From assembly GCA_021776915.1 (NCBI GenBank), contig JAIQZU010000008.1, forward strand, positions 1 to 64,000: a stretch of 64,000 bases of DNA, in the 5' to 3' direction. Origin of the DNA: Candidatus Scalindua sp. (GTDB lineage Bacteria > Planctomycetota > Brocadiia > Brocadiales > Scalinduaceae). Both the position numbers and the translations under genes were made by a program. Of the stretch, positions 1 to 64,000 are shown piece by piece (positions within the stretch are counted from its first letter, which is position 1; each line of letters opens with the position of its first letter). The notes beneath the pieces are model-generated. The model did no database searches, was not told the DNA's origin, and saw only the letters and a list, made by a program, of their open reading frames with translations.

Positions 1-2
1 AT

Positions 3-71
3 GCTTATAAAGATTGGATGAGCCCTGAAAATGACATTTACGATGAGGTCTTTAAAAATGAAGTTAAATAG
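3..71 (+). CDS. C-terminal end of a type II antitoxin (partial)
   Basis: An open frame enters from the left edge and ends at the TAG at 69-71, leaving 22 residues (ending YDEVFKNEVK). It overlaps the ATG of the MazF-like gene at 58 by 14 bases, the usual antitoxin-first layout of a toxin-antitoxin pair. The acidic 'SPENDIYDEVFK' tail resembles the C-termini of small antitoxins that wrap around MazF-type toxins. The DNA-binding part lies outside the window, so its family (AbrB-, CopG- or DUF2281-like) cannot be decided. The call rests mainly on position. Confidence 0.5.
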   Translation, partial: AYKDWMSPENDIYDEVFKNEVK

Positions 72-414
72 AGGCAATATTGTCCTCTGTAAAGTTCCAA
101 TGCCTTCAGAAAAATTGAGGGAGTTTAAACTAAGACCCGGCTTGATTGTTTCTAAGGATTTGAATAATAAAAGACTTGATGATGTGATTATTGCTATTTG
201 TACATCTAATATTTCAAAGCATCAAGAACTAACGCAATACCTTGTTGAAGGAGATGAAGTTGCACAAGCAGGGATAAAGGTTGCGTCGGTGGTTAAATGT
301 GAGTCTTTATTAACCATAAACAAGTCGATGGTTATTAAGGTACTTGGGACGGTTTCTGAGAGTGGGATTCGCAAAGTCAATTCTTGCTTAAAAGACGCTC
401 TGGAATTAAAGTAA
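58..414 (+). CDS. MazF/PemK-family toxin (mRNA interferase-like)
   Basis: The product is 118 aa from the ATG at 58. An upstream in-frame ATG at 31 exists, but starting at 58 gives the family N-terminus 'MKLNRGNIVLCKVP' and overlap with the antitoxin tail. The 'RGNIV' strand, the 'LRPGLIVSKD' segment (RP(A/G)L(I/V)xS is a PemK hallmark) and the C-terminal helix fit a MazF/PemK/Kid fold. Members are sequence-specific endoribonucleases neutralised by the upstream antitoxin. The central region is divergent, so target specificity cannot be inferred. Confidence 0.8.
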   Translation: MKLNRGNIVLCKVPMPSEKLREFKLRPGLIVSKDLNNKRLDDVIIAICTSNISKHQELTQYLVEGDEVAQAGIKVASVVKCESLLTINKSMVIKVLGTVSESGIRKVNSCLKDALELK

Positions 415-812
415 AAAATTTTCCGTAGAGAGTTCCGTAGAGAATATAGCAGGGTCAAAACATCAATAATATATTGGTAGTTTAGGCTCTTTAAAAAGTG
501 ACCAACAAATGAGACCAGCGCCTTTTTTTTAAAAAAGAACTCGACTTCATCCCTTCGGCCTGGCTCAGGACATGCATCAAATACCGCATCTGCCAGTGCG
601 CCTGCCTGTAGGTTGCCTGACTGCGAGCGTTCTCGCTCTGGCAGGGATTCATCCGGGCAAGCACGAATTACACGAAAGAACGGCTTTCCTGTCTGTGTGC
701 AACGCACATATTCTTTTGGGCGGTACACTGATTAGCACCCATTAGTAGATCCATTCAAATCGGGGGACACCATACCTATTTAATTGACTTATTGAAAACA
801 GGTTCATAAAAA
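415..812. other. Intergenic stretch with no credible gene
   Basis: About 400 bases lack a supportable gene. A 168-codon minus frame at 222-728 runs antisense through the toxin and has no family features. The segment around 540-730 differs in base composition (more GC) and contains short inverted words near 'ggcctggctcagg' and 'gcgagcgttctcgc', so it may be an intergenic repeat or debris of a mobile element. Confidence 0.5.
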
Positions 813-1035
813 CTATAATTTTTCTATTTTTTTTTCATCACGTATGTTTTTCTTGTTTGACTGAATAGATCCTGAACTTAATTCAGGACCTTCGGTTTTT
901 TTAAATCCTTTACGAGCCTGGACAATATAGTGACCATCAATAAAGTTGAGAAGAAGTGACTACCCGCCTCGCCTTTGCGGCAGTCTTTGTCCCGGATGCA
1001 ACAGCGCCAATTATGACTATACGTTTTAGTTTCAT
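813..1035 (-). pseudogene. Remnant of an FAD/NAD(P)-disulfide oxidoreductase N-terminus joined to unknown debris
   Basis: On the minus strand an ATG at 1035, after a good ribosome site (GAAGAAAG), opens 'MKLKRIVIIGAVASGTKTAA'. This is the FAD-binding Rossmann start (GxVAxGTxxAxxARR) of NADH oxidase / CoA-disulfide reductase-type flavoproteins. It stops after 32 residues at 937. A neighbouring frame then runs open from about 950 to a TAG at 813 with 'FIDGHYIVQARKGFKK', which I cannot identify. A ~450-aa enzyme is reduced to its first strand-turn-helix, so this is deletion debris, possibly fused to another gene's tail. Confidence 0.6.
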
Positions 1036-1131
1036 TCTTTCTTCTCCCATAAATTATTCAGTAAATCTCCCATCATCCTTTGACACAGATAGTTTATGGA
1101 TGTTTTTTCATGTTGTTAATTCCTGACTATT

Positions 1132-1443
1132 TCAAATTTCCGCATTACTTGACATATATGATACAGTGCCGGTATGGTCAGGGCAATAGCAATAACCACC
1201 GGGGACAGGGCATTCGAAACACGAACACCTTGGATCAATCCTTGGGTCAAAATTGATATAACACCAGGAAGGCTTAGTTGTAGCTCCCAGGCCTACACCA
1301 CGGACTAACTGTTGAAAGTTATTCTCAACACCTGCCTGCATCTTGTTTATGCATGAATTCCAGGTCTCTGCACTTAAATAAATGACAACCGAAAGTATCG
1401 TGCATATCAAGATACTTAAAGACAAGAGAGATTTTCTTCTCAT
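1132..1443 (-). CDS. Small exported or membrane-anchored Cys-rich protein
   Basis: The product is 103 aa, family not recognised. Residues 1-8 are basic (MRRKSLLS), followed by a hydrophobic stretch to about residue 25, giving a signal peptide or anchor. The C-terminal half carries clustered cysteines (C-S-C-F-E-C-P and Y-C-Y-C-P), suitable for a metal site or disulfides. Its start overlaps the stop of the cupredoxin gene by four bases (ATGA), so the two are translationally coupled and probably act in the same periplasmic process. Function unknown. Confidence 0.7.
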   Translation of the reverse strand: MRRKSLLSLSILICTILSVVIYLSAETWNSCINKMQAGVENNFQQLVRGVGLGATTKPSWCYINFDPRIDPRCSCFECPVPGGYCYCPDHTGTVSYMSSNAEI

Positions 1444-2159
1444 TTTCTTTTATTTAATTGAAAATCCATGCTTGTCGTCTTTCCTGCTACTATGGTTACA
1501 TCTTTAGTCACAGTCCTGAGCTTTTCGTGCCATGCACTTAGTTTGTAGGTACCTGGTGGCACATTTTCTATCTTGAAAGCTCCATCCCTTCCGGTAAGAG
1601 AAAAATATGGATTATCAAGCACAAGCACAAAGGCCGACATCTCTGCATGGACGTTACACAAAAGAGGGATCTCGCCTGCTTCATCGAAAGTAACATGTTT
1701 TACAACACCTACATCATAAGTGCCAAGATTAAACTGCATACAACAGTCCGGTGGAGAAAAGACATTATGGCGCACAAGGTCACTATTCGGAAAATCAATC
1801 GTTGTACCCTTTTGTACGGCTATTACATGAGGAACAAAAGTTAAATTATATTGGTCTAAGATTCCGTGCTCCTCTGGGGCAGGGTATTTATTGTCACCTA
1901 CTTTTTCAATATAAACAACTACATCTTCCGGATACCTGGTTCTTTTACATTCTACATTTCCCGTAATAGATCCGCCATTCTCAACCTTAACCTCTATCTT
2001 TATTTCTCGTTTTAATTTCTGCATGGCTTTCATTAAGTCTTCCTGCATGATTTTGGCCTGATCTTCAGTCAGGGTCTTTTCATCTTCCCGGGCGTTAGCA
2101 TGTGAAACAAATAAGATCAACGCGAAAACAACAATAATTGCTAAGCAATAGTGCTTCAT
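1440..2159 (-). CDS. Exported cupredoxin-domain protein with C-terminal carboxypeptidase-regulatory-like domain
   Basis: The product is 239 aa. Residues 1-23 form a signal peptide ending in AxA (SHANA). The central domain has type-1 copper-like ligands: a His in 'LVRHNVFSPP', then Cys, His and Met in 'LLCNVHAEM'. The last ~65 residues ('FSLTGRDGAFKIENVPPGTY') match the beta-sandwich carboxypeptidase regulatory-like/CnaB-type domain. The arrangement resembles plastocyanin-like proteins annotated as methylamine-utilisation proteins. Probable role is periplasmic electron transfer or copper binding. Start is supported by an upstream AAAGGAGG. A charged coiled segment (residues 25-50) precedes the copper domain. 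Confidence 0.8.
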   Translation of the reverse strand: MKHYCLAIIVVFALILFVSHANAREDEKTLTEDQAKIMQEDLMKAMQKLKREIKIEVKVENGGSITGNVECKRTRYPEDVVVYIEKVGDNKYPAPEEHGILDQYNLTFVPHVIAVQKGTTIDFPNSDLVRHNVFSPPDCCMQFNLGTYDVGVVKHVTFDEAGEIPLLCNVHAEMSAFVLVLDNPYFSLTGRDGAFKIENVPPGTYKLSAWHEKLRTVTKDVTIVAGKTTSMDFQLNKRK

Positions 2160-2202
2160 TTATTATAACCTCCTTTTCTTTTGATTAAAATGAACTCAAG
2201 GA

Positions 2203-2796
2203 TCAATGATTCTCTTTATACTCTCGTATGATCTGACGAACCTCGTCCAGTGTAAATCCGTATGTCTTCTTTAGGTCTCCCAGACATTCATCTTCTGCTA
2301 AATCAGGCGGTAGTCCAAGCCGTTTAATTAAATGTTCTGACGGTACTCCGGTAGCCTTTTCCGCCTCACGTAAAGTCATTGATCCCCACACTTGAACATT
2401 ACCATGCTGTACTGAAAGTAGGTTACGTCCACTACGGCTTTCAATAGTTGTATCAATCGGGCTCAATAACGGAGCGATACCCAGCGCTATGAGGCCAACT
2501 ACTCCTACAATGCCCAAACCCGCACGTAATCCGGATTCTTCACGGGGCCTGCCGGTAATTATGTTTATTATCCAACGCCAATGAAGCAGCAGATGCATTG
2601 CTAAAAGACCCAGAAAGACAATCGAAATCCAGAAATGAATATCACCCCATTCATGGCGGTCTAATCCCCAGATTGTACTGAATCGTCTGCTGCCTGGTGG
2701 AAGAACATAACGCATCAATACACCTGTAGTAGTCAAGAAAACAAATCCAGAAAATGCAATCGCATCAAATATGAAGTTGAGTTTCGAACGTTTCAT
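2203..2796 (-). CDS. DUF4405-type membrane protein (cytochrome b-like)
   Basis: The product is 197 aa with about three membrane helices in the first 115 residues. Histidines in 'DRHEWGDIHFWIS' and 'AMHLLLHWRW' are spaced like the haem or metal ligands of small cytochrome-b-like DUF4405 proteins. The soluble C-terminus contains 'KRLGLPPDLAEDECLGDLKK' and a 'YGFTLDEVRQII' helix, a module often attached to DUF4405. It lies between two exported-protein genes and may be an electron-transfer membrane partner of the downstream cupredoxin, which is inference. Start ATG follows AAAGGAGC. Confidence 0.75.
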   Translation of the reverse strand: MKRSKLNFIFDAIAFSGFVFLTTTGVLMRYVLPPGSRRFSTIWGLDRHEWGDIHFWISIVFLGLLAMHLLLHWRWIINIITGRPREESGLRAGLGIVGVVGLIALGIAPLLSPIDTTIESRSGRNLLSVQHGNVQVWGSMTLREAEKATGVPSEHLIKRLGLPPDLAEDECLGDLKKTYGFTLDEVRQIIREYKENH

Positions 2797-2866
2797 TTTG
2801 CTCCTTTTAAATCTTCAGATTTTTAGTTTTATAACGCCAGCTCAAATTGAGTGGGCTTAAGTTAAA

Positions 2867-3730
2867 CTAGCGTCGTCTCCAACCACTCCAGGCTGGAAAA
2901 CCATTCTCATCTCTGAGTTTTAGTATTTCGTCGTCTTTTGTAACTTCAGCAGCAATTATTGCCGGTTTTCCATTATAGTCGATCCTTGATCCTGTGATTA
3001 CCACTTTGTCATTTGGCTCAATCGTCATTTCCTGGTTCTCAATGAACCATCCGGGGCCTAAATGAACGGGTATAGTTTCCTTGCCGGTTTTCAGTGTTAA
3101 ATGGATGCCGTAAGACATGCCTTTACCGGGAGTGATTTTGTCTATACTAATCACTTCGCCACTGATGGTTTCAACAGTTTGAGGGTTATACATCCTTCCG
3201 TAATCAGCTTTAGGCCCCCAGCCTCCACTTCCTTTCCACTTCATCCCCTGTTGAGTGGGAGGTTGAACGGCAGAGCGTTGTCTCCAACCACGCCAGGCGG
3301 GAAAACCATCTTCATCTCTGAGTACTAATATTTCTTCTCCCTTTTTTACTTCATAAGCAATGATTGCCGGTTTTCCATCAGAAGTGATTATTGAACCTTT
3401 GATTTCGACATTGTCATCAGGTTCAATCGTAACGTCCTGGTTTTCAATGTACCATCCTGGCCCTAAATGAACAGGTACGTTTCCCTTGTCAGTTTTCACA
3501 GTTAAATGAACACCGTAAAACATATCTTTCCCATGGATGATCTTGTCTACGCTTACAACTTTACCACTGATGGTTTCTGATGTTTCTGCCTGGAACACCC
3601 TGCAATATGGGGAGCCTAATCCCCAACCTCCGCCTCCTCTCCATCCCTTTCCACGCTGAGCGGAAGACTCAGATGTATAAAGTAAACCGCAAATGCAAAT
3701 TACTAATAATAAGGTAAACATATTCTTCAT
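2867..3730 (-). CDS. Exported protein with two tandem copies of a ~123-residue domain
   Basis: The open frame extends to 3838, but the start chosen is the ATG at 3730. It follows AAAAGGAGGATAAA and gives a signal peptide (MKNMFTLLLVICICGLL ... SSAQ). The 287-aa product has two similar repeats, each running from a Gly/Trp-rich 'GGWG' segment through 'TISGxVxSxDKI', 'VPVHLGPGW(Y/F)IENQ' and 'GKPAIIAxEV' to 'GFPAWxGWR(Q/R)R'. The alternating beta pattern suggests an OB-like fold, perhaps ligand or metal binding. No catalytic residues recognised. Repeats are similar throughout, indicating a relatively recent internal duplication. Confidence 0.75.
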   Translation of the reverse strand: MKNMFTLLLVICICGLLYTSESSAQRGKGWRGGGGWGLGSPYCRVFQAETSETISGKVVSVDKIIHGKDMFYGVHLTVKTDKGNVPVHLGPGWYIENQDVTIEPDDNVEIKGSIITSDGKPAIIAYEVKKGEEILVLRDEDGFPAWRGWRQRSAVQPPTQQGMKWKGSGGWGPKADYGRMYNPQTVETISGEVISIDKITPGKGMSYGIHLTLKTGKETIPVHLGPGWFIENQEMTIEPNDKVVITGSRIDYNGKPAIIAAEVTKDDEILKLRDENGFPAWSGWRRR

Positions 3731-3887
3731 TTTATCCTCCTTTTCTTTAGCCCACTCAATTAAGAGCGTAAAAAATATTAAACAGTCATAAAATTGTTTA
3801 ACTAATATAAACCTCAGTTGTTCCCTGTTTTCAACCAACAGACAAAGTTAATCAACCGTAATAACCTGCCGGGCACAGGTGCATTTA

Positions 3888-5018
3888 TCAGGAGATAGTC
3901 TTTTTGAACCTTTTCGATGCCAGCCATAACGTAGCTAGGCCCATCACCGCAAGGATAATCATTTGTGGCCAGAGGATATCGGGCCCCACACCCTTGAGAA
4001 ATATGCCACGGATGATTACTAGGAAGTACCGTAGTGGATTCAGATAGGTAAACCACTGGATAGCTAACGGCATATTAGCGATGGGAAACATGAACCCTGA
4101 AAGGAGTACTGCAGGAAAATAGAAAAAGAAGGTGCTCATCATAGCTTCCTGCTGGGTCTGGCTTATCGTTGAAATCAGAAGCCCCACACCAAGTGTTGAC
4201 ATCAGGTATAGTAATGTTGCAACAAAGAGTAGTAACAGGCTGCCCCGTATAGGTACCTCAAACCAGAACACTCCGAGGAGAGTAATCATGACCACATCGG
4301 CAAAACCAATCAGAGCAAAAGGCAAGGTCTTGCCGAGTATGAACTCTGTCTGTGTAATCGGGGTGACCATAATCTGTTCCATAGTTCCGATTTCTTTCTC
4401 TCGTACAACTGCCATACTGGTAAGCATCAGGGTTATAAGCATCACAATGATCGCAATTGTGCCGGGTACGTAAAAGTTACGGCTCTCAAGGTTTTCATTG
4501 AACCATGCACGCGTCTGCATTTCCACGCGGCCAGGTTCCAGAGCCTGACCTTTCAGTCGTGTAAATCGTGTGATGAGAATTTTTTGTGAAAACTGACCAA
4601 CTATCCTGGCGCTATAATCCAGGACGATTCCTGCCGTGTTGGAATCGGTTCCATCTACGATTACCTGAAGCTGGGCGGTTCTTCCAGCCCACAGGTCTTC
4701 CCCGAAGCCCTTGTTCAAGCGCAGGACTGCCCTGACTTTACCACGGTCTATTAAATATTGGTCTCGACCTTCGCTTTCAATATACTCTACGACGTCAAAA
4801 TATCCGGAATTCGCAAACCTGCTCACCAACTCCCGGCTCACAACGCTGTTATCGAGATCATAGACTGCTGTTGCAATGTGCTTGACGTCAGTAGTCACCG
4901 CATACCCGAAAATGAGCACCTGGATAACAGGTGTCAGAAAAATCATCCCCTTCATCTTCGGATCCCGGAATATCTGGATGAATTCCTTGATAAGTATATG
5001 CTTAATACGTTCAAACAT
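3888..5018 (-). CDS. ABC-2 type exporter permease (YbhR-like)
   Basis: The product is 376 aa. The N-terminal 'LIKEFIQIFRDPKMKG' amphipathic segment precedes TM1, a ~150-residue extracytoplasmic domain follows (with 'VDGTDSNTAG'), then five membrane helices carry the conserved 'VREKEIGTMEQIMVTPI' coupling motif. This is the ABC2_membrane_3 layout of YbhR/YhhJ permeases. It is the last gene of a five-gene minus-strand operon (MFP, two ATPases, two permeases) and starts 3 nt after the preceding permease. It should pair with that paralogue to form the heterodimeric channel of a drug or cell-envelope exporter. Substrate is not predictable. Confidence 0.88.
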   Translation of the reverse strand: MFERIKHILIKEFIQIFRDPKMKGMIFLTPVIQVLIFGYAVTTDVKHIATAVYDLDNSVVSRELVSRFANSGYFDVVEYIESEGRDQYLIDRGKVRAVLRLNKGFGEDLWAGRTAQLQVIVDGTDSNTAGIVLDYSARIVGQFSQKILITRFTRLKGQALEPGRVEMQTRAWFNENLESRNFYVPGTIAIIVMLITLMLTSMAVVREKEIGTMEQIMVTPITQTEFILGKTLPFALIGFADVVMITLLGVFWFEVPIRGSLLLLFVATLLYLMSTLGVGLLISTISQTQQEAMMSTFFFYFPAVLLSGFMFPIANMPLAIQWFTYLNPLRYFLVIIRGIFLKGVGPDILWPQMIILAVMGLATLWLASKRFKKTIS

Positions 5019-5021
5019 GGC

Positions 5022-6155
5022 TTACTCCAGTTTCTTTTTAAATTTTACATTTGCCAGTACCACCATGGCAGCGCCAAAGATGGTCAAAAGTCCGGCCTCT
5101 ACAGCCAGAATCTCAAGCCCGACACCTTTCAGGTAGATACCTTTGAGTATAATCACGAAGTATCTTGCCGGAATCACATAAGTAATCAACTGGATCGCCT
5201 TCGGCATGTTACTGATCGAATACATGAAATCAGAAAGCAGGAATGAGGGCAGAAATGTCAACACCATAGCCAGTTGGCTGGCCAGAAGCTGACTTTTAGT
5301 AAGTATACTGATCGCCATGCCCAGTGACAGCGCTCCTGCCAGGAAGATCACCGCCATACCAAAGAGCAAAGCCACATTGCCGCGCAACGGTACGTGAAAA
5401 AGAAACTCGCCCATAAGCACAGCCAGCAGTACATCAAACATACCGATGGCAAAGTAAGGCAGAAGTTTGCCAAGGATCAACTCGGGTACTTTTACCGGTG
5501 TAGAGATGAGCTGCTCCATGGTGCCTCGTTCCCATTCGCGGGCTACTGTCAGTGAGGTAAGGAGCGCTGCAATGACCATCATAATCACGGCAATAAGTCC
5601 CGGAATGATATAATTCTTAGATTCCATATCGGCATTGAACCAGACACGTGTTTGCATGTCTACGGGTGGATAGAGTTTGCGTCCACCAGTACGTTGAATA
5701 TCACGAACAGCAATATCCTGAGAGTAGGTCTGGGCAACTACATCAACATATCCAATTGCAATAGTCGCTGTGTTGGAATCACTCCCGTCTACAATCAATT
5801 GGACAGGGGCAGAGCGGCCTGACTCGATAAGACCGGCAAAGTCCGTCGGGATAATGAGGGCTACAAAGGCGTCGCCGGAATCTATAGCCCTTTCTACTTC
5901 CCTGTAGTTGCGAACATAGCCATTAAGCGAGAAGTAACGGGAACCTTCAAAACGACTGATAAACTCTCTGCTTATCTGGGATTCACTCTGGTCCCAGACT
6001 GACATAGGCACGTTCTCGACATCAAGTTTCAATGCATAACCAAATAATACCAGCAGCATCATCGGAATAACGACTGCCATGCCCAGGCTCCTCGGATCGC
6101 GGAAGATATGGGTAAATTCTTTACGGGCGATTGCCCGAACACGAAATAATTTCAT
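5022..6155 (-). CDS. ABC-2 type exporter permease (YbhS-like)
   Basis: The product is 377 aa, a paralogue of the following gene. It shows 'ARKEFTHIFRDPRSLG' before TM1, an extracytoplasmic domain containing 'IVDGSDSNTAT', and 'AREWERGTMEQLISTPV' at the cytoplasmic coupling position. ABC2_membrane_3 family. The two permeases are adjacent and co-oriented, as ybhS and ybhR are in enterobacteria. A 35-nt gap separates it from the upstream ATPase. Confidence 0.88.
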   Translation of the reverse strand: MKLFRVRAIARKEFTHIFRDPRSLGMAVVIPMMLLVLFGYALKLDVENVPMSVWDQSESQISREFISRFEGSRYFSLNGYVRNYREVERAIDSGDAFVALIIPTDFAGLIESGRSAPVQLIVDGSDSNTATIAIGYVDVVAQTYSQDIAVRDIQRTGGRKLYPPVDMQTRVWFNADMESKNYIIPGLIAVIMMVIAALLTSLTVAREWERGTMEQLISTPVKVPELILGKLLPYFAIGMFDVLLAVLMGEFLFHVPLRGNVALLFGMAVIFLAGALSLGMAISILTKSQLLASQLAMVLTFLPSFLLSDFMYSISNMPKAIQLITYVIPARYFVIILKGIYLKGVGLEILAVEAGLLTIFGAAMVVLANVKFKKKLE

Positions 6156-6190
6156 CGTTACACACTACCTTTAATAAAAAATAAATTACT

Positions 6191-7165
6191 TTATTGCCGT
6201 ACCTCATGTTGAGGTTGGTCAGCCCTGTCACGGGCCTCTATGAGCGATACAAACACATCCTCCATCGAGGGGACAATCTTTTCGACACGTGAAACCTGAT
6301 AGCCCTGCTCATGGAGGAAATCCCGTATTGTGCCTGTTGCTGTTTCTGCATCTTCAACAATCACATGTAGTCCTCTGCCAAACAGAGCAACCTCCTTAAC
6401 TCCCGTAAGCTTTTCAATCTTGTCCATTGCATTATGGGAATGCTCGCACATGACTTCAAGGACATCCTCCTGCATGAGTTCTGTCTTGAGCACACCTGGT
6501 GTGCCTATGGCAGTTAACTCCCCACGGTAGATGAGCCCTATCCGGTCACAATATTCTGCCTCGTCCATATAATGGGTGGTAACAAATATTGTTACACCTC
6601 TTCCGGAGAGTTCGTAGATCAGGTCCCAGAACTGACGTCTGCTGATGGGATCCACACCGGAAGTCGGTTCATCAAGAAATAGTATAGGTGGTTCGTGGAG
6701 AATTGCACAACCCAGCGCCAACCTCTGCTTCCAACCACCCGACAGAATGGCCGTTTTTGACTGCCGATGCTCCTTGAGACCGGCCATCTCAATAACCCAT
6801 TCCTTCCGTTCCTTTTTCTTTCCTGGAGCGATGCGATAAATGCCACTGTAAAAATCAATATTTTCTTCAACAGTTAAATCTTCATAAAGTGAAAACTTCT
6901 GGCTCATGTAACCAATGTGATTTTTTATCCGTTCTGCTTCAGTTCTGATATCGTACCCAGCCACGGTTCCCGTACCGCCGGTTGGTGTAAGAAGACCACA
7001 GAGCATCCGTATAGTCGTGGATTTACCGGCTCCGTTAGGACCGAGGAAGCCAAATATCTCACCCCTGGCAATCTCGAAACTAATGCGGTTCACCGCAATA
7101 AAGTTGCCAAATCGCCTTTCCAGACCCTTTACAACAACGGCTTTCACATTATCATTGACGTTCAA
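6191..7165 (-). CDS. ABC exporter ATPase (second ATPase, YbhF C-half-like)
   Basis: The product is 324 aa. Walker A is 'GPNGAGKSTT', Q-loop 'YMSQKFSLYEDLTVEEN', signature 'LSGGWKQR', Walker B 'ILFLDEP', then 'TSGVDPISRR' and H-loop 'TTHYMDEA'. All catalytic residues are intact. A ~90-residue C-terminal tail ends 'PSMEDVFVSLIE', typical of drug-exporter ATPases. It overlaps the previous ATPase by four bases. In E. coli YbhF the two ATPases form one polypeptide; here they are separate genes expected to heterodimerise. Confidence 0.9.
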   Translation of the reverse strand: MNVNDNVKAVVVKGLERRFGNFIAVNRISFEIARGEIFGFLGPNGAGKSTTIRMLCGLLTPTGGTGTVAGYDIRTEAERIKNHIGYMSQKFSLYEDLTVEENIDFYSGIYRIAPGKKKERKEWVIEMAGLKEHRQSKTAILSGGWKQRLALGCAILHEPPILFLDEPTSGVDPISRRQFWDLIYELSGRGVTIFVTTHYMDEAEYCDRIGLIYRGELTAIGTPGVLKTELMQEDVLEVMCEHSHNAMDKIEKLTGVKEVALFGRGLHVIVEDAETATGTIRDFLHEQGYQVSRVEKIVPSMEDVFVSLIEARDRADQPQHEVRQ

Positions 7166-8100
7166 GGTAATTTACCTCCTTCTCTCCCGGAAAGGACTGA
7201 AACGAATACGTCCTCAAGTGAAGGATCGATAGTCCGGATGCCGCTGAGCTTTAGGCCTGCCTTTATAAGCGCTTCTTTCGTTTGAGTTGTGGCCTTGTCA
7301 GGTTCATGGGTAACAACATGTAAACAGTCACCAAAAAGCCCCACAGAATCAGCCTGGAGTTGCTCGCGAAGTATGACCATTGCCCTGCGTGGTTCTGAGG
7401 AACGAATCTCCATGATAGTACCGCTCATAAGCTTCTTCACCTCATCCGGTGTTCCACAGGCGAGCAATCTGCCTTTATTTATAAGTCCTACCCTGTTGCA
7501 TCGCTCGGCCTCATCAAGATAGGCAGTCGATACAAAGATTGTGACCTTCTCGTGGAGTAAATGATACAGAATACGCCAGAAATCACGGCGGGATACGGGG
7601 TCTACACCATTAGTAGGTTCATCCAGGAAGAGCACCTTTGGGGTATGGATTAAAGCACATACAAGACCGAGTTTTTGTTTCATTCCACCTGAGAGATTTC
7701 TTGCCAGACGTTTTCTGAAGGGGGTCAGATTGCTGAATGCCAGGAGGTTGTCTGTTTTTGCTCTTCTACCTTTGCGAGGGACTCTATATATGTCTGCATA
7801 AAAGTCTATGTTTTCTTCCACTGTGAGATCTGAATAGAGACCAAATCTCTGACTCATATAGCCGATTTCCTCCTTGATTGCCTCAGCTTCATTCACAATA
7901 TGGAGACCACCAACCCAGGCATCGCCTGATGTGGGTTCCATAATAGAGGTCAGGAGACGCATTGTTGTTGACTTGCCCGCGCCATCCGGTCCTACAAGGC
8001 CGAATATCTCACCTTCTGCAACAGTAAAAGTAAGGCCGTCGACTGCGCTTAACTCTCCGAATGATTTTGTCAGGGCCTCAGTTACTATGGCTTCCATCAC
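7162..8100 (-). CDS. ABC exporter ATPase (first ATPase, YbhF N-half-like)
   Basis: The product is 312 aa with Walker A 'GPDGAGKSTTMR', Q-loop 'YMSQRFGLYSDLTVEEN', signature 'LSGGMKQK', Walker B 'VLFLDEP' and 'TNGVDPVSRR'. The switch position reads 'VSTAYLDEAE', where most ATPases have a His. The catalytic H-loop histidine therefore appears replaced by Ala, suggesting one degenerate nucleotide site in a heterodimer with the next ATPase. It overlaps the MFP gene by four bases at its 5' end and the second ATPase at its 3' end. Confidence 0.9.
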   Translation of the reverse strand: MMEAIVTEALTKSFGELSAVDGLTFTVAEGEIFGLVGPDGAGKSTTMRLLTSIMEPTSGDAWVGGLHIVNEAEAIKEEIGYMSQRFGLYSDLTVEENIDFYADIYRVPRKGRRAKTDNLLAFSNLTPFRKRLARNLSGGMKQKLGLVCALIHTPKVLFLDEPTNGVDPVSRRDFWRILYHLLHEKVTIFVSTAYLDEAERCNRVGLINKGRLLACGTPDEVKKLMSGTIMEIRSSEPRRAMVILREQLQADSVGLFGDCLHVVTHEPDKATTQTKEALIKAGLKLSGIRTIDPSLEDVFVSVLSGREGGKLP

Positions 8101-9116
8101 TTGACTCCTTGAATCTGATCCACCAGTATGTCCGCATCAGCAGGCATACCGGGTTTGAGTTCCATGTTGGGATTCGGTATTTCCACTTTTATCCGATAGA
8201 CAAGTTTGATTCGTTGTCTCTCGGTTTGAACGGTCTTCGGGGTAAATTCAGCTTGAGAAGAGATGAATGAGATGTGTCCCTTGTATACCTTGTCCGGATA
8301 GGTGTCAGTTAAGACATTCACCTGCTGTCCCACCTTTACCAGTCCCAGATCAGTCTCGTTTATATAAGCGCGTAGCCATACATTCTCAAGCTCGCCAACT
8401 GTAATGACTGGTGTTCCGGGGGCAACGTATTCTCCAGGCTCAACATTCCTGGACAGTACGATGCCGGAGAGTGGTGAAAAAAGTTTGGCATAGCCCAATC
8501 GAGTCCGGGCAAGTTTAAGCGATTCTTTAGCTTGCATGACTCTGGCCATCTCCTGCTCTATCGTTTCATTGCGGGGACCCTGCTTGACCAGCTTGAACTG
8601 CTCCTCAGCCTCCAGTAATCTGTTTAACGCAATCTCATAATCTCCCTCTGCGTGTGTATATTCTTCATCAGAGATCACTTTCTTTTTAAACAGATCTGCA
8701 GCCTTATGAAAATCTCTTTCCATATGTTCTTTATCTGCTTTTGCCGCCTTCATATTTGCATTAGCCGCAGAAATTTCTTCAGGACGTGAACCGGCCTCAA
8801 GTTCAGCCAGATTGGCCTGTGCCAGTTGCAGTTCTGCCTGTCTGATCGCTACTTCATCTTCCAGGTCTGAACTGTCCATGATAGCCACCATATCATCTTT
8901 TCTGATCAGTTCGCCTTCATCTACATACCGCTTGTCCACACGTCCTGAAATCCTGAAACTTACCTCTGCATCAGTAACCTCAATATTACCGGAGACACGA
9001 ATAATATTCAAATCATCTGGCGATTTACCTTGAAAGTACAGGTAAGCCAAGGCTGCCGCTATTAAGATTATAGGAATCAGACCTATTAACATCTTCATTT
9101 TTGTCTTCATCATCAT
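8097..9116 (-). CDS. HlyD-family periplasmic adaptor (YbhG-like)
   Basis: The product is 339 aa. An N-terminal anchor helix (residues 8-28) is followed by a lipoyl half ('VEVTDAEVSFRISGRV'-type strand) and 'VDEGELIRKDDMVA'. A long alpha-helical hairpin (about 75-205) precedes the second lipoyl half ('LFSPLSGIVLSRNVEPGEYV') and a beta-barrel. This is the membrane-fusion protein of the ABC-2 exporter, linking the inner-membrane permeases to an outer-membrane channel not encoded here. It is the first gene of the operon, its ATG preceded by TAAGGAGCA. Confidence 0.88.
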   Translation of the reverse strand: MMMKTKMKMLIGLIPIILIAAALAYLYFQGKSPDDLNIIRVSGNIEVTDAEVSFRISGRVDKRYVDEGELIRKDDMVAIMDSSDLEDEVAIRQAELQLAQANLAELEAGSRPEEISAANANMKAAKADKEHMERDFHKAADLFKKKVISDEEYTHAEGDYEIALNRLLEAEEQFKLVKQGPRNETIEQEMARVMQAKESLKLARTRLGYAKLFSPLSGIVLSRNVEPGEYVAPGTPVITVGELENVWLRAYINETDLGLVKVGQQVNVLTDTYPDKVYKGHISFISSQAEFTPKTVQTERQRIKLVYRIKVEIPNPNMELKPGMPADADILVDQIQGVK

Positions 9117-9304
9117 TGCTCCTTAGTGAATTACCATTCATATAACAAAGAAAAAAATATTTATACAAAACATAAAGTAAAGTATAAAAATTAATTTTTC
9201 TCGATTACAAAAATTCTACTCACACACTCAAACTAAATTTGATAAATTGATCGCTTAATGCGGATATACAATTGTAGATTTACTTTGTCATCATACACTC
9301 ATTG

Positions 9305-9844
9305 TCAGCTTGTACATGAGCTATTTCGCGTGCAACAGACGGTTTTGAGGACAATTATCAAAACAGAGATTAACCCTATGATACACATACCTGCAGATGG
9401 AATTGCCAGGAAGGACAGAGCCTCTTTTGCTGTTCCTGTACTACCAAGTCCCGGAGCTTTTAAAGCAGCAAACATCCAGAAAAGGGAATATCCCAGAGAA
9501 CCTAATCCTAAAAATATTGCTGTGATTTCTTTGTAAATCCATGTGGTTTTCATAAACATGAGAAGCAAAATGACAGCTAATGAAATTGCCCCCAGTCCAT
9601 TTGCGTGAAAATGAGCACGTTTAAAGTAAACCCATGATTTATCTGTAATCTTTTTCATTTTTACAGAATCACCTTCGTAAACAGTACCAAAGACAGCCTG
9701 TGCTTTCGCCTCCAAATGGCCTTTGATTTTGCCTTCGATAGCTCCAAAAAGACCTCCTGAAACAAATCCAAACAATAATGTAAGAAGTGATAAGAGAATG
9801 CCAATTCTTACAACCTTCATTTTCTCAATAATTTCATTTTCCAT
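9305..9844 (-). CDS. Four-helix membrane protein of unknown function
   Basis: The product is 179 aa with predicted helices at about 12-32, 80-97, 107-128 and 147-166. A ~45-residue loop after TM1 is rich in Lys/Glu, and 'YFKRAHFHANGLGAISL' places two histidines at the mouth of TM2. A Cys pair lies at the extreme C-terminus (TVCCTRNSSCTS). I do not recognise the family. It follows AAAAAAGGAGAAAGAA and sits between the exporter operon and a NapH-like ferredoxin. The 188-nt gap to the exporter suggests its own transcript. Confidence 0.7.
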   Translation of the reverse strand: MENEIIEKMKVVRIGILLSLLTLLFGFVSGGLFGAIEGKIKGHLEAKAQAVFGTVYEGDSVKMKKITDKSWVYFKRAHFHANGLGAISLAVILLLMFMKTTWIYKEITAIFLGLGSLGYSLFWMFAALKAPGLGSTGTAKEALSFLAIPSAGMCIIGLISVLIIVLKTVCCTRNSSCTS

Positions 9845-9959
9845 TTCTTTCTCCTTTTTTAAAAGCCAACATTACTTTGTATGTTGCTGCAATAAATAGT
9901 GTATTTTATTTATTATTACTTTCCTACATATCTTTTGCTTAACCGAACGCCTCACCCCT

Positions 9960-10895
9960 TCATCTTGCAAACCTTAAAGCTTTCTCCGGGCAGACCCCAA
10001 TACAGCGGCCGCATGCGAAACAATCAGGATGAAACCTTTTTTCATCAAGAATATATTGCACTGCAGGGCATGAACTCTTTTTAATACAGAGATTGCAATC
10101 CTTACAAATATGCCTGTTAACCTTTACTTTTACCAGAGAAAAGTGTTCCAATAACCATGTAAACAGACCAATAGGACAAACAACGTAGCAAAACGGTCTA
10201 AAGATAAACACGGCGGCAGTCAGCGTTACAAGTAGTACAACAATCGACAAGGCTTCAAATCTCCAGTGAAGAAAGTGAAATGGATTGAAGTAGTCGTAAA
10301 TACTCAACCCTGCCGTAAAGACAAGTGTTATAAAAGCCAGAAATATTGTAATTCGTATAGGGTTGGTTACAGTGAAAGGAAGCATAATCTTAAATCTTTT
10401 AGGTAAGGGTATATGGTTAAAGAGTTCCTGAATAGCTCCAATGGGACATGCCCAGCCACAAAAAAGTTTGTTACCTACCAGGCTGAACACTGCAATGAAA
10501 GCCAGAATTGTTAAAAATATAACTGGTACCTGTGCGCCGGCGTTCAGAAACAGGAAAGGCTTAGTAATAGCACAAACCGGACTTGGATGCAGTCCCATTC
10601 CCCATGCAAATCTACCTAAAGGCAATGCTGGGAATATTCCAAAGAAGCAGAATACTGCTCCCAATATTACTAACCGCAGATTCCGGTGTAGCCATGATTT
10701 CATCAAAAGTCCCATTCCAGTCAAACAAAAAATAGCGCTAACCCAGACACGCGGCAATAACAAGACATCAAAGAACCCCATAGACCTTCTGCCACCGCCA
10801 TCAGCCCAGATAACGTTCGTAATAAACAATAATAACAGGGCTGTAAAGGCTGATACTCGTATTATTTTACTAATATAGTCTGAAGTGCATTTCAT
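9960..10895 (-). CDS. NapH/CcoG-like membrane polyferredoxin
   Basis: The product is 311 aa with about five or six membrane helices. Two CxxxCP loops face the cytoplasmic side ('GWACPIGAIQE' and 'CYVVCPIGLF'), and a C-terminal pair of 4Fe-4S motifs is present (CxxCxxC...CP in 'CKDCNLCIKKSSCP' and CxxCxxCxxxCP in 'CFACGRCIGVCP'). The layout is that of NapH/RdxA/CcoG-type quinol-linked ferredoxin proteins. It probably relays electrons between the quinone pool and a periplasmic or membrane acceptor. No partner oxidoreductase lies next to it. Start follows GGAGGTGGGAG. Confidence 0.85.
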   Translation of the reverse strand: MKCTSDYISKIIRVSAFTALLLLFITNVIWADGGGRRSMGFFDVLLLPRVWVSAIFCLTGMGLLMKSWLHRNLRLVILGAVFCFFGIFPALPLGRFAWGMGLHPSPVCAITKPFLFLNAGAQVPVIFLTILAFIAVFSLVGNKLFCGWACPIGAIQELFNHIPLPKRFKIMLPFTVTNPIRITIFLAFITLVFTAGLSIYDYFNPFHFLHWRFEALSIVVLLVTLTAAVFIFRPFCYVVCPIGLFTWLLEHFSLVKVKVNRHICKDCNLCIKKSSCPAVQYILDEKRFHPDCFACGRCIGVCPEKALRFAR

Positions 10896-10934
10896 AATTC
10901 TCCCACCTCCATTTTAAGGACAGTGATAATTAAA

Positions 10935-11190
10935 TGTATAGAAATTTCAATGTTGTAACAAAATGTAGGGGCGTATAATTATACGCCCCTACGCAACGAC
11001 AAAAGTTGCCGAAGGCTTAACTTGATGCATAGGAATTTCAAAGTCGGCGGGTAAGAAACCCGCCCTACAAAAATATTAAATTATTACGCGTAGGTCGGGT
11101 TTCCCCGCCTGAATAGCGAAGTCAGGCAGGTTACCCGACACTTGTTATCAGAAAGAATGAAGATATAAAATTTCGCTGAGGCCCTAAAAA
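10935..11190 (+). repeat. Two abutting modular palindromic intergenic elements
   Basis: Element 1 (10935-11024) starts near 'ATAGAAATTTCAATGTTG', carries a perfect 28-bp palindrome at 10965-10992 built on GTAGGGGCGTATAA, and ends 'GTTGCCGAAGGCTTAACTTG'. Element 2 starts at once with 'GATGCATAGGAATTTCAA' and has a different core built from GTCGGG(T)AAG...CCCGCC inverted words. The same left end (TGCATAGGAATTTCAA) and right end (GCCGAAGGcyTAACTT) recur around other cores elsewhere in the window. The region up to 11431 otherwise contains no gene. Confidence 0.75.
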
Positions 11191-11288
11191 AGGGTTCACT
11201 TCTTTCTTTAACTCAACTATACAATAAGATAGTAAAAAGGCAATTGGACAAAGGTGGCATTTAACAATGTCTTTGGATGCTTTTTGGG

Positions 11289-11304
11289 TGCAACTATAGT
11301 TGCA
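11289..11304. promoter_or_regulatory. Perfect 16-bp palindrome, candidate operator
   Basis: TGCAACTATAGTTGCA is a perfect dyad, followed after six bases by a run of eight G. It lies in the gap between the LuxR-type regulator gene and the NapH-like gene, about 400 bp upstream of the latter. The symmetry suits a dimeric regulator, but no promoter boxes can be placed with confidence. Confidence 0.3.
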
Positions 11305-11431
11305 TTTTAGGGGGGGGCGAAATGCTACTGTTTGCCTGAATAAATAATATAATGAGAAGAGAATTTTGAATGGAGAGAAATGACATGGAAACTCCTAACG
11401 GTTAATGTATTTAAGTTTAAGAGCTTTTAGT

Positions 11432-12097
11432 CTATTTTAACCTCAAATCTTTCCTGCACTTTTGATTCATAATAAACACGCTTGAGTTTATAGCATATAG
11501 GGCAAGCTGTAACCTGTCGGAAACCCCCGTCTTCTTGTATATACGGCTTAAATGAGATTTCACCGCTTGTTCACTGATGTTCAGGGCCTTCTTTATCTCC
11601 TTGTTTGACGATCCATTGCAAACCAGCTTAACCACTTCTATTTCCCTGTCGGTCAGAGAATGTCCTTTGCTGCAGCTTTTACCTTTTAAGCCCGGAATTA
11701 TTTCAAGCAATTGTTTGTTTTCGATCCACAGCTCACCTGAGAGAACACACTCTATGGCCTTTTTTAAGAGAGGTAGGCCGGTATCCGGTGACAGGATTCC
11801 TGCAAGACCGCGTGAGATAAAACTTGTCAGACATTCATTTTCAATCTTTGGAAGACATCCGGTTCCAAGTAGGAGAATTCGCACCTTGTGTTTGTCGGAA
11901 ATATCATCAAATATAATACCGGAAAGTGTATTAAAATCAGTGATTAATAAATCATTATCTTCTTTAATTATTTCCCTGGGATTTGTGCTGACAGTAATGA
12001 CACTATCAGCTCCAAGGTCACACTCTTCCTGTAATAACCTTTTGATGCCTTCTCCAAACAAGTGATTGCAACAACCGATAGTAATTCTTAATGACAT
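11432..12097 (-). CDS. NarL/LuxR-type response regulator
   Basis: The product is 221 aa. The N-terminal ~125 residues look like a divergent receiver domain: 'RITIGCCNHLFGEGIKRLL', then 'DLLITDFNTLSG' whose Asp sits at the phosphoacceptor strand, and 'RILLLGTG'. Residues ~148-205 are a clear LuxR HTH ('LTDREIEVVKLVCNGSSNKE', 'SEQAVKSHLSRIYKKTGV'). The acidic pocket near the N-terminus is replaced by 'CCNH', so phosphorylation is doubtful; it may sense another signal. No kinase gene is adjacent. The downstream minus-strand genes include the NapH-like protein. Confidence 0.82.
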   Translation of the reverse strand: MSLRITIGCCNHLFGEGIKRLLQEECDLGADSVITVSTNPREIIKEDNDLLITDFNTLSGIIFDDISDKHKVRILLLGTGCLPKIENECLTSFISRGLAGILSPDTGLPLLKKAIECVLSGELWIENKQLLEIIPGLKGKSCSKGHSLTDREIEVVKLVCNGSSNKEIKKALNISEQAVKSHLSRIYKKTGVSDRLQLALYAINSSVFIMNQKCRKDLRLK

Positions 12098-12138
12098 AGA
12101 TATGTTTTTGTGGAAGATAAGAAGTAACTTTCAGGAAT

Positions 12139-12540
12139 TTATTTTAAACCATGTTCCTTGAAACAGTGGACATACTTTCTGTCAGTACCTTGAACGTGGT
12201 GAACCAGCCATTTCTTTAAATGTTCCAGTATTTCACACACAAGTTTAGAATCACCTTTAGATGCACTATCGAGGAAAGCCATTGTTTCGATGGAAAAACC
12301 CTGGTGTTCTTTTCTGTGATGTTCATAATCAGGATAATTGAACCGAACCATGTAAGCCTCTTCTAGTGCAAAATGGGTCTGAGCGTAATTGGTCATTTCA
12401 TTTAATATTTCTGTGATTTCTTTTGAATTGTCAATGTGTTGTCTTGCCGCAATTGCTTTGTTAATAATACCAATGAGCTGCTTATGTTCCTCATCGATTG
12501 TCGATATACCCACGCTGTATTTGTCATCCCATTCTATCAT
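12139..12540 (-). CDS. Bacteriohemerythrin
   Basis: The product is 133 aa, a single-domain protein with the full di-iron ligand set: His in 'DEEHKQL', His and Glu in 'THFALEEAYM', His residues in 'YEHHRKEHQGF', and His plus Asp in 'LVHHVQGTDRKY'. N-terminal 'WDDKYSVGISTIDEEHK' is the family signature. It binds O2 reversibly and may buffer or deliver oxygen, or sense NO. Start follows AAAGGTGATAAT. It sits between the regulator and the beta-CASP nuclease on the same strand. Confidence 0.93.
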   Translation of the reverse strand: MIEWDDKYSVGISTIDEEHKQLIGIINKAIAARQHIDNSKEITEILNEMTNYAQTHFALEEAYMVRFNYPDYEHHRKEHQGFSIETMAFLDSASKGDSKLVCEILEHLKKWLVHHVQGTDRKYVHCFKEHGLK

Positions 12541-12589
12541 ATTATCACCTTTACAACTTATGTCATTTATATGTCCTGTCGTGTCTCAT

Positions 12590-14002
12590 TTAATTCAGAA
12601 CATATTTATCCCCGCGTGACGGGCGTTCTGTGTTGAACCCCAGTTTCTGTTCTACCGCTTCTGCAAACGCCTTTGATACTTCCTCCTCTCCGTGCGTAAT
12701 GAATACTTTGCGGGGTGGATTGTTCTTAAATGCAGAAATCCATTGTAATAATTCATCTTTATCTGCGTGGGCGGAAAACCCATCGACTTTTATCACTTTC
12801 GCCTTTACCGGATAATGCCTACCATGTATCCGCACCGTTTCTGCACCATCTACAATTTGTCTACCAAGTGTCCCTATAGCCTGATAACCAACAAAAAGAA
12901 TTGTACATTCAGGTCGGCCGATGTTGTTTATAAGATGGTGTTTTACGCGGCCACCATTACACATACCTGATCCGGCAATAATAATTACTGAACCTCTGAT
13001 ATAGTTTATTGCTTTTGACTCATCTGCCGTCCTGCACAATTGTAATCCAGGCAAGTCACACGGATGCTTACCGCTACGAAGTAATTCCGCCGCTTCGTCA
13101 TCAAACAAGTCCGTATGATGACGAAAAACATCAGTAACTCTAATTGCCATAGGGCTATCGAGAAAAACCATAGTGTGTGATATCCGGTCCTGACGTAGAA
13201 GTTCGTTTAAGCGGTAAAGTACTTCCTGTGATCGTTCTATTGCAAAGCTTGGGATAATAACGTTTCCACCCTTATCTTTAGTATTATTGATAATATCGCT
13301 CAGGATTTCATGAATATCTGTGGCAGAAGAGGGAGTCACCTTATTGCCGTAAGTAGATTCCATCACAACATAATCGGCTTGATTAAATACCGTAGGATTT
13401 TGAAGAATCGGGGTATTATTTTTGCCTATATCACCGGAAAAGATAAGAGTTCTTTCTTCTCCATTGTTTTTTACACATAGCTTAATGTTTGCAGAACCGA
13501 GTATATGCCCAGCGTCATAAAACACTACATCGATACCGTTTCCCAGATCAAATGTTTGTTGATATTCAATAGAAGAAAAAAGTGGAAATGAAGCTTCGGC
13601 GTCTTCCTTCGTATACAAAGGGATTTCCGGATAGTTTCCTTTTCTGCGCTCGCGTTGATGTCGTCTTTGCTTAAATGCAGCGTCCTCTTCCTGTATTTTA
13701 GCCGAATCAAGGAGCACAATCTTTGCTATTTCAGTTGTTGCCGGTGTACAATAAATTCTACCTCTGAAACCTTCCTTGACTAATTTTGGTATGAGACCAC
13801 AATGGTCCAGATGGGCATGGGTTAATAATACCATGTCTATCTTGTCAGGTGATATATGAAACGGCTCCCAGTTCAGATTCTTTAATCCGCGCTCCTGGTA
13901 TAATCCGCAATCAATAAGCAGGCGGACGCCATTAACTTCAACAAGGTACTTTGATCCGGTCACGTTGCGAGCGGCGCCCAAAAAAGTTACACAAATTTCC
14001 AT
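12590..14002 (-). CDS. Metallo-beta-lactamase/beta-CASP RNA-processing nuclease
   Basis: The product is 470 aa. The MBL motif 'THAHLDHCG' (HxHxDH) is near residue 60, further metal ligands appear in 'GHILGSA' and 'SGDIGKN', and the beta-CASP domain (about 210-340) carries 'SMCNGGRVKHH'. The C-terminal 'RMMBL' segment has 'VDGFSAHADKDELLQW' and 'THGEEE'. It belongs to the Ysh1/CPSF73-like bacterial group that cleaves RNA endonucleolytically and/or 5'-exonucleolytically. All metal ligands are visible, so it should be active. Confidence 0.92.
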   Translation of the reverse strand: MEICVTFLGAARNVTGSKYLVEVNGVRLLIDCGLYQERGLKNLNWEPFHISPDKIDMVLLTHAHLDHCGLIPKLVKEGFRGRIYCTPATTEIAKIVLLDSAKIQEEDAAFKQRRHQRERRKGNYPEIPLYTKEDAEASFPLFSSIEYQQTFDLGNGIDVVFYDAGHILGSANIKLCVKNNGEERTLIFSGDIGKNNTPILQNPTVFNQADYVVMESTYGNKVTPSSATDIHEILSDIINNTKDKGGNVIIPSFAIERSQEVLYRLNELLRQDRISHTMVFLDSPMAIRVTDVFRHHTDLFDDEAAELLRSGKHPCDLPGLQLCRTADESKAINYIRGSVIIIAGSGMCNGGRVKHHLINNIGRPECTILFVGYQAIGTLGRQIVDGAETVRIHGRHYPVKAKVIKVDGFSAHADKDELLQWISAFKNNPPRKVFITHGEEEVSKAFAEAVEQKLGFNTERPSRGDKYVLN

Positions 14003-14020
14003 GTACCGTCTTCCATTTTT

Positions 14021-14315
14021 ATTTGATGCATAAGAAATTCAAAGTTTTGTTACTGTAGGGTGGGTTAATGACGAAGGACGAATCCACCAATAATAGATCG
14101 CAATTAAAGGTGTATTCGCTATCGCTTAATCCGCGTCCTTCTGGATTCCTTGCGAAAGCAAGGATTTGTTCCTCTCTTTCGAGAGGATTCCAGCCGTGTC
14201 AAAAGTCGCCGAAGGCCTTACTTGGTGTATAGGAATTTCAATGTTGTAACAAAATGTAGGGGCGTATAATTTTACGCCCCTACGCAACGACAAAAAGTCG
14301 TCGAAGATCTAACCT
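14021..14315 (+). repeat. Two abutting modular palindromic intergenic elements
   Basis: Element A (14021-14220) opens with 'TTGATGCATAAGAAATTCAA', carries a composite of two hairpin words at 14141-14193 (GGATTCCTTGCGAAAGCAAGG, then CCTCTCTTTCGAGAGGATTC), and ends 'AAAAGTCGCCGAAGGCCTTA'. Element B follows immediately with 'TATAGGAATTTCAATGTTG', a near-perfect copy of the 28-bp GTAGGGGCGTATAA palindrome (14256-14283), and an end 'AGTCGTCGAAGATCTAACC'. The gap 14003-14404 also includes a short frame near 14330 ('FFDEDGFIETYIYDKGK') that may be gene debris. Confidence 0.75.
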
Positions 14316-14404
14316 GTAAGTAACCGTACATTCTTTGATGAAGATGGCTTTATTGAAACGTATATTTATGATAAAGGCAAAGTAACAAGTGAGTATGCTG
14401 CCGG

Positions 14405-14752
14405 TTATTTTTTCTTCTTTGATGCTGTTTTTCTGGTAGTAGATTTTGTCTTTGGCTTCACTTTTGCTTTAGTTTTCGCCTTAGCCTTTTTCTGTGGTAT
14501 CGCCCTTGGCACACACACATTACTCTTACTCACAGCAACCCTTCCACAATTTTCACAGTAGTATTTAAGCTTGAGAACTTTGGGGGCGCAAACATGTATT
14601 GTATCTGTCTCTACTGCTCCGCAATAATCACAAACAACAGTCTTTTTCTGTGGGACAGGGGTACACAAATGTCCTTTTGCAGTAGTAACCCTTCCACATG
14701 TTTTACAGGTATATACTTTCTTGCCGGTCTTCTTTGTTGTCCTGGCGGCCAT
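14405..14752 (-). CDS. Triple zinc-knuckle protein with Lys-rich tail
   Basis: The product is 115 aa. Three repeats of CxxCGx(8)C occur ('CKTCGRVTTAKGHLC', 'CDYCGAVETDTIHVC', 'CENCGRVAVSKSNVC'), the last Cys of each preceding a Pro-rich linker. The tail from about residue 85 is almost entirely Lys/Ala/Thr, resembling histone-H1-like nucleic-acid-binding tails. I infer a zinc-binding nucleic-acid or ribosome-associated protein. No named family recognised. Start follows AAAGGAGAAAAC. Confidence 0.78.
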   Translation of the reverse strand: MAARTTKKTGKKVYTCKTCGRVTTAKGHLCTPVPQKKTVVCDYCGAVETDTIHVCAPKVLKLKYYCENCGRVAVSKSNVCVPRAIPQKKAKAKTKAKVKPKTKSTTRKTASKKKK

Positions 14753-14808
14753 GTTTTCTCCTTTCAGTTAAGTATTAATCTCTGAATAATCCTGAGTTAG
14801 AATTTCAA

Positions 14809-15033
14809 TCAGTGACCCTTCATTCCACAACAACCTGTGCCGCAAGAGCCGGGTGATGACGGCATGCCACCTCCACCTGATTCTGTTACAGATGATGAAT
14901 TACTTGCAAATACCGAGAAGAGTTTTTCTAACGATTTTCCTCCACAATTCGGGCAAACTACCTTTTCATTATTCCTTTGCAATATCTCAAAACTTTTTTC
15001 ACATTTACTACATTTGTATTCGTATAACGGCAT
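14809..15033 (-). CDS. FmdB-type zinc-ribbon protein
   Basis: The product is 74 aa. It begins 'MPLYEYKCSKCEKSFEILQ', then 'VVCPNCGGKSLEKLFS', the canonical CxxC...CxxC zinc ribbon of the FmdB/CxxC_CxxC_SSSS family. The tail is Ser/Gly-rich and ends with a Cys cluster (SCGTGCCGMKGH). Some members are putative transcription regulators, but the role is generally unknown. Ribosome site is GAAGGAGGGAAG. It is the second zinc-ribbon gene in tandem. Confidence 0.85.
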   Translation of the reverse strand: MPLYEYKCSKCEKSFEILQRNNEKVVCPNCGGKSLEKLFSVFASNSSSVTESGGGGMPSSPGSCGTGCCGMKGH

Positions 15034-15290
15034 ATATTACTTCCCTCCTTCAAATTTACGTTATTTATGGATTTATTTTCTTTTATGGTTTTCCTCTTAA
15101 GTACCTCAAAATCTTTTGGTACAGATAACACTTATTACAATTTGTAAACAAACATGTCTATGTCTTTATGGTAAGAAAAGAGACACATTTGTCAATCAAA
15201 AACCACATTCAATTTCTGCCGGTACATATAAATCCATTGTTGGTGGATTCGCTTCACCCCGCTGAGCGTGGCTTCGCTTCCCCGGACAAA
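15034..15290. other. Intergenic stretch without recognised features
   Basis: About 250 bases of AT-rich sequence carry no supportable gene. The right part ('gcttcaccccgctgagcgtggcttcgcttcccc') has GC-rich inverted words similar in style to other intergenic repeats here. Confidence 0.4.
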
Positions 15291-15352
15291 AAACGCAGGC
15301 TAAAGCCAGCGGCTACAACGGCATGTAATATAAAATCGCTCAATTTAGGTTA
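15291..15352 (+). repeat. Short dispersed repeat 'AAACGCAGGCT ... ATAAAATCGCTCAATTTAGGTT'
   Basis: The words AAACGCAGGCT and TGTAATATAAAATCGCTCAAT recur in the same order and orientation at 21317-21366 (AAACGCAGGCT, then TGTACAATATAAAATTGCTC). Spacing differs and only the ends are conserved, as in a modular intergenic element. The right end touches the stop codon of the ABC-F gene. Confidence 0.5.
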
Positions 15353-17206
15353 GAATAGTTTCTCTTCCATCTCAAATACACTTTTCTCCTTCTCGTATTT
15401 TTCGCTTGTCTCCTCCAGCTCTTTGTATAGTGTGTCAGTTTGAGTGCGTGTTTGCTTAAGTGATTTAGACAATCTTGAGATAGTATTTCCATCTTGTTCA
15501 TGGGATGCCTTAATCAATGCCTGTGTATCGTTATGAAGCTGTTGTTCAAGTTTTTCTATAGTTTTTTCAATATTCTTGATTTCCTGTTGGTAGGGGGTCA
15601 GGGTTTTTGAACGCCTGGCAATAAACCCGGCACGCCACTTTCTTTTATCTTTCATATTAAGGATTTTCTCTGGTTTCTCCTGTTGCCTTGAAGATGGTTT
15701 CATAATTTTAGCGCCTTCCTGATCGTCCCAGCCAATCTGTTCAAGAAATTGAGCGTATGTTCCGTTGAAGAAGAATATTCTATCATGGTGAAATACGATT
15801 AACTTGTTCGCTATCCTGTGGAGAATATGTTCATTATGTGTAACCATAAGCACTGCGCCGTCGAAGTTGTCAATAGCGTCCATCATGGCTTCGCATGATT
15901 GCATATCAAGGTGGTGAGTTGGTTCGTCAAGTAAAAGAAGATTGGCCGGAGCTACGAGTAGCTTTCCCAACAGGGTTCTGCATTTTTCACCACCGGATAG
16001 TACTTTTATTTTTTTTAGAGCGCTGTCTCCGGAGAACATCATTGCGCCACAGATGTCTCTAACTCTCTTTCTGTCAATGTTTGAGATACCGGAGGCAATT
16101 TCTTCATCGACCGAGAGATTATTGTTAAGGTTTGCAGTATTGGCTTGCTCATAATATCCGATTTTCGTCTGTGGGTGATTTCTGACTTTTCCTTCCCTGG
16201 GAGATAAAATTCCGGCTAATATTTTCAGCAGGGTTGTCTTGCCTTTTCCATTCTTTCCGATAATGCATATCTTGTCATTGCTCTCTACGCTAAAGCTAAG
16301 GTGGTCTATCAGTGGTGAATCCATGCCGTTATAAGAAAAAGTTATATCCTGTGCCTCCTGAATACATTTGGCGGGAAATGGAGCAGCGTTGAATGAGAAT
16401 GAGAGTGTGGTTATTTTTTCAAGTTTTTTCAATACCTTCTGTTTTTCAAGGGACTTTATACGCGATTGTACCAGACTGGCGTGCCGCGCCTTGGCTCTGA
16501 AACTGTTTATGAATTGTTCCGCCTGCTTGCGTTTTTTTTCATCGTTGAGACGCCGCTTTTCATGTACTTCGTCTTCCATTGAAACCCGGTCGTAATAATC
16601 CTGTGTGGTTCCCGCAATCTTTTTGATTTTATAACGTTGAATACCCATGATGTGCGTGGCGACGCTGTCCATAAATCCCCTGTCATGGCTTATGATGATA
16701 ATTTCATTCTTCCAGTTATTCAGAAAATTAATCAGCCAGCGTATGGAAACAATGTCCAGAAAATTTGTCGGTTCATCAAGCAGAAGCAGGTTAGGGTCTG
16801 AAACCAGAACCTTTGTAAGGTTCAGCCTGATCTGGAAGCCTCCTGAAAATTCTGCGGGGTTACGGTTGAAATCATCTTCGGAAAAACCCAGGCCTGAAAG
16901 TACTTTTTTCACCTTCCAGTCATCCGCCTTCTGGTCATCAGGAAGACCACAACAACCTTCCTCAAGTACCGTCGGCATGGAAAAATTAATGTGTTGGTTC
17001 AAATATCCTACACGGTAATTATTCGGGATTGCAATTATACCCTCATCGTATTCCTCCTGTCCTGTGAGCATACGAAACAAAGTAGTCTTACCGTGACCAT
17101 TCCGGCCTACCAGGCCAATTCGTTCACGTGGGCTGAGGTTGAAGGATATCTTGTCAAAGACAACCTGATCGGTATATTGTTTGCTCAAGTATTGCACTGA
17201 AATCAT
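15350..17206 (-). CDS. ABC-F family ATPase
   Basis: The product is 618 aa without membrane segments. Two ABC domains: Walker A 'GRNGHGKTT' and 'GKNGKGKTT', signatures 'FSGGFQIR' and 'LSGGEKCR', Walker B 'LLLLDEPTNFLD' and 'LLLLDEPTHHLD'. An inter-domain linker rich in charged helix ('RRLNDEKKRKQAEQF') corresponds to the P-site tRNA interaction motif. A C-terminal coiled coil (about 540-618) is present. ABC-F proteins act on ribosomes, in translation quality control or antibiotic protection. Both ATP sites are intact. The HAD gene 26 nt upstream is probably co-transcribed. Confidence 0.92.
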   Translation of the reverse strand: MISVQYLSKQYTDQVVFDKISFNLSPRERIGLVGRNGHGKTTLFRMLTGQEEYDEGIIAIPNNYRVGYLNQHINFSMPTVLEEGCCGLPDDQKADDWKVKKVLSGLGFSEDDFNRNPAEFSGGFQIRLNLTKVLVSDPNLLLLDEPTNFLDIVSIRWLINFLNNWKNEIIIISHDRGFMDSVATHIMGIQRYKIKKIAGTTQDYYDRVSMEDEVHEKRRLNDEKKRKQAEQFINSFRAKARHASLVQSRIKSLEKQKVLKKLEKITTLSFSFNAAPFPAKCIQEAQDITFSYNGMDSPLIDHLSFSVESNDKICIIGKNGKGKTTLLKILAGILSPREGKVRNHPQTKIGYYEQANTANLNNNLSVDEEIASGISNIDRKRVRDICGAMMFSGDSALKKIKVLSGGEKCRTLLGKLLVAPANLLLLDEPTHHLDMQSCEAMMDAIDNFDGAVLMVTHNEHILHRIANKLIVFHHDRIFFFNGTYAQFLEQIGWDDQEGAKIMKPSSRQQEKPEKILNMKDKRKWRAGFIARRSKTLTPYQQEIKNIEKTIEKLEQQLHNDTQALIKASHEQDGNTISRLSKSLKQTRTQTDTLYKELEETSEKYEKEKSVFEMEEKLF

Positions 17207-17232
17207 AATTTTATATCCACGAAAACACTCAT

Positions 17233-17586
17233 TTATTTTTTAGAATTTGTGACTAATTTCTCAGTTATTTTATCCCAATTGTTTTTGAATTTTATACCCT
17301 TATCATCTATGTAAGCGACCCCTATAGGCTTATCCGGCGCCCATATATTATCAAACGGCAGTTTATAGTATTTCATATAATCCTTTATCCTCTCGAACTG
17401 ATCACCTGCGAGCATATCCCTGAACTGAAATGATGTTCTGCAGGAATGGACAACAATGCGGTAGCCCGCTTTTTTCAGTGTATTTAAAGCTTCCTGAACT
17501 CCTTCTGTTGGTTCTCCGACATCAGGGAAACGGTGTTCACAAATAACACCATCAAAATCAACTACAATTGACGGTTTTTTCTTCAT
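17233..17586 (-). CDS. Small HAD-superfamily hydrolase-like protein
   Basis: The product is 117 aa. Motif I is 'VVDFDGVICEHRFP' (DxDG), motif II lies at 'VVHSCRTS', and a motif IV-like 'AYIDDKG' follows. There is no cap domain, so it is a minimal capless HAD phosphatase resembling small phosphatases found beside nucleotide or sugar genes. A Lys between motifs II and IV is plausible ('WAPDKPIG'). Start follows CATAGGAGACAATT. Just upstream of the ABC-F gene and probably co-transcribed. Substrate unknown. Confidence 0.78.
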   Translation of the reverse strand: MKKKPSIVVDFDGVICEHRFPDVGEPTEGVQEALNTLKKAGYRIVVHSCRTSFQFRDMLAGDQFERIKDYMKYYKLPFDNIWAPDKPIGVAYIDDKGIKFKNNWDKITEKLVTNSKK

Positions 17587-17679
17587 AATTGTCTCCTATG
17601 CACATATGGTTTATGCTTATAGTGTAATCCCAACAATTCAGTTTAATCACGATGGCTTTATTTTCATACACATGACCAG

Positions 17680-17727
17680 CCTCTCTTTCGAGAGGATTCC
17701 AGTATTGGAATCCTCTCGAAAGAGAGG
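17680..17727. repeat. Large perfect inverted repeat, 21-nt arms
   Basis: CCTCTCTTTCGAGAGGATTCC (21 nt) is followed by a 6-nt loop and its exact reverse complement at 17707-17727; each arm contains its own small hairpin around TTTCGA. The same words occur in the composites at 14141-14193 and 49846-49894. It lies ~95 bp upstream of the HAD gene in a 400-bp gap (17587-17985) with no gene. Confidence 0.7.
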
Positions 17728-17985
17728 ACAGCCACCGGCTCCTTACGGACATTATCCCGCTAATATGCAGGAGGGAGATTCGTCTATGCTAACCGGCAGC
17801 TTAAAAGTCATAGCTACCAGTTTGTACAAGTAGAAGTTATTCCAGCTTTACACATTAGTTTATAAGTGTGAATTTGTTATGATCCTGAATGGCGAGCCGG
17901 GCATGCGCTTTATCAGCGCTACATTAACAAATGCATGGCGCAATATACGATGGATTAAGGCAGACGTAGAAACCATCCATTTAGA

Positions 17986-18444
17986 CTAAGGCATGGTAAA
18001 TTTATGATCGGATTTTCTTACTGTTAATACTGGGCATGGGGCCTTTCTTACAACCTTTTCAGATACACTACCCAACATCATGTGTGCTATACCGGTTCTT
18101 CCATGTGAACCTAGTACTATCATGTCAATATTGTTTTCTTTTGCGATGCTTATGATCTCTACAAAAGGTATACCCTGGACTACAAGGGCTTCTACATTCA
18201 TGTCATCTCTTATTTCTTTCGGTATACAATCGAGGAGTTTTGTCTTTAGTAGTTTCAGTGTGTCCTCGTCAGGTATTTGCGGTGTCATTGCATCGATACT
18301 CTCATCAAAAACGCGTATGTCAATTACGTGCAGTAGATACAATTTTGAGTTGTCTTTCATTGCAAATGATACAGCGTATTTCAATGCCTCTTTTGAACAA
18401 TCTGAATGGTCAACGGGACAAAGTATATTCTTCAAGTTTATCAT
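17986..18444 (-). CDS. Universal stress protein, single domain
   Basis: The product is 152 aa. N-terminal 'KNILCPVDHSDCSKEALKYA' and C-terminal ATP-binding motif 'GSHGRTGIAHMMLGSVSEKV' (G-2x-G-9x-G-S) place it in the ATP-binding UspA/UspFG group. It closes with 'CPVLTVR'. Start follows AAAGGAGCTTAG. Together with the tandem Usp and CBS genes upstream on the same strand it forms a probable energy or stress-sensing operon. Confidence 0.92.
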   Translation of the reverse strand: MINLKNILCPVDHSDCSKEALKYAVSFAMKDNSKLYLLHVIDIRVFDESIDAMTPQIPDEDTLKLLKTKLLDCIPKEIRDDMNVEALVVQGIPFVEIISIAKENNIDMIVLGSHGRTGIAHMMLGSVSEKVVRKAPCPVLTVRKSDHKFTMP

Positions 18445-18474
18445 ATCAAACTAAGCTCCTTTCAATCTCTTAAT

Positions 18475-19314
18475 TTATCTGCATAGTAATACAGGGCAGC
18501 TTACTTTTCTCATAAGTTGTACGGTGGTATTCCCAAGGATTAATTCTCTAATCTTGGAATGGCCGTAGGCGCCAATTACCAGTAAATCATAAGAACCTTT
18601 TTTGCAAAAGCCCAAGATAGCGTCTATGGTGTCGCCACCTTCAAGCATATTGTCATGCGTTATATCGTAACCTTTCAAGATTTCAGTTGCCTGGGATAAG
18701 ATATCTTCTCCTGATTTCCTGTCGTCAGATACAGTAATAACGGTTAAGGGCAGATGCATTTGTTGTGCAACCTCTGCACCTGCATTTAATGCTTTCGAGG
18801 AAAAAGAGCTTCCGTCATATGCTACAAGTATTTTTGTAATCTTCTTATATGCTTCAGGAGTTACCAATATGGGTTTATGCGTCTGCCTTGCAACAGATTC
18901 CAGATTTGAACCCAAAAGTGCGTCGCGCCAGAGCGCATGTTCTCCTGCCATGCCCATTGATATCATATCGCACCTTTTGGCTGATTCGACTATCTCCCTG
19001 CTAATAACGCCTTCTTTTATTGTGCGCGTACAGGGGATATTAGCAGTGTCACATTTTCCCTCTAATTCATCCAGGGCGGCCCTGGACGTGTCCTCCAGAA
19101 ATTTCCTTACATTCTGCTGGAAATCACCATACGGCACCATGCCTCCAATGCTGGTGCCCAGATCTCTCATGAACGGCCCGGCAAGTTTCTTTATATCAAT
19201 TATTGAAATGCCGATTATCTCCGAGTTAAATGACCTTGACAGCTCAATTGCATAATCAACAGCTACAAGGCTTGTGTCCGAACCATCAACTGGTACTAGT
19301 ATTGTTTTAAACAT
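18475..19314 (-). CDS. Universal stress protein, tandem double domain
   Basis: The product is 279 aa with two Usp domains. Domain 1 starts 'FKTILVPVDGSDTSLVAVDY' with 'GMAGEHALWRDALLGSNLES' as its nucleotide motif. Domain 2 starts 'ITKILVAYDGSSFSSKALN' with 'GAYGHSKIRELILGNTT'. Both keep G-2x-G-9x-G, so both may bind ATP. It starts two bases after the CBS gene's stop, so the two are coupled. Confidence 0.92.
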   Translation of the reverse strand: MFKTILVPVDGSDTSLVAVDYAIELSRSFNSEIIGISIIDIKKLAGPFMRDLGTSIGGMVPYGDFQQNVRKFLEDTSRAALDELEGKCDTANIPCTRTIKEGVISREIVESAKRCDMISMGMAGEHALWRDALLGSNLESVARQTHKPILVTPEAYKKITKILVAYDGSSFSSKALNAGAEVAQQMHLPLTVITVSDDRKSGEDILSQATEILKGYDITHDNMLEGGDTIDAILGFCKKGSYDLLVIGAYGHSKIRELILGNTTVQLMRKVSCPVLLCR

Positions 19315-19315
19315 C

Positions 19316-19711
19316 TTAATCTCCGTAAAAAGTTACAAACTCCGGTTGAATCAGGCTGTTGAGGATATCACATCTTGAGATTACTCCAATTAGATTTCCT
19401 TTTCTCACCACCGGTACCCTGATAATTTTCTGCTCAGTCATTATCCTGATTATCTCATCAACATGCGTGTCCTCTTCTACACAGATTGGATCCTTTGTCA
19501 TTATATCGTCAGCAAAAATCTTTTGTAAGTCCTTGCCTTCTTTAACCGCATTGAGGAGGTCGAATTCTGTCACAACTCCAACGACTTTGCCACCATCCAC
19601 TACAGGCAGACCACTGTACATGCCGGATAGTAATTTTACAGACAGATCCCTGCCGTTTGTTTTCCTGGAAGCGGCGGTTACTATCTTATTCATTATTTCC
19701 TTTGCCAGCAT
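19316..19711 (-). CDS. CBS-domain pair protein
   Basis: The product is 131 aa, essentially two CBS domains: the first spans 'AKEIMNKIVTAASRK' to 'GVVTEFDLLNAV', the second 'DIMTKDPICVEEDTHVDEII' to 'GVISRCDILNSL'. Such stand-alone pairs bind adenosyl ligands (AMP, ATP, SAM) and act as energy sensors. Position as first gene of the Usp operon supports an energy-status role. Ribosome site is AAGGGAG. Confidence 0.9.
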   Translation of the reverse strand: MLAKEIMNKIVTAASRKTNGRDLSVKLLSGMYSGLPVVDGGKVVGVVTEFDLLNAVKEGKDLQKIFADDIMTKDPICVEEDTHVDEIIRIMTEQKIIRVPVVRKGNLIGVISRCDILNSLIQPEFVTFYGD

Positions 19712-19845
19712 GATGGAACTCCCTTCTTGATAAGAAAAAAGTTGAGCGTTATCCGGTACTTTACGAATTTACGAAGTGGTAAATGGCTAAAAACAACTTA
19801 CTCATCAATAATACTACACTGCATATTTAAAGTCTATAAATAAAT

Positions 19846-19945
19846 CAGGCCTTTGGCGACTTTTGACACGGTAGGAGCTGTCTCCTGACGGCGATCGCCA
19901 ACGGGAGCTGGCTCCTGCCAAAACATTGAAATTCCTCATACATTA
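19846..19945 (-). repeat. Modular palindromic intergenic element (inverted orientation)
   Basis: Read on the minus strand it has the left end 'ATGAGGAATTTCAATGTTTT', a core of GGCAGGAGCCAGCTCC/GGAGACAGCTCCTACC words around CGATCGCC, and the right end 'AAAAGTCGCCAAAGGCCTG'. These are the same ends as in the elements at 10935, 14021 and 22655, with a different core. The surrounding gap (19712-20074) has no gene. Confidence 0.65.
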
Positions 19946-20074
19946 AATTAGCTCTTATAGAGTTGAAAACAAGCGAAGCAATCATAAATGAGGAGCAGTT
20001 ATTAAGACTGCGGAAGGGGCAAGGCTTTTAAAGAGGCTTTTTATGTTTCCTCATCTGATGCATTAGGCGATTTA

Positions 20075-20311
20075 TCATTTTTCTTTGCTTAATAATAATG
20101 AATTTAAGTCTTCTAATTTCTTTATAATGTTCTTGGTCATGGTGTTGGTTCTGAATGTCAAAAAGATTACTTTAACGGATACTAAGAATACTGCGGTCTC
20201 AAGAAATATGTCGTGAGTAAGACCTTTGGTAAAAACAGCAGCAGCAAATAGAACGAGTGTTATTAAAATAATTGAAATCGTAGAAATTCTTTCAAGGTTA
20301 ATGCGCAACAT
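20075..20311 (-). CDS. Two-helix membrane protein of unknown function
   Basis: The product is 78 aa from the ATG at 20311. The frame extends to an ATG at 20350, but that start would overlap the preceding gene by 29 bases, so the internal Met is preferred with low certainty. Two hydrophobic helices (about 9-25 and 31-53 of the short form) are followed by 'RTNTMTKNIIKKLEDLNSLL', an amphipathic tail. It resembles PsiE-type small membrane proteins only in layout. It probably forms an operon with the Lrp-like regulator upstream. Confidence 0.6.
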   Translation of the reverse strand: MLRINLERISTISIILITLVLFAAAVFTKGLTHDIFLETAVFLVSVKVIFLTFRTNTMTKNIIKKLEDLNSLLLSKEK

Positions 20312-20321
20312 AATGTATTTA

Positions 20322-20825
20322 TTATCCAATCTGTAGTTTATTGAGTACATCCAAAATCATTTCCTTTGATGATGACTTTATTACGCTTCCTGATGAAAGA
20401 ACAAAGGAGTGTTTTATTTCAACGTAATCACCGAATTCATCCAGGACGTCTCTAAAATATGTGTCGTACTCTTTAATATTCCTGAATGCATAAATTATTA
20501 TATGGGTGATGTCGGTTTCCGGTATCGCATAAGATCTTATAGCATTTATCGGTCTTACCACCTTATCTAATTCGTTATTCTTAAACCTTTTGAAGACACT
20601 GGGCAATATTTTAATCAAAGCAATTGCAAGTATGTTTATGTCTAATTTTTCATAATCCAATCTTAGTTCCTGGTCCTTGATGACACCTTTTTCGTTGAGT
20701 TGTTTTCTTATCTTACCAACTCCCTGAGCGGTTATCTTAAGCGACTTTGAAATATCACTATTTGTCATTAGCGGGTTTTGTACCATAAGCCGGAGTACGA
20801 ATCTTTCGTTTTTAGTGAGTTTCAT
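20322..20825 (-). CDS. Lrp/AsnC-like winged-helix regulator
   Basis: The product is 167 aa. An N-terminal winged helix has 'TKNERFVLRLMVQNPLMTNS', 'DISKSLKITAQGVGKIRKQL' and 'EKGVIKDQELRLDYEKL', the Lrp HTH layout. The remainder alternates beta/alpha ('ILAIALIKILPSVFK', 'ITHIIIYAFRNIKEYDTYF') like the RAM ligand domain. It is divergently oriented to the DUF3034/SulP cluster, with the conserved promoter at 21078 in the shared ~800-bp gap, so it is a candidate regulator of the carbon-uptake genes (inference). Confidence 0.75.
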   Translation of the reverse strand: MKLTKNERFVLRLMVQNPLMTNSDISKSLKITAQGVGKIRKQLNEKGVIKDQELRLDYEKLDINILAIALIKILPSVFKRFKNNELDKVVRPINAIRSYAIPETDITHIIIYAFRNIKEYDTYFRDVLDEFGDYVEIKHSFVLSSGSVIKSSSKEMILDVLNKLQIG

Positions 20826-20984
20826 AGTGAGTTAATAATAGCTGCAAGCAGATATAATATTTTCATATTGCTGCTTGTATAACAGAATATTTTTATATTA
20901 TCAACTATTACTTCGCAATAGCAATAACAAAGGCATAAATCTTAAAATCTACAGGTATTCAAATCAATTAAATACCTGAGACTA

Positions 20985-21115
20985 CAGAAAATGCAGGATT
21001 ATTTGTATGTTTTTTTAATAAATAAATATAATAATGAAACTATTTTAATTCCAAATATGTTATATCATAAAATATTCTTGACTGCTATGTTTCATATTGA
21101 TACTATTTCGCCTTT
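20985..21115 (+). repeat. ~125-bp block duplicated at 22978-23110
   Basis: From 'ATTTGTATGT' through 'AATGAAACTATT', 'AATATGTTATAT' and 'GTTTCATATTGATACTATTT' the sequence aligns with 22978-23110 with few changes and short gaps. Both copies end in the same promoter boxes and precede different genes. This is a duplicated regulatory region rather than a palindromic element. Confidence 0.65.
21078..21106 (+). promoter_or_regulatory. Sigma70-type promoter upstream of the DUF3034 gene
   Basis: -35 TTGACT (21078-21083), 17-nt spacer, -10 TACTAT (21101-21106). The spacer contains GTTTCATATTGA, conserved with the promoter at 23070. The predicted leader to the ATG at 21635 would be ~520 nt, unusually long. 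The leader holds a dispersed repeat (21317-21366) and a possible hairpin near 21240-21290 (CCGCAACCG ... GGGGTTGCG). Confidence 0.55.
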
Positions 21116-21634
21116 TGTTGTAGATGGACGGTTGGGCTAGAAGACCAACCAATAGTTAGTCCGAATCTGTCATTCGCACAAGCAGGAATCAAAATAATTG
21201 AGAATTCCTTTATTATGTTAAGTTAAATCTTAAGGCCGCAACCGTTCGGCTGAACTCACGCCGATGCCTTGGGGTTGCGAACTTATGTAATATTTCCATT
21301 GCCAGTTAGATGATGAGAAACGCAGGCTTCAATAATGTACAATATAAAATTGCTCAATCTATGTTGAAGTATTATTTAAGGGAGAGGCAAAACTGAGAAT
21401 ATGGAAGGAACAGTCTAGAAATAATAGCTGTATTTAGAAATGCAAAAGGATGTTGCTGTTTCGGATGGAAAATATGTTTTTTTAATTAGTAGTATTGATT
21501 TAAGTAAATTTGAAGTGGGGGGATGACTTAGCAAGAGTTCGTTGAGTAAAATGGGCCGTTGAAGAGTATGCCAACGCCTGTCTTATTGTTCTCGTGATAC
21601 AATTGTCATTATATTTGCAAAGATAGGAGAAAAA

Positions 21635-22558
21635 ATGAAGAAAATTTCTATGATCAGTTGCCTGTGTTACATTATGCTCTTTATGACAGAGCTAACTGTT
21701 TTTGCGGAAGAAAAAGTGAAGGCGCCTCCGCTCCCGCTGCAAAATGTTGAAGGGTTTGGAGGAATCCTCCTGACCGGCTCCGCCTATCTGATAAATCCAT
21801 CAGAAGAAGGCAAGGACTTCGGTCTGCCGAGTTTGGGTGTTACATACGCAAACATTGGAGATGGGAGACACATGGAGGCCTTCACCTTGAATGAGACTTT
21901 GTGGGGCCGTTTTGAATTGGGATACGCCTTGAACCATTTTGGTTTAGGTAAATTGCCAGAGGACATTGAGGCGGCTACTGGTGTTAACACTATCGAAGAC
22001 TCAGTATATCTGCACAACTTTAACGCCCGGCTCCAGCTCCTGAAGGAGGGTGAATTTAAGAAATCATGGATGCCTGCTCTGACATTAGGCCTACACTATA
22101 AGAAAAACGAAGACACCGACATTATAGATCGACGTTTGGGGGGAGCGTTTAGCGATATAGGTATTAAGGATAACGACGGTGTTGATATAACTCTTTATGC
22201 TTCTAAGATGATTACATCCCTGCCGCGGCCTCTAATGCTAAATGCTGGTGTCCGTTCTACGGAGGCTGCTCAAATTGGTCTATTTGGCTTTACTGAGGAT
22301 CGGAGAACCGTCTTTGAAGGTAACTTTGGCGTCATGGTATTAGACAATCTTGTAATCGGCGGTGAGTACCGTCAGAAACCTGATGAATTCGACGCTCTCC
22401 CGGGACTCATAGAAGAAGAGGACGATTGGTGGGATGGTTTTATAACTTACATAGCCAGTGATAATTTAACCATGTCCATAGCTTTCGCTAACTTCGGTGA
22501 CGTCTTTAATCATGAGGCTGACAACGTTTGGGGAATAAAATTCAAATGGGAATTCTAA
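21635..22558 (+). CDS. DUF3034 outer-membrane beta-barrel protein
   Basis: The product is 307 aa. A signal peptide (MKKISMISCLCYIMLFMTEL ... VFA) is followed by 'PLPLQNVEGFGGILLTGSAY', the typical DUF3034 N-terminus. Amphipathic strands alternate throughout ('LWGRFELGYAL', 'LTLGLHYKK', 'VIGGEYRQKP') and the chain ends in aromatic 'GIKFKWEF', a beta-barrel insertion signal. Ribosome site is ATAGGAGAAAAA. It shares a near-identical promoter with SulP/DAB, so it may be the outer-membrane pore for the same substrate; that is inference. Confidence 0.82.
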   Translation: MKKISMISCLCYIMLFMTELTVFAEEKVKAPPLPLQNVEGFGGILLTGSAYLINPSEEGKDFGLPSLGVTYANIGDGRHMEAFTLNETLWGRFELGYALNHFGLGKLPEDIEAATGVNTIEDSVYLHNFNARLQLLKEGEFKKSWMPALTLGLHYKKNEDTDIIDRRLGGAFSDIGIKDNDGVDITLYASKMITSLPRPLMLNAGVRSTEAAQIGLFGFTEDRRTVFEGNFGVMVLDNLVIGGEYRQKPDEFDALPGLIEEEDDWWDGFITYIASDNLTMSIAFANFGDVFNHEADNVWGIKFKWEF

Positions 22559-22654
22559 CGCGGAGTTTTGGTAATGTCTCTATTTGTATCAGGCTTTGCA
22601 GTTATTATCCATTCTGTAGATTATCCAGTGCTTCTCAAAGCATATACTTATAAG

Positions 22655-22763
22655 TTCATGCATAGGAATTTCAATGTTGATAGCACTTCGACTCCGCTCA
22701 GTGTGACGTCATCCTGAGCGGAGTCGAAGGATAGTCTTTTGTCGCGATAGCGACCTAACTTGA
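22655..22763 (+). repeat. Modular palindromic intergenic element
   Basis: Left end 'CATGCATAGGAATTTCAATG', core palindrome CTTCGACTCCGCTCA ... TGAGCGGAGTCGAAG at 22686-22729, right end 'GTCGCGATAGCGACCTAACTT'. An inverted relative with the same CTTCGAC core and the same 'GTTAGGTCGC' end sits between the hyfB- and hyfC-like genes (36205-36311). The remainder of 22559-22970 holds no gene. Confidence 0.7.
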
Positions 22764-22977
22764 TATTATTATGGTGCTTAAAGAGTACAAGCATGAGATT
22801 GTTTTGCAATTTAATATATAAATTAACATGTTGAGTTTGCTATTTTTTTCTTTAAAACAGAATAATTTCGTTAATGTTGACTTAAATAACTGTTAGATAT
22901 CAGCCAGATACTATTTATTGATTCAGTCAGGCGTAGGCAATAGTGTCCCTGAATGTAGTAGTTATTGTTGAGACTGA

Positions 22978-23110
22978 TGATAAAACAGGCTCATTTGCAT
23001 GTATTTTTCATAAATTAACAAAATATTGAAACTATTCTTGTTTTTAATATGTTATATTCAAAAATATCATTGACCACCACGTTTCATGTTGATACTATTT
23101 TGCCTTTTAT
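22978..23110 (+). repeat. Second copy of the ~125-bp promoter block
   Basis: Aligned to 20985-21115. Shared words include ATTTG(T/C)ATGT, TGAAACTATT, AATATGTTATAT and GTTTCAT(A/G)TTGATACTATTT. It precedes the sulP gene. Confidence 0.65.
23070..23098 (+). promoter_or_regulatory. Sigma70-type promoter upstream of sulP-dabBA
   Basis: -35 TTGACC (23070-23075), 17-nt spacer, -10 TACTAT (23093-23098). Spacer and flanks match the promoter at 21078 almost base for base. Predicted leader of ~255 nt contains an 18-bp palindrome. Probably drives sulP, dabB and dabA as one transcript. Confidence 0.55.
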
Positions 23111-23180
23111 ATTTTAACTTAAGTAAAAATGCATTTTAATTTTAGGTTTATGTACAGAAAGCCGTCATTGTTTTTTTTGT

Positions 23181-23198
23181 GTACTTTTTAAAAAGTAC
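23181..23198. promoter_or_regulatory. Perfect 18-bp palindrome in the sulP leader
   Basis: GTACTTTTTAAAAAGTAC is perfectly self-complementary and lies ~80 nt after the proposed -10 box and ~160 nt before the sulP start. It could be an operator for a dimeric regulator. There is no T-run after it to make a terminator. The DUF3034 promoter copy lacks it. Confidence 0.35.
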
Positions 23199-23358
23199 TG
23201 AAAAGCGGATCAACTTCTTCTGTTTGTGTCTGAAGAGTGTTCAGCGAGATAAGCATTTGCTTCCACCCGAACGACATTAGTCGGGCGTAACTTACGTGAA
23301 ATGTTCATATTAAAAACTGATTTCATTATTTTAAATCTGTAAATGGAGGCATTGAATT

Positions 23359-25296
23359 GTGACAGACTTAAGTACTGAAGGACAGGTTCCAAAAACAGGA
23401 ATTGCCGGGCTAAAGCAGAACTTACAGAAAGACATTATCTCGGGATTCCTGGTTTTCCTGATTGCGCTTCCGTTATGTCTGGGCATATCTTTAGCTTGCG
23501 GCTATCCCGCTATAGCGGGCATCTTTACCGCAATTATCGGTTCCATACTTGCCACATTTATCAGCAATTCGGAACTCACTATAAAAGGGCCGGCTGCAGG
23601 ATTGATTGTAATTGTCATTGGCGCCGTAACTGAATTTGGTTTTACCGGAGGACAGGACCCTGCGGCGGACTTGCAGGCTTACAAACTTGCCCTGGGAGTG
23701 GGAGTAGCGGCCGGTTGCATCCAGATTCTGTTCGGACTGCTCCGTGTAGGTTCACTTGGAGACTTCTTTCCTTTAACAGTCGTGCACGGAATGCTGGCGT
23801 CTATTGGCATAATAATTATACTCAAACAATTTCCTATTACTCTGGGAGGACATGCAAAAGGGGAACCTCTGGAGTTACTGGCCGAAATACCGGAAAAGGT
23901 CATGCACATGAATCCCGGAATAGCCATAATCGGCCTCATCAGCCTGGTGATTATGTTCTGTTTTCCGCTGATTAAGAATAAATATGTCAAGATGGTTCCT
24001 TCCCCGATGGTTGTGCTTATCTTTGCGGTGCCGTTGGGAATTTATTTCGGCCTGACTCATGAACACTCTTATATTTTCCGTGGCCACGAATATCACTTGG
24101 GCGAGGCATTTCTGGTCAATGTTCCTGGCAATATGTTCAGCGCAATTACCCATCCTGATTTTTCAGCCCTGAAAACAGTTGCAGGGTGGAAATGGGTAAT
24201 GATGTTTGCGCTTATAGGCAGTATTGAATCACTTCTGAGTGCTAAGGCCATAGACATGATAGACCCATGGAAGAGGAAAACCAACCAGAACAGAGATCTG
24301 CTATCTGTCGGTATCGGGAACACTGTCTGCTCATTTGTTGGAGGACTGCCGATGATATCAGAGATTGTGCGCAGCAGGGCAAATATCGATAATGGGGCAA
24401 GAACCCGTTTTGCGAACATGTACCATGGCATCTTTCTGCTGCTTTTCGTTGCGTTAGTACCATTCCTCCTCCATCAGATTCCACTGGCTGCCCTGGCGGC
24501 AATGCTTGTATATACCGGTTTTAAATTGGCGGCGCCACGCGAATTTGTTCAAGTGTACAGGATTGGAGTAGAACAGTTAATCATATTTGTAGGCACTATC
24601 ATAGCCGTACTGGCAACAGACTTACTCGTTGGAATTGCCATTGGAATAGGGCTGAAGTTCATGATACATATTATCAACGGTGTGCCAATACGTTCTCTGT
24701 TCAGGCCTTATCTGGACATCGAGAGGCGAGACGATGATACTTATACAGTAATCACCAGATACTCTGCAGTCTTCAGCAACTGGATTCCATTCAAGCGACA
24801 ACTCGAACAGTTAGGCCTTATTCAAAAGAAGAATATTATTCTGGATATGTCTGATACAAGGCTGGTTGACCACAGTGTAATGGAAAAGCTTCATGTGTTG
24901 GAAAGCGAATTTGAAGAAAACAATCTCAAACTGGAGATAATTGGGCTGGAAAACCATCTTAAACTGTCTGACCATCCTTTAGCATCTCGCAAAAAAGGTC
25001 TGGCGACACTCAGGCGTATTACCATTTTTGCGGATACAACTCTCCAGGATCAATTCGAACAAGAATTTATAAATATTGGGATAGCTGATTTTGTGGCTAT
25101 GGAATGCGGTGGTTCAGGTATTAAAGATTTCACAAAAAACTCAGAGAAAATAAAGGCACGGGTGTGTACAGAGGTTCTAACAGTGCCAGCAAAGGCAGAA
25201 CTGGTTCTGGATTATCTTCGTAAACAGATTATGCCCAGGTATGCCATTACCGTTTGTGTTGAAAACGTCAGGGCGGTACTCCCGGGTTATTCTTAA
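23359..25296 (+). CDS. SulP-family anion (bicarbonate/sulfate) transporter with STAS and fused PII-like domain
   Basis: The product is 645 aa from a GTG at 23359 behind TGGAGGC. Residues ~20-430 are the SulP membrane domain ('FLIALPLCLGISLACGYPA', 'TIKGPAAGLIVIVIGA', 'GLPMISEIVRSRANIDNGAR'). Residues ~455-540 form a STAS-like domain ('NIILDMSDTRLVDHSVMEKL'). The last ~94 residues (552-645) read as a beta-alpha-beta-beta-alpha-beta unit ('RRITIFADTTLQDQFEQEF', 'VLTVPAKAELVLDYLRKQI', 'YAITVCVENVRAVLPGYS') resembling PII/SbtB/CPII-type regulators with a short T-loop. Next to dabBA, bicarbonate is the likeliest substrate. The paralogue at 39511 has the same architecture and length. Confidence 0.88.
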   Translation: MTDLSTEGQVPKTGIAGLKQNLQKDIISGFLVFLIALPLCLGISLACGYPAIAGIFTAIIGSILATFISNSELTIKGPAAGLIVIVIGAVTEFGFTGGQDPAADLQAYKLALGVGVAAGCIQILFGLLRVGSLGDFFPLTVVHGMLASIGIIIILKQFPITLGGHAKGEPLELLAEIPEKVMHMNPGIAIIGLISLVIMFCFPLIKNKYVKMVPSPMVVLIFAVPLGIYFGLTHEHSYIFRGHEYHLGEAFLVNVPGNMFSAITHPDFSALKTVAGWKWVMMFALIGSIESLLSAKAIDMIDPWKRKTNQNRDLLSVGIGNTVCSFVGGLPMISEIVRSRANIDNGARTRFANMYHGIFLLLFVALVPFLLHQIPLAALAAMLVYTGFKLAAPREFVQVYRIGVEQLIIFVGTIIAVLATDLLVGIAIGIGLKFMIHIINGVPIRSLFRPYLDIERRDDDTYTVITRYSAVFSNWIPFKRQLEQLGLIQKKNIILDMSDTRLVDHSVMEKLHVLESEFEENNLKLEIIGLENHLKLSDHPLASRKKGLATLRRITIFADTTLQDQFEQEFINIGIADFVAMECGGSGIKDFTKNSEKIKARVCTEVLTVPAKAELVLDYLRKQIMPRYAITVCVENVRAVLPGYS

Positions 25297-25360
25297 CCTG
25301 AAAAACCAGGAAACTATTAGTAAAAACTCATTAAATGACGTCCATTAAGGAAGGAAGACG

Positions 25361-27955
25361 ATGATCGCATATTATCCCATACTGATATTTCTGTCACCTC
25401 TTGCAGCAGCGCTGATCACTGCTTTTCCGGGAGGCATCTTCGGCCGGAAGGCATATAGTATTGGGGTACTGTTCAATGTGGTGTCACTGGTAATTTCGAT
25501 TATAGTGCTCTGCGAGGTCGCTGCACCAGGAAATGAGGTACTTTACCTTCCCGTTTTCTCCTCACCGTTGAGCGGCCTGCTGCATTTCGATCTATATATC
25601 GACCGGCTGGCAGCTGTGATGATGGTGCTCATATCCGGAGTCAGCATTCTCATCTCCATTTACTCCATACGGTATATGCAACCAGAACAGGGTCGTGTAA
25701 GGTTTCACACCCTGTTGTCCCTTACCACCTTTTCTCTTCTGTGCATGGTGTCAAGCGCCAACCTCTTGATGCTATTTCTCTTCTGGCAACTTCTGAGTTG
25801 GCTGCTGAGTCTCCTTTCTCATAATTATTCTCATCCGACAACCGTTAAATCCGCCTTTAAGACCTTTGTCATGTTGCGATTGGGAGATGTTGCCTTTCTC
25901 TCCGGCATTGTTCTGGCCTATAGACTGTACGGTACCCTGGATTTTCGCCAGATTTTTATCCGGGCCGCCGAGGTTTCTACTACATTTTCCCTCTGGCCGG
26001 GCGGGGGGCTTGAGATCAACGCCGTCACTGCCGTTACCCTGCTGATCTTTGTCGGAGCCATGAGCAAGTCGGCCCAATTCCCATTGCATACGTGGCTTCC
26101 GGAATCTCTGTACGCGCCGACGCCGGTCCATGCCCTTCTGCATGCGGGAATCATCAATGCCGGCGGATTCCTGTTAAATCGTCTTGCTCCACTCTATGTT
26201 CACAGCCCATCCACCCTGCATGTGATTTTCGTCATCGGTCTGCTTACAACTATTCTTGGGGCAAGCATGATGCTGACCCAGAACGATATTAAAAAAACAC
26301 TGGGATACTCCACCATCGGGCAGATGGGCTATATGATAATGGAGTGCGGGCTGGGGGCATTTGCCCTGGCGATTTTCCATCTCATAGCACACGGTCTGTT
26401 TAAAGGCTCAATCTTCTTAAACTGCGGCCGTGTGATCCATGATGCGCGCCAGGAACAAAGATCCCCTTACAAGGAGGAAACAGTGGAGTGGATGGGCTTT
26501 TCTCGTTTGGCCTGGATTATCGGATTTGCCGCAACTCTTATCCTTCCACTGATCATCATTTTAGCCGCGCATGGTGTTTTAAAAATACCAGTGGATGATT
26601 CACAACAAGGTATCGTGATATTACTCTTCTTTTGTTGGGTGACTTCATCCCAGGTCATCCTGTCCATCTACCATTTACGAATTGCCTCCTGGAAAGTGGT
26701 GGTAATCATGCTTCTGGCCCTGCTTGTTAGTGTCTTTACCTATCTGCTGGTAGTAGAGAAATTCACCTACTTCCTGTATCCAACAGCCGGGCAGGTACAC
26801 CTCTTTTACCGAGCCGCCGCATTGCCTGGTATGGTTTTCGATTTCCTTGTGGCAGCGATGACACTGTTTGTTGTACTGGGCTGGATACTCTACTATGCCG
26901 AGGGCCATGGAAAAACGATACGGATGCCAAAATGGATAAATGTGCTGGAGGATCGCATGTATCTTCTTCTTGTGAACCGCCTCTATCTGGATATTTTATC
27001 TCACAGACTCTATCGTAGGTTCACACGCGTTGCACATCTCTTTGATAAGGGAAAGCCATTTCGGTATTTATCGGTATTGATTGCATCTGGCCTTGTTTTT
27101 ACAGCGATAATTCCTATGAGAGATATGTCAATCGCGAACGTATTGATATTTTTTGTTCTTGCACTCATGCTTCCTCTGTTCCCTTTCCATGGGGTCTATG
27201 TTGCCGCTTTGTCACGTCTGTCAGGAATTTTACCCGTATGTCTGGCATTCATACTGCCGGCTGTGGGATTCTGCGGAGCAATGGTTCTTCTTCCAGAAAT
27301 GTCAATGATAATGCTCAAAGGCGTAAGCGTACTGGCATTGTGCGGTGCCGTTTATGGTTCGCTTAAAGCCATGATGCAATACAAAGTTACTCACACGTCG
27401 GCCTACATGGGTGTTGCCTTATATTCCATCCTGTGGTGGTATCTGGCCAACACGGGAACTTATACTCCACAGGCGGTAGCCTATGCAGTCGCTGTGTCAC
27501 TGGTCATCAGCGGACTGTTCTTTGCCTGGCATTGTGTGCGGGTGAGGTATGGAGATATGAGCCTGGACATGATCGGCGGACTGGCACGGCCTATGCCGCG
27601 ATTTGGCATCTTGCTGTCACTGCTGGTGATGGCGGCCATTGGCCTTCCTCCATTTGGCCTTTTTTCCGGCTATATGGAAATGCTGATCCACCCATCCATT
27701 ACGATGTCCTGGGAGTTGATTGTCATTCTGCTTTCCTGGCTTGCGGTCTCCTGGTACTTGTTCAAGCTGATGCAACGGCTCCTCTTTGGCCCGCACCGTT
27801 CTGACATCCTCTATGAGGATCTACGTTTTACCGAATTAGCTTTCTTAGTGATCGTGATATTAGTACTTGGAATCCAAGGCATAACGCCGTACGGATTTTG
27901 CGAATCTCTCATGCTCACTGATGGATATAATTTTCTCCTGGAGATATGCCAATGA
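25361..27955 (+). CDS. dabB: DabB-like proton-conducting subunit, fused to a second NuoL/M/N-like module
   Basis: The product is 864 aa, against ~500-560 for usual DabB. Residues 1-~570 form a NuoL/M-type antiporter module with 'TLTTFSLLCMV'-type helices, the lysine-bearing 'KSAQFPLHTWLPESLYAPTP', 'VHALLHAGIINAGGFLLNR' and 'DIKKTLGYSTIGQMGYMI'. Residues ~575-864 add about seven more helices with NuoM-like but degenerate signatures ('LPLFPFHGVYVAALSRLSG', 'AYMGVALYSILWW', 'IGLPPFGLFSGYMEML'). DabB with DabA forms a membrane-potential/proton-driven inorganic-carbon accumulator. It overlaps dabA and starts 64 nt after sulP behind AAGGAAG. Confidence 0.87.
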   Translation: MIAYYPILIFLSPLAAALITAFPGGIFGRKAYSIGVLFNVVSLVISIIVLCEVAAPGNEVLYLPVFSSPLSGLLHFDLYIDRLAAVMMVLISGVSILISIYSIRYMQPEQGRVRFHTLLSLTTFSLLCMVSSANLLMLFLFWQLLSWLLSLLSHNYSHPTTVKSAFKTFVMLRLGDVAFLSGIVLAYRLYGTLDFRQIFIRAAEVSTTFSLWPGGGLEINAVTAVTLLIFVGAMSKSAQFPLHTWLPESLYAPTPVHALLHAGIINAGGFLLNRLAPLYVHSPSTLHVIFVIGLLTTILGASMMLTQNDIKKTLGYSTIGQMGYMIMECGLGAFALAIFHLIAHGLFKGSIFLNCGRVIHDARQEQRSPYKEETVEWMGFSRLAWIIGFAATLILPLIIILAAHGVLKIPVDDSQQGIVILLFFCWVTSSQVILSIYHLRIASWKVVVIMLLALLVSVFTYLLVVEKFTYFLYPTAGQVHLFYRAAALPGMVFDFLVAAMTLFVVLGWILYYAEGHGKTIRMPKWINVLEDRMYLLLVNRLYLDILSHRLYRRFTRVAHLFDKGKPFRYLSVLIASGLVFTAIIPMRDMSIANVLIFFVLALMLPLFPFHGVYVAALSRLSGILPVCLAFILPAVGFCGAMVLLPEMSMIMLKGVSVLALCGAVYGSLKAMMQYKVTHTSAYMGVALYSILWWYLANTGTYTPQAVAYAVAVSLVISGLFFAWHCVRVRYGDMSLDMIGGLARPMPRFGILLSLLVMAAIGLPPFGLFSGYMEMLIHPSITMSWELIVILLSWLAVSWYLFKLMQRLLFGPHRSDILYEDLRFTELAFLVIVILVLGIQGITPYGFCESLMLTDGYNFLLEICQ

Positions 27956-30900
27956 AACAAACAGTAGCCACCCCATGTACTGCAACCGAACGGACACAAC
28001 TCAGAGAACTGGTGCAAAGCTCAAGCGAAATCATCGCATATTACTGGCCCATGCTCAACTTTGTTCATCACAACCCGTTGCATGGTTTGGAACACCTCCA
28101 TTTTGAGGAGGCAGTGCGTCGCGGCCATCAGCTCCTGGGAGGGAAAGGATATCTGTCCTGCGAACTCTTTCGGGACTATGCCCGCTCAGGCAGGATTCTT
28201 CCTTATCATATAAGTGCCGCCCTGAAGTCGCTAGAGAGAGATAAGCAGGTGACGCTGGGGAAGCGTGAGGTTGCCCACATCGAGGTTCTTCAAGCCCATC
28301 TTCTCCAGGGGATCTCAGTGCCGGCTGACGAAACGCTGGAGGCCATGATCAATAGGCATCCGGATCGGCTTATTATAGAATCTCTGGAAAACCATGTTTT
28401 CCCTGTGCTGGAAACACCAACAATTCAGGACACAATAAAAACCTGTATCCTTGAGGAGCAACAGGCGCTTGGTCGGTGTAGTACACTGGCGAATTGGTGT
28501 GACCGCATCCTGGGTACTCAGATAACACAGCAGATCAATCAGGAATTGATCAAATGGCTTGAAGCCTTTTTGGATGAGGGCCATGCCGGATGGCCCATGC
28601 CAGATAGGGAAAAGGGTTTCTATGGAGCATGGAAATTGCTAGCCGGTCTTGAATGGTCTCCCTGTGAAATACAGGATAGCAAAAAGAAGCTCGTCTGTCT
28701 GCCGGCACACCCGGAGGACGCTCTTCATGAACATCTTACGGTCCTTGGCATTCCAGTGGAAACATGGCGGGACTATATCACTCTTCAACTTACAGCCTTA
28801 CCCGGCTGGGCAGGTTTTGTCAAATGGAGGGAGGACCAGACCGAGTACGAATGGCAGCAGGCCCATCCAATTGATTTGATACAATATCTTGCGGTGCGCG
28901 TATGGTATGAGCGAGAGCTTGTCCAGAAGACCTGTCGGGAACAACTTGGGATTGATGGAAATATTGGTGCAATTTCAACCGACATGCAAAGACGGCCACA
29001 TCTCTATTTTATGAAGAGGGAGCGTACAATTGGCAAATTACCTGCCTCTTACGCCGAACAGGTCGATAGGAGTTTTCATGGAAGGATCAGCAACAGGAAT
29101 ACGAAACAGGATGAGTGGAAAGCGCTGGCTGAACGCTATGAGGCAGAGTTGGCCCCTCGCCATGCTCAGGTAACGCGAAAGGGCGCTGCTTTGCGGCTGC
29201 TCACCATCGCCAACGCTCTTGGGATCCCGCCCTCTCTTATGATGGGAGCAGATCCAGAGCAGTTGCGGGAAATGTTGGATTGGCTGGATTCCTTTCCAGA
29301 ATCGAACCATGGGCCTGTATGGTTGAAGGCGTTTGAAATCGGTTACCAGGAACAACTCATTGACAAGCTAAGTCCAAATTTTTTCAAACCGCAATCGGCT
29401 CCCCATGACATCCGGAGTGTGGTAAGGCCTCTTGCACAGGTGGTATTTTGTATTGATGTACGGTCTGAACCGTTCCGGCGACACCTGGAGGCGATTGGGA
29501 ACTATGAAACATTTGGTTTTGCCGGATTCTTTTCAGTTTTCATTCGTTATCGGGCTTTTGGCAGCCATAATGAAACAAATCAGTTTCCGGTAATTGTGAA
29601 GGCGAAGAATGTGGTACACGAACTCCCCCGTACCTATCAAGGTCAGTTTGTTTCCAGGCACCTTTACAGATCCACGCTGGTTCATGCGGGGCATAAGCTT
29701 TTACATGATCTTAAAGAGAATGTAATTACTCCTTATGTCATGGTGGAGTCGCTCGGCTGGTTTTATATCATTCCATTTGTGGGAAAGACTATTTTCAAAA
29801 CATGCTATCGGAACTGTGCTGACTGGCTTAGGCGCACATTCATATCTCCCATAGCCACTACCATGACTGTGGACCAACAGTCAAGGTCTGAAGTGGAAGA
29901 TATGCTGGCTGCCGAGCAACGCGAGGCCATTCGTGGTGCATTTGCGACACGGTATGGAAGTCGTGGACAACATGTCAGCCCGGAGTGGCTGGAAACCTTA
30001 CGCCAGTGGGCATTGGATGAAAACAGCTTCAATAATCGAAGTTCGAATGATCCGGCTCAGGCATTTGGCTTGTCCGAGAGGGAGGTAAAGGCATTTCTCA
30101 GAGAACTGCGTTATCATTACAAGATCAACAGTGATGATGCCTTTGAGCGAGTGGAAAAAACCATCAAAATCGGCATAAATTTCGCGGACCAGGTGCAAAC
30201 GCTGGAAAATGCTTTCCGGATAATGGGGCTGACACGAACTTTCTCTCGTCTGGTGCTCTTTTGTGCCCATGGCAGTTCCTCAGATAATAATCCATTTGAA
30301 GCCGCATTGGACTGCGGTGCTTGCGGTGGCAATGAGGGAAGTCCGAACTCCCGCATCCTCGCTACCATGGCTAATAAACCCCTGGTACGTGAACAGCTTG
30401 CCAGGAATGGCATCTCTATTCCTCAGGACACCCATTTCATTGCGGGAAGACACGACACCACCACTGATGAGGTACAGATCTTCGATTTGGAGGATCTCCC
30501 TTCTACCCATCAACACGATTTGCTTCACTTGATCCAAGACCTCAAGGAAACCAGTGTTCGCAATAGCCAGGAACGATGTACCAAATTTCCAGAGGTTAAA
30601 ATATCTCTTACACCGATCAAAGCAACACGGCATACTAGCGGACGCAGTTGTGACTGGAGTCAAATCCGCCCTGAATGGGGACTGTCTGGCAACGCGGCAT
30701 TTATAATCGGGTCTCGCAAGCTGAGTCAGGGGATCAACCTTGAAGGGAAAGTCTTTCTGCATTCTTATGATTATCTGGAAGATCCGACAGGCCAATTCCT
30801 CGAGATACTAATGACTGCTCCCCAGGTAGTGGGTCAATGGATCAACATGGAGCATTATTTTTCCACAGTAGATAACGAAGTTTATGGTAGTGGAAGCAAG

Positions 30901-31206
30901 ATTTACCATAATGTAGTAGGACGGTTCGGGATTATGTCCGGACCCCAAAGTGACCTGCGCGCAGGTTTGGCTCAGCAGTCCGTCATGGACGGCCAGCGGC
31001 CTTTTCATGAGCCAATGCGTTTGTTCACTCTGATTGAAGCTCCAAGGGAGTGGATCAGCCGGATTATCCTGAAGCATCGCGTCCTTCAGCATTATTACGA
31101 CAACGAATGGGTATACCTGGCAGTGTTTGATCCGAAAGAGAAAATCTATTATCGTTACATCCCGAAGCAGGGATTCACACAGGTGAGAAGCCAAGTCCTT
31201 CCCTGA
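27952..31206 (+). CDS. dabA: DabA (DUF2309), zinc subunit of the DAB inorganic-carbon accumulator
   Basis: The product is 1084 aa from the ATG at 27952, which overlaps the dabB stop as ATGA with GGAG at a normal distance; an ATG at 27946 is too close to the same GGAG. The beta-CA-like metal site is intact: Cys500 and Asp502 in 'VVFCIDVRSEP', His773 in 'FCAHGSSSDN' and Cys788 in 'LDCGACGGNEG'. The two-residue Cys-Asp and 15-residue His-Cys spacings match the published Halothiobacillus DabA ligands. With DabB it is thought to hydrate CO2 vectorially, trapping bicarbonate. It is a long form: Halothiobacillus DabA is shorter. Confidence 0.93.
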   Translation: MKQTVATPCTATERTQLRELVQSSSEIIAYYWPMLNFVHHNPLHGLEHLHFEEAVRRGHQLLGGKGYLSCELFRDYARSGRILPYHISAALKSLERDKQVTLGKREVAHIEVLQAHLLQGISVPADETLEAMINRHPDRLIIESLENHVFPVLETPTIQDTIKTCILEEQQALGRCSTLANWCDRILGTQITQQINQELIKWLEAFLDEGHAGWPMPDREKGFYGAWKLLAGLEWSPCEIQDSKKKLVCLPAHPEDALHEHLTVLGIPVETWRDYITLQLTALPGWAGFVKWREDQTEYEWQQAHPIDLIQYLAVRVWYERELVQKTCREQLGIDGNIGAISTDMQRRPHLYFMKRERTIGKLPASYAEQVDRSFHGRISNRNTKQDEWKALAERYEAELAPRHAQVTRKGAALRLLTIANALGIPPSLMMGADPEQLREMLDWLDSFPESNHGPVWLKAFEIGYQEQLIDKLSPNFFKPQSAPHDIRSVVRPLAQVVFCIDVRSEPFRRHLEAIGNYETFGFAGFFSVFIRYRAFGSHNETNQFPVIVKAKNVVHELPRTYQGQFVSRHLYRSTLVHAGHKLLHDLKENVITPYVMVESLGWFYIIPFVGKTIFKTCYRNCADWLRRTFISPIATTMTVDQQSRSEVEDMLAAEQREAIRGAFATRYGSRGQHVSPEWLETLRQWALDENSFNNRSSNDPAQAFGLSEREVKAFLRELRYHYKINSDDAFERVEKTIKIGINFADQVQTLENAFRIMGLTRTFSRLVLFCAHGSSSDNNPFEAALDCGACGGNEGSPNSRILATMANKPLVREQLARNGISIPQDTHFIAGRHDTTTDEVQIFDLEDLPSTHQHDLLHLIQDLKETSVRNSQERCTKFPEVKISLTPIKATRHTSGRSCDWSQIRPEWGLSGNAAFIIGSRKLSQGINLEGKVFLHSYDYLEDPTGQFLEILMTAPQVVGQWINMEHYFSTVDNEVYGSGSKIYHNVVGRFGIMSGPQSDLRAGLAQQSVMDGQRPFHEPMRLFTLIEAPREWISRIILKHRVLQHYYDNEWVYLAVFDPKEKIYYRYIPKQGFTQVRSQVLP

Positions 31207-31222
31207 CTACGTGCCATCTTGA

Positions 31223-31468
31223 GTGTATTGTATAGCTTTAGTTACAATACCGTCGCCTTATAATTTTAAACGATTATGCGAACTCAATGTAGTTGAGCAG
31301 GTATCCAATATATGCCATACAACTATTGCTCAGAGTGCGTGGAATTCCGGACAGGAGTTAACAGTTCATGGCTGGATATATTGTCTTGAAGCCGGGCTGT
31401 TAACGGATTTGAATACCTGCATTTCCAGTAAAGAGGAAGAATACACCAGGTTTCATATTATCGAATAA
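31223..31468 (+). pseudogene. C-terminal remnant of a beta-class carbonic anhydrase
   Basis: The translated frame contains 'KRLCELNVVEQVSNICHTTI' and 'QELTVHGWIYCLEAGLLTDL', the helix-strand C-terminal third of beta-carbonic anhydrases (consensus LxELNVxEQVxNVxxTxxVQxAW...HGWIYxxxxGLLxDL). The N-terminal zinc site (CxDSR and HxxC) is absent from the window, and the region between dabA and this frame is too short to hold it. It is therefore a truncated relic next to a DAB operon. The ATG at 31223 is probably incidental. Homology begins near 31270. Confidence 0.8.
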
Positions 31469-31560
31469 TCCGTGTTTACGTATTATGTTGAATCCGTCAA
31501 GGGTGTTTTCTGTGAGAAATGAATATTGCTTGTAACGGTTTACATGATATACACCGGTAT

Positions 31561-33135
31561 TTAAACGTCGAAGCCGGAATAGGAGAGGTTGAAGCTCTTA
31601 TTAATGAGAGGAAAATCAGGGACAATATTGTAGTCTTTTGCAGCATGGCCAATAACCATCCAATTCAAGAATGAAGGATCCCTGACGTCAACCCTGCTGA
31701 TGTTTCCATCTGAGTCAGTTGCCGCAAAGTAAACAATCTCACCTCTCCATCCCTCGGTTATTCCTATTGCGTAACAATTTTTCTTTAACGATATCTCTTT
31801 TGTTGCTACAAGCACCGATCTGACAGGTTTCATTTTTAATGCCTCCTGTATGATTTTTATAGATGTATAAACCTCTTTCACGCGAACATGAAATCTTGCA
31901 TAGACATCTCCATCTTTCTCGGTTGCAATATCAAAAGGGAATTTGTCATAAGCCGCATAAGGATAATTTATCCTGGCGTCAACCTTAAGCCCAATTGATC
32001 TGGCCACTATACCAACCACTCCATGGTCACCGGCAACTTGAGGTTCTAATATTCCTGTCCGTTCCAGCCTGTTTAACAGGGAACTGCTTTCTTCCGCTAT
32101 TTCTATAACTTCAGTGAAGTCTTGCCTCAATCTTATCATCTCCTGTAAGAGTTCGTCTTTAAGTTGTGGAGGAATATCTTTTGTGACTCCACCAATCACG
32201 TTTACTCCCCTTAGAAAACGGCTGCCTGTCAGACGCTCATTCCATTGCATAACAATTTCCCGCATACGCGCTCCATGGCTACCGCCAAAATTGAAACCTG
32301 TATCCAGCATTATTGCCCCAATGTCGCCAAAATGGTTTGCCAGCCTTTCGAGTTCTGAATAGATAACTCTGAGATATTCTGATATTTCAGGCACTTCAGT
32401 TTCGTTTAACGACTCTATTGCCTGGCAGAATGCGAGGGAGTGGCTGAATGAACTATCACCGGAAATCCTTTCAGATAATCTCACCTTCTCATTCAATGGG
32501 AGGATTTCAAAGAGTTTTTCGCTGCCTTTGTGTGTATATCCCAATTTTGGCTCTAATAAGACTATCTCTTCGCCGGCCATACTAAAGCGGAAATGTCCAG
32601 GCTCAATAATACCTGCATGGACTGGCCCTACAGGTATCTCATAAATACCTTCGCCCTCAATTTTCTGGAAATTATAAGGTGTATTTGCCGTTTCCGGCCT
32701 CTCCTGCCAGTTAAAATCCTTCCTCAATGGAAACAGATTATCAGGCCAGTTTTCATGTAGGATAATGGGTCTCGGGTTTAGATGTCCTGTCGGCGTCAGT
32801 CCGAAGAACGATTTGATTTTTCTTTCATATTCTGCCGTTTCATGAACAGCGCCTGCAAGAGAAGGGAATTTCTCTTCATTATACAGTAGTAAATATGGAA
32901 CCAGGAAGATGTTTTCTCCCGGCACACCGAAAACATAGAAAATCTTAAATGATTCATTTTCCTTTCTCTCATCGGTTGCGGCTATTGTCTTCAGAGGTAA
33001 TTTGTCCGTGTGGTAAAGCTTATAGACAACACGAGAAATATTGTTTGAGTAGATTTTGTATGTAATAATATTTCCCGAAATCTCGGGTTTCGTATTTTTC
33101 GGTACGTATTTATCAATGATTTGATTATGGTCCAT
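31561..33135 (-). CDS. HyfG-like (NuoC-NuoD fused) large subunit lacking all Ni ligands
   Basis: The product is 524 aa. Residues ~25-145 are NuoC-like ('NWPDNLFPLRKDF'). The rest is NuoD/hydrogenase-large-like, with 'EIPVGPVHAGIIEPGHFRFS' and 'LGYTHKGSEKLFE'. In NiFe enzymes RxCGxC and DPCxxC bind nickel; here they read R-I-S225-G-D-S228 and D-P-S488-F-L-N491, so all four cysteines are replaced. It belongs to the energy-converting-hydrogenase-related (Ehr) class and cannot bind a NiFe centre. Last gene of a six-gene minus-strand cluster (NuoB-, HyfB-, HyfC-, HyfE-, HyfF-, HyfG-like), directly convergent with the dabA side. Confidence 0.88.
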   Translation of the reverse strand: MDHNQIIDKYVPKNTKPEISGNIITYKIYSNNISRVVYKLYHTDKLPLKTIAATDERKENESFKIFYVFGVPGENIFLVPYLLLYNEEKFPSLAGAVHETAEYERKIKSFFGLTPTGHLNPRPIILHENWPDNLFPLRKDFNWQERPETANTPYNFQKIEGEGIYEIPVGPVHAGIIEPGHFRFSMAGEEIVLLEPKLGYTHKGSEKLFEILPLNEKVRLSERISGDSSFSHSLAFCQAIESLNETEVPEISEYLRVIYSELERLANHFGDIGAIMLDTGFNFGGSHGARMREIVMQWNERLTGSRFLRGVNVIGGVTKDIPPQLKDELLQEMIRLRQDFTEVIEIAEESSSLLNRLERTGILEPQVAGDHGVVGIVARSIGLKVDARINYPYAAYDKFPFDIATEKDGDVYARFHVRVKEVYTSIKIIQEALKMKPVRSVLVATKEISLKKNCYAIGITEGWRGEIVYFAATDSDGNISRVDVRDPSFLNWMVIGHAAKDYNIVPDFPLINKSFNLSYSGFDV

Positions 33136-33136
33136 T

Positions 33137-34585
33137 TTAGTAATTAGAGACAGCAGTCTCTATTAAAAGTTTGATAGAAGATGGAAGATAAAAACCAAGG
33201 ATTATAAGTATGGAAACCAGAACAATTGAAGGCAGAATAGTCCCTGTATTCAGTTCACCCTTTGGAATAGATTCCCCGTTCCTCCCGAATATCATAGAAA
33301 CAACATGTCTTAGAAAACCTGCAAAAACAAGCGCAAAAGAGAATAGCACAATGGCAGTAACAACCGGGTGTTCTTTAATCCCTGCAGTTAAGAGATATAA
33401 TTTAGTTATGAAGATACCAAACGGAGGCACTCCGGTTATAGTTAAAAATCCAATAAGTAGTGTTATGCTTGTTATCGGCAATACAGAAAGAGTACCTCTG
33501 ACATTTGCAATCTCTTTTGAATGGTATTTCAAGAATATATTGCCGGCTGAAAAAAAGAGGATTGGTTTTGCAAGTGAATGGTAAATCATGTGAAGTATGG
33601 CGGCAAAAGCGCCTATGCCGCCAAAACCAAAACCTAAAGCCATAATTCCCATATGCTCAATACTGGAATATGCAAAGAGGCGTTTGTAATCTTTTTGAAT
33701 AAGAATGAAGAATGAAGCTATCAACACTGAAGCCGAACCAAAAACAATCAGCAATGTCTGTGAAAACTCCGTGCCTACAGAACTGTCAACAATTACCTTG
33801 AAGTGAAGTATTGCGTAAAAGGCAACGCTTAAGAGCACGCCTGACAACAAGCTGCTTATGGGTACTGGGGCGTTGCTGTGTGCGTCAGGCAGCCATGTAT
33901 GCATTGGCACAAGTCCCATCTTTGTCCCGTATCCTATAAGAACAAATATGAAGGCAGTTTTTGCGACAAATGGATTGAAAGTAGAGGCATTTGACAGAAT
34001 CGTCTGCCAGTGAATCATACCATGATGATCACTTACACCAATTGTTGGAGAAAAGAACAGAAGTGTGCCAAAAAAGCCAAGAAGAAGCCCGACAGAATTA
34101 ATAATCAGATACTTCCAGGCGGCATCTATTGCCTCCGGCTTATTATAGAAACTTACCAGAAAGGCAGTAGAAAGTGTTGTCCCTTCAATTGAAACCCACA
34201 TGATAATCGGGCTTGTAGTAACAACTGCTGACAGCATGGCAAATAAAAATAGATTAAGGAAAATATAATATTGCTTTACTCTGCTAAAACCAATAATATC
34301 CTCTTTCGCTTCTTCCCTTACATAGCTGATAGAATACCATGAAGCCACAAATCCAATAACGGCAATTATCATAACAAGAATAATACCAAGGGCATCTACA
34401 GAAAAATACGAAGTGAAAGAGTATGATCCTTTATGGTGGACTGAATACGCAATTACAAGCCCTGTCACGAGTTCAATTGCAGCAGCAGTAATAGTAAATA
34501 CTTCTAACAGCAATGAATTCCTCCTTACAAAAAGCGAAAGGATTGCAGCCAGAAGCGGCGCTGAAATGAGAAAAATTATTACCAT
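33137..34585 (-). CDS. HyfF-like NuoL/M/N-type ion-translocating subunit
   Basis: The product is 482 aa with ~14 membrane helices. The antiporter-core segment 'GTKMGLVPMHTWLPDAHSNA' (Lys plus His-Trp), 'APVPISSLLSGVLLSVAFY' and 'DYKRLFAYSSIEHMGIMALG' match HyfF/HycC proteins. Key glutamate on an early helix is present ('IMWVSIEGTTLSTAFL'). It starts 5 nt downstream of the hyfE-like gene and ends 1 nt before the hyfG-like start, so the cluster is tightly packed. It should carry one proton/sodium channel of the complex. Confidence 0.88.
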   Translation of the reverse strand: MVIIFLISAPLLAAILSLFVRRNSLLLEVFTITAAAIELVTGLVIAYSVHHKGSYSFTSYFSVDALGIILVMIIAVIGFVASWYSISYVREEAKEDIIGFSRVKQYYIFLNLFLFAMLSAVVTTSPIIMWVSIEGTTLSTAFLVSFYNKPEAIDAAWKYLIINSVGLLLGFFGTLLFFSPTIGVSDHHGMIHWQTILSNASTFNPFVAKTAFIFVLIGYGTKMGLVPMHTWLPDAHSNAPVPISSLLSGVLLSVAFYAILHFKVIVDSSVGTEFSQTLLIVFGSASVLIASFFILIQKDYKRLFAYSSIEHMGIMALGFGFGGIGAFAAILHMIYHSLAKPILFFSAGNIFLKYHSKEIANVRGTLSVLPITSITLLIGFLTITGVPPFGIFITKLYLLTAGIKEHPVVTAIVLFSFALVFAGFLRHVVSMIFGRNGESIPKGELNTGTILPSIVLVSILIILGFYLPSSIKLLIETAVSNY

Positions 34586-34590
34586 ATTTC

Positions 34591-35247
34591 CTATTCTTTC
34601 AAATCTTTCATTGTTGTAACATTGAGAGTGCCGAATTTTCTGTATATCATAGACACAAAAACCGTTGCTATAATCACCCAGACCAAAAGGTTAAATGTGA
34701 TGCCGATTTGAAGCCCGGGATTTTCTTCAAGTCCTGCAAGTGATGCAAAAGAGACTATTCCATTTTCAAGCGATAAGATACCGACCATCTGCGACAAGGC
34801 GCCTCTCCGGTTAATTATTAAAAAGATGGAGGCTAAAATAGTTGCGAAAGAGAGCAGCAAAAGATTTTCTTTAGAAGGAGCCAGTGAAACAAGCGGTTTA
34901 AGGAATTTATAATGCGTAATTGTCAGCAATACAGTCAGTGTTAAGAGTGTCATTGGCATATTCAAATAGGTGCTGACTGCAAATTTGAATTTATGCCGTT
35001 TTACGAGATTCAAAAAGAATACTGGGGCAATAATAACTTTTATTATAAATGTAAAAACAGTTACCATCGCGAATGGCAATGAGGCTTCCTTGATTGAAAT
35101 AATAATTAGTAATAGTGTCAGCATTGAAGATTGGAACATGTACAGAAAAACAGCAGATGTGTTTTTCTTACACATATGCATGAAAATAACTGATACAAAA
35201 ATCATTATTTCCATGAAATATAGAAATTGTGATGAAGCAAGGAACAT
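34591..35247 (-). CDS. HyfE-like membrane subunit
   Basis: The product is 218 aa with ~6-7 helices. NuoK-like features appear in the second half ('GALSQMVGILSLENGIVSFA', with the conserved membrane Glu) typical of HyfE. N-terminal half resembles an extra helical pack seen in HyfE proteins. Lies between HyfC- and HyfF-like genes with gaps of 11 and 5 nt. Start ATG at 35247 has a weak ribosome site; a second Met at residue 12 is possible. Confidence 0.82.
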   Translation of the reverse strand: MFLASSQFLYFMEIMIFVSVIFMHMCKKNTSAVFLYMFQSSMLTLLLIIISIKEASLPFAMVTVFTFIIKVIIAPVFFLNLVKRHKFKFAVSTYLNMPMTLLTLTVLLTITHYKFLKPLVSLAPSKENLLLLSFATILASIFLIINRRGALSQMVGILSLENGIVSFASLAGLEENPGLQIGITFNLLVWVIIATVFVSMIYRKFGTLNVTTMKDLKE

Positions 35248-35258
35248 AATAATATTGC

Positions 35259-36197
35259 CTAAATAACTAAAATTATAGCAATTACGCTGAGAATAAAAGA
35301 TGTCAATAACAAGTCAGGTATTCTAAAATATCTGACTTTTGCGATGCTTGATTCAAGCGCCGCAATGGCAACACAAAAACAGGTAACTTTTAACAAAAAC
35401 AAAACAAGCGAAAAAATAATATCAGCAGAATCAATGGAATTAGCTATACCCCATGGTAAAAACAAATTGGATCCCAGGGAAATAAATATCAAGAGCTTAT
35501 TTGCCGATGCCCACTCAATAAGAGCAAGCCTTTTTCCTGAGTACTCAAGTATCATTGCTTCGTGAATCATTGTAAGTTCCAGATGGGTTGATGGGTTATC
35601 GAACGGAAAACGTCCTGTTTCTGCAAGTAAGGCTATTATGAATCCGATAAATGCAAGACATATAGATACATACTGTGCGTGTGAATGCAATGTCAGCGAT
35701 TCGATATGGCTTGCAATCGAGAACAGATTTGTGGTATGGGCGGTAAGCGCAAGCACGAGAATAGAAAAGACCAACCCTGCTTCAGTCAAAGCGGACACCG
35801 TCATTTCACGGCTTGAACCGAAACCGCCAAAAGCGTTACCAACATCGAGACCTGCAAGCGCCAGGAAAAATGTTCCAAGTGCAAGAAGATAAACTACCAC
35901 AAGAAAATCGCTTGTAAAATAATTTGTAAAAGTAGTGACGAAGAGCGGAATACTTGCGCCGACAATAATAGTTATTGAGAAAAGGATATAAGGCGTATAA
36001 CGAAATATCCAGGATGCGTCTTCGCTTATCACTTCGTCCTTGTGCAGGAGTTTCCAGATATCGCTATACGGCTGAAACACACTTGCTCCCCTGCGGTTTT
36101 GTAGTCTTGCCTTCACCTTTCTGACTATGCCGACAAAGAACGGCGACAGGGCAGGCACAAGTATTAATTGAATTATACAGATGATTATTAATTTCAT
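35259..36197 (-). CDS. HyfC/EchB/NuoH-like membrane subunit
   Basis: The product is 312 aa with ~8 helices. The first loop 'KVKARLQNRRGASVFQPYSD' (conserved RxQxRxGPxxxQPxxD-like motif), 'LAETGRFPFDNPSTHLELTM' and 'EAMILEYSGKRLALIEWA' are the hallmark NuoH/HyfC sequences at the junction to the peripheral arm. Conserved acidic residues for the E-channel are kept. So the ion path appears intact even though the peripheral subunits have lost their cofactors. Confidence 0.9.
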   Translation of the reverse strand: MKLIIICIIQLILVPALSPFFVGIVRKVKARLQNRRGASVFQPYSDIWKLLHKDEVISEDASWIFRYTPYILFSITIIVGASIPLFVTTFTNYFTSDFLVVVYLLALGTFFLALAGLDVGNAFGGFGSSREMTVSALTEAGLVFSILVLALTAHTTNLFSIASHIESLTLHSHAQYVSICLAFIGFIIALLAETGRFPFDNPSTHLELTMIHEAMILEYSGKRLALIEWASANKLLIFISLGSNLFLPWGIANSIDSADIIFSLVLFLLKVTCFCVAIAALESSIAKVRYFRIPDLLLTSFILSVIAIILVI

Positions 36198-36204
36198 AAT
36201 TTGT

Positions 36205-36311
36205 TCAAGTTAGGTCGCTATTGCGAAAAAAACCATCCTTCGACTTCGCTCAGGATGACGTCACACTGAGCGGTGTCGAAGTGTTATCAACATTGAAATT
36301 TCTATATACTA
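36205..36311 (-). repeat. Modular palindromic element inserted inside the Ehr-like operon
   Basis: Between the hyfB- and hyfC-like genes. Read on the minus strand: 'TATAGAAATTTCAATGTTG', core CTTCGACACCGCTCAG ... TGAGCGAAGTCGAAG, end 'GCGACCTAACTTG'. Same ends and core type as 22655-22763 in the opposite orientation. It touches the stop codon of the hyfB-like gene. It could form an mRNA hairpin that tunes subunit ratios. Confidence 0.7.
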
Positions 36312-38354
36312 AATCACGAACAGCAGTAACAAACTCATCATGGCAATAAAAATATATAAGATATAACCGTTTATGTTTCCACTTTGAATCGTCTTTACAT
36401 AGTCAGCAATTATTGTGACCAACCCTTGAAGCGGTTTGTATAAATAAGTGTTATATATATCGTGGCGCGTTCCCAGGGTCGCTATATTCAGCTTTTGGAA
36501 ATACCTCTGGTTTGCGTCGTGATATTCAATATCAGACTGCCTGCTTGGCTTTAGTAGTCCGCCGAAGATAGTGATCAACGACCTCGAGAAACCGGTGTCG
36601 GTAATCTCCATCCTGGGCGTCAGAGATGTGCCACAATCCCATGTAATACCTTTTCTAATTTTCTGATTCCTTGTTAGAAGATAGATAATGATAACTATGC
36701 CTGTAATAAATAAGACCAGGCTTATCAAGATGCCGGGCATAGAAACAATGGCAAAATCGTCCTGTAATTTTACTGCATGAAATTGTGTAGATATAGCCGA
36801 TTCAGAATCCTGAAAAACACACAGACTTTTTGAGATTCTTGAAAGCATTGAAGAAACAGGCCCGGCAAACAATCCAAAAAACAGGGTAAGAACAGCGAGT
36901 GAAGCCATACCTATCCTTAATGTGAAAGAAGATTCTTTTGCATGTTTTGCCGCTTCACTGCGAGGCCTCGCCAGAAAGGTAATGCCAAATGCTTTTACAA
37001 AACAGGCTGCGGCCAGGCCACCCGTAAAAATTAAAGAACCTGCCGCTATTATAAATATCAATTGCGTAAAAAAACTGAACGACTTAATACCGTGAAAAAG
37101 AGATTGGAACGTAAGCCATTCACTGAAAAATCCATTAAATGGAGGAAGCGCTGAAACTGCCATTGAACCTATTAAGAAGAGAAATGCTGTTTGCGGCATA
37201 GTTTTGATCAGACCGCCATATTCTTCAATATTGCGCGTATGTGTTCCGGATATAACCGATCCAGCCCCCATAAAGAGAAGGGCCTTGAATATTGAGTGGT
37301 TGAGGGTGTGATACAATGCGGCAATCAGTCCCATGATAGCAAATGATTTCATATTTAATGAGAAGAAAACCAGAGCGCTCCCAAGCCCAAGCAGGATGAT
37401 GCCTATATTCTCAATACTGGAATATGCCAGTAATCTTTTAATGTCATGTTCTATAAGGGCGTATAATATTCCAAGCAGTGAAGAGATGGATCCTATAATT
37501 AATATTGTATAACCCCACCATAACGGGGCATCCGGCAGAATATCCAGGAATATCCTGATGAACATATAAATACCGGTCTTTATCATAACGCCTGACATCA
37601 GGGCAGAGACGTGTGAAGGAGCTGCCGGATGAGCGCCGGGAAGCCAGGTATGCAGTGGTATAATACCGGCCTTTGTTCCGAAACCGATAATGGTAAGGAC
37701 AAATATCGAGTTTTTCATAAATGGCGATATTCCACTAATATTATCTTTGATAATTGTGAAATCAAACGAACCCGTTGTTTTATATAAGAGCAGGAATGCA
37801 AAGATTATGAAAGCGGTGCCGATGTGTGTCATTACGAAATATAGAGTACCTGCTTTAATATTCTCTTTGTCCTTGTGTTCGTAAATAACAAGGAAATAAG
37901 ATGCCAGAGACATTATCTCCCAAACTATAAGAAAAAAAAGTCCGTTGTTTGCAGTAACAACAAGAACCATCCCGGCAATGAAAATATTATAGAAGAATCC
38001 AAGTGTGCCAATATTATATTTATTGAAAAAATGTGTTATGTAACCAATACCGTATATTGAGCATAAGAGAGATATTAGTGAAATTATAAATAAGAAAAAG
38101 GCAGAAAGGCTGTCTATGTGTAAAGACAATGTAAAAAGTGTGAAAGATGTCGGCAGGCTACAGGAAATCACGCTTCCTGTAATTAAAATAACTGCCGAGG
38201 TAATAATGCCGAATGCTGACCCTGCAAATGCAAATAGATTTCCGCATAAATTGGCAAGCCAGTTGTTTCTCATAAAAACAAGAGAACCAACTGCGCCGAT
38301 TATGAAAGAAGACAGCATAAAAAAGAAACTGATTTTTACAAGGATATCAATCAT
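36309..38354 (-). CDS. HyfB-like NuoL/M-type ion-translocating subunit
   Basis: The product is 681 aa, ~16 helices. 'GTKAGIIPLHTWLPGAHPAA', 'PSHVSALMSGVMIKTGIYMF' and 'DIKRLLAYSSIENIGIILLG' are HyfB/EchA signatures. 'WEIMSLASYFLVIYEHKD' holds the conserved Glu. The C-terminal part has 'RKGITWDCGTSLTPRMEITD', a HyfB-specific segment, and a closing helix. It is the first membrane gene after the NuoB-like gene but is separated from it by 260 nt of repeat DNA. No clear ribosome site before the ATG. Confidence 0.9.
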   Translation of the reverse strand: MIDILVKISFFFMLSSFIIGAVGSLVFMRNNWLANLCGNLFAFAGSAFGIITSAVILITGSVISCSLPTSFTLFTLSLHIDSLSAFFLFIISLISLLCSIYGIGYITHFFNKYNIGTLGFFYNIFIAGMVLVVTANNGLFFLIVWEIMSLASYFLVIYEHKDKENIKAGTLYFVMTHIGTAFIIFAFLLLYKTTGSFDFTIIKDNISGISPFMKNSIFVLTIIGFGTKAGIIPLHTWLPGAHPAAPSHVSALMSGVMIKTGIYMFIRIFLDILPDAPLWWGYTILIIGSISSLLGILYALIEHDIKRLLAYSSIENIGIILLGLGSALVFFSLNMKSFAIMGLIAALYHTLNHSIFKALLFMGAGSVISGTHTRNIEEYGGLIKTMPQTAFLFLIGSMAVSALPPFNGFFSEWLTFQSLFHGIKSFSFFTQLIFIIAAGSLIFTGGLAAACFVKAFGITFLARPRSEAAKHAKESSFTLRIGMASLAVLTLFFGLFAGPVSSMLSRISKSLCVFQDSESAISTQFHAVKLQDDFAIVSMPGILISLVLFITGIVIIIYLLTRNQKIRKGITWDCGTSLTPRMEITDTGFSRSLITIFGGLLKPSRQSDIEYHDANQRYFQKLNIATLGTRHDIYNTYLYKPLQGLVTIIADYVKTIQSGNINGYILYIFIAMMSLLLLFVI

Positions 38355-38470
38355 GTTTTATAATTATGTTTATTATAAAGAAATTTCCATTTTAAGTAGG
38401 TTGGGTGAAGCGGAGTGCACCCAACAAAGCAATAATGCTGGGTTCACTTCGTTCCCGTCCGGATGACTAA

Positions 38471-38617
38471 TTTTATGCATAGGAAATTCAAAGTCGGCGG
38501 GTAAGAAACCCGCCATACAAAAATATCAAATTATTATGCGTAGGTCGGGTTTCTTACCCGACATTTCTTATCAGACAGAATGAAGACATAAAAATTTTGC
38601 CGAAGGTCTTAACTTAA
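38471..38617 (+). repeat. Modular palindromic intergenic element
   Basis: Left end 'TATGCATAGGAAATTCAAAG', core of GTCGGCGGGTAAGAAACCCGCC and GTCGGGTTTCTTACCCGAC, right end 'TTTGCCGAAGGTCTTAACTT'. It is ~80% similar by eye along its length to the element at 11025-11190, including the AT linker 'TACAAAAATAT(T/C)AAATTATTA'. Separates the NuoB-like gene from the hyfB-like gene. The neighbouring 38395-38460 has another inverted GGGTTCACTTCG-type word pair. Confidence 0.7.
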
Positions 38618-38618
38618 A

Positions 38619-39143
38619 TTAACGGCTTTCCATCATTTCAAGAATCTTAAGAAGAGAAGATAATATCGTTCCCGGAGAAGGTGGGTCTCCCGGTATCTGG
38701 TAATTAACGGGTATAACCTTATCAACGCCGTCCAGGACTGCATACGAACCCTTGAAGATACCGCCATCAATGGCGTCATCACCGACTGCGACTACGATCT
38801 TGGGGTCAGGAGTAGCTTCGTATGTTTTTACAAGCGCCTCTCTCATATTTCTGGATACAGGGCCTGTTACCATAAGCATATCGGCATGCCTTGGCGATGC
38901 GACAAAATGAATACCGAACCGCTCAACGTCGTAATATGGATTTGAAAGGGCGACTAATTCCTGTTCGCATGCGTTAGTTGAACCTGCGTCAACTTCCCTT
39001 ATTGCCAAGGACCCTCTGAATAACCTTTTAACTTTCTTATGTATCTTTTTTCCGACAGCGAGTACTTCAGCATTACAAGTTAATGCCCGGGGTTTTATTA
39101 CCGTCTTGCGGGTTGAAAAGATTTTGGTACAAAGTTTCAGCAT
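38619..39143 (-). CDS. HyfI/NuoB-like subunit lacking the Fe-S cluster ligands
   Basis: The product is 174 aa. The fold is clear from 'NPYYDVERFGIHFVASPRHA', 'DMLMVTGPVSRNMREAL', 'PDPKIVVAVGDDAIDGGIF' and 'VIPVNYQIPGDPPSPG'. Where hydrogenase small subunits have CGGCNGC, this has A53-G-S-T56-N-A-C59. The two later ligands (GAC-GNSGGIF and PGCPP) are D123 and D153. Only one cysteine of the usual set survives, so no canonical 4Fe-4S cluster can form. It is the first gene of the Ehr-like cluster. 'RALTC' near the N-terminus gives no obvious alternative site. Confidence 0.87.
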   Translation of the reverse strand: MLKLCTKIFSTRKTVIKPRALTCNAEVLAVGKKIHKKVKRLFRGSLAIREVDAGSTNACEQELVALSNPYYDVERFGIHFVASPRHADMLMVTGPVSRNMREALVKTYEATPDPKIVVAVGDDAIDGGIFKGSYAVLDGVDKVIPVNYQIPGDPPSPGTILSSLLKILEMMESR

Positions 39144-39167
39144 ATCTATTCAGTGTATAAAAAGATT

Positions 39168-39420
39168 AGGACTTTGGCAGCTTTAAATGCACAGGTAGGA
39201 GACAACTCCAGTTGGCGATTGAATATTGCCGTTGAGTGCTGACGCTCGCCGTCAGTAGACGGCTCCTACCAAAAAAATTGAAATTTGCATGTCCAATTTG
39301 CGATTTTTAATCGATATTGTCATTCCCGTGAAAACGGGAATCTTGAAAGCAAAAGAAGTAGATTCCCGCTCAACAGATTGCCTGCCCGACTAGGTACAGG
39401 CGGGCGTGAATGACAGAATT
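39168..39420 (-). repeat. Modular palindromic element plus an adjacent 'CATTCCCG' repeat
   Basis: 39168-39292 read on the minus strand gives 'GCAAATTTCAATTTTTTTGG', a core of TAGGAGCCGTC/GGAGTTGTCTCCTACC words and a degenerate 'GCCAAAGTCC' end, related to the element at 19846. 39318-39420 holds ATTCCCGTGAAAACGGGAAT and 'GATTCCCGCTCAACAG ... CAGGCGGGCGTGAATGAC', a widespread type of intergenic inverted repeat. Together they fill the gap between the two clusters; no gene is visible. Confidence 0.6.
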
Positions 39421-39510
39421 TTCACTTAGAATGTAAAAATATAATTTATAGAAGAATATATATTTTCAATACATTATGATGATTGTACAACAAAAACCAC
39501 TCAATTCAGG

Positions 39511-41448
39511 TTAAGAATAACCCGGGAGTACAGCCTTTACGTTTTCAATACAAGCGGTTACGGCATGCCTGGGTAAAATCTGTTTGCGAAGATAATCCAG
39601 GATCAGTTCAGCCTTTGCCGGCATAGCCAGAACTTCTGTACGCACCCGTGCCGTCATTTTCTCAGAAGGGTTTTCCTTATCTTTAATACCTAAACCACCG
39701 CATTTCATAGTCACAAAATCGGCTATCCCTATATTTATAAATTCCAGTTCAAGTTGATTCTGGAGAGCTATATCTGCAAAGATGGTGATTCGGCTGAGTT
39801 TCTCCAGACTTTTTTTGCGGGTTGCTAAAGGATGGTCAGACAGCTTGATATGGTCTTCCAGCCCAATCACCTCCAGTGTAAGATCGTTTTCTTCAAATTC
39901 GCTTTGCAGCTCATGTAGTTTTTCTATTACACTGTGGTCGACCAACCTTGTGTCAGACAAATCCAGAATAATGTTCTTATTTTGCATAAGTCCAAACTTC
40001 TCGAGTTGCCTCTTGAATGGGATCCAGTTACTGAAGACTGCAGAGTATCTGGCGATTACGATATATGTATCCTTGCCCCGACTCTCGACGTCCAGATAAG
40101 GCCTGAACAGAGAACGTATCGGCACTCCATTGATAATATGTATCAGGAACTTGATCCCTATTCCAATTGCAATGCCGATGAGCAAGTCTGTTGCCAGTAC
40201 GGCTATCACAGTACCTACAAATTGAATTAACTGCTCAACTCCAATTTTGTACACTTGAATAAATTCGCGAGGCGCCGCCAACTTAAAACCGGTATATACG
40301 AGCATTGCAGCCAGGGCGGCGAGCGGGATATGATGTAATAAGAATGGCACAGATCCCACGAAAATAAGCAGAAACAACCCGTGATATAAATTGGCAAAAC
40401 GGGTTCTCGCTCCATTATCGATATTTGCCTTGCTACGCACAATCTCTGATATCATCGGCAGTCCCCCAACAAATGCGCATACAGTGTTCCCGATTCCAAC
40501 AGCTAACATGTCTCTGTTCTGGTTGGTTTTCCTCTTCCATGGGTCTATCATGTCGATGGCTTTAGCGCTTAAAAGTGATTCAAGACTACCAATAAGCGCA
40601 AACATCATTACCCATTTCCACCCTGCGACTGTCTTTAAAGCTGAAAAGTCGGGATGAGAGATTGCCTTGAACATATTGCCCGGAACGTTAACCAGGAACT
40701 CTTCCCCGACCATGTATTCACGGCCTTCAAAAGAGTAAGCGTGTTCGTGAGATATGCCGAAATACAATCCTAACGGCACGGCAAACATCAAAACAAACAT
40801 GGGTGTAGGCATCATCTTGACGTACCTGTTCTTGATCAGAGGTACCCCGAACATGATTGCCAGGCTGCCAACTCCAATTGCAGCGATACACGGATTCATA
40901 TGTATTATTTTTGCGGGGATTGACAGGAGCAGTTCAAAAGGTTCTCCTTCTGTATGGCCGCCCAGAGCGACAGGAAACTGTTTGAGTATAATTATTATAC
41001 CAATGGCTGCCAGCATTCCATGTACGGCTGCTGTCGGGAAGAAGTCTCCAAGTGACCCGATACGGAGCAGGCCGAACAGAATCTGGATGCAACCGGCCGC
41101 AACTCCAACTCCCAGGGCAAGTTTATAAGCCTGTAAGTCCGCCGCAGGGTCCTGCCCTCCGGTAAATCCAAATTCAGTTACCGCTCCGATGGCAATTACG
41201 ATCAATCCTGCGGCCGGCCCTTTTATAGTGAGTTCAGAATTGCTGATAAAAGTGGCGAGTATTGAGCCGATAATTGCCGTAAAGATGCCTGCTATAGCGG
41301 GATAGCCGCAGGCTAAAGATATGCCCAGACATAAAGGAAGCGCTATCAAGAAAACCAGGAAACCGGAGATAATGTCTTTCTGGAAGTTCTGTTTCAGCCC
41401 GGCAATGCCCGTTTTTGGAACCTGTCCTTCAATATTTAAGTCCGCCAT
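39511..41448 (-). CDS. Second SulP transporter with STAS and fused PII-like domain
   Basis: The product is 645 aa. The frame opens at a TTG at 41463, but the ATG at 41448 has TTGGAGG 8 nt upstream and yields exactly the length of the paralogue at 23359. The two are nearly identical through the membrane domain (e.g. 'GYPAIAGIFTAIIGSILATF'). They diverge most between residues ~150 and 240 and in the C-terminal domain ('SRITIFADIALQNQLELEF', 'VLAMPAKAELILDYLRKQI'). Flanked by the Ehr-like complex and the Mrp operon, not by dabBA. Likely bicarbonate or sulfate uptake under different control. Confidence 0.87.
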   Translation of the reverse strand: MADLNIEGQVPKTGIAGLKQNFQKDIISGFLVFLIALPLCLGISLACGYPAIAGIFTAIIGSILATFISNSELTIKGPAAGLIVIAIGAVTEFGFTGGQDPAADLQAYKLALGVGVAAGCIQILFGLLRIGSLGDFFPTAAVHGMLAAIGIIIILKQFPVALGGHTEGEPFELLLSIPAKIIHMNPCIAAIGVGSLAIMFGVPLIKNRYVKMMPTPMFVLMFAVPLGLYFGISHEHAYSFEGREYMVGEEFLVNVPGNMFKAISHPDFSALKTVAGWKWVMMFALIGSLESLLSAKAIDMIDPWKRKTNQNRDMLAVGIGNTVCAFVGGLPMISEIVRSKANIDNGARTRFANLYHGLFLLIFVGSVPFLLHHIPLAALAAMLVYTGFKLAAPREFIQVYKIGVEQLIQFVGTVIAVLATDLLIGIAIGIGIKFLIHIINGVPIRSLFRPYLDVESRGKDTYIVIARYSAVFSNWIPFKRQLEKFGLMQNKNIILDLSDTRLVDHSVIEKLHELQSEFEENDLTLEVIGLEDHIKLSDHPLATRKKSLEKLSRITIFADIALQNQLELEFINIGIADFVTMKCGGLGIKDKENPSEKMTARVRTEVLAMPAKAELILDYLRKQILPRHAVTACIENVKAVLPGYS

Positions 41449-42369
41449 AATCAATACCTCCAATTATATATTCAATCAAAAAACTCCTCCATTGTTTTTT
41501 AAATGCAAACAAACTTCTGAGTATTTACATTCTTTCAAGAAGAGTCACATGCCCATAATTGTTGCCAGCATACCCGGCCTGTCGGGATGAGTCTGAAAAT
41601 AACTCAAGCCGGCGTAGGGGGGATACCTCATAACTCTGATTTAGGGTATCGGCTGTCCTCAACGCCATACCTGCTTTTGCAGTTTGCTCAGGGCGTACAT
41701 TAACTCATTAAATGGCATAGCCATTATTTGTTATTAGTTGATCATCAGCTAATAGCCCAAGAGCAAAATTTTCACTTCTGATGAGTTTCGTAATGAAACT
41801 ACAGTTCTATATATTGTTTATAATTGCTTTCATGATGGGGCATAATACAATTCATTTAATTTATAATGAAAAATAATTTTAATATAAGTAATGAATAATA
41901 TTGCAAATGTCAAGCAATATATATGCCTGAAAACATATATATCGTTTGATCGTGGTAAGCATGTTTGATAATTTATAGCTATCATGGGCATAAGAAAATG
42001 GATCACAACTTACTCTGGTGTGAAGTATACTGGCAACTTGTACTTTGTGGTAATAATCTTAAGGGCTCTGCCATGAGTAAATATTAATTGAAATTTATTA
42101 ATATTTCTTTACAATCTCCATCTGTTGATAATCCTGCATATGTCAGATTTCAGCCAGTTGTGACTATTATTGAATACATTATCAGCTATTCTTTATATAC
42201 TTGTGAGATGTCCACACAATATAAAAAACCATCATAGTCGTTTCTGTATATTGACTCGTGTGAATGGCAAACACGGAATATATGTGCTGATCAAATCCGT
42301 TTTTTAGTAGAATAGTCTTGGTAGAATTGTTTGACTGACGGTATATTGTGGTTTCCTAGGTTGCACTTT
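41449..42369. other. Long divergent intergenic region
   Basis: This ~900-bp gap between divergent sulP and the mrp operon must hold both promoters. On the minus strand a perfect TTGACA lies near 41913-41918, but its -10 (TACTTA at 17 bp) is weak. Minus-strand frames at 41545-41631 ('LSYFQTHPDRPGMLATIMGM') and upstream ('MPFNELMYALSKLQKQVWR') look like broken coding DNA. Very AT-rich sequence fills 41800-42100. Confidence 0.4.
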
Positions 42370-42490
42370 TTAAACAACTTGCAAGTTATATTTACAGACC
42401 TGGACAAGCATGAGCATTAAGGAAACCTCAATCAGAACTCAAACAAATGTTGCTAACGTTACAACTGAATGCGGGTCTGACAGCATTGAT
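42370..42490 (-). pseudogene. Decayed C-terminal fragment of an ACR3 arsenite exporter
   Basis: The minus-strand translation reads 'SSMLSDPHSVVTLATFV', a stop, then 'VLIEVSLMLMLVQVCKYN' before the terminal stop at 42370. It aligns with the C-terminus of the intact ACR3 at 53582 ('[18 protein letters not shown]', '[18 protein letters not shown]'). The nucleotide similarity continues into the stop-codon region. One internal stop and loss of everything upstream show it is a relic of a second copy. Confidence 0.7.
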
Positions 42491-42630
42491 GATATGACAA
42501 AATATTGTACAGTATTTTGGTTTATCAATAAGAACGGCATGTTTTCTGCTACGAATAAACAATTCTCAGAATAGTAAGTTAACGTTACATACAGAATTAA
42601 TTGCCTTATACTTTTAGTCGAGGTGAAGAT

Positions 42631-43134
42631 ATGAGCTTTTTAATTACTGCCTTATCGATGTTTCTATTCTGGATACTTCTTTCCGGTGAGTTTACCTTTA
42701 TCCTTATCACTTCAGGGATTGTAGCAAGTCTTATAGTAGCGTATCTTTCACATGATATGTTCATTGGGAAGGCTGATTTAAAGACTGAAACCGGAAGGGT
42801 TCTCAAGTTTATTAAATATCTACCCTGGCTTTTGTGGGAAATTATCCTGGCAAATTTTGAGATCGCATATCTTGTCCTTAGCCCAAAGTTGAAGATTGAT
42901 CCGCAGCTTGTTCGTTTTAAACCTGATGTAAGGACAAACCTGGGGATTGTAACCCTTGCTCACTCGATAACGCTTACACCAGGCACGGTAACAGTTGAGG
43001 CAAACAGGAAGGAATTTGTCGTCCATGCGATCTGGCAAAAATCAGCCGAGAGCATTATCGGCGGAGAAATGCAGCGAAAGGTAAAAGAAATAGAGGGAGA
43101 GGCAAAGGAGTTAGAGGGGGAAAAAAGTGTTTGA
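42631..43134 (+). CDS. mrpE: MrpE/MnhE/MbhA-like antiporter subunit
   Basis: The product is 167 aa from the ATG at 42631 behind TCGAGGTGAAG; an upstream in-frame start at 42601 has no ribosome site. Three N-terminal helices are followed by the soluble MrpE domain with 'VRTNLGIVTLAHSITLTPGT' and 'EANRKEFVVHAIW'. First gene of an operon in the order E-F-G-(D/E)-B-C-D-D'-D'', as in Mrp and Mbh-type ion modules. The 3' end overlaps mrpF by 8 bases. Confidence 0.9.
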   Translation: MSFLITALSMFLFWILLSGEFTFILITSGIVASLIVAYLSHDMFIGKADLKTETGRVLKFIKYLPWLLWEIILANFEIAYLVLSPKLKIDPQLVRFKPDVRTNLGIVTLAHSITLTPGTVTVEANRKEFVVHAIWQKSAESIIGGEMQRKVKEIEGEAKELEGEKSV

Positions 43135-43381
43135 TATTGCCGCAGTTGCAGTAACAATTGCTATTATGATAACTATGTATAGGGCAATAAAGGGGCCGAC
43201 GATATATGACAGGGTCCTTGCAGGAAATGCAATAGGCACTAAGACTGTAATCCTTTTAGTGCTTATTGGATTTGTACATGACCGTCCACATTTTCTTGAT
43301 TTGGCCGTGGTTTACCCATTAATAAACTTTATTGCAACAATAGCTTTTCTTAAATACAGAGAGATGGGGAGACTGGATTAG
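43127..43381 (+). CDS. mrpF: MrpF/MnhF/MbhB-like subunit
   Basis: The product is 84 aa from a GTG (GAGGGGG upstream). Three helices; 'MYRAIKGPTIYDRVLAGNAI' is the MrpF signature with the conserved Asp/Arg, followed by 'DLAVVYPLINFIATIAFLKY'. Overlaps mrpE. Small membrane component needed for Mrp complex assembly. Confidence 0.9.
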   Translation: MFDIAAVAVTIAIMITMYRAIKGPTIYDRVLAGNAIGTKTVILLVLIGFVHDRPHFLDLAVVYPLINFIATIAFLKYREMGRLD

Positions 43382-43389
43382 GAAATTGA

Positions 43390-43485
43390 GGAATTTAAGA
43401 ATTGAGGGATTAAAGAATTATTCAATACAATAATCCATCGAAAAAAATTCCTGAATTCTTAAATCCCATAATTCCTCAATTAATC
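43390..43485. repeat. Imperfect inverted repeat between mrpF and mrpG
   Basis: 'AATTTAAGAATTGAGGGATT' words on the left are mirrored by 'AATTCTTAAATCCCATAATT' and 'CCTCAATT' on the right, forming a long AT-rich hairpin in an operon otherwise packed with overlapping genes. Related words (ATTGAGGGATTT) recur at 46750 by the four-helix-bundle cassette. It may be the scar of a similar cassette. Confidence 0.5.
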
Positions 43486-43499
43486 ATAATTATTTAATA

Positions 43500-43817
43500 A
43501 TGGATATCAGGACAATAATTGCCGGAGTATTTTTAGGTATAGGTTGCTTCTTTATTATCGTAACCGCCATAGGTATTGTGAGATTTCCTGACTTTTACTC
43601 CAGGTTACATCCTGCAGGGAAAGCCGATACTATCGGACAGGCGCTTGTCCTTATAGGCCTGATGGTATATGAGGGGTTCTCTCTGATAAGTGTTAAGCTG
43701 CTGATCATAGTTATATTCATCTTTATTGCAAGCCCGACAGCAACACATGCTGTCGCACAGGCTGCATTCTTAAAAGGGGTTGCACCCTGGAAGAAAAAAA
43801 AGAGGGATAAGAAATGA
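43500..43817 (+). CDS. mrpG: MrpG/MnhG/MbhC-like subunit
   Basis: The product is 105 aa, three helices. 'GIVRFPDFYSRLHPAGKADT' is the MrpG signature, then 'ASPTATHAVAQAAFLKG'. Its stop overlaps the start of the next gene by four bases (ATGA). Separated from mrpF by the 118-bp inverted-repeat spacer. Confidence 0.9.
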   Translation: MDIRTIIAGVFLGIGCFFIIVTAIGIVRFPDFYSRLHPAGKADTIGQALVLIGLMVYEGFSLISVKLLIIVIFIFIASPTATHAVAQAAFLKGVAPWKKKKRDKK

Positions 43818-44362
43818 TTGATGTTATGCTGCTTCTTATTATTGTGGTATGTGCTATTTTTGCACTTTTCATGAAAGACCTGTTGAGTGCGACAATTATA
43901 CTTGGCATATACAGCTTTATAATGGCTACAATTTTCACCAGGTTGAATGCGGTTGATGTAGCTTTTACTGAGGCGTCTGTTGGGGCGGGGATTACGTCTG
44001 TGTTAATGATCGCAGCGCTCAGCAGAACAAAGAGATATGAGTACCATTATACAAAATTGCAGAGAAGAAAGCCTTCGGCTCTGTTTTTAAAGGTGATATC
44101 CCTCTTGCTTGTTATAATTACGGGTGCAGTCCTTGTATATGGAACGATTGACATGCCGGAGTTTGGAGACCCTGAAGCGCCTGCGAATAAACATGTGTCG
44201 CCAAGATATATAGCGGAATCCGAACATGAGACCTCAGAAAAAAACATTGTTACCGCTGTACTTGCAGGTTACAGGGGATACGATACACTCGGAGAAACAA
44301 CGGTGATTTTCACCGCCGGCATATGTGTTATATTGCTGCTGAGGAGAAGGATAAACACATGA
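43814..44362 (+). CDS. Fused MbhD-MbhE-like (MrpA C-terminal-like, DUF4040) subunit
   Basis: The product is 182 aa. Residues 1-~80 are the DUF4040/MbhD unit ('MKDLLSATIILGIYSFIMAT', 'DVAFTEASVGAGITSVLMIA'). Residues ~95-182 match MbhE ('MPEFGDPEAPANKHVSPRYI', 'EKNIVTAVLAGYRGYDTLGE'). These segments form the C-terminus of MrpA in classical Mrp antiporters. A separate gene here places the operon closer to the Mbh/Mbx/Mbs branch of ion modules. Overlaps both neighbours by four bases. Confidence 0.87.
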   Translation: MIDVMLLLIIVVCAIFALFMKDLLSATIILGIYSFIMATIFTRLNAVDVAFTEASVGAGITSVLMIAALSRTKRYEYHYTKLQRRKPSALFLKVISLLLVIITGAVLVYGTIDMPEFGDPEAPANKHVSPRYIAESEHETSEKNIVTAVLAGYRGYDTLGETTVIFTAGICVILLLRRRINT

Positions 44363-44793
44363 GAGAACATATTATAATACGAATTGTTTCAAAATTCTTC
44401 TGTCCGTTTATCCAGTTGTATGCATTTTATGTTATTGCTCATGGCGACCTTGGCCCAGGCGGTGGTTTCCAGGGGGGGGTGATCTTAGGCGCAAGCATTA
44501 TTTTGTATGTAATTGCATTTGGTATGGATGAGGGTAGAAAGAGGTTATCGCAGAAAGCCAGCGATATCTTTATATCAACCGGTGTATTGATATATGCGGG
44601 GATCGGGTTGCTTTGTATACTGGCAGGGGGGGCGTTTCTGGAATATGCAGAACTCCCTCTGGGGTCGCATCACCTTGCAAGCCATTTAGGTATCTATGGT
44701 ATTGAAATAGGCGTAGGGATCACAGTTGCTTTTGTAATGATAACAATATTCTTTGAAACGGCGAAGAAAGAAAGATTCGATAGGCAATCATGA
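44359..44793 (+). CDS. mrpB: MrpB/MnhB/MbhF-like subunit
   Basis: The product is 144 aa from the ATG at 44359, which overlaps the previous stop (ATGA). 'VIAHGDLGPGGGFQGGVILG' is the invariant MrpB motif, followed by 'SHHLASHLGIYGIEIGVGIT'. Four helices. The earlier in-frame ATG at 44323 would give a long unnatural overlap. Confidence 0.92.
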   Translation: MREHIIIRIVSKFFCPFIQLYAFYVIAHGDLGPGGGFQGGVILGASIILYVIAFGMDEGRKRLSQKASDIFISTGVLIYAGIGLLCILAGGAFLEYAELPLGSHHLASHLGIYGIEIGVGITVAFVMITIFFETAKKERFDRQS

Positions 44794-45215
44794 TTGATAT
44801 AATTCATTTTATCCAGACAAAATATTACTATTTAGTAGTAATATTACTCATGATGCTTGGGCTTTATACAACGATATCTTCGAGGAATCTTATAAAAAAG
44901 ATTATAGGCATAAACATCTTTCAGATCTCGGTCTTTCTGTTTTATATTGCAATGGCCAAGGTTAAGCATGGAACTGCTCCCATATTATGGGATAAGGGTG
45001 TTGTTTATGATAATCCTCTCCCTCATGTGCTTATCCTTACCGCTATTGTTGTTTCTGTAAGCACAACCGCAGTTGCTCTTGCCCTTATAATAAATATTCA
45101 TAAAGAATATGGAACGATTGAAGAAGACGGTATCCTGGCAAAGCAGAAACTGGATGAAGAATGGATGAACCTGGAAAAACAAAAACTGGATATTGACAGG
45201 AGCAGCGTGACATAG
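44790..45215 (+). CDS. mrpC: MrpC/MnhC/NuoK-like subunit
   Basis: The product is 141 aa, three helices. 'SSRNLIKKIIGINIFQISVF' and 'PHVLILTAIVVSVSTTAVAL' are MrpC/NuoK signatures. A charged C-terminal extension (about 110-141, rich in Glu/Lys) is longer than usual. Overlaps mrpB by four bases and abuts mrpD with no gap. Confidence 0.9.
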   Translation: MIDIIHFIQTKYYYLVVILLMMLGLYTTISSRNLIKKIIGINIFQISVFLFYIAMAKVKHGTAPILWDKGVVYDNPLPHVLILTAIVVSVSTTAVALALIINIHKEYGTIEEDGILAKQKLDEEWMNLEKQKLDIDRSSVT

Positions 45216-46742
45216 ATGAAAACCATTCAAGATTTGCCGGTCCTTATAATAGTCATTCCACTTGGCTTTGCAGTTATAATCCCGCTGGTAGCCAGATTCA
45301 ACAGGTTGCTTCCATGGATTATTGCATCAACTATAACATTCTTCTGTTTTCTAACCTCCATTTCCCTTCTTATCACTGTCCTGGAAACAGGGAAGATAAG
45401 TTACTGGTTGGGCGGTTGGGAACCTCCCTGGGGGATAGAGTATGCGATTGATTACCTGAATGCATTTGTGCTGGCAGTTGTTTCATTCATCGCCTTTATT
45501 GTCTCTCTTTATTCAAGGAGAAGCGTGGAGATGGAGATTAATGAATACAAGCAATCAGCGTTTTACTCCATATATATGCTCTTCATCACAGGACTCATGG
45601 GGATAGTTATAACGGGTGATATATTCAATATATATGTATTCCTGGAGATTTCATCACTTGCAGGATATGCCCTGATTGCCATGGGAAGGAAAAGGGATGC
45701 CCTTGTAGCAAGCTATAATTATCTTATATTAGGTACTATTGCCGCCACATTTATACTAATCGGTATAGGTTACATTTATACGGCAACAGGCACCCTTAAC
45801 ATTGCCGATCTACAAGAAAGATTGCCTGCACTGTTTCACTCAAAGATGGTATTAGTTGCCCTTGCATTTTTTACGGTTGGACTTAGCCTGAAACTCGCCT
45901 TATTCCCATTACATACCTGGCTGCCGGGCGCCTATACACATGCCCCCTCAGTGGTGAGTTGCATAATGGCTGCAACTGCAACAAAGGTTGGCGTCTATGC
46001 AATGTTAAGGATTATATTTGGCGTCTTTAAAATAGAGTTTGATATACATTTTATCCCTATTGCAAATATACTGATTGTTATCTCTTCGATGGCGATAATT
46101 GCAGGTTCTGCGTTTGCCATTGCACAGACAAATCTTAAAAGGATGCTTGCGTATTCAAGCGTTGGACAGATAGGATATATAGTCCTGGGTGCAGTCCTTG
46201 CCAATCAGGCAGCAATGACGGGAAGTATTATCCATATACTGAATCATGCGTTAATGAAAGGGGCACTGTTTATGGTAGTGGGTTGTATTGTTTACAAGAC
46301 AGGTATAGAAGATATTTCAGGATTAAATGGGATGAGCAAAAAGATGCCGTTTACAATGGCTGTATTTACAGTTGCTGGATTGTCTATGATGGGCGTCCCG
46401 CTTACGGTCGGCTTTGTCAGTAAATGGTATATTGCTATCGGTGCGCTGAATGCCGGTATGTGGTACCTTATTCCAGTAATAATTACAGGTTCTCTGCTTT
46501 CGGCAGTATACATCTGGAGGATTATCGTAAACATATACTTCCCTGAAGAATTCCCGGGGCACGAGTTACAATATACAGACGGAGGAACCAGAATTACGGA
46601 CCACAAATCCCAGTATTCTGAAGCGCCCTGGAGTATGCTGGGGCCAACGATGGCCCTTGCAGCGCTTTGTATATATTTTGGAATCAGCGCTACAGCACCG
46701 CTGTATATAGCCGAGAAGGCGGCTGTTATGCTGTTGCAGTAA
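45216..46742 (+). CDS. mrpD: MrpD-like NuoL/M/N-type antiporter subunit (first)
   Basis: The product is 508 aa, ~14 helices. 'ISSLAGYALIAMGRKRDALV' carries the key Glu-region, 'LSLKLALFPLHTWLPGAYTH' the lysine and PLHTWLP motif, and 'NLKRMLAYSSVGQIGYIVLG' the second half-channel. Starts immediately after mrpC. Ion-translocating subunit of the Mrp/Mbh-type module. Confidence 0.92.
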   Translation: MKTIQDLPVLIIVIPLGFAVIIPLVARFNRLLPWIIASTITFFCFLTSISLLITVLETGKISYWLGGWEPPWGIEYAIDYLNAFVLAVVSFIAFIVSLYSRRSVEMEINEYKQSAFYSIYMLFITGLMGIVITGDIFNIYVFLEISSLAGYALIAMGRKRDALVASYNYLILGTIAATFILIGIGYIYTATGTLNIADLQERLPALFHSKMVLVALAFFTVGLSLKLALFPLHTWLPGAYTHAPSVVSCIMAATATKVGVYAMLRIIFGVFKIEFDIHFIPIANILIVISSMAIIAGSAFAIAQTNLKRMLAYSSVGQIGYIVLGAVLANQAAMTGSIIHILNHALMKGALFMVVGCIVYKTGIEDISGLNGMSKKMPFTMAVFTVAGLSMMGVPLTVGFVSKWYIAIGALNAGMWYLIPVIITGSLLSAVYIWRIIVNIYFPEEFPGHELQYTDGGTRITDHKSQYSEAPWSMLGPTMALAALCIYFGISATAPLYIAEKAAVMLLQ

Positions 46743-46791
46743 AAGAAAATTGAGGGATTTATTAGTAGCGAATAATGAAATTCGAATAACG

Positions 46792-47222
46792 AACATCGAA
46801 TAATGAATTCAGTAAAGAAATATGATTTAGAAGACAGGTTAATAGAATTTGCTATAACAATTATGGAACTTGTTGAAGAGTTACCCAAAAACAGAGCTGG
46901 TAATCATATTGCAGGACAATTGATTAGGTGCGGCACATCTCCAGCATTAAATTATGGCGAAGTTCAAAGTTCTGAATCACAGAAAGATTTTGTACATAAA
47001 ATGAAGGTGATCTTAAAAGAATTAAGAGAAACAAATATTTGCCTTAAAATTATCAAACGTAAACCTTTAATAAGACAATCTCAAAGGCTCGACAAAGTTA
47101 TCAAAGAATGCAATGAATTGATTTCAATTTTTGTATCAAGTATTCGGACGGCACAAAAACCAAGGGGCAAAGAAAAATAAATATAATAATGGTAAAAATT
47201 AGATATTCATAATTCGATGTTC
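46792..47222. repeat. Inverted repeats bounding the four-helix-bundle cassette
   Basis: Left arm 46792-46811 (GAACATCGAATAATGAATTC) matches the reverse complement of 47202-47222 (GAACATCGAATTATGAATATC), and further out AAAATTGA words pair with TCAATTTT. The left arm overlaps the start codon of the enclosed gene. Such bounded ~450-bp units resemble free-standing versions of 23S rRNA intervening sequences. Confidence 0.6.
46803..47180 (+). CDS. Four-helix-bundle protein (23S rRNA intervening-sequence protein family)
   Basis: The product is 125 aa. 'YDLEDRLIEFAITIMELVEE', 'GNHIAGQLIRCGTSPALNYG' and 'ESQKDFVHKMKVILKELRET' match the family encoded in rRNA intervening sequences and in free cassettes. 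It forms a pentameric bundle of unknown function. It interrupts the mrp operon between two antiporter genes and is bounded by inverted repeats, so it is a mobile or hitchhiking unit rather than an antiporter component. Confidence 0.9.
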   Translation: MNSVKKYDLEDRLIEFAITIMELVEELPKNRAGNHIAGQLIRCGTSPALNYGEVQSSESQKDFVHKMKVILKELRETNICLKIIKRKPLIRQSQRLDKVIKECNELISIFVSSIRTAQKPRGKEK

Positions 47223-47257
47223 TATATTCATCATTCAATTTTAAGGAAGATTTAACA

Positions 47258-48742
47258 TTGGAAACAGTTTATTCATCCATACCTTTTTTAGCAATGGTAA
47301 CACCACTTTGTGCTATTGCTCTTATAATTATATTTAACAATAAACCGAACCTGCGGGAATCGTGGACGATCCTGGCCTCTCTTATTAAATTTGGTTTGAT
47401 CGTCTCCATGCTTCCAACGATACTAGACGGCAAGGTCATAGAATGCTTTATAGTAACAGTCCTTCCGGGGCTTGATATTAAATTCAAAATTGATGCCCTT
47501 GGAATATTCTTCGCCCTTACTGCATCCTTTCTCTGGATTCTTACATCATTCTACTCTATAGGTTATGTACGAACCTTGAATGAGCATGCGCAAACAAGAT
47601 ATTTTATCTGTTTTGCAGCGGCTATATCCGCAACTATAGGTGTTGCGTTTTCCGCAAACATGTTTACAACCTATCTTTTTTACGAAATGATTACCTTTTC
47701 CACTTACGCCCTCGTAGCACATAAAGAGACTCCTGAGGCGCGTCAGGGCGCAAAAGTTTATTTTGTTTTCCTCTTTGGTACATCTGTGGCATTTCTCCTG
47801 AGCGCCATTTTCCTGACATATTATGCAACAGGCACGCTGGATTTTTCGAATCAGGGTATATTCAGCGATGCAAGAGGGAAGGGGTTAAGTAATGTCTTTC
47901 TGATTGTTACATTTGGCCTCTTTATAGCCGGGACTTCAAAAGCGGCAATGATGCCGTTTCACGCATGGCTCCCCCGTGCCATGGTTGCCCCCACTCCTGT
48001 GAGCGCTTTTTTACACGCGGTGGCAGTTGTCAAGTCAGGCATCTTTGTCGTTGTAAAGATAGTCCTTCATTTATTCGGGATTAACCTTTTGGCTGAGCTG
48101 AGGCTTGGTATAGTCCTTGCTTACTGTGCATCCTTTACCATGATTGTTTCTTCGGTAATTGCCCTCAGGCAGGATAACCTGAAGGCAAGGCTTGCATACT
48201 CAACGGTAGCCCAGCTTTCATATGTAATATTCGGAGTTGCCCTTCTTACACCATCAGGCATTACGGGGAGTATCATGCATATAGTAATACATGCCTTTGG
48301 CAAGATAACTCTCTTTTTCTGTGCAGGAGCTATATATGCTGTGACTCATAAGACCAAAGTAAGCGAACTTGACGGGATCGGAAAGAAGATGCCTTTCACC
48401 ATGGTTGCCTTTTCCCTGGCATCACTTTCATTAATCGGGATTCCTCCTCTTGGCGGTTTTATAAGCAAGTGGTATCTGGCCATGGGTGTAATAGAAGCAG
48501 GGCAAATCCCGATAATTGCCGTCCTGGTAATAAGCTCAATACTTAATGCATGTTACTTTCTCCCTATAGTGTATAAGGCATTCTTTAAGGAATTACCGCA
48601 TGGAGAAACTGCGGAAAGAAATGAGGCCCCCGCTCTTATGGTAGTACCATTGGTACTTACGGCCATAGGAACACTGTCATTATTCTTTGTACCATCAATA
48701 TTTCTTGATCTTGCGAAGATGGTTGTGGCGAATTTAAATTAA
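47258..48742 (+). CDS. NuoL/M/N-type antiporter subunit (second)
   Basis: The product is 494 aa from a TTG at 47258 behind AAGGAAG. 'YEMITFSTYALVAHKETPEA', 'GTSKAAMMPFHAWLPRAMVA' and 'NLKARLAYSTVAQLSYVIFG' show a complete proton-channel subunit. It is closer to NuoL/MrpD2 or MbxH'-like proteins than to MrpD at 45216. Together with the third copy at 49938 it gives this operon three antiporter-like subunits, more than a standard Mrp. Confidence 0.88.
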   Translation: METVYSSIPFLAMVTPLCAIALIIIFNNKPNLRESWTILASLIKFGLIVSMLPTILDGKVIECFIVTVLPGLDIKFKIDALGIFFALTASFLWILTSFYSIGYVRTLNEHAQTRYFICFAAAISATIGVAFSANMFTTYLFYEMITFSTYALVAHKETPEARQGAKVYFVFLFGTSVAFLLSAIFLTYYATGTLDFSNQGIFSDARGKGLSNVFLIVTFGLFIAGTSKAAMMPFHAWLPRAMVAPTPVSAFLHAVAVVKSGIFVVVKIVLHLFGINLLAELRLGIVLAYCASFTMIVSSVIALRQDNLKARLAYSTVAQLSYVIFGVALLTPSGITGSIMHIVIHAFGKITLFFCAGAIYAVTHKTKVSELDGIGKKMPFTMVAFSLASLSLIGIPPLGGFISKWYLAMGVIEAGQIPIIAVLVISSILNACYFLPIVYKAFFKELPHGETAERNEAPALMVVPLVLTAIGTLSLFFVPSIFLDLAKMVVANLN

Positions 48743-48934
48743 AGACAGAAACCACAGATTTCACAGATGGCACAGATTTTACTTTAGGTTCAATCAAAAT
48801 GATTAGACCAGCAAATGATTCCTCGACTCCGCTCGGAATGACGTCATGCTGAGCGAAGTCGAAGCATTGAAATGCCTGGACATTGTAAATTAAAAGTTTA
48901 ACCTTATTATTTTTACGTTTAAGGTGGAATTATT
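48743..48934 (+). repeat. Intergenic repeat debris in the operon
   Basis: Starts with the widespread 'AAACCACAGATTTCACAGAT' type word, then 48821-48885 holds a partial CTCGACTCCGCTC ... GAGCGAAGTCGAAGC palindrome followed by 'ATTGAAAT', the end of the modular element family. No gene. Confidence 0.5.
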
Positions 48935-49051
48935 ATGAAAAAAGAAATAATGGAATTAAGCCATGAACCTAAACCAGGATATGATAAGGCCTATTACGTT
49001 GTAATTACTATAGGTATAATATATCTTGCTATAACATTTATTATGGGATAA
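48935..49051 (+). CDS. Small single-helix membrane protein of the antiporter operon
   Basis: The product is 38 aa, beginning MKKEIMELSHEPKPGYDKAY and ending in a single hydrophobic helix. AAGGTGG lies 10 nt upstream. The 'HEPKPGYxKAYYV' motif before one helix looks like a conserved small subunit found beside extra NuoL-like antiporter genes (recalled pattern, not verified). Probably a structural membrane peptide of the complex. Confidence 0.6.
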   Translation: MKKEIMELSHEPKPGYDKAYYVVITIGIIYLAITFIMG

Positions 49052-49120
49052 TAGAACTAAATAAAAATAATCCCGACCGTGTCGGATCTGTGATCTGCCC
49101 ACAGGGTCGTCCTCAGGCGA

Positions 49121-49564
49121 CACGCAAAGACGCGGGGTCGCAAAGAACGATGACTGAAAATCAGATTGGGGAAATTATAGTTGATGTTGCAATTGCCATT
49201 CATAAAGCGCTTGGTTCCGGTCTTTACGAAATTGTGTATGAAGTTGTATTAACTCATGAGCTAAAGAAGCATGGTATAAATATTGAAAAACAAGTTCCTG
49301 TATCAATAGAATATGACGGGATAAAGTTCGACGAAGGATTCAGGGCCGACATTATTATTGAAAACAAGGTAATCTTGGAATTAAAATCTGTTGAATCTGT
49401 CACAAAAGCACATAAGAAACAAGTATTAACATATCTTAGACTGACAGGATGTAAACTTGGCTACCTGTTGAACTTTGGTGAGGCCTTGATGAAGGATGGT
49501 ATCACACGGATCGTAAACGGTTTGGAAGAATAACCACTTTGCGTTCTTGGCGTCTTGGCGTGAG
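49121..49564. repeat. Inverted repeats bounding the GxxExxY cassette
   Basis: Left arm 49121-49148 (CACGCAAAGACGC then CAAAGAACG) pairs with right arm 49537-49564 (CTTTGCGTTCTTGGCGTC then GGCGTG). The 'ACGCAAAGACGC' word is a common neighbour of GxxExxY genes. The bounded unit interrupts the antiporter operon. Confidence 0.65.
49150..49533 (+). CDS. GxxExxY family protein
   Basis: The product is 127 aa from the ATG at 49150; upstream in-frame codons to 49090 belong to the left repeat. 'GSGLYEIVYEVVLTHEL' contains the GxxExxY motif, and 'ADIIIENKVILELKSV' is a PD-(D/E)xK nuclease-like core. Family function is unknown. The gene is carried with its bounding repeats and is not a subunit of the surrounding complex. 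Confidence 0.9.
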   Translation: MTENQIGEIIVDVAIAIHKALGSGLYEIVYEVVLTHELKKHGINIEKQVPVSIEYDGIKFDEGFRADIIIENKVILELKSVESVTKAHKKQVLTYLRLTGCKLGYLLNFGEALMKDGITRIVNGLEE

Positions 49565-49589
49565 AATTAGTAATTCAAAGGAGTTTTAT

Positions 49590-49832
49590 ATGAGTAAAAA
49601 ATATCTATTTGATAACCCGAGAAATGTAAAACTACTCCTGGTGCTGCTTTTTGGGAGCTGCCTGGCGCTTGTAATTATTAATTTCTTTGTTCCAAAGCAC
49701 GGTCATTTTCCCTGGGAAGAATGGTCAGGCTTTTATGCAGCTTACGGATTTGTTGCATGTGTGGGCCTTGTTCTGGCAGCGAAGTTTATATTGCGCAAAA
49801 TCGTTAAAAGGAGTGAAGACTATTATGATTAA
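49590..49832 (+). CDS. Two-helix membrane protein of the antiporter operon
   Basis: The product is 80 aa from the ATG at 49590 behind AAAGGAG. TM1 is near residues 14-31, then 'KHGHFPWEEWSGFYAAYGF' and TM2. The FPWEEWxGFYAxYG motif recalls small membrane proteins that accompany NuoL-like antiporter genes in other bacteria. It precedes the third antiporter gene and is probably part of the same module. Confidence 0.7.
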   Translation: MSKKYLFDNPRNVKLLLVLLFGSCLALVIINFFVPKHGHFPWEEWSGFYAAYGFVACVGLVLAAKFILRKIVKRSEDYYD

Positions 49833-49845
49833 CATTATCAGAACC

Positions 49846-49894
49846 CTGGAATCCTCCCGAAAGGGAGGTACCCCCTTGCTTTCGCAAGGAATCC
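49846..49894 (-). repeat. Composite hairpin repeat
   Basis: Contains GGAATCCTCCCGAAAGGGAGG and CTTGCTTTCGCAAGGAATCC. The reverse complement is the same two-hairpin composite as 14141-14193, and the first hairpin matches the arm word of 17680-17727. It sits in the 105-nt gap before the last antiporter gene. Confidence 0.7.
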
Positions 49895-49937
49895 ATAACC
49901 TGGAATCTTCTTTAACAACTTTTCGGGGGATGATTGT

Positions 49938-51758
49938 ATGATTAATGTTATCCCTCCGGCATTGATATTTATTGTAGGGTCACTCTTTGTTCCCTTATTA
50001 AGGGGAAAGTCAAAAAGTGTATACCTCCTGCTTCTACCGGTCATTAGCTTTATAAATCTTATTTATATCTCTAATGGTGTACATGGAGCTATCAATTTCC
50101 TGGATTACCAGATCATATTCTGCAAAATAGACAGGCTTAGCTTAGTCTTCGGATACATATTTCATATTATTGCTTTCATAACGATACTTTTTGGCATTAA
50201 CATGAAAAATGATAATGAATATATGGCAGGTCTTTTTTATGCCGGCTGTGCCATTGGTGTTACTTTTTCAGGAGATCTTATCTCACTTTTTTGCTTTTGG
50301 GAAATGATGACGATAGGTTCAGTTTTACTTATCTGGGCGCGGAAAACAAGGAAATCACTCGAGGCAGGGTTTAGATATGCTCTGGTCCATTTTTTTGGCG
50401 GTGTTATCCTTCTGGTAGGAATAATCTTATATTCATATGAAAACGGTTCTATAGAGTTTGGCTATATAGGATTAAATGGATTAGGATCATATTTTATATT
50501 TTTTGGATTTGGAGTAAATTGTGCCTGGCCATTTATTCATTCATGGCTTACTGACTCCTATCCGGAGGCTACGATTCTCGGTACTGTATTTTTAAGCGCC
50601 TTTACAACAAAAACCGCGGTATACGTTCTGGCAAGGTCATTTCCCGGAACTGAAGCCCTTATCTGGATTGGTACAGTAATGGCGGCATTTCCTATTTTCT
50701 TTGCAGTAATTGAAAATGACCTCAGGAGGGTACTTTCTTATAGTCTTATTAACCAGGTTGGATTTATGGTAGTGGGGATAGGAATCGGTACGGAGTTGTC
50801 AATAAACGGGACAGCCGCACACGCCTTCGCACATATATTGTATAAGTCTCTCCTTTTTATGTCTATGGGTGCAGTAATGTATCGTACGGGAAAAATTAAT
50901 GCCACGGACTTAGGAGGATTATATAGGACCATGCCTTTGACATGTATTTTTTGTATAGTCGGTGCAGCATCAATATCCGCATTTCCTCTCTTCAGTGGCT
51001 TTGTAAGTAAGTCGATGGTAATGTCTGCAGCAGCGGATAAACATTTGATTATTGTCTGGTTTACTCTCGTGTTTGCCTCTGCGGGAGTGTTTCACCATTC
51101 AGGGATTAAGATACCTTTCTTCGCATTTTTTGGGCATGATTCCGGTATCAGGACAAAGGAAGCTCCTCTTAATATGCTGATAGCCATGGGTATTGCCGCA
51201 GCGTTATGCATCTTTATAGGCGCTTTTCCAACCACGCTTTACAATATCCTGCCTTTTCCTGTTGATTATGTACCTTACACGATGACACATGTAATATCTC
51301 AACTTCAGTTGCTAATGTTTTCAGCGCTGGCATTCACACTCCTTTACCTGTCGGCAATCTACCCGGCTGAAATAAGGGCAATTAATCTCGATGCTGACTG
51401 GTTTTACAGGAAAGGGGCCACCGGATTTCTCTGGCTTCTGGAAAATCCATTGGCCTGGTTTGGTAATCAGGTTAAGACCGCAATTTTTGTAACCATTCCC
51501 AAATCTTGTATATGGTTCAGCAGGAACCCGCTGATGGCTTTAAAGGTGGCTGGTAACTATATAGTGATTGCGATATTTGAGGAATCATTTACTAAAGAAA
51601 AGGTAGAGAGAATAAGGCATCGGATAGTAGAGAAAATAACTGTCTATCCCGGGGATGTAATCACATATTCACATGTCGGCACAACTGTCATCTGGGTAAT
51701 GGGGTTTTTGTTGGCATATCTGATTATATATATTGTTAGCGGTAGAATTGCGGTATGA
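49938..51758 (+). CDS. NuoL/M/N-type antiporter subunit (third)
   Basis: The product is 606 aa, ~16 helices plus a C-terminal extension. 'FWEMMTIGSVLLIWARKTRK' holds the channel Glu. 'NCAWPFIHSWLTDSYPEATI' replaces the usual K-x-PLHTWLP, so the first lysine is lost; 'DLRRVLSYSLINQVGFMVVG' is kept. The C-terminal ~120 residues contain a soluble segment ('WFYRKGATGFLWLLENPLAW') and a last helix, like NuoL-type lateral extensions. Last gene of the mrp/mbh-like operon. Confidence 0.87.
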   Translation: MINVIPPALIFIVGSLFVPLLRGKSKSVYLLLLPVISFINLIYISNGVHGAINFLDYQIIFCKIDRLSLVFGYIFHIIAFITILFGINMKNDNEYMAGLFYAGCAIGVTFSGDLISLFCFWEMMTIGSVLLIWARKTRKSLEAGFRYALVHFFGGVILLVGIILYSYENGSIEFGYIGLNGLGSYFIFFGFGVNCAWPFIHSWLTDSYPEATILGTVFLSAFTTKTAVYVLARSFPGTEALIWIGTVMAAFPIFFAVIENDLRRVLSYSLINQVGFMVVGIGIGTELSINGTAAHAFAHILYKSLLFMSMGAVMYRTGKINATDLGGLYRTMPLTCIFCIVGAASISAFPLFSGFVSKSMVMSAAADKHLIIVWFTLVFASAGVFHHSGIKIPFFAFFGHDSGIRTKEAPLNMLIAMGIAAALCIFIGAFPTTLYNILPFPVDYVPYTMTHVISQLQLLMFSALAFTLLYLSAIYPAEIRAINLDADWFYRKGATGFLWLLENPLAWFGNQVKTAIFVTIPKSCIWFSRNPLMALKVAGNYIVIAIFEESFTKEKVERIRHRIVEKITVYPGDVITYSHVGTTVIWVMGFLLAYLIIYIVSGRIAV

Positions 51759-52046
51759 AAAGGTAAGCAGAACAATACAGAACAGAATTTTAGATTTACG
51801 AATTTTTTCTACTGCCCATTGGAGATAAATTAGAAATTCGAAGTACGAAATCCGAAACAAATCTCCAATGACTAAATGTTCGAAAATTCAAAACAATCAA
51901 CAGGCAATGATAACGGTGGCACAGATAATTTGTTTATTCGGAAGGCTACTGGAATTGACCATTAGTCAAGAGTGTGCAAAGGTTTTGAATATTTGTTATT
52001 TGAATTTGTTTAGAGATTCAAATTTTGATATTCTGATTTGCGCTCA
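51759..52046. other. Intergenic region with AT-rich repeat words
   Basis: Contains 'AAATTCGAAGTACGAAATCC' and later 'TTCAAATTTTGATATTCTGA' words of the kind often seen around four-helix-bundle cassettes. It may be the scar of a lost cassette. No gene. It separates convergent mrp and nhaD genes, and no strong terminator hairpin is visible. Confidence 0.4.
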
Positions 52047-53432
52047 TCACCCCAGGTTCATTGTCACTAACCGCCAGGTAACAATACTTGCGGCATAACC
52101 CAGGGCAATGACAGGCGACCATTTCAGATGGGACATAAACGTATAGTTCTCCCGGTTAATACCCATCACAGCTACGCCTGCTGCCGAACCTACCGACAGT
52201 AAACTGCCTCCCACTCCGGCGGTTAGAGTTACAAGAAGCCACTGATCCAATCCCATTGCCAGATCCATATTTAAGACTGCGTACATAATAGGGATATTGT
52301 CAACGATGGCAGAAAGAACTCCGATTGCTGTGTTTGCATAGGTATCTCCCATAAATGAATAAACCCCTCCTCCAACGAATGCAAGAAAACCAACGTACGA
52401 CAATGCCCCCACAGCAGTCAAAACACCAAAGAAAAAAAGCAGGGTGTCAAACTCCACCCGTTCTACCTGTTTGAAGAATTCATAACGGGACACCTTGCGT
52501 CTCTCTGCTGTAAGCCCCATTTTTTTTAAAAAAGCCTTTTCTCCCCACTTTTGCATGTAGTACTGCATAAACATAAGATATCCTAAACCGGTCATCATAC
52601 CCAGAAAAGGAGGAAGGCTTAGAAACTGGTGAAAAGAGACCGCTGTAGCAATTGTCAGTGCGAAGAAAAACATACACCTTTTGGCGCCAGGTTTCATCGC
52701 AATCCTTTCCTTTTCGCCAGAGGGTTTCCCTTTTGGGAGAAACAAACTCATGATAAGCGCCGGGATGAACCAGTTAACAATGGAAGGGATCATCAGGTAG
52801 CAGAATTTAAGAGTATCCACCTTTCCGGCTGTCCATACCATCAGTGTAGTAATGTCCCCAAAAGGGCTCCAGGCGCCGCCGGCGTTGGCTGCGACTATGA
52901 TATTGACAAATGCCGGTACGATAAACTTTCTGTTACCGTCACTTACCGCCAATGCAACAGTTGACATAAGCAGGGCGCTGGTCAAATTATCTGCAAGAGG
53001 GGACAGGAAAAATGTTATCAGTCCTGTCGCCCAGAATAGTGATCTAAAGCCCAACCCTTTAGATATTAACCAGGCGCGTAAAGCTTGAAATACATTTAGA
53101 GAGCTGAGAGTATTGATATAGGTCATAGCAACCAGCAGGAAGAAAAAGAGTCCTCCAATCTCAGCAATAAGATGCTCGACGAAGTCGTGGGCTCCACCTT
53201 CATGTCTTACCTCATAATGGACTGTACTGCCATCTTTCAAGGAATATATACTGGCATGATGAACTTCATGCTTTATTTCATAAATACCGATAAGCAGCCA
53301 CATAATGCAGCCTACTAAAACAATTGGTTTGGATTTCTTTAAATGAATCTTTTCCTCAAAAACGATAAGGGCATAAGCAATTACGAACAAAACCAGTACT
53401 GAATATCCGATCCACGAATTGAGCATGTTCAT
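52047..53432 (-). CDS. nhaD: NhaD-type Na+/H+ antiporter
   Basis: The product is 461 aa with ~12 helices. 'LSPLADNLTSALLMSTVALA', 'VNIIVAANAGGAWSPFGDIT' and 'AVLNMDLAMGLDQWLLVTLT' are NhaD/IT-superfamily signatures. Exports Na+ (or Li+) in exchange for protons. It lies between the Mrp operon and the phosphate genes. PstSCA systems do not need it, so it more likely belongs functionally with Na+ homeostasis. Start follows AAGGATGACAG. Confidence 0.92.
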   Translation of the reverse strand: MNMLNSWIGYSVLVLFVIAYALIVFEEKIHLKKSKPIVLVGCIMWLLIGIYEIKHEVHHASIYSLKDGSTVHYEVRHEGGAHDFVEHLIAEIGGLFFFLLVAMTYINTLSSLNVFQALRAWLISKGLGFRSLFWATGLITFFLSPLADNLTSALLMSTVALAVSDGNRKFIVPAFVNIIVAANAGGAWSPFGDITTLMVWTAGKVDTLKFCYLMIPSIVNWFIPALIMSLFLPKGKPSGEKERIAMKPGAKRCMFFFALTIATAVSFHQFLSLPPFLGMMTGLGYLMFMQYYMQKWGEKAFLKKMGLTAERRKVSRYEFFKQVERVEFDTLLFFFGVLTAVGALSYVGFLAFVGGGVYSFMGDTYANTAIGVLSAIVDNIPIMYAVLNMDLAMGLDQWLLVTLTAGVGGSLLSVGSAAGVAVMGINRENYTFMSHLKWSPVIALGYAASIVTWRLVTMNLG

Positions 53433-53581
53433 TATTCTGTCATCCTTTTTTTAGGCCTGAATTCTGGAAATAATGTGATTTAGAGTGAGACTATAGCTAA
53501 TCTTAATGTGTTAAGTCAAGTGAAATCGGAGTGATGTCGGAGTGATGTCGGAGTGATAATGGTGTATCTTGTTACATTAGA

Positions 53582-54652
53582 TCACTCGTTAAACAAATTA
53601 CATGTTTTTTTACAGATTGAGACAAGCAGAAGCATTAAGGGTACCTCGATCAATACACCAACTACCGTAGTCAGCGCTGCGCCCGAAGAGAGGCCAAACA
53701 GCATTGCTGCTGTTGCGATTGCCACCTCAAAGTGATTAGAAGCGCCAATCATGGCAGAGGGGGCGGCGTCCTGGTATGATAGCCTTAACAGCCTTGCCAG
53801 AATGAAGTATCCAAGACTGAAAATGAATATTGTCTGGATAAAAAGAGGAATTGAAATCCATAATATAGTTAACGGATTCTTCATTATGATTTCACCCTTA
53901 AAAGAAAACAGGAGTACTAATGTGGCAAGCAGGGCAACTATGCTGACCGGTGTAAGCCAATGCAGGAATTTCTCATTGAACCACTCCAGGCCTTTAGACT
54001 TGATTATCCACTTCCTTGATAAATATCCGGTAATTAGAGGCAGGGCTACGTAAATCGCCACAGAAAACAGTATAGTCTGCCATGGTATAGGCATGGCATT
54101 TACACCAAGCAGGAAGCCTCCTAGTGGTGCGTAGAGGACAAGCATAGTCAGGGAATTAATAGCAACCATTACCAGGGTAAGTCCGTCATTTCCTTTTGCA
54201 AGATAGCTCCACATCAATACCATTGCGGTGCATGGAGCAATTCCCAGCAGGATTGCGCCAGAGATATAACTTCTCCATAATTCAACTTCCTGACCGTTCT
54301 TGAGGGTCTCAGTCCCAGGCAGGAAATCCTTAAACAGGTAACCCAGGAAAAACCAGGCAATCAGAAACATGGTAAATGGCTTGATAGTCCAATTGATAAT
54401 CAGGGTCAATAACACCGGTTTAGGTGTCTTAGCTGCGCTTAATACCCTTGTAAAATCAATCTTTACCATGATCGGATACATCATAAAGAACAGGCATACC
54501 GCAATAGGAATTGAGACTTGATGTACAGAAAGAGAATTCAGCTTTACGGCAACGCCTGGCATTACCTTTCCCAGGCCAATACCGGCTCCTATGCAGAGCA
54601 AGACCCATAGTGTTAAGTATTTTTCAAAAACTGATAGTTTTGTTTTTTTCAT
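53582..54652 (-). CDS. acr3: ACR3-family arsenite exporter
   Basis: The product is 356 aa, ten helices. '[20 protein letters not shown]' contains the catalytic Cys of ACR3, and '[16 protein letters not shown]' plus '[13 protein letters not shown]' are family signatures. Exports As(III), often with proton coupling. It is two bases from phoU at the end of the pst cluster, consistent with arsenate entering by the Pst phosphate route and being removed after reduction. No arsC is visible. A decayed copy remains at 42370. Confidence 0.92.
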
Positions 54653-54654
54653 GA

Positions 54655-55326
54655 TTAGTAATTTGATGTCTTGATTTCTTCCATTGTGCCGGTAACGAGA
54701 AAGACTATGCGTTCGCAGATATTGGTTACACGGTCAGCTATTCTTTCAAGATTATGGGCAGCCCACAGCAGGTAAGTAGCTCTCGTAATTGTTTTTGGGT
54801 CTTCAATCATAAATGAAAGGAGTTCTCTGTAGACCTGATCGTAAAGTTTATCGACTTCATCGTCTTCACCGCAGATAGCCTTGGCTGCCTCAGCATCTCT
54901 ATTTACAAATGCTTCAAGGCTTTTCGTTAGCATGTCAGTGGATTTCTCTGCCATCCGGAAAACATCTGTTAATGGTTTTATAAGAGGTTTGTTTCCATGC
55001 ATGATTGCAATTTTGGCTATTCCTTCGGCATGGTCACCCATGCGTTCAAGATCCGTGCTGATACTCAGAACAGCTATCAACTCTCGCAGATCTGTTGCAA
55101 CAGGTTGTTGAGTTGCAAGCAGGTTTATGCATTGTTCCTCGATTTCCCAACGCTTTTTATTTATGTTAATGTCATCATTAACTACTTTTTTAGCCTTTTC
55201 AACATCAAGGTCCTTTAAGGCATTAACGGAACGGTCTATGGCAACACTAACCATTTCACTTTCGCATATTAACTCTTTTTCAAGCGCTTTCATATTTTCT
55301 CTGAAAGTCTTTCTTGTTGTTTGCAT
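54655..55326 (-). CDS. phoU: PhoU phosphate-signalling protein
   Basis: The product is 223 aa, all-helical, two PhoU repeats: '[20 protein letters not shown]'-type motif in the first ([12 protein letters not shown]) and '[20 protein letters not shown]' in the second, both with metal-binding E/D residues. It links PstSCAB to the PhoR kinase and represses Pho signalling at high phosphate. Start follows GGAGG. Downstream of pstB by 21 nt. Confidence 0.93.
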
Positions 55327-55347
55327 GTAATTATTTCCTCCACTGTT

Positions 55348-56100
55348 TCAGCCGAAATTACCGCTTATATAATCTTCAGTAAGCTTTTCTTTTGGTTTTG
55401 TGAATAACTTTTTAGTATTTCCGAATTCAATAAGTTCTCCCAGATAGAGGAAGCCTGTAGTATCAGAGACCCGCGCTGCCTGTTGCATATTGTGTGTAAC
55501 TATGATGACTGTATATCTGGTTTTCAATTTTACCATTAACTCTTCTATCTTAAAAGTGCTGGCAGGGTCAAGGGCAGAACAAGGCTCGTCCATCAGGATT
55601 ACCTTTGGTTCAATAGCCAGCGCCCTGGCAATGCATAGTCTTTGCTGCTGGCCGCCTGAAAGTTCCGTAGCGGATGTGTGAAGGCGATCCTTAACCTCTT
55701 TTAGCAGGCCGCAATCATCCAGACTCCGTTCAACTGTCTCAGAGATCTTATTTTTGTCTTTGAGGCCGTTTATTCGTAAACCGTAAGCAACGTTTTCGTA
55801 TATCGACTTTGGGAATGGATTTGGCCTCTGGAATACCATTCCTATCTTTTGCCTGACCTCTGTGACATCGGTATTAGAGTCATAAATATCAATTTTATCA
55901 AATATTATTTGTCCCATAATCTTTGCATCAGGTATGAGTTCATTCATTCTGTTTATACACCTCAGCAGGCTGGATTTGCCACAGCCGGAGGGGCCTATAA
56001 TTGCCGTTATCTTTTTTTCTTCTATTTCCTGATTTATTCTTTTTAAAACCTGTTTTTCGCCATAAGCCAGACTCAGGTCTTTTATTATAATATTGTTCAT
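55348..56100 (-). CDS. pstB: PstB phosphate ABC transporter ATPase
   Basis: The product is 250 aa. Walker A '[20 protein letters not shown]' (the CINRMN run is PstB-specific), '[20 protein letters not shown]', signature '[16 protein letters not shown]', Walker B '[13 protein letters not shown]' and H-loop 'VTHNMQQA'. Complete. It is 121 nt after pstA, a slightly long gap that may permit separate translation. Confidence 0.95.
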
Positions 56101-56221
56101 GTGTAATAAATGTTCTGATTTAATGGGACGTCAATTTTCGTTGAAATAAAGACAGATAATCACTTTAAAGTCTGGATCTTTTAATCTTACAATCTGTACT
56201 TAATCTGTGTCCAAAATAAAA

Positions 56222-57076
56222 TTACATCTGGAATTTCTTTCTTAACTTAAATCGTATAAAGATCGCTGTAAAATTCATGATCAAGATTAACGTAATAAGT
56301 ACTAACGCTGTACCGTATGCCAAAGACCTGACCTGTTCAATAGCATGATGTTGGGTAGATAAAATGTACAAATGATAAGGCATGGCCATAAATTGATCAA
56401 AAACTGAGTCCGGCAAGCCGGGGACAAAAAAGACAACTCCAGTGAAAAGAATTGGAGCGGTCTCTCCTGCTGCTCTTGAAAGACCCAGTATGCTGCCGGT
56501 TAAAATTCCAGGAAGGGCATATGGGAGGACATTGGAACGTATACTCTGCCATTTTGTTGCCCCTAATGCTAAAGAGCCTTCTCTATATGAGTGAGGAACT
56601 GTTTTAAGGGCTTCTTCAGATGTCGCTATGATCCAGGGCAGTGTCAATAATCCCAGCGTAAGTCCTGAAGAAAGGACAGAACTTCCAAAACCTAATCCCT
56701 GGACAAAGATTGCCACGCCAAACAGACCATAGACAATTGATGGCACTCCTGCCAGATTCCTGATGGCAGCCCGAATTATGCGTGTAAGCATTCCCTCTTT
56801 TGCGTATTCACTTAAATAAATAGCTGCCGATACGCCTATAGGAATTGAAAATAGTGTAGTTATAATCGTGACAAATATTGTTCCCATAATGGTGGGAAGA
56901 ATACCTCCTTTGGTCATTCCGTCTTTGGGAAAATCTGATATGAATTCCCAACTGATTGCGTTCGAACCATACGAAATTATGTTGACAATAATAGTACCCA
57001 AAATCAGTATAACAATAATGGCAGAAAACCCGAGTATGGTGAAGCCAATTATTTCTTCAAATCTTTTTAGTTTCAT
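56222..57076 (-). CDS. pstA: PstA phosphate ABC transporter permease
   Basis: The product is 284 aa, six helices. The EAA loop reads 'SEEALKTVPHSYREGSLALG', followed by 'ATKWQSIRSNVLPYALPGIL', and 'GETAPILFTG' is PstA-characteristic. Overlaps pstC by four bases. Forms the inner-membrane channel with PstC. Confidence 0.94.
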   Translation of the reverse strand: MKLKRFEEIIGFTILGFSAIIVILILGTIIVNIISYGSNAISWEFISDFPKDGMTKGGILPTIMGTIFVTIITTLFSIPIGVSAAIYLSEYAKEGMLTRIIRAAIRNLAGVPSIVYGLFGVAIFVQGLGFGSSVLSSGLTLGLLTLPWIIATSEEALKTVPHSYREGSLALGATKWQSIRSNVLPYALPGILTGSILGLSRAAGETAPILFTGVVFFVPGLPDSVFDQFMAMPYHLYILSTQHHAIEQVRSLAYGTALVLITLILIMNFTAIFIRFKLRKKFQM

Positions 57077-57957
57077 GTTCTTTGAGTTCTATATTTTGCT
57101 GTTACAAGTTCTGCAATTATATTAACAGAGAGACTCATCAGGAAAAGGATTGTGCCAACTGCGAATATAGCATAATAGTGGGTGGTGCCATAAGGCACTT
57201 CTCCAAGTTCGATTGCTATAGTAGCCGTCATAGTCCTTATAGAATCAAAAAAACTGTGCGGCATTGCCGGGGCATTGCCTGTTACCATTAAGACGGTCAT
57301 AGTTTCTCCAAGTGCCCTTCCGGTTCCAAGCATAATGGCGGCTACGATTCCTGAAATCGCGGCTGGAATTATTACACGAATCAGTGTCGTCCAGCGATTC
57401 GCACCAAGTGCATAGGATGCTTCCTTATACTCTTTAGGTACAGCTCTGATGGCATCTTCCGAGATGCTTATAATAGTAGGTAGAGACATGACGGCCAGAA
57501 GAATAGAACCATTAACTGCATTCAGGCCGTTTGAAAGATTGAATATCCCGGCTATAAGTGGCCCGACAAATATAATACCCAGGAAACCGATTACGACCGA
57601 TGGTATGGCGGCAAGAATTTCTATAAACGGTTTTAGTATTTCCTGAGTTCTGGTGCCAGCCACCTCAGTAATATAAACTGCGGTTCCAATACCCAGGGGT
57701 ACTGCAATTACCATTGATCCCAGAATAACCATGAAAGTACTTACCAGCATTGACAGGATTCCATATGAAGGCTCGTGATAAGCAGATGGGTTCCATACAG
57801 TACTGAAGAAAAAATTTAAAATACTTACGTCTTTGAACGTCTTTATTCCATTGAAAAGCAGCATCGAGAAAATCCCCAGAAGGATAATTATCGCAGATAT
57901 GCCGGCTAGAAAAAAAAGGAAATGTATTGTCTTCTCTTTAAATCTTTTTAATTTCAT
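57073..57957 (-). CDS. pstC: PstC phosphate ABC transporter permease
   Basis: The product is 294 aa, six helices. 'SEDAIRAVPKEYKEASYALG' is the EAA loop and 'GRALGETMTVLMVTGN' is the PstC signature. Overlaps pstS and pstA by four bases each. N-terminus 'MKLKRFKEKTIHFLFFLAG' is close to that of PstA ('MKLKRFEEIIGFTILGF'), reflecting paralogy. Confidence 0.94.
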   Translation of the reverse strand: MKLKRFKEKTIHFLFFLAGISAIIILLGIFSMLLFNGIKTFKDVSILNFFFSTVWNPSAYHEPSYGILSMLVSTFMVILGSMVIAVPLGIGTAVYITEVAGTRTQEILKPFIEILAAIPSVVIGFLGIIFVGPLIAGIFNLSNGLNAVNGSILLAVMSLPTIISISEDAIRAVPKEYKEASYALGANRWTTLIRVIIPAAISGIVAAIMLGTGRALGETMTVLMVTGNAPAMPHSFFDSIRTMTATIAIELGEVPYGTTHYYAIFAVGTILFLMSLSVNIIAELVTAKYRTQRT

Positions 57958-58871
57958 TTGATTATGCCTAAACTGCGATTGTGATTCATGTGCTTGTCCG
58001 TTATAGGATAATAGCCTTCATTTTCAATCAACTCTTGCCCCTCACGGCTCAATTCAAATTGTACAAATTCAAGTATCTCTCCTGCAGGTATACCATTAGT
58101 GTACTGAAACAGGGGACGGCTGAGAGGATATGCGCCAGATTTTACATTTTCTGACTCACGAGGGCTTACAGGCTGAGAGTCTGCATCCTTTGCCAGCTTT
58201 TGTATCTTTATTTCAGAAATAACTTTACCTTCATCAATTAAAACATATCCAATGCCTACGTATCCAATTGCGGCCTTGTCCTTTCGTACTGCTTCTACTA
58301 TCTGAGCTGTTCCATTCATCCTGCGAACTGTTGGAGCGTAATCTCCCTTGAGCACTGTATCTCTGAAATATACAAAAGTTCCTGAATTGCTTTGTCGTCC
58401 ATACATGGAAATCTCTAAATCCGGGCCTCCCACACTTTTCCAATTCTTGATATTTCCTTTGAAGATGCCTGCCACTTCATTAATATTCAAGGAGTTGACA
58501 GAAAGACTTTCATGCGTAATTACGGCCAGTCCGTCTAACGCAAAAATAATAGGTACAGGTTCTACCCCTTTGGCTTTGGCTTGATCAATTTCTGCACTCT
58601 TCATAGGTCTGGATGAATTAGCTAAATCTGTCTGTTTATTGATGAGAGCGGCGATTCCTGTTCCAGAACCACCACCCGTGACAGAAATAGAAACTGTTGG
58701 ATATTTATTCATATATACTTCTGACAGCCTTTGAACCAGGTTGACCTCAGTATCAGAGCCTTTAATCTGGATTGAATGATTGTCACCCTTATTTTTTGAA
58801 CAACTTATTATTGTTGACAAAATCGCAGGAAGTATCAGTGCTCCTATTATTATGCGAAAATTATAAAACAT
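57954..58871 (-). CDS. pstS: PstS phosphate-binding lipoprotein
   Basis: The product is 305 aa from the ATG at 58871 behind AAAAGGAGAAATA; an upstream start at 58907 lacks a ribosome site. Signal peptide with lipobox near 'STIISCS', so the Cys is lipidated. 'IQIKGSDTEVNLVQRLSEVY', 'VSITGGGSGTGIAALINKQT' and 'GRQSNSGTFVYFRDTVL' are PstS phosphate-site sequences. Captures phosphate after passage through the porin encoded just upstream. Confidence 0.94.
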   Translation of the reverse strand: MFYNFRIIIGALILPAILSTIISCSKNKGDNHSIQIKGSDTEVNLVQRLSEVYMNKYPTVSISVTGGGSGTGIAALINKQTDLANSSRPMKSAEIDQAKAKGVEPVPIIFALDGLAVITHESLSVNSLNINEVAGIFKGNIKNWKSVGGPDLEISMYGRQSNSGTFVYFRDTVLKGDYAPTVRRMNGTAQIVEAVRKDKAAIGYVGIGYVLIDEGKVISEIKIQKLAKDADSQPVSPRESENVKSGAYPLSRPLFQYTNGIPAGEILEFVQFELSREGQELIENEGYYPITDKHMNHNRSLGIIK

Positions 58872-58940
58872 TATTTCTCCTTTTGGTTTTATTAGAAATT
58901 CTGGCAATCATTGTGGTGCGGAACAACTTTGCACCCAGTG

Positions 58941-60389
58941 TTAAAACGCAATTTGATACTGTAAACGGTAAGTGTTGTCTATATCATCTGATCGGCTAAC
59001 TGAACTTGGCAGTTCATTGTCCTGACGGATCCAGTTAAACTGAAGCTTATTGTCGTGAGTCCCGTTAATGAACCAGTTCACACCTAAAGAGGTTTCCCTT
59101 ACAGCGTCTTCATCTCTTTCATCATCAAAGTCAACAAGCGAATACCGGCCTGCTACCTCAACCTTCTTTGGTAGAATGAAATATCCTCCCTGTACAAAGA
59201 AGCCCCTGTCAATGATGACACCAGAACCAACGGAGTCAATGTTGTTGGCGCGGATATCATCAAACCTTCGCCAGTATGCCTCTGCGCTGGTTGAGAAACC
59301 CCTGTATTTGAGCCCGTACTCGGCAACAACGCTGGTTCTGTTTACCTCCTTTAACGTTATACCAGTACCAACGGGGGGGTCCAGATCAATGGTAGTACTA
59401 CTAAATCTTTCTCTATCCGCAGCGCCGTCATATGCTATGGCAGCTGACAGGTGGGCGATTGGTTTTTCTGAGAAATTGATATCGCTCTCAACTTCTCCTA
59501 TACCCTTTCCATATGCACCGAACGGGTTCCAGGAGGCCCTTGCTATATAGAGCATTTCGTTGTTGCCGTTCGAGCTCTGGTTCCTGGCGTTACCGTTAAA
59601 TATTCCTGTGTAATACTCAAACTTCTTATTAAACAGTTTGCCGTGCAGCATTACGCCGATCTGTCGGTCCATGGTAAACTCATCCTGTGAGCTGGCACGG
59701 TCTATCATCTGCTGGTTCTGAGAAGAAACCACACGCTGACGGTTCCATGGCACCTTCCACTGACCGAATTGGATAGATGCGGCAGGGTTCTTGTTATATG
59801 ATGCCCAGAAGTCGTACAACTCTACTGCCTTGCTCCCGTCTACGGTGCCTGTAGAGGCGAGTGCCAGCTCTATCTTATATTTAAAGTATTTGTACGCATA
59901 ACCGGAGAATTTTACTCGTGCACGGCGTATTCTGAATGAGCTGTCATCCTGTTGTTCGTCCGTGTCATGTATGTTGTCTCTATCCTCATAGCTATATCGA
60001 AACTGTAGCCTGCCGTTTATCTTCATCATGAAGTTCTTATCAGCCGTTTCAAAATAAAACCCTTTCTTGTAGCCTAGCTTGGGACGCTCCATAAATTCAG
60101 CCCACATGCCATGACCTTTGCCTTTTTCAAAATATTCATCAACCTTTTCTCCGATTACTTTCTCATCTATAGCAGTTACAGAACCCTTTGCAATATCTTC
60201 CTGTAACTCGATCTTGTACTTCAGGTTATCAAGCATCTCCTGCTGTTTTTTGACGACCTCCTCCATCTGCTTCATCTGCCACTTCAGGTCATCGACTCCT
60301 TCGGCAGATACGTCTTTCATGGGATCACAATACAGGCTTAAGACTAAAAGCCCAATTAGCAACCAACTCGCTCTCATAAATATCCTCAT
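58941..60389 (-). CDS. Phosphate-selective porin (OprP/OprO family)
   Basis: The product is 482 aa. Signal peptide, then a coiled coil (about 28-70, 'MKQMEEVVKKQQEMLDNLKY') and a 16-strand-type barrel with 'MKINGRLQFRYSYED', 'FRIRRARVKFSGYAYKYFKY' and terminal '...YRLQYQIAF' ending in Phe. OprP/O family members form trimeric phosphate channels. First gene of the pst cluster, 69 nt upstream of pstS, starting behind AAAAGGAGAAAAG. A Pho-type promoter lies ~350 bp upstream. Confidence 0.88.
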   Translation of the reverse strand: MRIFMRASWLLIGLLVLSLYCDPMKDVSAEGVDDLKWQMKQMEEVVKKQQEMLDNLKYKIELQEDIAKGSVTAIDEKVIGEKVDEYFEKGKGHGMWAEFMERPKLGYKKGFYFETADKNFMMKINGRLQFRYSYEDRDNIHDTDEQQDDSSFRIRRARVKFSGYAYKYFKYKIELALASTGTVDGSKAVELYDFWASYNKNPAASIQFGQWKVPWNRQRVVSSQNQQMIDRASSQDEFTMDRQIGVMLHGKLFNKKFEYYTGIFNGNARNQSSNGNNEMLYIARASWNPFGAYGKGIGEVESDINFSEKPIAHLSAAIAYDGAADRERFSSTTIDLDPPVGTGITLKEVNRTSVVAEYGLKYRGFSTSAEAYWRRFDDIRANNIDSVGSGVIIDRGFFVQGGYFILPKKVEVAGRYSLVDFDDERDEDAVRETSLGVNWFINGTHDNKLQFNWIRQDNELPSSVSRSDDIDNTYRLQYQIAF

Positions 60390-60745
60390 AGTCTTTTCTC
60401 CTTTTTGGTGTTCTGACTCCAGTTGTCTGGCAAGCCTAAAACATTCACTTAAAATTATTTAATACCTACGGATGTCCGTTCGGAAAATTTTATTACTCAG
60501 TCTTTGGCTCCATTATATTTGAGTTTTGTCCATTTAAACGAAATTTCTCAGTCTTATCGATTTGAACAACCCTGCCATTTTGTATCGTTATTTGAATGTA
60601 TCCGTACTTAATATTATTTATTAAATCTGTAATTTTAATGAGGGTTACTGTTTACTTTCTTCGTAAGGAATTTTATTAATATTGTTGATCTGTTCCATTG
60701 TCATTCTAAATATTTATGGAAATATTACGTTTGCATTGTTAACTG

Positions 60746-60775
60746 AGTATAAAGGATTTGTTAATTTCTGGTTAA
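60746..60775 (-). promoter_or_regulatory. Pho-box-like promoter upstream of the porin/pst operon
   Basis: On the minus strand: TTAACC, 5 nt, TTAACA (11-bp period), 7 nt, then -10 TATACT (60746-60751). The direct repeats replace a -35, as at PhoB/PhoP-activated promoters. The same arrangement recurs at 61881-61910 and 61995-62026. The leader to the porin start would be ~350 nt; no other feature is seen in 60390-60745. Confidence 0.6.
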
Positions 60776-60798
60776 TTTTGTTGGAAAAATAATTCTTT

Positions 60799-61599
60799 CT
60801 ATAACAGAAGTTTATGACGATTGTTTGTCTTAACCTTCTCAACCTCAATGTTTGTCTTGTCTTGTGTCGGATCCACCGGAAGCGCTATTAAAAAAGATGC
60901 GCCTTGATTTACTAAATCATCCAACCAGATTTTGCCTCCATGCTGAGTAACAAATAGATGAGCATTGTATAATCCAAGCCCATCGCCTTTTTTTGTCCTT
61001 TCAGAACATAGTTCCGTGTGGCCGAAACGTCTGAAAATTTTATTCCGCACCTCCTCTGGTATGCCTGGACCCGTATCTGTAACCTTGAGCATTACAGTTT
61101 CGTCAAACGCCTCCGCACCAATGGTTACACGTCCGCCTGATGGTGTAAATTTGAGAGCGTTGGACACCAGGTTGTTAAGCGCGTGGTAACGCAATCTCTT
61201 CATGTCCCATCTTACAACCGGTAATTCAGATTTAACCACGACAGACAGATCAATTCCTTTTGCCTTTGCTTCGCAGCCAAAGGTTTTTTCTATTCCAATA
61301 AGCTCTTTTGCAAGATCTTCTATAAATTCGAATTCAATTATCTCTTTTCCCGCCTCCATTTTTGCCATAGCGAGAATGTCTTCTATCATCCCCAGCATGT
61401 CTTCCCCGCTATCCATTATAATTTTGAGCATCTTCAACCATTTCTCATCAGGGGCGCTCATTTCTATCTCTTTAGACAGAAGTCGAGAAAAGCCCAGCAT
61501 TGCTATCATCGGAGACTTAAGGTCATGGCTTATTATGGAGAGTATCCTGTTGTGTTTTTCTATAATAGCCTTTTCATTATCGTTTATAGTAGTATTCAT
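60799..61599 (-). CDS. Soluble sensor histidine kinase
   Basis: The product is 266 aa with no membrane segment. HisKA H-box 'LSIISHDLKSPMIAMLGFSR', N-box 'ALNNLVSNALKFTPSGG', G1 'VTDTGPGIPEEV', F-box and G2 'GDGLGLYNAHLFVTQHGG'. All catalytic motifs intact. There is no sensor domain beyond ~20 N-terminal residues, so input must come from a partner. No response regulator is adjacent. Proximity to Pho-type promoters suggests phosphate-linked expression. Confidence 0.87.
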   Translation of the reverse strand: MNTTINDNEKAIIEKHNRILSIISHDLKSPMIAMLGFSRLLSKEIEMSAPDEKWLKMLKIIMDSGEDMLGMIEDILAMAKMEAGKEIIEFEFIEDLAKELIGIEKTFGCEAKAKGIDLSVVVKSELPVVRWDMKRLRYHALNNLVSNALKFTPSGGRVTIGAEAFDETVMLKVTDTGPGIPEEVRNKIFRRFGHTELCSERTKKGDGLGLYNAHLFVTQHGGKIWLDDLVNQGASFLIALPVDPTQDKTNIEVEKVKTNNRHKLLL

Positions 61600-61670
61600 T
61601 AAATTACCTTACATATTAGATTGTTTTAAATATAAGAACATAGCAGCACGAATTAATTTATGTTTTCTTT

Positions 61671-61698
61671 GTCGGGGCAATTCATGAATTGCCCCGAC
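61671..61698. repeat. Perfect 28-bp palindrome, possible terminator or intergenic repeat
   Basis: GTCGGGGCAATTCA followed by its exact reverse complement, extended by flanking TTT/AAA pairing. It lies just after the stop of the small minus-strand frame at 61703-61867. It could form a strong hairpin but lacks a good T-run. Size and base pattern match the 28-bp palindrome at 10965-10992. Confidence 0.6.
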
Positions 61699-61702
61699 AA
61701 AT

Positions 61703-61867
61703 CTATTTATTTCTCAAACCGATTTTTGCCTTGATTTCATCAACCAGCCTTTCTTTTGTGATCTTCCTGTCCAGAAAGGTAATATTTGTACATGGTTTGT
61801 TTTTTTCTCTGGCTAGAACAATTACATATTTGTTAAACAACTTATTCTTTAAGTATATTAAACACAT
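61703..61867 (-). CDS. Possible small protein directly downstream of a Pho-type promoter
   Basis: 54 codons from the ATG at 61867, with 'NKYVIVLAREKNKPCTNITF' and 'LDRKITKERLVDEIKAKIGL' giving protein-like composition. The promoter at 61881-61910 ends ~15-20 nt before the ATG, leaving little room for a ribosome site and none is visible, so it may be leaderless or a gene relic. No family recognised. Its downstream palindrome could terminate it. Confidence 0.35.
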   Translation of the reverse strand: MCLIYLKNKLFNKYVIVLAREKNKPCTNITFLDRKITKERLVDEIKAKIGLRNK

Positions 61868-61880
61868 TAACTGTTAATGC

Positions 61881-61910
61881 AATATAAAGATTTTGTTAAT
61901 TATTGGTTAA
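61881..61910 (-). promoter_or_regulatory. Pho-box-like promoter (second)
   Basis: On the minus strand: TTAACC, 5 nt, TTAACA, 7 nt, -10 TATATT (61881-61886). Spacing is identical to the site at 60746. It points toward the small frame at 61867 and the histidine kinase. Confidence 0.6.
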
Positions 61911-61994
61911 TTTTGTGCCTCTCAGTATATTTTTTATCTACAAAAATATTTGGTAATTCAGCCAAAAGAAATCATCTCCTATGCTAACGTGCCC

Positions 61995-62026
61995 ATTATA
62001 TGATTTGAATGTTAATTTTCGGTTAA
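61995..62026 (-). promoter_or_regulatory. Pho-box-like promoter (third)
   Basis: On the minus strand: TTAACC, 5 nt, TTAACA, 9 nt, -10 TATAAT (61995-62000). Two bases longer spacing than the other two sites. It lies ~100 bp further upstream on the same strand, so tandem promoters may serve the kinase gene. Confidence 0.5.
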
Positions 62027-62086
62027 AGGCCAGAAAGCAATTGATTTAAAGAATTCTAAATTTCTTATTTTCTCATTACAAATACT

Positions 62087-62389
62087 ATGAATGATTGGCA
62101 TGCCGGCATTTTTCCGGTAGAATTGCCGTCTATGCTTAAGAGATTACTAAAAGTGGATATCTTTATAGAGACATCAAAAGGGTTTGTGGCTATAGAATTG
62201 AAAAGTACTTTAGTTTGGGAGAGAAAATACAGCAAAGGTTTATACAGATTGAGAGCGGAAATAGGAAAATGAAAGGTTAAATGTATGGGTGTTTTTCCTG
62301 GTGAAAGAACGGTTCACATGGACGGCATCAATATTTATCCTGCAATGCAATTCTTAAAGCTGTTATGGGAAAACGATGTTATTAGATAA
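62087..62389 (+). pseudogene. Frameshifted C-terminal remnant of an AAA ATPase with DUF4143
   Basis: Frame one (62087-62272) reads 'LKRLLKVDIFIETSKGFVAI' and 'ELKSTLVWERKYSKGLYRLR', the nuclease-like C-terminal part (E-x-K) of DUF4143 proteins. After a frameshift, 62285-62389 reads 'MGVFPGERTVHMDGINIYPA' and 'FLKLLWENDVIR', the family's usual terminus. The whole ATPase domain is missing. A relic of a mobile-element or toxin-like ATPase. Confidence 0.6.
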
Positions 62390-62554
62390 TATTTTATGGC
62401 TATTGAGTTATCTCAATAGGTGGTTTGAACTTAAATGTTTTGGTTTAATCTGCATAGTTAAGCTTTGCTTTGCAAGATTATATCAGTATAAGCTTTGGAT
62501 ACCTTCTGACTAAAAGATTTGGCTAGACTATTCTAAAGAGAAATTGCATTAACC

Positions 62555-64000
62555 TTATGAATGGTTGATAGGCAGGGTAACAATAAACTTTGTGCCTGCA
62601 CCGGGGATGTTTTTGACATCTATCTTTCCGTTATGTAGAAGCACGATGTGCTTTACGATTGATAAACCCAGGCCGGTTCCGCCCAGTTTTCTGGATCTGG
62701 ATTTATCAACCACATAAAACCTTTCGAAGATGCGGGATAGGTGTTCCCGAGGAATGCATATTCCAGTATCTTGTATTTCTGTTGTTATGGTTTCATTCTT
62801 TTGGGTTATTGATATTATTATTTCTCCTCTTTCAGTATACTTAATGGCATTATCTATCAAGTTGATAAACACCTGTTCCAGTTTAAAAGGATCAGCTTTG
62901 ATAGGGGGTAGATCCATGTCTGGATTAAATTTCAATACCAGACTCTTCTCCTTTATCCTCTGGTCAAATATCTTTAGAATGTTTTCAATCAAATCCACTA
63001 AATTTACCTCTTCAAATTCCAGTACGCTTGATTCTTCTTCAAGCTCTGACAGCAGCAGTAAATCCTCAACAATATTTATCACCCTGTCTGTATGCCTCTT
63101 AATGATATTCAGGTAATGTTTGTTTTCTGCATCATTGGTTGTCTCTTCCAGGGTTTCTACGAATCCTTTTATTGCCGTAAGCGGAGTGCGTAATTCGTGG
63201 GACACATTTGAGACAAAATCTTTCTTTGTTTTCTCCAGATTTTTTATCTTTGTTATATCATGCAGGGTGACCACTATCTCTTCTTTATTTGAGCAGAAAG
63301 TGGCGCCGCATAAATATGCCCTGCTGTTTAATTCTATTTCGTCAACAATGCTGCTTCTCTCATTCCTTACCTTCTTTAACAATTCATCAAATCTGATTTT
63401 CCTTAATACTTCCCAGTAAAATTTTCCTTTAACAGAATTTTTCTGGACAATCTTTCTAAAACTCTCATTACAGACTGTAATCCTTCCTTCTTTGTCTAAT
63501 ACACAAAGACCTTCTTTGATTGACGATATAATACTGTTAAGTTCTTCCTTCTGATAGGACAGTTGTGTAAATAAGGTTTTCATTTGATCTGTCATGTAAT
63601 TGAAACTGTCTGCCAGTTCTTTTATTTCATCTCTGTTTTTTAAATGAACTCTTGTATTAAAGTCTCCCTGAGCTACCTTACGGGAAGCGGCGCTTAATTC
63701 TTTAAGAGGCCTTGACAAACTACGGGAAAAAAGGAAAGCTCCTAAGAGTAATATAGCGACAATGATCACGGCGAGCTTAATAATGGACATTTTGAGATTA
63801 TAGAGCAAGCTATTGATCTCTTTTAGAAATAGACTTACTCTTATAATGCCTGAGATTTTGCCATCTTTATCAATCGGTACTGCAACATATAACATCTCTT
63901 CTTTCACGGTGGCGCTATAACGTAACGATGTGCCAATGCCGTCTTTTATGGCCTGTATTATCTCAAGTCGATTCTTATGATTTTCCATTAGTGAAGGGTC
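62555..64000 (-). CDS. phoR: PhoR-like membrane histidine kinase (5' end outside the window)
   Basis: At least 481 codons; the frame continues past 64000 ('DPSLMENHKNRLEI...'), so an ATG at 63988 is internal. Visible parts: end of a periplasmic sensor, a TM helix ('IIKLAVIIVAILLLGAFLF'), HAMP ('LSRPLKELSAASRKVAQGDF'), a PAS-like domain ('GLCVLDKEGRITVCNESFRK'), HisKA ('FVSNVSHELRTPLTAIKGFV') and HATPase ('LIDNAIKYTERGE', 'DTGICIPREHL', 'GGTGLGLSIVKHI'). PAS plus HAMP is the PhoR architecture, supported by the neighbouring pst genes. phoB is presumably beyond the edge. Confidence 0.85.
   Translation of the reverse strand, partial: DPSLMENHKNRLEIIQAIKDGIGTSLRYSATVKEEMLYVAVPIDKDGKISGIIRVSLFLKEINSLLYNLKMSIIKLAVIIVAILLLGAFLFSRSLSRPLKELSAASRKVAQGDFNTRVHLKNRDEIKELADSFNYMTDQMKTLFTQLSYQKEELNSIISSIKEGLCVLDKEGRITVCNESFRKIVQKNSVKGKFYWEVLRKIRFDELLKKVRNERSSIVDEIELNSRAYLCGATFCSNKEEIVVTLHDITKIKNLEKTKKDFVSNVSHELRTPLTAIKGFVETLEETTNDAENKHYLNIIKRHTDRVINIVEDLLLLSELEEESSVLEFEEVNLVDLIENILKIFDQRIKEKSLVLKFNPDMDLPPIKADPFKLEQVFINLIDNAIKYTERGEIIISITQKNETITTEIQDTGICIPREHLSRIFERFYVVDKSRSRKLGGTGLGLSIVKHIVLLHNGKIDVKNIPGAGTKFIVTLPINHS

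Follow-up and report, generated by a model that had tools for sequence, protein, structure and literature searches.

The window, the whole 64,000-nucleotide stretch of the Candidatus Scalindua sp. contig analysed here, contains on its minus strand a six-gene set encoding homologues of group 4 hydrogenase and complex I subunits (Table 1). The gene order is small subunit, HyfB-like, HyfC-like, HyfE-like, HyfF-like and, last, large subunit, with intergenic gaps of 264, 111, 11, 5 and 1 bases along the set. A DabB-DabA pair (25361-31206) converges with this operon, and this orientation led us to reject the possibility that DabAB shares a transcript with the six genes. Two SulP genes in inverted orientation flank the DabAB-Ehr block, which may represent a DIC island that is mobile or arose by duplication, and an Mrp-type antiporter cluster lies nearby. 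We found no viral link of the locus. The genome encodes hydrazine synthase alpha (PF18582), which was present in none of 14 control genomes, and the organism is therefore an anammox bacterium.

Table 1. Features of the window surrounding and including the six-gene operon
Feature	Position	Strand	Remarks
SulP-family anion (bicarbonate/sulfate-type) transporter	23359..25296	+	
DabB-like (NuoL-type) subunit of DIC-uptake complex	25361..27955	+	Possible functional partner
DabA, beta-CA-like	27946..31206	+	Possible functional partner; C502-I-D504 and H775...C790 match zinc-ligand pattern
Large subunit, HyfG/HycE-like, EhrL-like NuoC+NuoD fusion, 524 aa	31561..33135	-	Pfam, alignment, structure match; codons of S225 (32461-32463), S228 (32452-32454), S518 (31582-31584), G521 (31573-31575)
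HyfF-like antiporter-type membrane subunit, 482 aa	33137..34585	-	E134, K222 kept; K395 at NuoM E407 position
HyfE-like (NuoK-related) membrane subunit, 218 aa	34591..35247	-	
HyfC-like (NuoH-related) junction subunit, 312 aa	35259..36197	-	E139, D200, E207, E218 kept
HyfB-like antiporter-type subunit, ND3-like C-terminus, 681 aa	36309..38354	-	E146, K228, K259, K357, E412, C574 kept
Small subunit, NuoB/HycG-like, 174 aa	38619..39143	-	Alignment, AlphaFold model; codons of T56 (38976-38978), C59 (38967-38969), D123 (38775-38777), D153 (38685-38687)
Second SulP-family transporter, upstream of small subunit	39511..41463	-	83% identical to first
Mrp-type antiporter cluster	42601..51758	+	Several NuoM/NuoN-like subunits

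Metal sites and proton relay of the complex

The large-subunit open reading frame is intact and matches Pfam Complex1_30kDa and Complex1_49kDa, and the solved structure that it matches best is HycE of E. coli formate hydrogenlyase (FHL; 7z0s_E, E=3e-70). Alignment with HycE places S225, S228, S518 and G521 at the positions of the nickel ligands C241, C244, C531 and C534, such that neither of the two CxxC motifs that define a group 4 [NiFe] hydrogenase is present; both are kept in 12 related loci of the same order. The sequence-only reading was right that all four nickel cysteines are replaced, and the non-hydrogenase role that it proposed is supported, but it misplaced the second pair: S518 and G521 lie within ‘NLSYSGFDV’, whereas the residues it had named, S488 and N491, belong to an unrelated motif, ‘DPSFLNW’, that is nearly invariant across the family. 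With its nickel ligands replaced, the complex was rejected as a true hydrogenase. The same reading had allowed for cysteines that are displaced rather than absent and for a frameshift or assembly error at these codons. Neither holds, and the chance of either is negligible: C237 and C454 are the only cysteines of the large subunit and neither is a stand-in, and in relatives from independent genomes the first pair reads S-[ST] or a near variant, and the second S-G or, in one case, S-A, which excludes a sequencing or assembly artefact.

Loss of the nickel site alone is not new. It is a published hallmark of energy-converting hydrogenase-related (Ehr) complexes (PMC6349859, PMC10284858, PMC10432482), and the Ehr of CPR bacteria have been described as monophyletic and devoid of the metal-binding cysteines (PMC7304191). 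The window complex has the same six-subunit, group 4-like set without nickel ligands and falls in a single CPR clade as reported, which supports its earlier placement among Ehr-type complexes.

The small subunit differs from that of other Ehr. Of the four cysteines that hold the proximal/N2 [4Fe-4S] cluster, three are lost, with HycG C48-C51-C115-C145 corresponding to T56-C59-D123-D153, so that the full set of proximal cluster ligands expected of a group 4 [NiFe] hydrogenase is missing as well. Wherever the positions were readable, all four cysteines (CCCC) are kept in E. coli HycG and HyfI, in hydrogenases of the same order and in nickel-less Ehr of the same family and order, including those of related anammox genomes. 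The window and its CPR-type relatives instead have TCDD, SCDD, TEDD, DCDN, DCGD, SEGD or TEGD, and TCDD or similar sets occur in relatives from 13 small genomes, mostly CPR (Patescibacteria); the split between cluster-less and CCCC sets is clean across the aligned small subunits. In four CPR relatives of this first cluster-less type, glutamate replaces the last cysteine, and the cluster site therefore has no cysteine at all. A second cluster-less type has DCDN in same-genus genomes and DADN in a CPR relative. Three same-genus genomes (L052, L055 and L056) carry tandem Ehr operons, one CCCC and one cluster-less (DCDN) on a long branch.

Across the whole complex, the only alignment columns in which half or more of the cluster-less members have cysteine are those of large-subunit C237, small-subunit C59, and C451 and C574 of the HyfB-like subunit, and the readable flanks yielded no ferredoxin-type motif. 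Two anammox hydrogenase loci have an extended small subunit with a fused ferredoxin-type CxxCxxCxxxC motif (L038, 742-1587; L041, 12867-13658), and these were the two same-order hydrogenase loci where a ferredoxin motif was found. The loss of [4Fe-4S] ligands, which the sequence-only reading did not notice, is what distinguishes this subclade from other Ehr. In the open-access literature we found no report of this small-subunit cluster loss, of its distribution in a single clade or of a linkage to carbon genes.

The proton machinery, by contrast, is intact. The large subunit retains H173, E178, H268, R379, E421 and R464, the equivalents of HycE H188, E193, H284, R395, E437 and R478 that were discussed with the FHL structure (PMC9474812), and these residues are conserved among relatives bar conservative R/K changes; HycE D529 corresponds to N516. 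The membrane arm has the antiporter-type glutamates and lysines and the NuoH-type acidic residues of an ion-translocating arm of the complex I superfamily, and these are conserved across relatives (E146/K228/K259/K357/E412 of the HyfB-like subunit, E134/K222 of the HyfF-like subunit and E139/D200/E207/E218 of the HyfC-like subunit), as is the ND3-type coupling-loop cysteine (HycC C537, here C574). AlphaFold models of the head subunits, built as single chains without ligands (mean pLDDT 85.6 and 83.5), matched FHL and complex I chains best. The complex shares architecture, fold, proton-relay residues and the coupling-loop cysteine with the E. coli Hyf and Hyc group 4 [NiFe] hydrogenases (PMC9474812), but lacks HyfD as well as their nickel ligands, their cluster ligands and the ferredoxin subunits HyfA/HyfH. 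Nor does it match respiratory complex I, which is marked by an N2 cluster, a quinone His/Tyr and an NADH or ferredoxin input module: the cluster ligands are replaced, no ferredoxin motif was found nearby and, in the alignment, Gly226 of the large subunit occupies the position of the quinone tyrosine. That the redox centres are gone while the proton machinery remains argues for function rather than decay.

Phylogeny and distribution

In a large-subunit tree, which contained no named Ehr reference (e.g., Geobacter EhrL), the window sequence lies within a clade of CPR and small-genome MAG sequences (support 100/97), where the CPR members that it groups with include a Kerfeldbacteria sequence. A tree of all six subunits (2406 columns) recovered the cluster-less complexes as one group (SH-aLRT 98), with the window inside an eight-member group otherwise composed of CPR and small-genome MAG sequences (support 100). 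Nickel-bearing hydrogenases branch outside, and nickel-less, cluster-bearing Ehr branch between the two, an order that suggests that nickel was lost first and the cluster later, within the limits that long branches and a quick search method set on the deeper forks.

Close homologues were found in none of 12 other genomes of the genus and in about 11 of 380 sampled CPR genomes, and small-subunit identity to the CPR homologues is 75-81%. From this distribution and the position of the window among CPR sequences in the trees, we infer that the operon was likely transferred laterally into the anammox lineage. Its GC content (0.396) is like that of its contig, and composition therefore adds no support for transfer.

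Inorganic-carbon genes near the operons

The remark that this complex sits in an inorganic-carbon block proved a good lead, as DIC or CA-like genes recur beside such complexes. Among the eight anammox genomes that have both full-length DabA and a cluster of this general kind, the two share one neighbourhood in five (G000, G034, G045, G047 and G056), and in all of these except G000 DabA adjoins a nickel-bearing hydrogenase rather than an Ehr. At L041, L042, L057 and L059, loci of other anammox genomes, DabAB genes neighbour nickel-bearing group 4 hydrogenase clusters. In three same-genus genomes, the gene immediately upstream of the cluster-bearing Ehr operon encodes a SulP protein.

At the nine CPR loci with readable flanks, a CA-like neighbour was identified at four and none was seen at five. 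The neighbour at L113 is related to cadmium carbonic anhydrase (3bob, E=3.6e-7) and contains both Cys-x-Asp and His-x-x-Cys; this protein was present in one of 380 genomes, and no widespread CDCA homologue was found in CPR. At L119, the sole Pfam match of the neighbour is carboxysomal CA, a match that falls short of the cut-off (E=0.0017; E=2.5e-4 in a one-genome search). The CA-like proteins of L112 and L118, encoded directly upstream of the small subunit, are 22% identical and share C-x-D and H-x-P-C, and their family was found in three of 380 CPR genomes, with two of its three members directly upstream of a cluster-less Ehr operon. This rare family (L112, 15840-16427; L118, 14981-15781; L135, 9601-10209) has a beta-CA-like pattern and no Pfam match. 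Compared by profile with E. coli beta-CAs, the C-x-D/H-x-x-C family gave a weak match, aligned at the H-x-x-C site. CA genes are otherwise scarce in CPR, with Pro_CA scoring above its cut-off in four of 182 CPR genomes.

A regular-expression test for enrichment of CA-like motifs around the cluster-less operons was not significant (p=0.19), and since the carbon-gene neighbours were identified by inspection, their adjacency is no independent test of a functional link. None of the six subunits is itself CA-like, so that the complex lacks the internal CA-type zinc subunit of a DAB system; DabA and the CA-like proteins are neighbours only, and the DabAB of the window could work alone. Overall, we regard the link of the complex to CO2 chemistry, a coupling that gene linkage points to, as tentative. 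At L004, L113 and L118, in CPR-type genomes, the cluster-less Ehr operons have ATP-synthase genes (atpD/atpG/atpC-like) as neighbours.

Proposed function and competing explanations

Taken together, the residues lost and retained indicate that the complex is probably a redox-free, complex I-type ion translocator. Its head would contain no redox cofactor, having neither a [NiFe] site, nor a proximal/N2 [4Fe-4S] cluster, nor a ferredoxin-like subunit or domain, and no replacement cofactor is predicted. Without any electron transfer, protonation and conformational change would link the membrane arm to the region of the former active site. The aspartates that replace cluster ligands, together with the polar pocket where nickel would have been bound, are candidate protonatable or ligand-binding groups.

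Because inorganic-carbon genes recur beside the complex, the leading candidate for a partner reaction is the hydration of CO2 to HCO3- by a separate carbonic-anhydrase-type protein, which would be DabA here and members of other families in CPR; in function, the system would then resemble DAB or NDH-1MS. A proton is released when CO2 is hydrated and the head relay is retained, such that a CA-type partner could feed a proton into the path that leads from the former active site to the junction. We consider the chances evenly balanced that both parts hold, i.e., that this is a redox-independent ion translocator likely coupled to CO2/HCO3- hydration by a separate CA-type protein. The fullest version, in which carboxylates replace N2 as protonatable groups, interchangeable CA-type CO2 hydration replaces electron transfer and the system moved between CPR and anammox bacteria, is more speculative and somewhat unlikely to be correct in every part.

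Precedents exist for portions of this scheme. In DAB2, a NuoL-like subunit is paired with a beta-CA-like subunit and there is no redox chemistry (PMC13144422). The window complex, which DabAB adjoins, likewise combines antiporter-like membrane subunits with a predicted absence of redox chemistry, but it has six subunits and a NuoB/NuoCD head where DAB has two subunits and a CA-like subunit of its own. Cyanobacterial NDH-1MS shows that a CO2-hydrating module can be accommodated by a complex I (PMC6981117); it is driven by electron transfer, whereas the window complex has no predicted redox centre and no identified CupA homologue, and is linked to CO2 hydration only by gene neighbourhood.

The carbon genes could, alternatively, be coincidental, and the complex a plain Mrp-like cation/proton antiporter or a device for pH/Na+ homeostasis in which the head is only a cap with a structural or gating function. 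The full Glu/Lys sets of two antiporter-type subunits, an Mrp-type cluster a few kilobases away and the ATP-synthase genes near three CPR operons are all consistent with this explanation, which we consider unlikely but deserving of serious attention; the head, however, retains relay residues that belonged to the former active site, which exceeds the needs of a mere cap, and the DIC and CA-like neighbours are recurrent.

Redox chemistry might also persist, via an unusually ligated cluster or another cofactor, as in an FDH-Ehr complex or with quinone. The general proposal for Ehr complexes is that they link redox reactions to the movement of ions, for example in FDH-Ehr (PMC6349859), and C59 and two aspartates remain in the small subunit of the window. 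Absence of the cluster ligands disfavours such redox-coupled ion movement, however, as do the four relatives without any cysteine at the cluster site, the lack of a ferredoxin motif in the readable flanks and, with respect to quinone, Gly226, and we consider it improbable. Still less probable is that the operon is a decaying, non-functional remnant acquired from CPR: although the complex occurs in only one of 13 genomes of the genus, all six open reading frames are intact, functional residues are kept and the small subunit remains as similar to its CPR homologues as noted above.

How the head of complex I is coupled to ion pumping is a long-standing question. If the redox-independent translocator proposed here is correct, it would be a natural version that has the proton relay and the pump residues but no redox centre, separating pumping from electron transfer and making head-arm coupling testable. 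It would also suggest a role in energy or CO2 metabolism for a puzzling complex of CPR bacteria, and would be one more instance of genes passing between CPR and anammox bacteria.
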